Positions 1 to 22,255 of a stretch of 22,255 bases of DNA are shown one piece after another. Position 1 is the stretch's first letter; each line of letters begins with the position of its first letter. Position numbers and translations under genes: made by a program. This DNA is from a virus, in IMG/VR virus record IMGVR_UViG_3300037584_003502, positions 1-22,255 of that record; one strand, written 5' to 3'. The notes beneath the pieces are model-generated. The model was not told the DNA's origin. It searched no databases and worked only from the letters and a program-made list of their open reading frames with translations.

Positions 1-2739
1 GTTACTGCAAAAGTTTCTACAAATAAACATAAATTTGTAAGTGCAACAACAGGGATTGTAACTGATACAAGTAACAACTCTTATAATGTTTCTGATGCTG
101 ATTATAATCCAGCAACAGGAGAATTGATTCTAACAAGCACTAGTCATGGATTTGTTGGTTATTCAACCATAACACCTACAAATGCTTCATATGCACCATC
201 TACTGGTGTATTGACACTTACAAAGAACGGTCATGGATTTAATGTTGGTGATCAAATTCTTATTGCAGATAACTCATTAACATTTACTTGTACTAAAGAT
301 GGTAATGTAACCAAGCACCATTATCCAAGACCAACAGATCCTTATAGTGGTAAATGGTTAACTATTACAAATAAAACTATTAATACATTTAAAGTTAACG
401 TTAACCCAAATCCATCATCAGAACAATATCCACATACTTTTATTTCTCCTGCACTTAATGGATGTGTAGCAAAAGCAAATCAAACTATTGCTATTGAGGG
501 TGGTGGTTTAGTAATGACTTGTGAACATGATTTGCATCAAACACTTCATCCATATCCACGTACAACTGATCCTGCATATAATGTTCAATTACCTATCGGT
601 AGAGTAACTCCAAACACATTTAGTGTTCAGGTTGGAAAATCTCCTGCAGGAACTGGTGGAGCACTAGAATTTACTATTAATAATCGTGGTGGAAGATACG
701 TAAATCCAGAACTACAAATTCCACAACCAAGTTATGAGAATGTACCTATTACTGGTGTTTCTAGATTGGGTGTTGGTTTAACAGACGCAACTGGTAAAAA
801 TCTACTACTTAATTTGGGAGTTGGTGCTGCAAGTACTAATGTTGGAGCTGCACGTAGTATGTTTGAAATATCAGATTTCGCAATTGCTAGAGCAGGACAT
901 TCATTTAAAATTGGAGATAAGTTTAAACCAGAAGGTTTAGTTACTGATAAGAGATTGCAAAAACCATTACAAGATTTTGAACTTGAAGTTGTTGAGACAT
1001 TCAATGATTACTTTGCTGCTTGGCAGTTTGGTGAAATGGACTTCATTGATAGTGTTGATAGTTTACAGGATGGATATAGAAAGAGATTCCCATTATTCTT
1101 TAATGGTCAATTATTGAGTTTTGAAATTGATGAAACAGCAGTTCTTTCTTCACAAATAGATCTTAATGCTGTTCTATTAGTATTTGTTAACGGTGTTCTT
1201 CAAACTCCAGATATTTCATATCAGTTCCAAGGTGGTACAACCTTTACATTTACAGAAGCACCATTAGATAGTGATAAAGTTGATATATTCTTCTTCCTCG
1301 GTCAATTAGGGGTTGATATTGAAATTGTCGATGTAACAGAAACAATTAAAATTGGTGATGATGTTAGAATTAGACAACATCCAAATCACATAGATCCAGA
1401 TAATCCACCTGTTACTATAACACAGGAAACTGATAGAATTATTAAAGAAATTCTGTCTTCTGATTTGATAGAATCTTCTGTATATACTGGTCCAGGAATT
1501 AATGAAGATATTCCTAAACCACTTGAGTGGACAAAACAAAAGAATGATCTATGGATTAAAGGATCATTGATATCAAAATCTAGAGAATCTATTGAACCTC
1601 AAATTTATCCAACAGCAAAAATTATTGGTGATGTAACAACTTCTAGTGGTACAATTGGTGGATTATCTGATGGAATATTTGTAGATGATGCTGAAGCATT
1701 CTTCTATGAAGAAGGTCCTCTACATTTAGATGCTAATGATAGATATGGAATCACTATTACATCAGTTGATGCATTAATTACAACTCCAGATACAAATCAA
1801 GTTTCTGCAGGATTTACTGCAACAGTTTCAAACAATTCTATTGTCACTGCAATAACTACAACTAATGTTGGTTCTGGATATACGGATGGAACTTATATTT
1901 TAAGTTTCTCAGCACCTTCTGAGGTTGGAGTTGGAGTTGGAACAACTGCTACTGGCACAGCTACCATAACAAATGGTTCTGTAGCATCAACACAGATTAC
2001 AAATGCTGGTTTTGGATATACTCATTCTTCATCTCCACAAATCTTAATTTCTAGATCAGAATATGAAGTTGAGAAAGTAACTAAAATACAAAATTCTTTA
2101 GGATTTACTGGTATTATAACTGGTATAACCACTACAACTGGAACTAATGGTAATCCATTAGCACTTAAGTTCTATTTCTATGCAGATAAGAATGCTACTG
2201 ATCTAAAAGCTGGATATCCAGTATTAATACAAAATACTCCATTCACATTATCTGGTGTCACAACAACTGGAGAACATATTGAATTTAATGATGGATCTAT
2301 TCAAACAACAAATAATAGATGGACTGCTGCTAAGGGTGGTATCGCAGTTACTTCAATTGATGGTAATGATAATGAAATTGTTAGTATTGGATCAACTTTC
2401 TTAGATAATATCTACAAAGTTGCTGATATCTATGTTGTTGATCAAAGAGCAGAGATAACATGTAACATTCATAGTGGATCTGAAGTTATTAGTGGATTTG
2501 CTGTTACTGGATATTATGATGGATCATCAGGTAATGCTGGATTAACCACATCATTTGGTAAAATATCTTGGGGTAGATTATCTGGTATAACTAGAGCATC
2601 AAGTCCAATATCTATCGGAGTTACTGGTCTAACTGTTGATTCTGGGTTAAGTACATTCCCAACAATTCAAAGAAGAAATTATGATAAATCTTCCTTAAAG
2701 GGATTGAGAAATACAGGTGCTATTAGAATTCAAATCTAA
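1..2739 (+). CDS. Large baseplate/virion structural protein, gp7-like by position (5' end missing)
   Basis: The reading frame is open from base 1 to the TAA at 2737-2739 (912 visible residues), so the gene starts upstream. The TTG at 124 is only an internal codon. Its position just before gp8 matches T4 gene 7, the baseplate wedge initiator (1032 residues). I see no decisive gp7 motif, so this is inference from gene order plus resemblance to the large structural proteins of marine T4-like phages. Visible parts are: two copies of a Y-x-P-x-T-G-x-L-x-L-T...HGF unit (residues 35-80); two Cys/YPR/TDP repeats (about 96-191); a middle part with few repeats; two G-x-G-Y beta-repeats (about 624-673); and a C-terminus ending in R-N-T-G-A-I-R. 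The protein is Thr/Ser/Gly/Asn-rich with almost no Cys, as in extracellular beta-structured virion parts. No membrane segment or signal peptide is visible. It could instead be a tail-fibre protein. Confidence 0.75.
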   Translation, partial: VTAKVSTNKHKFVSATTGIVTDTSNNSYNVSDADYNPATGELILTSTSHGFVGYSTITPTNASYAPSTGVLTLTKNGHGFNVGDQILIADNSLTFTCTKDGNVTKHHYPRPTDPYSGKWLTITNKTINTFKVNVNPNPSSEQYPHTFISPALNGCVAKANQTIAIEGGGLVMTCEHDLHQTLHPYPRTTDPAYNVQLPIGRVTPNTFSVQVGKSPAGTGGALEFTINNRGGRYVNPELQIPQPSYENVPITGVSRLGVGLTDATGKNLLLNLGVGAASTNVGAARSMFEISDFAIARAGHSFKIGDKFKPEGLVTDKRLQKPLQDFELEVVETFNDYFAAWQFGEMDFIDSVDSLQDGYRKRFPLFFNGQLLSFEIDETAVLSSQIDLNAVLLVFVNGVLQTPDISYQFQGGTTFTFTEAPLDSDKVDIFFFLGQLGVDIEIVDVTETIKIGDDVRIRQHPNHIDPDNPPVTITQETDRIIKEILSSDLIESSVYTGPGINEDIPKPLEWTKQKNDLWIKGSLISKSRESIEPQIYPTAKIIGDVTTSSGTIGGLSDGIFVDDAEAFFYEEGPLHLDANDRYGITITSVDALITTPDTNQVSAGFTATVSNNSIVTAITTTNVGSGYTDGTYILSFSAPSEVGVGVGTTATGTATITNGSVASTQITNAGFGYTHSSSPQILISRSEYEVEKVTKIQNSLGFTGIITGITTTTGTNGNPLALKFYFYADKNATDLKAGYPVLIQNTPFTLSGVTTTGEHIEFNDGSIQTTNNRWTAAKGGIAVTSIDGNDNEIVSIGSTFLDNIYKVADIYVVDQRAEITCNIHSGSEVISGFAVTGYYDGSSGNAGLTTSFGKISWGRLSGITRASSPISIGVTGLTVDSGLSTFPTIQRRNYDKSSLKGLRNTGAIRIQI
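103..240 (+). repeat. Tandem protein repeat, Y-x-P-x-T-G-x-L...HGF, two units
   Basis: Two 17-codon units at 103-153 and 190-240 encode the pattern Y-[NA]-P-[AS]-T-G-x-L-x-L-T-x-x-x-H-G-F. They are separated by 36 bases. They form the start of a repetitive beta-rich arm in the gp7-like protein. The repetition is at protein level and the DNA copies have diverged. Confidence 0.7.
286..573 (+). repeat. Paired Cys/YPR/TDP protein repeat in the gp7-like protein
   Basis: Codons 286-342 and 517-573 both encode T-C-x-x-D, a short His-containing spacer, then Y-P-R-x-T-D-P. Each unit is followed by a strand containing N-T-F-x-V. The two units start 231 bases (77 codons) apart. The conserved His, Tyr and Cys suggest a folded repeat domain of a virion arm, possibly metal-binding. 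That role is inference. Confidence 0.65.
1870..2019 (+). repeat. G-x-G-Y beta-repeat, two units, in the gp7-like protein
   Basis: Two G-x-G-Y cores are encoded at 1870-1881 (GSGY) and 2008-2019 (GFGY), 138 bases (46 codons) apart. Each is preceded by a short N-[VA]-G strand, with Ala/Thr/Gly-rich sequence between them. The same pattern recurs in gp8, the giant protein and gp14. Confidence 0.65.
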
Positions 2740-2754
2740 TTAAGCACTATGTAC

Positions 2755-2762
2755 TATAAATA
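2755..2762 (+). promoter_or_regulatory. T4-type late promoter, TATAAATA
   Basis: An exact match to the T4 late promoter core TATAAATA lies in the 60-base gap between the gp7-like gene and gp8, and ends 37 bases before the gp8 ATG. In T4 this element is read by the gp55 sigma factor with the sliding clamp and gp33. The neighbouring bases are A-rich. It should start a late transcript covering gp8 and the giant gene. Confidence 0.8.
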
Positions 2763-2799
2763 AAGAAAAAAAAGTAGTATCGTCTAATTAATAAACAAA

Positions 2800-4368
2800 A
2801 TGTCGGCAATTGTTACTGATCAGTTTAGAATTCTGAACGCCAATAATTTTATAGAGTCAGTAGAGTCTGATAAAAATTCTTATTATGTTTTTATTGGTCT
2901 ACCAAATCCAGCAATAGTTGGTTATGGAAGATCTGAAAATTGGAATACAAATACACCAGATCCTGTTGACAATTTCTCCAGAAATGCACATGCTGGCGAT
3001 ACTATGATGTTTGGAAGAAAAATTTCTTCAGCAAACATTAGAAGAATCATTAAAAGAGTTGATTGGACTGCTGGAACTAAGTATGAAATTTATAGGGATG
3101 ATTATAGTTCTCAAAATCAAAGTCCTATAACTAAAGCGAGTAGATTATATGATTCTCAATATTATGTAATGAACTCTGATTTTAAAGTGTTTATTTGTAT
3201 TGATAATGGTTCTACTGGTGAAAATCCTCAAGGAAATATTAGTCAGGATGAACCTAATTTCACTGATTTAGAACCATCTAGGGCAGGTACTTCTGGTGAT
3301 GGTTATATTTGGAAATATCTATTTACAGTATCTCCTAGTGATATTATAAAATTTGATTCTACAGAATATATTACTGTTCCTAATAATTGGTCAATTAGTA
3401 CTGATTCTCAAATTAGATCAGTAAGAGAGAATGGAGATTCTTCGGTTAATGATAATCAAATAAAACATGTATATATTGATAATGCAGGTGGTGGATATGC
3501 TGATGGTTTAGGTCAAGAGTGTAAAATTATTGGTGATGGTGATGGTGCAAAGGCAAGAGTTGATGTTGTAACTGGTAAAATATCAGATGTTACTGTTAGT
3601 GCTGGTGGAAAAGGTTATTCATATGCACTTGTTGATTTGGGTGCTTTGAATAGTGCTGTTCCTTCCACTACTAGAGCAAAATTGGTTCCAATAATCCCAC
3701 CTGGTTTAGGGCATGGTGCTGATGTTTATACTGAATTAGGTACTGATAAAGTTCTAATTTATGCAAGATTTGACGATTCAACAAAAGATTTTCCAGTAGA
3801 TACTAAATTTTCTCAAGTAGGTATTGTAAAAAATCCAACAGAAGTTGGAACTGCAAATACATATACTGAAACTAATTTTTCATCATTAGAGTCAATTAAA
3901 TTCTCTACGATCAGTGGAACACCTACTGTTGGTGAGAAAATAGTTCAAATTACTGCTACTGGTAATGAAGCAACTGCATATGTTGCATCTTATGATACAA
4001 ATACTCAAGTATTAAAATATTTTAGGGATAGATCTCTAAATTATACTAGTACTGCTGGTAGAGTACAAGACCAACTTGATTATGCTGGTATTTCTACATC
4101 AGGAAGAATATATCAATTTGAATCATCTTCTAATGCAGTCAGAGGTCAAGCATCTAGTTTTTCTGCTAGTGTTGACCAAAACTTTAATGGTATCAGTATT
4201 AATCCTACTGGAACTAAATTAATTAACTTAGGTTCTACCTTTGTAAATGGGTTATCTACATCCGAGATAAATAAAGGATCAGGGGAAGTTATCTATCTTG
4301 ATAATAGACCATTGATTGCTCGAAATTCTCGACAAAAAGAAGACGTTAAAATCATCCTAGAATTCTAA
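2800..4368 (+). CDS. 8: Baseplate wedge protein gp8
   Basis: gp8 is a structural subunit of the T4 baseplate wedge, which assembles around gp7/gp10 in the tail. T4-like signatures seen are: an N-terminal A-I-V-T-x-x-F-R at residues 3-10; G-R-S-E-N-W at 43-48; G-D-G-Y-I-W-K-Y-L-F at 166-175; E-Y-I-T-V-P at 189-194; a Q-V-G-I-V-K-N-P segment at 339-346; and a C-terminus with I-Y-L-D-N-R-P-L-I (498-506) before I-I-L-E-F. These follow T4 gp8 closely (G-D-G-Y-V-W-K-Y-L-F; M-E-N-R-P; final I-L-F-T-F). At 522 residues it is much longer than T4 gp8 (334). Part of the extra length is an inserted segment with two G-x-G-Y units (about 224-275). The ATG at 2800 is the first start after the late promoter. 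No clear Shine-Dalgarno site is present. Confidence 0.93.
   Translation: MSAIVTDQFRILNANNFIESVESDKNSYYVFIGLPNPAIVGYGRSENWNTNTPDPVDNFSRNAHAGDTMMFGRKISSANIRRIIKRVDWTAGTKYEIYRDDYSSQNQSPITKASRLYDSQYYVMNSDFKVFICIDNGSTGENPQGNISQDEPNFTDLEPSRAGTSGDGYIWKYLFTVSPSDIIKFDSTEYITVPNNWSISTDSQIRSVRENGDSSVNDNQIKHVYIDNAGGGYADGLGQECKIIGDGDGAKARVDVVTGKISDVTVSAGGKGYSYALVDLGALNSAVPSTTRAKLVPIIPPGLGHGADVYTELGTDKVLIYARFDDSTKDFPVDTKFSQVGIVKNPTEVGTANTYTETNFSSLESIKFSTISGTPTVGEKIVQITATGNEATAYVASYDTNTQVLKYFRDRSLNYTSTAGRVQDQLDYAGISTSGRIYQFESSSNAVRGQASSFSASVDQNFNGISINPTGTKLINLGSTFVNGLSTSEINKGSGEVIYLDNRPLIARNSRQKEDVKIILEF
3484..3618 (+). repeat. G-x-G-Y beta-repeat pair inserted in gp8
   Basis: Residues 229-233 (A-G-G-G-Y) and 268-273 (A-G-G-K-G-Y) of gp8 share the core seen in three other structural genes here, 40 residues apart. 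G-D-G-D-G-A and a T-G-K-I-S-D-V-T-V strand lie between them. T4 gp8 is shorter and has no such pair that I recall. Confidence 0.6.
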
Positions 4369-4372
4369 AAAA

Positions 4373-7300
4373 ATGCCACAGAAGACTAACTTAAATATAA
4401 GTCCTTATTATGATGATTTTGATAAGGCTGATAATTTTTATAGGGTTCTATTTAAACCAGGATTCCCAGTTCAAGCTAGAGAATTAACTAGTTTACAATC
4501 TATATTACAGAATCAGTTAGAATCTTTTGGAAGTCATATATTCAAAGAAGGATCTATGGTTATTCCTGGATCTGTAACTTATGATAGTACATATTTTTCG
4601 ATTAAAGTAAATGCAGATCATATAGGTATAGATGTCACAGTATATCTTGATGCGTTAATTAGTAATAATAATGGTAAAGGAACAAAAGTAAGAGGTCAAA
4701 ATTCTCAAATAGTAGGAACTATAAAAAACTATATTTTACCTCCTGATGAAGGTGTAGATGATATTACTCTATTTGTAAAGTACACTGAATCTGGTACAAC
4801 TTCAGAAAGTGTTGCTTTTCCTAATAGTGAAATATTAACACTTGAGGAAAATGTTACTTATGGTAATACGACTTTAAATGCTGGAGAATCTATTTTAACT
4901 TTAGTTGCAGAAGATGCAACTGCTATTGGATCAGCTTTTGGTGTTGATACTGGAGTATATTTTATTAGAGGGACTTTTGTAGATGTTACTAAATCATTAG
5001 TTGTTTTAGAACCATATTCAAATAAACCATCCTATAGAGTTGGTTTTGAAATTCTTGAAGAGATAATAAATTCTAATGATGATCCTTCTTTGAATGATAA
5101 TGCTAAAGGTTTTACAAACTATGCAGCACCTGGTGCAGATCGATTTAAAATATCAGTAAATTTAACTAAAAAAGCACTTGATGATTTTAATGATACTAAT
5201 TTTGTAGAATTATTTAAAGTAAGAGATGGTGAAGTTAAGAAAATTCAGAACTCTTCAGTATATTCTGAAATTAAAAAATATCTTGCAAAAAGAACATACG
5301 ATGAATCTGGAAACTATGCTATAAACCCATTTAGAGTTAATATACAAAACTCTTTAAATGATGAAATAAGAACTGCTGGTTTATATACTGAAAATCAAAA
5401 AACGGATGAGGGTAATATTCCTGATGATGACACAATGTGTGTTAAATTATCACCAGGAAAAGCATATGTTAGAGGATTTGACGTAACTTTACCAGGAACA
5501 ACTGTATTAGATGTAGATAAACCTAGAGATACAAAAACAGTTAAGACATCATCCGTTCCATTCAGAATGGGAAGTCTTTTAAAAGTCAATAATATAACAG
5601 GTACACCATTTCTTCAACTTGGTGCAGCACCAAATGGTGATAATGTCATTAAATTATATAATGAAAGAAGAACTTCTGGTGCAAATACTCCTACAGGAAA
5701 TGGACTTGAAATAGGTCAAGCTCGTGTTTATCATTTTGGTGTTTCTGATGCACCATATACTGGTGCAACTACAGAATGGGATTTATATCTTTGGGACGTT
5801 CAAACTTATACTACATTGGAACTATCCAATATGGGTCGCAAAGAAGAACTGGAATCTGTAATACCAATATCAACTTATGTTAAAGGTGCTAGTAGTGGAG
5901 CAACTGGATATATTACGGGACATAGAAATGCGTCTGAAATAGATTTAATACAAACTACAGGAAGGTTTGTTCAGGGAGAAAAGGTAATATTTAATGAACA
6001 AGATACAGTTACCACAGTTGGTATTAGTACTGCATATTCTGGTGCATCTATAGTAAATGTCATTACTCATAGTGTAAATGATATTAAATCTGTTCACCAA
6101 ATAAGTGATACTATTTCCAATAATAAAGTACCAACAAAATTTGGTGCTGATGCAGTATTATATGATCGTATATTACCAAACTTCTCTTTAACTGATACTT
6201 TAACAATTGAAGGTGTAGATGGTACTACGACTAAAGCAACTTGTGCTGGTAGAAGATTTTCAGGTAAAGTAGGAATTAGTACTAATTCTATTGTAGGTTT
6301 TTCAACTGGTTCATCACCAACTACATCAAATCCAGATCAAACTTATAGTAGAGTGTCTGCTATTTCTGCTGATGGAGCAACATTAACTCTTAAAACAGTT
6401 GTAAATGTTCCAGGTGTAAATGGTGGTGTAGATGGTAGTGGTAATCATATGTTACCTGTTGGAGTAACAACATCATCAACATTCAGAGTTAAAGTACCTA
6501 AGATTATAAATCTTAACCGATCTGGATTATATGCTAGATTACCTAGAAAAAATGTTTCTACGGTTGATTTATCCAATTCAAATCTATTAATTACAAAACA
6601 AATAAGTGGTGTAAATGTTAAAACTAACGGTTCTGGCGTTTTAGATATAAACACTTCGGATGCATTGGATAGTAATTCAGGTATATCCAGTATATTCTTT
6701 GAACCATTTGATGCTGAAAAATATACAGTACAGTATGCTAATGGTACTATAGAAACATTAACATCAGATCAAGTTATTGTTCGTAATGATGGTAATGATT
6801 TAAGAATTATTGGATTGAATGACGGTAACTCGCAAGTTTTGATGACTGTTACTGCAACAATGAAAAAAGTTGGACTTAACAGCAAGTCAAAAGATTTTAT
6901 TAGAAGTGAAAAAGTAGAAGTTACAAGAACATCAGGTATTTCAACTAATGGTGGATTGGTAACAACTCAGCAAAATGCACAAAGTAGATATTATGGATTA
7001 AGAGTTGAGGATAAAGAGATATCTTTAAATGTTCCAGATGTTGTTCAAATTCATGCAATATATGAATCTAAAGACACTAATACACCTAGTTTAGATAAAT
7101 TGACATTTGTTTCTGGATTGGGTTTAGATACAAATACAAATGTAGGTGAAAAAATTGTTGGCAAATCAAGTAGAGCAATTGGACAAATTGTTAATAGGGT
7201 ATCTGCTACAGAAATTGAATTTGTTTATTTAAATGCTAATACTTTTAGTGCTGGAGAGACAGTAACATTTAAGGAGACAAATATATCAACAAATATTCAA

Positions 7301-10300
7301 AAAGTAACTCTTGGAAATTATGTTGATAGAACAAACAATTATACTCTTGATAAAGGTCATAAAAAGCAGTATTCGGATTATTCTAGAATAATTAGAAAGG
7401 ATAATTCATCAATACCATCTCATAAATTACTCATCATATTTGATAAGTATCAAATCCATAGTGGTAATAGTGGAGATTTATTCACTGCAAATTCATATAC
7501 TAAAGATAGATATACCTATGATATACCAAAAGTTGGTATTGATAGAGCAACTGATATACTAGATTTCAGACCAAGGGTTAAACCTTTCAATCCATCATCA
7601 ACAACAGATAAATCGCCTTTTGCTTATAATGCAAGAGTTTTTGAAACAGATACTAGTTATGTTGTTGCACCTGATGAAAGTTCAATTGTTGGATATACAT
7701 ATTACTTACCAAGAATCGATAAATTAGTAATTAACAAGTTTGAGCAAGTAAAATTAATTAAAGGTGTATCTGCTGATAAACCAGCACCACCAACAGAATT
7801 TGGTGATGCAATGGAAGTAGCACAAATTACACTTCCTCCATATTTGTATGATCCTATAACGGGACCTACAATTAGATTATATGATAATAGAAGATTTACC
7901 ATGAGAGATATTGGTAAATTAGAAAAGAGAATTGATAATTTAGAGATAATGACTTCTCTAACAGCATTAGAACTTGATACAAAATCTTTGATGGTTACTG
8001 ATGCTAACGGTATTAATAGATTTAAAACTGGATTTATTGTAAATGATTTTAAAGATAGAGATTTCCTTACATCTGGTTCTAGATGTGATGTTGATGTAGT
8101 TAATAAAGAACTTATAAGTGCAGTTGATTTTTGGTCACTTCCAGCACAATTAGCATTTGATATTGGTATTGATACTGAAAGTGCAGATTTATCTGCTAAT
8201 TTGAATCTTTTAGATCCTAATTGTAAAAAAACTGGGGATTTAATAACTCTAGATTATAACGAAGTCGGTTGGATAGATCAACCACAAGCAACTCAGGTTG
8301 AAAATATTAACCCATTCAACGTTATTGTATTTGTTGGTGGAATACTTCTTGAACCTGCATCAGATAACTGGGCAAGAACAATCTATATTGATAAGAATAG
8401 AATTGAATCTACAGGAGCAACTTGGGCAGAACAGGCAAACATAGTGTCTGATAATACAACAGTTGGTACTGATGTTAGTGTAACTTCTGCTGAAGTAGAT
8501 ACTGATCAGGATGAGTTTGATGGTAATCATATTGATACAACCACTACTACAACTACTACAACTACCAATGTTGTAGAAACTTCATTTACAAATACTTTAG
8601 AAGGACCATCTAAGGAATTTGATTACGTTGAAAGTGTTAAAGTTTCTGGACAAGCAGATCCATTTATGCGTTCTAGAAATGTCTCTTTCTCTGCAAATGG
8701 ATTGAAACCACTTACTAAACACTATCATTACTTAGATAGTGGTAGACCAGATATATTCCCCAAACTAACTGAAATTAGTATGATTTCTGGTACATTTGTA
8801 GTAAATGAAAATGTTAGAATTTTAAATAACGGTGTTCAAATTGGTTATGTTCGTGTTAAAGCACCTAATCATAAGTTTGGTGATGCTAGTATATCGGCAA
8901 TTCCAACTGGAATGGGTACAGTTTCTGTAAGTGTTGAAGCATATTCAGTTGATCCTTATGATAGAACTAGACCTGCTCCAGATTCATCTTACTCCGCAAC
9001 ATCTAAATTATTCAACTGTGATGTTGATGCTTTAGCAAATGATACAACATATTTTGGTTATGTTGTAGCAGGTGCAACTCTTGTGGGTGATAGTGGTGCT
9101 ACTGCTACAGTATCCAGAGTGGAACTTATATCTGATAATTGGGGTGATGTTCTAGGTGCTTTCTTCTTTAGAAATGCTAATCAAACACCACAACCACCTG
9201 TTTTATTCTTCTCAGGAACTAAAACCTTTAAGATAACATCAACACCACCAGGAACAGTTACATTACCTGGAAGCACTGCATTCGCTAGTGATGCAACAGG
9301 AACATATTCTGGAACTGGTACAATCATAACTCAATCTACATCAACTGTTGGAGTTAGAAACCCACCCCCACCAGCACAGAAACCAAATGAGACAACAACT
9401 AGTATTTCTATAAATCAAACTTCATCTACAACTAGAGTTGAAGCACCTTATAGAGATCCTTTAGCACAAACATTTACTGTTGATGAAACTGGTGCATTCT
9501 TAACATCATTTGATGTTTACTTTGCAAGTAAAGACCCAAATGCTAAAGTATTTGTTGAACTTAGAGAGGTTGAATTAGGAACACCAACAAGTTTCTTAGT
9601 TCAAGATTTCACTCAAGTTGCATTAAATCCAAATAATATTCAAACATCTACAGATGCTTCTATTGCAACCAATATTAAATTCCCATCTCCAGTTTATCTA
9701 GAGGCAGGAAAGGAATATGCATTAGTATTCTTATCACCTGGATCTGATCTTTATGAGATGTGGGTTGCAACAATGGGTCAAAAGACCGTTAAAACTTCAA
9801 ATCTTCCAGATGTTGAAAGTGTTGTTGTTACTAAACAGTATATTGGTGGTAGTTTATTCAAATCTCAAAATGGAACTATCTGGACCCCAAGTCAATATCA
9901 AGATCTAGCATTTAAACTTTATAAAGCAGAGTTTGTTGATTCTGGTACAGTTACTTTCTATAATACACCAATTAAATCTGGTAATGAAAATACACAAGTA
10001 CTTTCGTCTAATCCAATAAAAACATTACCTAGAAAGGTAAGTTTGGAATTAGATTGGCCTTCTGCTTCATATAATAATGAGGCTGTTGGACAGCATGAAG
10101 ATCAAATACCTATTGGTAGAAAAATTAGTACTGGTAATGTTGCTGATAAAGACGATGATAGTATTACAGGTATCATTGAAAAAATTGGTGCTCCAATATG
10201 GTCAGATTATGGAACAGCATTTAATCATTATGCAAGTAAAGGAAATCCAGTTACTTTAGTAAATGGTGGAAGTGGATATGATTTAGGTTCACTTTCTAGT

Positions 10301-11995
10301 GTACCTTTGAAATCTTTAACTGGTGGTGGTAGCGGAGCTACTGTGTCAGTAACTCTTACTAATGAAAAAGTAACGGCTGTTGATATAGTTGGTGGTCTTG
10401 AAGGTAAGGGATATTCTGTTGGAGATGTTCTAACAATAGATGATACTTGGGCAAATTATAAGAGAGGTACTGGTGCTAAGTTTGCAGTTGGTATAACAAG
10501 TACTAAACCAGATTCTTTATATTTAACCGATGTTCAAGGTGAAAAATTTGTAGGTGGTGAAAAGATTATTCATTACGGTACTTCTAATGATACTAGAACT
10601 GCAATGAATGCAGTTGATATTAAAGTAAAATCAGGAACTAATTCTGTGGTTACTAGTGACTTATATACTGGTAATGTACTTGAAATTGTTCAGAGTAATC
10701 ATGCTCATCATGGTATTAATAATACTATTAATATTACTGGAATTAAACCAGATACAACAGTTACTCAAACTACACAAAGTATAACCCCAGAATCGACACA
10801 GGTATCAGTTGCAAGTACATCAATATTTGCTAGGTTTGCAGGTGTTTCAACTTCTACTGGTGAAGCATTGATAGGTAGTGAGATTGTTTCATACACTGTT
10901 AATATTGGTAATTTATCTCTTAATTCTAGAGGACTGGAAGGATCACCTGTTTCTTCTCACTTAGAGGGTTCAGATATTCAACCATATGAAATTAATGGTT
11001 TCCCATTAGTTGGTATTAATACAAGTTTGTCAATATCAACCAATGATACTTTAAATAATGCTTCAAATGTTGATAATTATTATTTACAAATTGATAGAGG
11101 TACTAGTTCTAGAATAAGTGGAAATACTATGTTATGTTTTACTGATGAAAGAGTTGTGGGTGGAAATAGTGTTGGTATTTCGCAAAACCATCAATTTACC
11201 TCAATGTCTCCAAAATTTAATGTAATTACTCCAGGTAAAGGAACTAGAGTTTCAACTTCAGTTAGAACTATAAGTGGAACTAGTGCTGGTGGAAACGAGG
11301 TTTCATTCCTCGATCAAGGATTTGAACCTACAATATTAAATGAAACAACATTCTTCCCAACAGTTAGAATGGTTGCATCTAAGGTTAATGAAGCACAACG
11401 TTTATCAACATTACCTAGAAATAAATCATTATCATTAAAAGTTGATATGACAACAAGTGATAAGAATTTATCTCCTGTATTAGATGTTCAAAATGCAACA
11501 TTTATTTTAGGTAGAAATAAAGTTAATAGTCCTGTATCAGATTACAGTACAGATTCTACAACCAATGCCTTAAATGGAGATAAGCATGGATCACTATTTG
11601 TTTCTAGAAAGGTTAATTTAGCACAACCTGCTACATCACTTAAAGTATTTGTTGCAGCAAATGTTCAACCAGAAGCAGATTTCAGAGTATTTTATAGATT
11701 ATTCAGTGCAGATTCTAGTGAAGTTTCTCAAAATTATAGAGCATTTCCTGGATATGAAAATATGATAGACACTGATGGTGATGGTTTTGGTGATGATGTC
11801 ATTGATATTTCTAAAAACAGTGGTAGGGCAGATGCTAAAGTCAAGAAAAATGGTAAAAATGATTTTTCAGAATATCAATTTACTATAAATGATCTAGAGC
11901 AATTTAATGGATTTGTTATTAAAATTGTGATGACTTCTACGAATGAAGCAGTACCAGTCAGATTAAAAGACTTTAGAGCAATTGCTTTAGCGTGA
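4373..11995 (+). CDS. Giant baseplate/tail-fibre structural protein, DUF4815-like N-terminus
   Basis: At 2540 residues this is by far the largest gene in the window, starting 4 bases after gp8. The N-terminus (residues 8-66: N-I-S-P-Y-Y-D-D-F, F-K-P-G-F-P-V-Q-A-R-E-L, H-I-F-K-E-G-S-M-V) matches what I know as DUF4815, found in large structural proteins of marine myoviruses. Later parts are: long Thr/Ser/Asn-rich beta segments; a run of ten Thr (1389-1398); a Pro-rich linker with four Pro (1664-1667); then R-D-P-L-A-Q-T-F (1694-1701) opening a jelly-roll-like domain of about 170 residues. After that come two G-x-G-Y units (about 1965-2014), a Ca-binding-like D-T-D-G-D-G-F-G-D-D loop (2466-2475) and a conserved-looking C-terminus ending in F-R-A-I-A-L-A. 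It lies where T4 has genes 9-12, so it may replace them as fibre or adhesin. Its exact role is inferred from position. Confidence 0.8.
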   Translation: MPQKTNLNISPYYDDFDKADNFYRVLFKPGFPVQARELTSLQSILQNQLESFGSHIFKEGSMVIPGSVTYDSTYFSIKVNADHIGIDVTVYLDALISNNNGKGTKVRGQNSQIVGTIKNYILPPDEGVDDITLFVKYTESGTTSESVAFPNSEILTLEENVTYGNTTLNAGESILTLVAEDATAIGSAFGVDTGVYFIRGTFVDVTKSLVVLEPYSNKPSYRVGFEILEEIINSNDDPSLNDNAKGFTNYAAPGADRFKISVNLTKKALDDFNDTNFVELFKVRDGEVKKIQNSSVYSEIKKYLAKRTYDESGNYAINPFRVNIQNSLNDEIRTAGLYTENQKTDEGNIPDDDTMCVKLSPGKAYVRGFDVTLPGTTVLDVDKPRDTKTVKTSSVPFRMGSLLKVNNITGTPFLQLGAAPNGDNVIKLYNERRTSGANTPTGNGLEIGQARVYHFGVSDAPYTGATTEWDLYLWDVQTYTTLELSNMGRKEELESVIPISTYVKGASSGATGYITGHRNASEIDLIQTTGRFVQGEKVIFNEQDTVTTVGISTAYSGASIVNVITHSVNDIKSVHQISDTISNNKVPTKFGADAVLYDRILPNFSLTDTLTIEGVDGTTTKATCAGRRFSGKVGISTNSIVGFSTGSSPTTSNPDQTYSRVSAISADGATLTLKTVVNVPGVNGGVDGSGNHMLPVGVTTSSTFRVKVPKIINLNRSGLYARLPRKNVSTVDLSNSNLLITKQISGVNVKTNGSGVLDINTSDALDSNSGISSIFFEPFDAEKYTVQYANGTIETLTSDQVIVRNDGNDLRIIGLNDGNSQVLMTVTATMKKVGLNSKSKDFIRSEKVEVTRTSGISTNGGLVTTQQNAQSRYYGLRVEDKEISLNVPDVVQIHAIYESKDTNTPSLDKLTFVSGLGLDTNTNVGEKIVGKSSRAIGQIVNRVSATEIEFVYLNANTFSAGETVTFKETNISTNIQKVTLGNYVDRTNNYTLDKGHKKQYSDYSRIIRKDNSSIPSHKLLIIFDKYQIHSGNSGDLFTANSYTKDRYTYDIPKVGIDRATDILDFRPRVKPFNPSSTTDKSPFAYNARVFETDTSYVVAPDESSIVGYTYYLPRIDKLVINKFEQVKLIKGVSADKPAPPTEFGDAMEVAQITLPPYLYDPITGPTIRLYDNRRFTMRDIGKLEKRIDNLEIMTSLTALELDTKSLMVTDANGINRFKTGFIVNDFKDRDFLTSGSRCDVDVVNKELISAVDFWSLPAQLAFDIGIDTESADLSANLNLLDPNCKKTGDLITLDYNEVGWIDQPQATQVENINPFNVIVFVGGILLEPASDNWARTIYIDKNRIESTGATWAEQANIVSDNTTVGTDVSVTSAEVDTDQDEFDGNHIDTTTTTTTTTTNVVETSFTNTLEGPSKEFDYVESVKVSGQADPFMRSRNVSFSANGLKPLTKHYHYLDSGRPDIFPKLTEISMISGTFVVNENVRILNNGVQIGYVRVKAPNHKFGDASISAIPTGMGTVSVSVEAYSVDPYDRTRPAPDSSYSATSKLFNCDVDALANDTTYFGYVVAGATLVGDSGATATVSRVELISDNWGDVLGAFFFRNANQTPQPPVLFFSGTKTFKITSTPPGTVTLPGSTAFASDATGTYSGTGTIITQSTSTVGVRNPPPPAQKPNETTTSISINQTSSTTRVEAPYRDPLAQTFTVDETGAFLTSFDVYFASKDPNAKVFVELREVELGTPTSFLVQDFTQVALNPNNIQTSTDASIATNIKFPSPVYLEAGKEYALVFLSPGSDLYEMWVATMGQKTVKTSNLPDVESVVVTKQYIGGSLFKSQNGTIWTPSQYQDLAFKLYKAEFVDSGTVTFYNTPIKSGNENTQVLSSNPIKTLPRKVSLELDWPSASYNNEAVGQHEDQIPIGRKISTGNVADKDDDSITGIIEKIGAPIWSDYGTAFNHYASKGNPVTLVNGGSGYDLGSLSSVPLKSLTGGGSGATVSVTLTNEKVTAVDIVGGLEGKGYSVGDVLTIDDTWANYKRGTGAKFAVGITSTKPDSLYLTDVQGEKFVGGEKIIHYGTSNDTRTAMNAVDIKVKSGTNSVVTSDLYTGNVLEIVQSNHAHHGINNTINITGIKPDTTVTQTTQSITPESTQVSVASTSIFARFAGVSTSTGEALIGSEIVSYTVNIGNLSLNSRGLEGSPVSSHLEGSDIQPYEINGFPLVGINTSLSISTNDTLNNASNVDNYYLQIDRGTSSRISGNTMLCFTDERVVGGNSVGISQNHQFTSMSPKFNVITPGKGTRVSTSVRTISGTSAGGNEVSFLDQGFEPTILNETTFFPTVRMVASKVNEAQRLSTLPRNKSLSLKVDMTTSDKNLSPVLDVQNATFILGRNKVNSPVSDYSTDSTTNALNGDKHGSLFVSRKVNLAQPATSLKVFVAANVQPEADFRVFYRLFSADSSEVSQNYRAFPGYENMIDTDGDGFGDDVIDISKNSGRADAKVKKNGKNDFSEYQFTINDLEQFNGFVIKIVMTSTNEAVPVRLKDFRAIALA
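8537..8566 (+). repeat. Ten-threonine linker in the giant protein
   Basis: Ten consecutive ACN codons encode Thr1389-1398. The sequence is a near-tandem of ACT/ACA/ACC triplets flanked by acidic residues. It probably separates two folded parts of the fibre. The triplet run is a likely length-variable tract. Confidence 0.8.
10265..10414 (+). repeat. G-x-G-Y beta-repeat pair in the giant protein
   Basis: GSGY at 10268-10279 and GKGY at 10403-10414 are 135 bases (45 codons) apart. A run of Gly, then Ser and Ala (G-G-G-S-G-A) and a Val/Thr strand lie between them. This is the same layout as the units in gp14 and the gp7-like protein. Confidence 0.6.
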
Positions 11996-12129
11996 GGAAT
12001 TCTGTAAATCCAGCAATTAAATTTATTATAGATCCTAGTGGATCTGGTAAATTAGTAAAATTTCATCCCCCAATAGATCTTAGGTCTGTTAATGATAAAT
12101 TAAAACAATATCCATTTAATCAGATATGA
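11992..12129 (+). CDS. Candidate 45-residue protein, GTG start, coupled to the giant gene
   Basis: This short frame begins with the GTG at 11992, which overlaps the giant gene's stop in a GTGA. It ends with the TGA at 12127-12129. In-frame TAG at 11974-11976 makes this GTG the first usable start. The product begins V-R-N-S-V-N-P-A-I-K-F and contains D-P-S-G-S-G-K-L-V-K-F and P-P-I-D-L-R. It reads like a real small soluble protein and fills an otherwise empty gap between two genes. Translation would rely on the ribosome restarting at the stop codon, since no good Shine-Dalgarno site is seen. I do not recognise a family. The coding call rests on the overlap geometry and protein-like composition, so it may be chance. 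Confidence 0.5.
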   Translation: MRNSVNPAIKFIIDPSGSGKLVKFHPPIDLRSVNDKLKQYPFNQI

Positions 12130-12164
12130 AATCCTTTAAACAATTAAAAAATATAAAAGCATGA
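12126..12164 (+). CDS. Candidate 12-residue leader micro-ORF
   Basis: The frame ATG 12126 to TGA 12164 encodes M-K-S-F-K-Q-L-K-N-I-K-A. Its ATG overlaps the preceding stop (ATGA) and its own TGA overlaps the next gene's ATG (ATGA). It thus joins the 45-residue and 66-residue frames without a gap. It may act only as a bridge for translational coupling. It could also be the remnant N-terminus of a lost gene, because M-K-[ST]-F-K-Q is a familiar start in T4-like phage proteins. Function is unknown. Confidence 0.3.
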   Translation: MKSFKQLKNIKA

Positions 12165-12361
12165 TACCAGTCGAAGGCAATAAAAATCTATTTCGTGACC
12201 AAAATACGGGTGCCATACTTAATATGGATTCTAAAGGATATTTTAATTATATTAATAAAAAAAATAGAAAATTAACTGAGAAGCAAGAGATTGATAATAT
12301 GAAAAAAGATATTGATGAGATTAAATCTTTGCTTCATGAGTTAGTTAATCGCAAAACATAA
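12161..12361 (+). CDS. Small conserved-type phage protein with coiled-coil C-terminus
   Basis: This is a 66-residue protein. The N-terminal half (M-I-P-V-E-G-N-K-N-L-F-R-D, then T-G-A-I-L-N-M-D-S-K-G-Y) resembles small hypothetical proteins I associate with marine T4-like phages. The C-terminal half, about residues 35-62, is charged with hydrophobic residues at heptad spacing (M, I, I, L, L), predicting a short amphipathic helix or coiled coil. It has no Cys or membrane segment. It is the last gene before the CATAAATA promoter, which overlaps its stop codon. The start ATG at 12161 overlaps the micro-ORF stop. No function can be assigned. Its place among baseplate/fibre genes suggests a minor virion or assembly part. 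Confidence 0.8.
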   Translation: MIPVEGNKNLFRDQNTGAILNMDSKGYFNYINKKNRKLTEKQEIDNMKKDIDEIKSLLHELVNRKT

Positions 12362-12364
12362 ATA
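12357..12364 (+). promoter_or_regulatory. T4-type late promoter, CATAAATA
   Basis: CATAAATA differs from the T4 late core TATAAATA only at the first, less constrained base. It overlaps the stop codon of the 66-residue gene and ends 30 bases before the ATG at 12394, similar to the gp8 promoter layout. It would start the transcript for the 75-residue protein, the fibre-like protein and the neck genes. Confidence 0.65.
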
Positions 12365-12393
12365 GTAGATAGATTCTTGAATTGCTTACATAA

Positions 12394-12621
12394 ATGGCAG
12401 ATATTAAGGTCAGAGTAGGGCAACAAAATGCTGTTAAGGTTCTTTCATCATTAGCTGGAGCCCAAGGGTTATCACTTGCTGAACTTAGTGACGTTAATGC
12501 TACGAACTTACTCAATGGAATGGTTTTAGTTTACAATGGAGCGACACAAAAGTGGGATGCCACATTAACTTTAACTCCAGGCTCGGAACAGAATTTAGAC
12601 ATCAACGGGGGAAATTTCTAA
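12394..12621 (+). CDS. Small structural-type protein ending in a DxNGGNF-like tail
   Basis: This is a 75-residue protein, the first gene after the CATAAATA promoter. It has an N-terminal A-D-I-K-V-R-V-G-Q-Q-N-A-V-K-V segment, a central S-L-A-E-L-S-D-V-N motif, and N-G-M-V-L-V-Y-N-G followed by Q-K-W-D-A-T. The last pattern is of the 'value bound to an object' type common in phage fibre and structural proteins, L-x-Y-N-x-x-x-x-x-W. The C-terminus D-I-N-G-G-N-F resembles the L-D-G-G-T-F end of the next protein. The stop codon directly abuts the next ATG. I infer a minor fibre or virion component made in step with the 527-residue protein. No family name can be given with certainty. Confidence 0.8.
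   Translation: MADIKVRVGQQNAVKVLSSLAGAQGLSLAELSDVNATNLLNGMVLVYNGATQKWDATLTLTPGSEQNLDINGGNF
12607..12612 (+). promoter_or_regulatory. Ribosome binding site for the 527-residue fibre-like gene
   Basis: GGGGGA lies 9 bases before the ATG at 12622 and inside the end of the preceding gene. Few genes in this window have so clear a purine-rich site, and it supports the ATG that directly abuts the upstream stop. Confidence 0.55.
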
Positions 12622-14205
12622 ATGGCTAGCATTATTAGGATCAAACGATCCTCTGGGACCACTAAACCTGCCAGTCTAAGTTGGGGTGAAATGGCCTATG
12701 TGACTGGCATAGGAAGTTACGGTGGAACTAATCAATACAAAGATAGGATATTTGTTGGAGATGACGGTAATAACGTATTCCCTGTAGCAGGTCAATATTA
12801 CGCTTCTATGATGGAGCATACACCAGGTGCAATTGCTGGTGTTCAGAATACAAGAAATAGTGATGGTGGTATAGTTGCTGTTCTTGATGATAATAGAAAG
12901 GTTGATCAGTGGAATGTAGATAATCTTAGATTGGATGGTAACACAGTATCATCCACAAATACTGATGGTGATGTTATATTTGAAACTTCAGGAACTGGAC
13001 ATATTAATATTGTAGACGATACAATATTATCTTTTGGTTCAGATAAAGATGTTCAAATTGAATATGATGAGAATGGTAATGATGAAGTAGTAGTATCCAG
13101 TCCTACTGGTAAGCAAGTTAAATTTACCACCCCATTGAATGTATCTACTGCATCATATTTTGGTAAAGTTAAGATTGAAGATAATGTTATATCTTCTGTC
13201 AGTGGTAGTGGAGATAAATTGTTTATTGATCCATTTCCTGATGGATTGAGCAATGAAGGTGATGTTATTATCAAAGGTAACTTACAAATTGATGGTACAA
13301 CAACTTCAGTTAACTCAACTGCAGTAACAGTTAATGATCCAATATTTGTTATTGGTGACGTTACTAGCACTAGAGTAGTTACTGCTCCAGTTACAACTGG
13401 TGTCAGTACAATTACAATTGATTCTGTTGTTGGTATTAATACTGGTGACGTTATAAGCAATCACACCTCATTACCAAATAGTGGAGTAACAACAGTTACT
13501 GAAGTTAATACTACTAATAAAGTTATTACCATTGAGGGAACAACTACAGCAGGTATTACAACAACATCTGAGTTAACAATTACTCATGCTTATGACACTA
13601 ATACAGATCGTGGTATAGCATTTAATTATAATACAGGTATTGGTACAGCAAATAATAAAGTTGGTTATTTTGGTTATGTAGATGGTGATGGAAATACAGG
13701 AAGTAATGCACCAGAAAGATCTTGGACTTATGTTCCTGATGCAAGTACAACAGGTAATACAGTATCTGGTACTAGAGGATTCCTAGACATTAAAGGTATC
13801 TATTACCAAACTGCTGATTATAATGCTCATGGTGCTGTTTACTTTGATGAGAATGGATTACAGACCTCAACAAATAATCCAGCAACTCCCATAATTACAT
13901 CTAAGCAGATTTTAACTGCTGTTACCAAAAACACTCTTGCATTACCATCTAATGTGACAGTTGCAATTGGTGATATTGTAAGACAAGATACTAGTGGTGC
14001 TTACGGTGTAGTTGAAACTGGAGTAACTAATGGTGCTTCTATTGATTTAGTTGGTGTTGAAGGAACATTTACTAATACTTACAATATTAGAAAAGAAGGT
14101 CAGAACGGATCCATTGAAAATCTATCAGTAATACCTTCTACAATTACTACCATATATACTAATAAGCCTCATTGGTCTTCTACACTTGATGGGGGTACAT
14201 TCTAA
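12622..14205 (+). CDS. Tail-fibre-like virion structural protein
   Basis: This 527-residue beta-rich protein is of the marine T4-like fibre type. The N-terminus (I-I-R-I-K-R-S-S-G-T-T-K-P-A-S-L, then W-G-E-M-A-Y, R-I-F-V-G-D) matches the common phage fibre head in which a list of Arg/Lys-Arg-Ser leads to G-E-x-A. Two approximate repeats follow: L-x-G-N-T-V-S-S...G-D-V-I-F (about 103-120) and I-E-D-N-V-I-S-S...G-D-V-I-I-K-G-N-L-Q-I-D-G-T-T (about 185-228). The latter is followed by V-N-S-T-x-V-T-V-N-D-P. Then comes a D-R-G-I-A-F-N-Y segment with V-G-Y-F-G-Y-V-D. The last residues are H-W-S-S-T-L-D-G-G-T-F. It lies where T4 has gene 12 and wac, just before gp13, so short fibre, whisker or baseplate fibre are all possible. 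No chaperone or enzyme domain is visible. Confidence 0.8.
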   Translation: MASIIRIKRSSGTTKPASLSWGEMAYVTGIGSYGGTNQYKDRIFVGDDGNNVFPVAGQYYASMMEHTPGAIAGVQNTRNSDGGIVAVLDDNRKVDQWNVDNLRLDGNTVSSTNTDGDVIFETSGTGHINIVDDTILSFGSDKDVQIEYDENGNDEVVVSSPTGKQVKFTTPLNVSTASYFGKVKIEDNVISSVSGSGDKLFIDPFPDGLSNEGDVIIKGNLQIDGTTTSVNSTAVTVNDPIFVIGDVTSTRVVTAPVTTGVSTITIDSVVGINTGDVISNHTSLPNSGVTTVTEVNTTNKVITIEGTTTAGITTTSELTITHAYDTNTDRGIAFNYNTGIGTANNKVGYFGYVDGDGNTGSNAPERSWTYVPDASTTGNTVSGTRGFLDIKGIYYQTADYNAHGAVYFDENGLQTSTNNPATPIITSKQILTAVTKNTLALPSNVTVAIGDIVRQDTSGAYGVVETGVTNGASIDLVGVEGTFTNTYNIRKEGQNGSIENLSVIPSTITTIYTNKPHWSSTLDGGTF

Positions 14206-14216
14206 CCCAAAAGATT

Positions 14217-14435
14217 ATGCAACAAAATAATGGTGACGTTGATGTTAATGTTCTTGTCAGTTTATATAATACTAAATTGGCACAATCATTAAATCAAACT
14301 GTACTTTTGGAAGCAAAATTACAAACTTTAAAAAATGATTTTGATGAAGAAACAAAACTCCTTCAACAGGAAATTGTTACTTTACAAGAAGAAAATCAGA
14401 AACTGAAACTTAAAGATGGCAAAACCAGCAAGTAG
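14217..14435 (+). CDS. Small coiled-coil protein preceding the neck gene
   Basis: This is a 72-residue protein starting 12 bases after the fibre-like gene. From about residue 12 to 66 it is almost entirely helical in character. Leu, Val and Ile fall at heptad positions (L-V-S-L, L-A-Q-S-L, V-L-L-E-A-K-L, L-L-Q-Q-E-I-V-T-L), ending in a Lys-rich tail. A parallel coiled coil is likely. The gene overlaps gp13 by 20 bases in another frame, which suggests coupled translation. In T4 the coiled-coil whisker protein fibritin (wac) is encoded at this place, but this protein is far shorter and no fibritin foldon is visible. A link to fibritin is only positional. Confidence 0.8.
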   Translation: MQQNNGDVDVNVLVSLYNTKLAQSLNQTVLLEAKLQTLKNDFDEETKLLQQEIVTLQEENQKLKLKDGKTSK

Positions 14436-15273
14436 AACACAATTAGTCGATTACTGTTTACGGAAGTTGGGTGCTCCTGTATTGGAGATTAATATTGACG
14501 ATGATCAAATAGATGATTTAGTCGATGATGCCATTCAACTCTTCAATGAACGTCATTTCGACGGTGTTGAGAGAATGTATCTCAAGTATAAGTTAACTCA
14601 AGAAGATATTGATAGGGGAAAGGCAAATAATAAACCAAATAGTACAAATACTGTAGGAATTGTAACCACATCTGCAACGTCTACAAATATAAGTGGTTAT
14701 GGAACTACTACTAGCAATTGGTATGAAAATTCTAATTTCTTACAAGTTCCAGATTCTGTAGTTGGTGTAGAAAAGATATTTAAATTTGATACTAGCACCA
14801 TATCAGGTGGAATGTTTAGTATTAAATACCAGTTATTTTTAAATGATCTTTATAATTTTAATTCAGTAGAATTATTGCAGTATGCAATGGTTAAATCATA
14901 TCTTGAAGATATTGATTTTTTATTGAGTCCAGAAAAACAAATAAGATTTAATAAAAGACAAGATAGATTGTATTTAGATATTGATTGGGGTACTGAAAAT
15001 CCCGATACTTATTTGGTTCTTGATTGTTATAGAGCATTAGATCCAAATTCATTTACTCAAGTTTATAATGATATATTCTTAAAACAGTATCTCACTGCTC
15101 TCATGAAGAGACAATGGGGACAAAATCTAATCAAATTTAAAGGTGTTAAGTTACCAGGTGGTATAGAACTTAATGGTAGAGAAATATATGATGATGCAGA
15201 AAGAGAGATAGAATCATTACGATCTAAGATGTCAACAGAGTATGAGTTACCACCATACGATTTTGTGGGTTAA
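14416..15273 (+). CDS. 13: Neck protein gp13
   Basis: gp13 joins gp14 in the neck that closes the filled head and binds the tail. Strong T4-like signatures are: L-R-K-L-G-A-P near residues 15-21; a D-D-Q-I-D-D-L-V-D-D-A stretch; R-H-F-D-G at 46-50; and a C-terminal T-A-L-M-K-R-Q-W-G-Q, then K-L-P-G-G-I-E-L-N-G-R (245-255), A-E-R-E-I-E-S-L-R and a final D-F-V-G. T4 gp13 has L-R-R-L-G-A-P, Y-H-F-D-G, M-L-P-G-G-V-T-I-D-G and ends L-V-G. Length 285 compares with 309 in T4. Part of residues 70-105 is Thr/Ser/Asn-rich and probably loop-like. The ATG at 14416 lies inside the coiled-coil gene. gp14 follows 6 bases after the stop, as in T4. Confidence 0.95.
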   Translation: MAKPASRTQLVDYCLRKLGAPVLEINIDDDQIDDLVDDAIQLFNERHFDGVERMYLKYKLTQEDIDRGKANNKPNSTNTVGIVTTSATSTNISGYGTTTSNWYENSNFLQVPDSVVGVEKIFKFDTSTISGGMFSIKYQLFLNDLYNFNSVELLQYAMVKSYLEDIDFLLSPEKQIRFNKRQDRLYLDIDWGTENPDTYLVLDCYRALDPNSFTQVYNDIFLKQYLTALMKRQWGQNLIKFKGVKLPGGIELNGREIYDDAEREIESLRSKMSTEYELPPYDFVG

Positions 15274-15279
15274 TGTAAT

Positions 15280-16686
15280 ATGGCATTAAATCCCTTCTTT
15301 TTACAAGGAACATCTTCTGAGCAGAGATTAGCTCAAGATTTAATAAACGAACAATTAAGAATGTTTGGTGTTGAAATCACATACATTCCAAGAAAGTTTG
15401 TCGAAACTGATAATATTTTAAATGAAGTTCAGTCATCTAAGTTTGATGATAATTTTGCTATAGAAGCATATGTGAATACCTATGATGGTTATGGTGGTCA
15501 AGGAGACATCATGACTAAATTTGGAATGAGTTTGAGGGATGAATTAACTCTCACAGTTTCAAAAGAAAGATTTGAAGATTTTATAGCACCTTTTTTAGCA
15601 GCAAATGTCGGTGATCCTGATTCGGGAATAACACTTGCAACTAGACCTAGAGAAGGTGATTTGATATATTTCCCACTTGGAGCAAGATTATTTGAAGTTA
15701 AGTTTGTAGAGCATGAAGACCCATTTTACCAGTTAGGTAAGAACTACGTTTATCAACTCAAATGTGAACTCTTTGAATATGAGGATGAGGTTATTGATAC
15801 TTCTATTGATATTATTGATACACAGATTGAAGATGATGGATATCTAAGTACACTTAGATTGGTTGGATTAGGACAAACTGCAGTTGTATCAACTTCTATT
15901 GGTGTTGGATATGTTAGAGAAATATTCTTAAATAATGATGGATCTGGATTTACATCACAACCAACAATTACCTTTACAGAATCTCCTACTGGAGACACTG
16001 CAAGAGCAGTTGGTATTTTAACAACTAAAGCAAATGTCACTTCTATTGAAAAGATATTAATGACAAGTGCTGGTGCTGGTTACAATTCAATACCAACTAT
16101 TACTATTAGTGGTGGAGGCGGTACAGGTGCTGCTGCTACTTGTTCTATTGAAACTGTATATAATGGTGTAATTAGATTTAATGTTACTGATGGTGGAGTT
16201 GGATATGGAACAGAACCAACAATAACAGTTGGTCAACCAGGTGCAGGAACTACTGCTGTTGGTATAGCATCTATTGCAACTATTGGTAGTAATTCTGTAG
16301 TTAGAAGCATATTTGTAGGAGATCCAGGTCGTGGATACTCATCAACACCAACTGTAATTGTTGCTGATCCACCAGGTATGGCTGGTCTTGGAACTTTCTT
16401 CTATAATGAAATAGTTGAAGGAGTTAATTCATATGCACAAGGAAGAGTTAAATCTTGGGATGCTGATACTGATATTCTCAAGTTGAGTAATGTTGGAATA
16501 GGTTCAACAGTATCTGGTTTCTTTGTTGGTGAAGATGTAGTTGGTAAGGAATCTGGAGCAAAATACACTGTTGCTTCATTCAATGCAACAGATGTTGATG
16601 ATAAATATAACTCAGGTGACGAGTTTCAAACCTTTGGTGACGATATTTTGGACTTCACTGAATCCAACCCATTTGGACAAGTATAA
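15280..16686 (+). CDS. 14: Neck protein gp14 with inserted beta-repeats
   Basis: gp14 forms the neck with gp13. Identification rests on its place between gp13 and gp15 and on the N-terminal part (N-P-F-F-L-Q-G, Q-R-L-A-Q-D-L-I-N-E-Q, G-V-E-I-T-Y-I-P-R, then F-G-M-S-L-R-D-E-L-T-L-T-V), typical of gp14 in marine T4-like phages. At 468 residues it is almost twice T4 gp14 (256). The surplus is largely a block at about 208-365 holding four regular G-x-G-[YF] repeats, described separately. The C-terminal part (about 370-468) has a G-E-D-V-V-G-K-E-S-G-A turn segment and ends N-P-F-G-Q-V. Its TAA shares one base with the gp15 ATG (TAATG). A T-TTT-TTA heptamer at about residue 103-106 looks like chance. 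Confidence 0.92.
   Translation: MALNPFFLQGTSSEQRLAQDLINEQLRMFGVEITYIPRKFVETDNILNEVQSSKFDDNFAIEAYVNTYDGYGGQGDIMTKFGMSLRDELTLTVSKERFEDFIAPFLAANVGDPDSGITLATRPREGDLIYFPLGARLFEVKFVEHEDPFYQLGKNYVYQLKCELFEYEDEVIDTSIDIIDTQIEDDGYLSTLRLVGLGQTAVVSTSIGVGYVREIFLNNDGSGFTSQPTITFTESPTGDTARAVGILTTKANVTSIEKILMTSAGAGYNSIPTITISGGGGTGAAATCSIETVYNGVIRFNVTDGGVGYGTEPTITVGQPGAGTTAVGIASIATIGSNSVVRSIFVGDPGRGYSSTPTVIVADPPGMAGLGTFFYNEIVEGVNSYAQGRVKSWDADTDILKLSNVGIGSTVSGFFVGEDVVGKESGAKYTVASFNATDVDDKYNSGDEFQTFGDDILDFTESNPFGQV
15937..16359 (+). repeat. Four-unit G-x-G-Y beta-repeat array in gp14
   Basis: Units have the form G-x-G-[YF]-x-[ST]-x-P-T-[IV]: G-S-G-F-T-S-Q-P-T-I, G-A-G-Y-N-S-I-P-T-I, G-V-G-Y-G-T-E-P-T-I and G-R-G-Y-S-S-T-P-T-V, starting near residues 221, 265, 306 and 350. 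Spacing is 41-44 residues. Between units lie Gly/Ala/Thr-rich and Val/Ile-rich strands. This is the longest and most regular array of this module in the window. Confidence 0.8.
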
Positions 16687-17528
16687 TGTTAGGAACGTAT
16701 TTTTATCACGAAATAATAAGAAAAACTGTTATCTCTTTCGGCACACTATTTAATGATGTACATATACGTCATCAAGATGCTGCAGGTAAAGATATAAGTG
16801 AAATGAAGGTTCCTGTATCATATGGACCTAGACAAAAGTTCTTAGCAAGAATACAGCAACAACCAGATCTTAATAAGGCAACTCAAATATCATTACCTAG
16901 AATGTCGTTTGAGGTCAATAATATTACATATGATCCTAGTAGAAAAACAGGTGTAACTCAAACATTTAAAGTTAAAGATGGTAAGCAAGTAAAGAAAGTT
17001 TTTATGCCAGTCCCTTATAATTTGGGATTTGAATTAAATATTCTTACTAAATTGCAGGATGATTCTCTACAAATACTTGAGCAAGTATTACCATTCTTCC
17101 AACCAGGTTTTACATTAACAATAGATTTAGTTAATTCTATTGGTGAAAAAAGAGATGTTCCAATGGTTCTAGATAGTATTAATTTTAGTGATGATTATGA
17201 AGGTAATTTTGAAACTAGAAGAGCATTAATTTATACACTCAATTTCACAGCAAAGACCTTTATGTTTGGTCCTGTTGCAGATTCTACAGACGGTCTTATA
17301 CGTAAGGTTCAGTTGGATTACTATACTGATACTAATACAAGAACTGCATCTCGTGAAATGAGATATACAGTCGCTGCTAAAGCGAAAAAAGATTATAATG
17401 AAGATACAGTAATTGATCAGTATGATGATCCATTAATCCCACCAGGTGACGATTTTGGATTCACAGAAACTTCGACTTTCTTTGGTGATGGTAAAGATTT
17501 TAGTCCAACAAGAAAGGTAGATCTCTAA
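16686..17528 (+). CDS. 15: Tail completion and sheath stabiliser protein gp15
   Basis: gp15 forms the ring that caps the tail, stabilises the contracted or extended sheath and joins it to the neck. T4-like signatures are: the N-terminus with Y-F-Y-H-E; V-P-V-S-Y-G at residues 42-47 (T4: V-P-I-T-Y-A); L-P-R-M-S-F at 70-75; Q-V-L-P-F-F-Q-P-G-F at 133-142 (T4: Q-I-L-P-Y-F-Q-P-H-F); and D-G-L-I-R near 202-206. Length 280 matches T4 gp15 (272). The start is the ATG overlapping the gp14 stop by one base. The C-terminus is Asp/Phe/Thr-rich and looks flexible. It directly abuts the next gene (TAAATG). The assignment is firm. Confidence 0.95.
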   Translation: MLGTYFYHEIIRKTVISFGTLFNDVHIRHQDAAGKDISEMKVPVSYGPRQKFLARIQQQPDLNKATQISLPRMSFEVNNITYDPSRKTGVTQTFKVKDGKQVKKVFMPVPYNLGFELNILTKLQDDSLQILEQVLPFFQPGFTLTIDLVNSIGEKRDVPMVLDSINFSDDYEGNFETRRALIYTLNFTAKTFMFGPVADSTDGLIRKVQLDYYTDTNTRTASREMRYTVAAKAKKDYNEDTVIDQYDDPLIPPGDDFGFTETSTFFGDGKDFSPTRKVDL

Positions 17529-18803
17529 ATGGCAAACAAATCAGGAGATAGTTCGTTACACGATTGGTTTAATAAATCTAAGTCTTCTGATGGTAAGAAG
17601 GGTTGGGTTCAATTAGGTGGTAAGTATGCTGGCAAACCTTGTGCTAAACAACCAGGTCAAAAGACCAAACCTAAGTGCGGTTCCAGTAAAATGAAACGCA
17701 ATCTAAATAAGAAAGAGGAAGCGGCAGCTTTTAGACGTAAAAATAAACAAGACCCTAATCCAAATCGTAAAGGAAAGGCAAAAAACGTGAGAACCGAAGA
17801 AACTATCGATCAACTCTTTAGAAGAACTTTAGAAGAGAAAAAGGCACAGAAATGTTGGCCTGGTTATGAGAAAAAGGGAACCAAAAAAATGTTTGGTAAA
17901 ACTTATAATAACTGCGTTAAAAAAGAAGAAGTAGAACTTGTAGGTGAAGGACATAAGAATTGTGGGTGTGGAAAAAATCCATGTGAAACTTATGGTTTGA
18001 AAGAGGGAAATAAGAATAAACTAGAGAAAACTGCTAATGAATTAGATGCTGCTGTAGTGATGCATACAAAACAGGCAAAGCGTTTAAGAACTATGTTAAA
18101 AGATATAAAAGAGGGGAGAGGATATAGACATAGACCATCAGAAGAAAGATTAAAGAGAGCAGCAGAAGAGAATAAAGAAAGGCGTAATAAACTAACCCCT
18201 GCTCAAAGATCTGATGAAGATAAGAGTAATAAAAAATTCGTTGATAGTCTTCTAAACACTGAGGGAGCAAAACCAGATTATATTGATATTGACGGTGATG
18301 GTGATACTGAAGAGTCAATGAAGAAAGCGGTTAAAGATAAGAAAAAAGGAAAGAAAAAAATAGAAGAAGGCAAGAAGGATGCTTGTTACCATAAGGTAAA
18401 ATCAAGGTATTCTGTTTGGCCAAGTGCATATGCTTCAGGTGCTCTTGTTAAGTGCCGTAAAGTAGGTGCTAAGAACTGGGGTAATAAGAGTAAGAAAGAA
18501 AGTTACTCTTGGAGAGATGAATTAGATTTTGTTCAAGAGGGTGCTGCTTGGACAAAGAAAGCAGGTAAAAATAAAAAAGGTGGTTTAAATGAAAAAGGAA
18601 GAAAGTCCTATGAGGCAGAGAATCCTGGTTCAGATCTAAAAGCACCCGTAACAGGTAAAGTAAAAAAAGGCGGTAAAGCAGCAAAAAGAAGAAAATCATT
18701 CTGTGCTCGTATGGGCGGTATGAAAGGTCCAATGAAAGATGAAAAGGGAAGACCAACTCGTAAGGCATTAGCATTACGAAAGTGGAAGTGTAGGAAGAGT
18801 TAA
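17529..18803 (+). CDS. Cys/Lys-rich mosaic protein of unknown function
   Basis: This 424-residue, strongly basic protein is made of short separate modules. (1) Residues 13-60 hold a W-F-N-K-S-K-S-S start, G-G-K-Y-A-G-K-P-C and K-P-K-C. (2) Residues 106-131 hold C-W-P-G-Y-E-K-K-G-T-K-K and Y-N-N-C-V-K. (3) C-G-C-G-K-N-P-C spans 145-152. (4) A Lys-rich helix with H-T-K-Q-A-K-R-L lies near 179-186. (5) An acidic Ca-binding-like D-Y-I-D-I-D-G-D-G-D spans 250-259. (6) A-C-Y-H-K-V-K-S-R-Y, W-P-S-A-Y-A-S-G-A-L and V-K-C-R span about 285-310. (7) The end (about 337-424) has W-T-K-K-A-G-K-N, G-L-N-E-K-G-R-K-S-Y, G-P-M-K-D-E-K-G-R-P-T and R-K-W-K-C. I recall several of these as recurring pieces in marine phage proteins (DUF5872- and DUF6321-like; names uncertain). 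It directly follows gp15, and gp16 follows. DNA binding, metal binding or packaging into the head are possible. Confidence 0.8.
   Translation: MANKSGDSSLHDWFNKSKSSDGKKGWVQLGGKYAGKPCAKQPGQKTKPKCGSSKMKRNLNKKEEAAAFRRKNKQDPNPNRKGKAKNVRTEETIDQLFRRTLEEKKAQKCWPGYEKKGTKKMFGKTYNNCVKKEEVELVGEGHKNCGCGKNPCETYGLKEGNKNKLEKTANELDAAVVMHTKQAKRLRTMLKDIKEGRGYRHRPSEERLKRAAEENKERRNKLTPAQRSDEDKSNKKFVDSLLNTEGAKPDYIDIDGDGDTEESMKKAVKDKKKGKKKIEEGKKDACYHKVKSRYSVWPSAYASGALVKCRKVGAKNWGNKSKKESYSWRDELDFVQEGAAWTKKAGKNKKGGLNEKGRKSYEAENPGSDLKAPVTGKVKKGGKAAKRRKSFCARMGGMKGPMKDEKGRPTRKALALRKWKCRKS
18792..18799 (+). promoter_or_regulatory. Ribosome binding site for gp16
   Basis: AGGAAGAG ends 8 bases before the ATG at 18808 and overlaps the end of the mosaic gene. 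It is one of the clearest Shine-Dalgarno-like sites in the window and supports this start. Confidence 0.55.
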
Positions 18804-18807
18804 TACT

Positions 18808-19242
18808 ATGAAAGATAATTATGACGATTTGAATGATACATTTAATACTGAAATAGAAGTTCAGCAAGTTAATGAAGCTGGTTGTGTCCGAAGAAAGGAT
18901 GTATTACCTAATATTACTGAGAATGATGCTGAAAAGGATTATAAGTATGCAAGAGCACAGTTATATTCACTAATAGAGAAGGGACAGGAAACTTTAAATG
19001 GAGTTATGGAACTTGCAGGTGAAAGTGCAAGTCCTAGAGCATATGAAGTTGCTGGACAAGTATTAAAATCAACTGCTGATATTACAGATAAGTTAGCAGA
19101 TCTTCAGAAGAAAATGAAAGATCTAGATGAAGATAATGTCAAAACTACAAATAATGTTACAAATAATGCAGTATTTGTAGGAAGTACAACAGAATTGCAA
19201 AAAATGCTCAAGCAAGAGATTCTAAATAATAAGGACGAATAA
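18808..19242 (+). CDS. 16: Small terminase subunit gp16
   Basis: gp16 forms a ring that recognises phage DNA and regulates the gp17 motor and nuclease. The family core is seen at about residues 44-107: D-Y-K-Y-A-R-A-Q-L, L-I-E-K-G-Q-E-T-L-N-G, E-L-A-G-E-S-A-S-P-R-A-Y-E-V-A-G-Q, then a helix with T-D-K-L-A-D-L-Q-K-K-M. The last helix would form the coiled coil known from T4 gp16. The end (V-F-V-G-S-T-T-E-L-Q-K-M-L-K, 122-135) is also typical of marine relatives. Length 144 compares with 164 in T4. The ATG has a clear ribosome site. Unlike T4, where genes 16 and 17 overlap, here gp17 starts about 2.5 kb downstream after three other genes. Confidence 0.93.
   Translation: MKDNYDDLNDTFNTEIEVQQVNEAGCVRRKDVLPNITENDAEKDYKYARAQLYSLIEKGQETLNGVMELAGESASPRAYEVAGQVLKSTADITDKLADLQKKMKDLDEDNVKTTNNVTNNAVFVGSTTELQKMLKQEILNNKDE
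19221..19228 (+). promoter_or_regulatory. Possible late promoter variant, TCTAAATA
   Basis: TCTAAATA has one mismatch to TATAAATA and lies in the last codons of gp16, ending 23 bases before the ATG at 19251. An identical octamer stands at nearly the same distance before the 89-residue gene (21415-21422). The match could still be chance in AT-rich DNA. Confidence 0.35.
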
Positions 19243-19250
19243 TAGTTACT

Positions 19251-20177
19251 ATGGGTTGCCCTAAAGGAGAATATTATTGTAATGATGAGCAGAAGTGTAA
19301 ATCAATTCCTGCTGGACATAAAGTATTAGACAATGGTGAGTTAGTTAAAGAAGATCTTAAGAAAGCATTTCAATCTGCTGGAGACACTTTTAAGAATGAA
19401 GTTACTTCTGGTAAATCGTTTAAAAATTTTAAAAAAAGTGCTGAAAAATTTGGCGAAACAGGAAAAATAGATATTAAAAAATTTGCCAATAAAAGTAAAG
19501 GTTTACCTGATTTAATAAAAAGTGCAGGTGTAAACGCACTTAGGTCTGGATTACAATCAGGTCTTGACAGTTTAAAAACTGAAGAAAAGGATATAAAAGA
19601 AAATATAGGATTTCAGCAATCAGCAATGAGAAAAACTGATACTGGAAAAGGACCTTTGGGTAATTATTCTGTAAGAAATGTATTAAAACCTGAAAGGGAT
19701 AAATTATTGGCAAAAGCTTTACCTAGTGTAGGTGGTGTTCAAGTAAAAATGGATGCTGATGGAATGGTTCCAAATGCAGGTGCATTTGCACAGCAAACTG
19801 TATCCAAAGAACTTAAAAATATAGGTTCATCTAGTATTGCTAAAAATAATCCTATGATTCAGAAAGGACTTGAGATAGCAGGTAAAGAAAATGCGAATAC
19901 TGAGTTTAATATAAACAAAAATATACCAGGCACACAGGCAAATAGATTTCAAGGAGTTGCCGATGATATTAATGCCAAAATTAAAAATCCTAAGAAAAAA
20001 ACTGTAGTTCAAGGAACATCTTCTACTAGAACAAATCAAGTTGAAGAAGTGAAAACTGATAATTGGCAAGATAATTATGAACCAACTGAATATGAATCTG
20101 TTGATATTATTCCAGCACCAAAAATAAAAGCACCATCATATATTATGTTTATAGAAAGTATTAGGGGTAAGAAGTAA
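19251..20177 (+). CDS. Protein of unknown function with N-terminal Cys motif, between gp16 and gp17
   Basis: This is a 308-residue protein. The N-terminus (residues 3-20) has C-P-K-G-E-Y-Y-C-x5-K-C-K-x-I-P, a small three-Cys motif I recall from the starts of several marine phage proteins, perhaps metal-binding. The middle is Lys/Ser/Gly/Asn-rich with predicted helices and no membrane segment. The C-terminal part has T-D-N-W-Q-D-N-Y-E-P-T-E-Y-E (269-282), then a Pro/Lys-rich link and a hydrophobic end with Y-I-M-F-I-E-S-I. The low-complexity basic body and compact conserved-looking ends would suit a protein taken into the capsid or a scaffold-bound internal protein. That is inference. Its stop overlaps the adhesin start by one base (TAATG), so the two genes are probably coupled. 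A TCTAAATA sequence lies 23 bases before its start. Confidence 0.75.
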   Translation: MGCPKGEYYCNDEQKCKSIPAGHKVLDNGELVKEDLKKAFQSAGDTFKNEVTSGKSFKNFKKSAEKFGETGKIDIKKFANKSKGLPDLIKSAGVNALRSGLQSGLDSLKTEEKDIKENIGFQQSAMRKTDTGKGPLGNYSVRNVLKPERDKLLAKALPSVGGVQVKMDADGMVPNAGAFAQQTVSKELKNIGSSSIAKNNPMIQKGLEIAGKENANTEFNINKNIPGTQANRFQGVADDINAKIKNPKKKTVVQGTSSTRTNQVEEVKTDNWQDNYEPTEYESVDIIPAPKIKAPSYIMFIESIRGKK

Positions 20178-21403
20178 TGAAAGTATTATCTACTCAAACA
20201 AATTTAGGATCTGCTACTAATGTTAGCAATGCCTCTGTTGTAAGACTTTTCAATGGTGGTAATGATAATATTCTTGTAACTCAAAAAGATTTTGGTGGTA
20301 CTACTGAAGGAACATTCATAGTTCCATCAGGTGATGTTGTATATGTTGAAAAAAATTATACTGATACTTTAGAAGGTAGTGGTGATGTACTGGCAACAAA
20401 AACTGCTTATTCTTCTATGATGAAATTTGTAAGTGCTGCTGGTTCTTCTAGTCCAACATATACTTATTCAGTATCTCCAACTAATGTAGACGAAGGTGGT
20501 AATTTTACAACTACTATTACAACTACTAACGTAGATGATAATACTACTCTTTATTGGTCACTATCAGGAACTAATGTAACTTCTGCTGATTTCTCTTCAG
20601 GAGCATTAACAGGATCAGTTACTATATCAAATAATTCTGCTAGTTTTTCTCATACTGTTGCTAGTGATACTTTAACTGAAGGTACAGAATATGTTGCTGT
20701 TAAATTATTTACAGATTCAAATAGAACAGAACAGGTAGGTAATACAGTAACTGTTAATCTTGCTGATACATCTACAACACCAGTAAATATTGGTAATTCT
20801 GTTTACTTTGATGGGAGTGGTTTTTTGTCTGTACCTGCTAGTAACGGTTTTAGTTTTGGACTAGGCGACTTTACCGTAGAAGCATTTATTTACAGAGAGC
20901 AAGCACTCTTTTTATACGATCATCTGACTGCTTTAGGAAATTTCACGATCTTTTCTTATGCTAATGGTGATATTCGGGTATGGAATAATCAGATGTTAGT
21001 TTCTAATGTAAATCCTGGAAACAATACATGGTTTCACTTAGCAGTTACAAGACAAGCTGGAACTTTAAAGTTCTATATTGATGGAGTTAAATCATCAACA
21101 GAACAGGACTGGTCCAGTTACAATATTGGAGCAAGTGGTGGAACAATGCCAGCTGGTGTAAATATTGGAAAAAGTGGTTATGGGGAATATGGTAAGTTTT
21201 ACTGTTCAAACCTCCGTGTTATAAAAGGAACAGCAATTTATACATCTAACTTTACCCCACCTACATCAGCACTTACAAATATAAGTGGTACTGTGCTTTT
21301 ATGTTGTCAATCATCTACTTCTACTACTGCTGCTACTGTAAGTCCTGGATCTATTACTACTAATGGTAATCCAACAGCTCAAACATTTGGTCCTTTCACA
21401 TAA
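20177..21403 (+). CDS. Calx-beta/LamG adhesin-like protein inserted between terminase genes
   Basis: This 408-residue protein has three parts. Residues 1-80 match the 89-residue protein encoded downstream (N-A-S-V-V-R-L, G-T-F-I-V-P-S-G, V-E-K-N). Residues about 96-198 look like a Calx-beta-type beta-sandwich (S-P-T-N-V-D-E-G-G-N-F, A-S-D-T-L-T-E-G-T-E-Y-V-A-V). Residues about 205-380 form a LamG/concanavalin-like domain (V-Y-F-D-G-S-G-F-L, D-F-T-V-E-A-F-I, T-W-F-H-L-A-V-T-R, L-K-F-Y-I-D-G-V, N-L-R-V-I-K-G-T-A-I-Y, F-T-P-P). LamG domains commonly bind glycans or surface proteins. The N-terminal module probably anchors it to the virion, displaying the LamG head. AGGGG stands 9 bases before the ATG. 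The LamG part looks less AT-biased than its surroundings by eye, which would suit recent acquisition. It could be a head decoration or fibre tip. Confidence 0.85.
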   Translation: MKVLSTQTNLGSATNVSNASVVRLFNGGNDNILVTQKDFGGTTEGTFIVPSGDVVYVEKNYTDTLEGSGDVLATKTAYSSMMKFVSAAGSSSPTYTYSVSPTNVDEGGNFTTTITTTNVDDNTTLYWSLSGTNVTSADFSSGALTGSVTISNNSASFSHTVASDTLTEGTEYVAVKLFTDSNRTEQVGNTVTVNLADTSTTPVNIGNSVYFDGSGFLSVPASNGFSFGLGDFTVEAFIYREQALFLYDHLTALGNFTIFSYANGDIRVWNNQMLVSNVNPGNNTWFHLAVTRQAGTLKFYIDGVKSSTEQDWSSYNIGASGGTMPAGVNIGKSGYGEYGKFYCSNLRVIKGTAIYTSNFTPPTSALTNISGTVLLCCQSSTSTTAATVSPGSITTNGNPTAQTFGPFT

Positions 21404-21414
21404 ATTAGGTCCAA

Positions 21415-21422
21415 TCTAAATA
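21415..21422 (+). promoter_or_regulatory. Possible late promoter variant, TCTAAATA
   Basis: TCTAAATA lies in the 42-base gap after the adhesin gene and ends 23 bases before the ATG at 21446. It has one mismatch to the late core. Unlike the copy at 19221, it is in true intergenic DNA. It could provide separate expression of the 89-residue protein and gp17. Confidence 0.45.
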
Positions 21423-21445
21423 ACTCTATAGTGTAAGTAAGAGTA

Positions 21446-21715
21446 ATGTCAAGAACTTTGATTAAGGGGTCTGAAGCAGCAAGTCCAACATCTAAAGGAG
21501 CATCTAGTACATTTGGAAATGCTACAGTTGTAAGACTTGTTAATACTGATACAAGTGCTCATCTAGTATATGTTTGCGAAAGTGCTAATGGAGATACTCT
21601 TGGTTCATTTACTATGCCAGCAGGTTCAGTTGAATTCTTAGAGAAAGATAGTCAACATACTGTATATGCTGCAAACGCTGCAGTAAAAGGAGCATCAGCA
21701 GGATTTACTGATTAG
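21446..21715 (+). CDS. Small virion-type protein, paralogue of the adhesin N-terminal module
   Basis: This is an 89-residue protein starting S-R-T-L-I-K-G-S-E-A-A-S-P-T-S, followed by a beta-rich core with N-A-T-V-V-R-L-V-N (25-33), H-L-V-Y-V (39-43), G-S-F-T-M-P-A-G-S-V-E-F-L-E-K (53-67) and a helix-like end. The core aligns with residues about 17-66 of the upstream 408-residue protein, including V-V-R-L, the x-P-x-G turn and V-E-K or L-E-K. A 12-base identical stretch encodes V-V-R-L in both (21527-21538 and 20237-20248). This suggests a duplicated module. I recall similar small proteins near gp17 in marine T4-like phages, but not their function. A head or tail decoration subunit is my inference. 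gp17 follows 19 bases after its stop. Confidence 0.8.
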   Translation: MSRTLIKGSEAASPTSKGASSTFGNATVVRLVNTDTSAHLVYVCESANGDTLGSFTMPAGSVEFLEKDSQHTVYAANAAVKGASAGFTD

Positions 21716-21734
21716 TAAGTAATTTTCTTTTATT

Positions 21735-22255
21735 ATGGCAGAAGTATATCTAGGTAATCCTAACCTTAAGAAGGCGAATACCCCTATAGAATTCTCGGAA
21801 GAAAATATTCGAGAATTTTTAAAGTGTAAAGAAGATCCCGTATATTTTACTAGAAATTATATAAAGATTGTTTCTCTTGATGAAGGATTAGTTCCCTTTA
21901 ACATGTATGACTTCCAAGAGAAGTTAATTAATAGATTCCACGAGAATAGATTTAATATCTGTAAGATGCCTCGGCAAACAGGTAAATCTACCACTTGTAT
22001 ATCTTATCTTCTACACTATGCAGTTTTCAACGATAATGTCAACATTGCTGTTCTGGCAAACAAAGCGTCCACGGCTAGAGATCTACTTGGTAGATTGCAA
22101 CTTGCATATGAAAATCTACCTCGGTGGATGCAACAAGGGATAATCTCTTGGAATAAAGGTTCTTTGGAATTAGAAAATGGATCTAAAATATCGGCAAACT
22201 CTACTTCTTCCTCTGCTGTTCGTGGTGGATCTTATAATGTCATATTTTTGGATGA
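21735..22255 (+). CDS. 17: Large terminase subunit gp17, N-terminal part (cut by window end)
   Basis: gp17 is the ATPase motor and nuclease that packages DNA into the head (610 residues in T4). The window shows 173 full codons from the ATG at 21735. Seen are: E-F-L-K-C-K-E-D-P-V-Y-F near residues 27-38; F-N-M-Y-D-F-Q near 55-61; and a Walker A P-R-Q-T-G-K-S-T (79-86) with catalytic Lys84. Next is A-V-L-A-N-K near 105-110. A Walker B-type V-I-F-L-D (169-173) follows, its next codon starting GA, so Glu or Asp. The adenine-binding Q-x-x-x-I element and Walker order fit the TerL family. The nuclease domain lies outside the window. No strong Shine-Dalgarno site precedes it. A hairpin with a T-run lies in its first 30 codons. 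Confidence 0.95.
   Translation, partial: MAEVYLGNPNLKKANTPIEFSEENIREFLKCKEDPVYFTRNYIKIVSLDEGLVPFNMYDFQEKLINRFHENRFNICKMPRQTGKSTTCISYLLHYAVFNDNVNIAVLANKASTARDLLGRLQLAYENLPRWMQQGIISWNKGSLELENGSKISANSTSSSAVRGGSYNVIFLD
21790..21820 (+). terminator. Hairpin with T-tract inside the start of gp17
   Basis: AATTCTCG at 21790-21797 pairs perfectly with CGAGAATT at 21810-21817, around a 12-base A-rich loop. The stem may extend by a G-T and an A-T pair. The right arm runs straight into a T-tract (five T at 21816-21820, part of which is in the stem). The layout resembles a weak rho-independent terminator or attenuator. It lies in codons 19-29 of gp17, so it may be a by-product of coding sequence. Confidence 0.3.

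Follow-up and report, generated by a model that had tools for sequence, protein, structure and literature searches.

Ten repeat units with the core G-x-G-[YF] in four virion proteins of a cyanophage (the neck protein gp14, the baseplate wedge proteins gp7 and gp8, and a giant virion protein) have a well-supported common origin, judging from profiles of their protein families, and the evolutionary unit is a pair of them. The block of units is an insertion relative to gp14 and gp8 of phage T4, and this insertion is ancient and vertically inherited. We hold, with moderate confidence, that each pair is an old inserted Ig-like surface domain that projects from the virion and serves in accessory adhesion or docking.

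The window, i.e. the whole 22,255-nucleotide stretch of viral DNA analyzed here, resembles the tail and neck gene cluster of P-SSM2, a Prochlorococcus phage, with 82% nucleotide identity across about half of the window, and its source is a P-SSM2-like cyanophage, a marine virus of cyanobacteria. The genes follow the order gp7 (C-terminal part), gp8, the 2540-aa protein, a 527-aa structural protein, gp13, gp14, gp15 ... gp17 (Table 1). The gp7 homolog of P-SSM2 is encoded by a CDS of 15588 nt and, at 5195 aa, is five times as long as T4 gp7; it contains several GxGY pairs or singles. The conserved N-terminal core of T4 gp14 is present in the window gp14 (Pfam PF11649 and a PDB match to T4 gp14), whereas gp8 keeps the N-terminal core, the central strands and the C-terminal strands of T4 gp8, as seen from Pfam, a PDB match and alignment. 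Mass spectrometry has detected the gp14 protein in virions of cyanophages (PMC3037559). Further along the window, a 424-aa, very lysine-rich ORF (17529-18803) separates gp15 from the small-terminase position, the strongest purine skew falls in the 2-kb bin 18001-20000, and an ORF with a concanavalin-A-like (Laminin_G_3) domain (20177-21403) lies immediately 5' of the large terminase gene and possibly encodes a further surface-binding protein.

Table 1. Host proteins, GxGY units and M2 segments in the window. Cores are given by window position, with the spacing from the preceding core in brackets; the pan HMM is the common profile used to count units across relatives.
Feature	Position	Strand	Core	Evidence
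gp7-like baseplate wedge protein, C-terminal part (5' end outside window)	1..2739	+		phrog_2885 E 4.6e-178
gp7 degenerate extra GxGY-type unit (AGTGGALEFTINNRGGRYVNPEL...)	646..777	+		pan-unit HMM 12.5 bits; gp7 unit HMM 42.7 bits
gp7 unit 1 of pair	1825..1959	+	1870	pan HMM 19.2 bits
gp7 unit 2 of pair	1966..2103	+	2008 (46 aa)	pan HMM 19.9 bits
gp8 baseplate wedge subunit	2800..4368	+		Pfam Phage-Gp8 E 5.8e-17; model vs T4 gp8 1n7z E 5e-9
gp8 unit 1	3445..3570	+	3487	pan HMM 33.6 bits; strands 223-228, 236-245, 248-257
gp8 unit 2	3571..3699	+	3607 (40 aa)	pan HMM 30.3 bits; strands 260-271, 276-278, 294-298
M2 in gp8 (gp8 about 345-415)	3835..4044	+		gp14 M2 HMM; hhalign 90%
Giant 2540-aa virion protein	4373..11995	+		phrog_358 E 0; DUF4815 near N-terminus E 1.5e-57
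Giant protein unit 1	10235..10354	+	10268	pan HMM 23.7 bits
Giant protein unit 2	10355..10501	+	10403 (45 aa)	pan HMM 21.1 bits
gp14 neck / head-closure protein	15280..16686	+		Pfam T4_neck-protein (PF11649) E 3.5e-34, residues 3-180; model vs T4 gp14 9mkb E 1.2e-9
gp14 unit 1	15898..16029	+	15940	pan HMM 29.8 bits; pLDDT about 90
gp14 unit 2	16030..16152	+	16072 (44 aa)	pan HMM 27.1 bits; pLDDT about 92
gp14 unit 3	16153..16284	+	16195 (41 aa)	pan HMM 17.7 bits
gp14 unit 4	16285..16416	+	16327 (44 aa)	pan HMM 29.7 bits
M2 in gp14 C-terminal part (gp14 about 376-440)	16417..16584	+		gp14 M2 HMM / hhalign

All ten cores listed in the initial annotation were found where it had placed them, with the claimed spacings of 40-46 aa. 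The bare G-x-G-[YF] motif has about six further chance occurrences in the window, and its count exceeds the shuffled expectation only in gp14 and gp8, and weakly in gp7. Common descent of the units cannot be proved from the window by itself, since leave-one-protein-out profiles built from the ten of them scored 0-8 bits, no better than shuffles. We collected about 400 relatives, built one unit profile separately for each protein family, and then compared the profiles. Each of them matches members of other families, and the reversed and shuffled decoys all stay below 12 bits. In hhalign comparisons every one of the six family pairs scores 77-96%, and the seven control segments do not exceed 1.7%. 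These cross-matches and alignments argue for a common origin of the units in gp7, gp8, the giant protein and gp14, so that the shared descent proposed earlier for the ten units holds at the level of families, though window-only profiles do not reach significance. Gly/Ser/Thr-rich beta segments could also have come to resemble each other by convergence or through composition, as the non-significant test within the window would allow, but this reading is largely refuted by the family-wide comparison and is very improbable.

The block is found well beyond these proteins. Some 20 PHROG families match it; connectors, baseplate wedges, tail fibres, a hub protein of the baseplate and large virion proteins are among them. 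It also occurs in proteins of bacterial and archaeal genome records. Thus, all four virion proteins do carry the module, as had been stated, but it is not confined to them. A Chitinophaga ORF has ten GxGY units; another ORF from the bacterial and archaeal records, with four units, has a C-terminus that we take, from reading its sequence by eye, to be multicopper-oxidase-like. Among the 20 units nearest to each unit of the window, 16-20 are its counterparts at the same position (positional orthologs) in other phages. The four insertions are therefore old and do not reflect recent exchange among these four genes; the spread of the module within this genome, as it was initially envisaged, gives way to ancient vertical inheritance, and recent intragenomic copying among the four proteins is ruled out.

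Comparison with T4 places the block outside the conserved cores. The core of T4 gp14 (256 aa) joins the C-terminal tail directly, with the block absent at the aligned site, and the same is observed in phiM12 gp14 (217 aa), while T4 gp8 (334 aa) has a short segment between the core strands and no block. Phmmer matches in PDB to the T4 proteins end at the insert in gp14 (residue 174), and at residue 196 in gp8, where the match resumes at the C-terminus; AlphaFold models of both proteins match the T4 cores. Alignments and PDB matches thus agree that the T4 proteins lack these segments, and the block accounts for part of the extra length of the cyanophage proteins, as was supposed: gp14 is 212 residues longer than its T4 counterpart, with 173 of them in the block, and gp8 is 188 residues longer, of which the block makes up about 85. 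The gp8 insertion probably predates the cyanophages, because phiM12 gp8 carries divergent units. In gp14 the insert follows the conserved core, within the C-terminal arm, and in gp8 it occupies a loop between core strands; these sites are compatible with a domain protruding from the host protein. Literature searches turned up no paper that describes the repeat or accounts for the extra parts of the long cyanophage neck and baseplate proteins.

A second segment, M2, is shared by gp8 and gp14 and was overlooked in the initial annotation. It has the form A-x-V-x-S-W-D-x-x-T-x-x-L...G-x-F-x-x-G-E-x-x-x-G-x-x-S-G-A and is also absent from T4 gp8. With the gp14 M2 HMM, 64 proteins of the gp8 family score at least 12 bits and decoys no more than 5.9 bits; the hhalign value is 90%. 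Given this homology, gp14 and gp8 have two inserted modules in common, not one.

The pair as the evolutionary unit is evident from the cluster counts obtained with the pan profile. Two units are present in 165 of 166 gp8 clusters (one unit in the remaining cluster) and in 25 of 27 giant-protein clusters (one unit in two); 84 gp14 clusters have two units, 161 have four, and 3 have three. Nine bacterial or archaeal ORFs have mostly two, four or ten units. The exception is gp7, with 76 single-unit clusters at a degenerate site (window 646-777) that was missing from the initial list of units. This site probably has a degenerate partner; GHSFKIGD, located downstream within gp7 residues 280-305, is the likely one. 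This regularity points to a domain built of two units, so that the pair is probably the folding unit as well. In the AlphaFold models each unit consists of three strands, whose order agrees between gp14 and gp8 (pLDDT over the units about 80-93 and about 77-90, respectively). Unrelated folds at the repeat sites, an outcome considered beforehand, are not suggested by the strand order in these models of gp8 and gp14. A Foldseek search of PDB with the full gp14 and gp8 models yielded only the T4 cores as significant matches, and none for the module, whereas viral structure predictions gave many matches, including P22 gp10-like and tail-fibre proteins. No Pfam or NCBIfam family matched the repeat block at the curated cut-off, and the shared domain is uncatalogued in both databases.

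The unit profile had one significant match among all PDB sequences, the tail spike Dpo31 of the marine podovirus Carin1, a Cobetia phage (PDB 28lx, 28mg; 8ck1), with E 9.7e-5 and two units inside the domain D3*. Phmmer searches of PDB with single copies of the module gave no match; only the profile found Dpo31. The protein scores 27.9 bits with the gp7 unit HMM and 17.4 with the gp14 HMM (shuffles at most 5.8), the gp8 and giant-protein profiles do not recognize it by whole-sequence score, and hhalign of the gp14 pair with D3* gives 86% over 60 columns. D3* (residues 434-536) is a protruding Ig-like domain (PDB 28lx, 28mg; 8ck1), for which its authors suggested sugar binding (weak DALI similarity, Z about 2.9); on its own, it was a soluble monomer. 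By analogy, D3* is good evidence, although not proof, that a pair of units would form an Ig-like domain in the four proteins.

According to the model we favour, two units of ~40-45 residues would fold into one six-stranded Ig-like domain of about 90 residues, each unit supplying a strand, a G-x-G-Y turn, a short P-x-V-x-I strand, and then a G-x-G-A-rich strand. The domain would have entered surface-permissive sites of gp14, gp8, the giant protein and gp7 long ago and been transmitted vertically since, with the copy number in gp14 changing by whole pairs. Many copies would then most likely act via low-affinity contacts with glycans of the host surface or the medium as candidate ligands, and contacts with other parts of the virion are conceivable as well. 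We infer that the pairs face outward from one solved protruding relative, Dpo31 D3*, and one suggestive relative, domain I of the T4 sheath protein gp18; the block is probably a sticky patch exposed on the outside of the virion. In favour of glycan binding, by analogy, D3* sits on a depolymerase and the domain is found in secreted-looking bacterial proteins; in favour of docking to virion parts, there is the possible sheath relative, and the gp14 insert falls in the arm through which T4 gp14 contacts gp15 (residues 178-256; PMC12270204). A glycan role is less obvious for gp14 of the neck, far from the cell surface.

Were the pairs docking sites within the virion, they would bind fibres, sheath or baseplate as gp18 domain I does in T4, a reading that we consider possible but rather unlikely. 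Domain I protrudes from the tail without sheath contacts and binds the baseplate and the retracted long tail fibres, and the mutation G106S blocks fibre retraction (PMC3004832). T4-type domain I begins with a unit-like segment, TISTPGSNYAVGDKITVKY...DADGKIKKINI (ISTPGSNYAVGDKITVKY...DADGKIKKINI), and, with the numbering shifted so that all three published gp18 mutations fit, G106 is the first G of its GSNY core. The best pan-HMM matches in gp18 proteins are all near residues 96-134 (top score 13.1 bits, reversed decoys at most 0.1), and hhalign of domain I gives 85.6% with the giant-protein unit profile and 62% with the pan profile. On the other hand, it gives 2-7% with gp14 pairs and 2-11% with gp14/gp8 pairs, and with the domain I HMM a shuffled decoy scored as high as 12.2 bits. 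A relationship between domain I and the units is thus suggestive but unproven; if real, it would endow the domain with an experimentally tested role in docking, and our conclusion does not depend on it. Moreover, cyanophage gp18 has a different domain at this site, cyanomyoviruses lack wac and the T4 long-tail-fibre genes (PMC2984593), and the occurrence of the same module in bacterial proteins also speaks against this reading. Some marine gp18 homologs (about 500-550 aa) have no domain I. Replacement of the sheath domain I by the M2 segment in cyanophages looked plausible by eye and proved unsupported (4.3 bits).

The gp14 units are less conserved than the core (56-72% compared to 82%), as expected of a peripheral domain. 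The same difference would fit pairs that are inert, neutral or mildly stabilizing loop insertions with no specific ligand, as would the differing copy number between lineages and the fact that gp14 of phiM12 and T4 manage without the block. Such insertions would not readily explain why every one of the 248 gp14 clusters examined, and all but one of the 166 gp8 clusters, retain at least two units, why the glycine and tyrosine cores are nearly invariant, or why the module recurs in unrelated proteins, and we regard this explanation as improbable.

With an adhesive or docking surface domain as the preferred reading, one extra part of the long cyanophage neck and baseplate proteins can now be described as an inserted homologous domain tied to a crystal structure. 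If these domains bind glycans or fibres, they would provide a concrete explanation, open to testing, of how marine myophages with few fibres locate their hosts and stay attached to them, and also of what sheath domain I does in T4. A broader generalization is speculative and, in our opinion, doubtful: the GxGY pair may be a hitherto unrecognized and very widespread adhesion domain of phage necks, baseplates, fibres and T4-type sheaths and of bacterial secreted proteins, carried on the neck and baseplate in marine T4-like phages and on the sheath in T4, and endowing each particle with many identical low-affinity surface-binding sites.

Promiscuous Ig-like domains are small beta-sandwich domains attached to many phage structural proteins. 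The domain described here is like them in being a small beta domain, and differs in that it matches none of the Pfam or NCBIfam models, which places it outside the catalogued Ig-like families. The window gp14 and gp8 belong to phrog_460 (cyanophage gp14/Hc2) and phrog_438 (cyanophage gp8), respectively, and the module is already contained in these family profiles; PHROGs, however, treat whole proteins, and the shared domain is neither named nor described there. Domain I of T4 gp18 (residues 98-188) is similar in its initial unit-like GSNY-VGD segment and as an outward-protruding inserted beta-domain, but it is a six-stranded barrel plus a helix, and the cyanophage sheath has another domain in its place. 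Dpo31 is a podovirus spike, a trimeric depolymerase with one pair only, not a T4-type neck or baseplate protein; nevertheless, its D3* is made up mostly of two GxGY units 44 aa apart and is likewise inserted into another fold.
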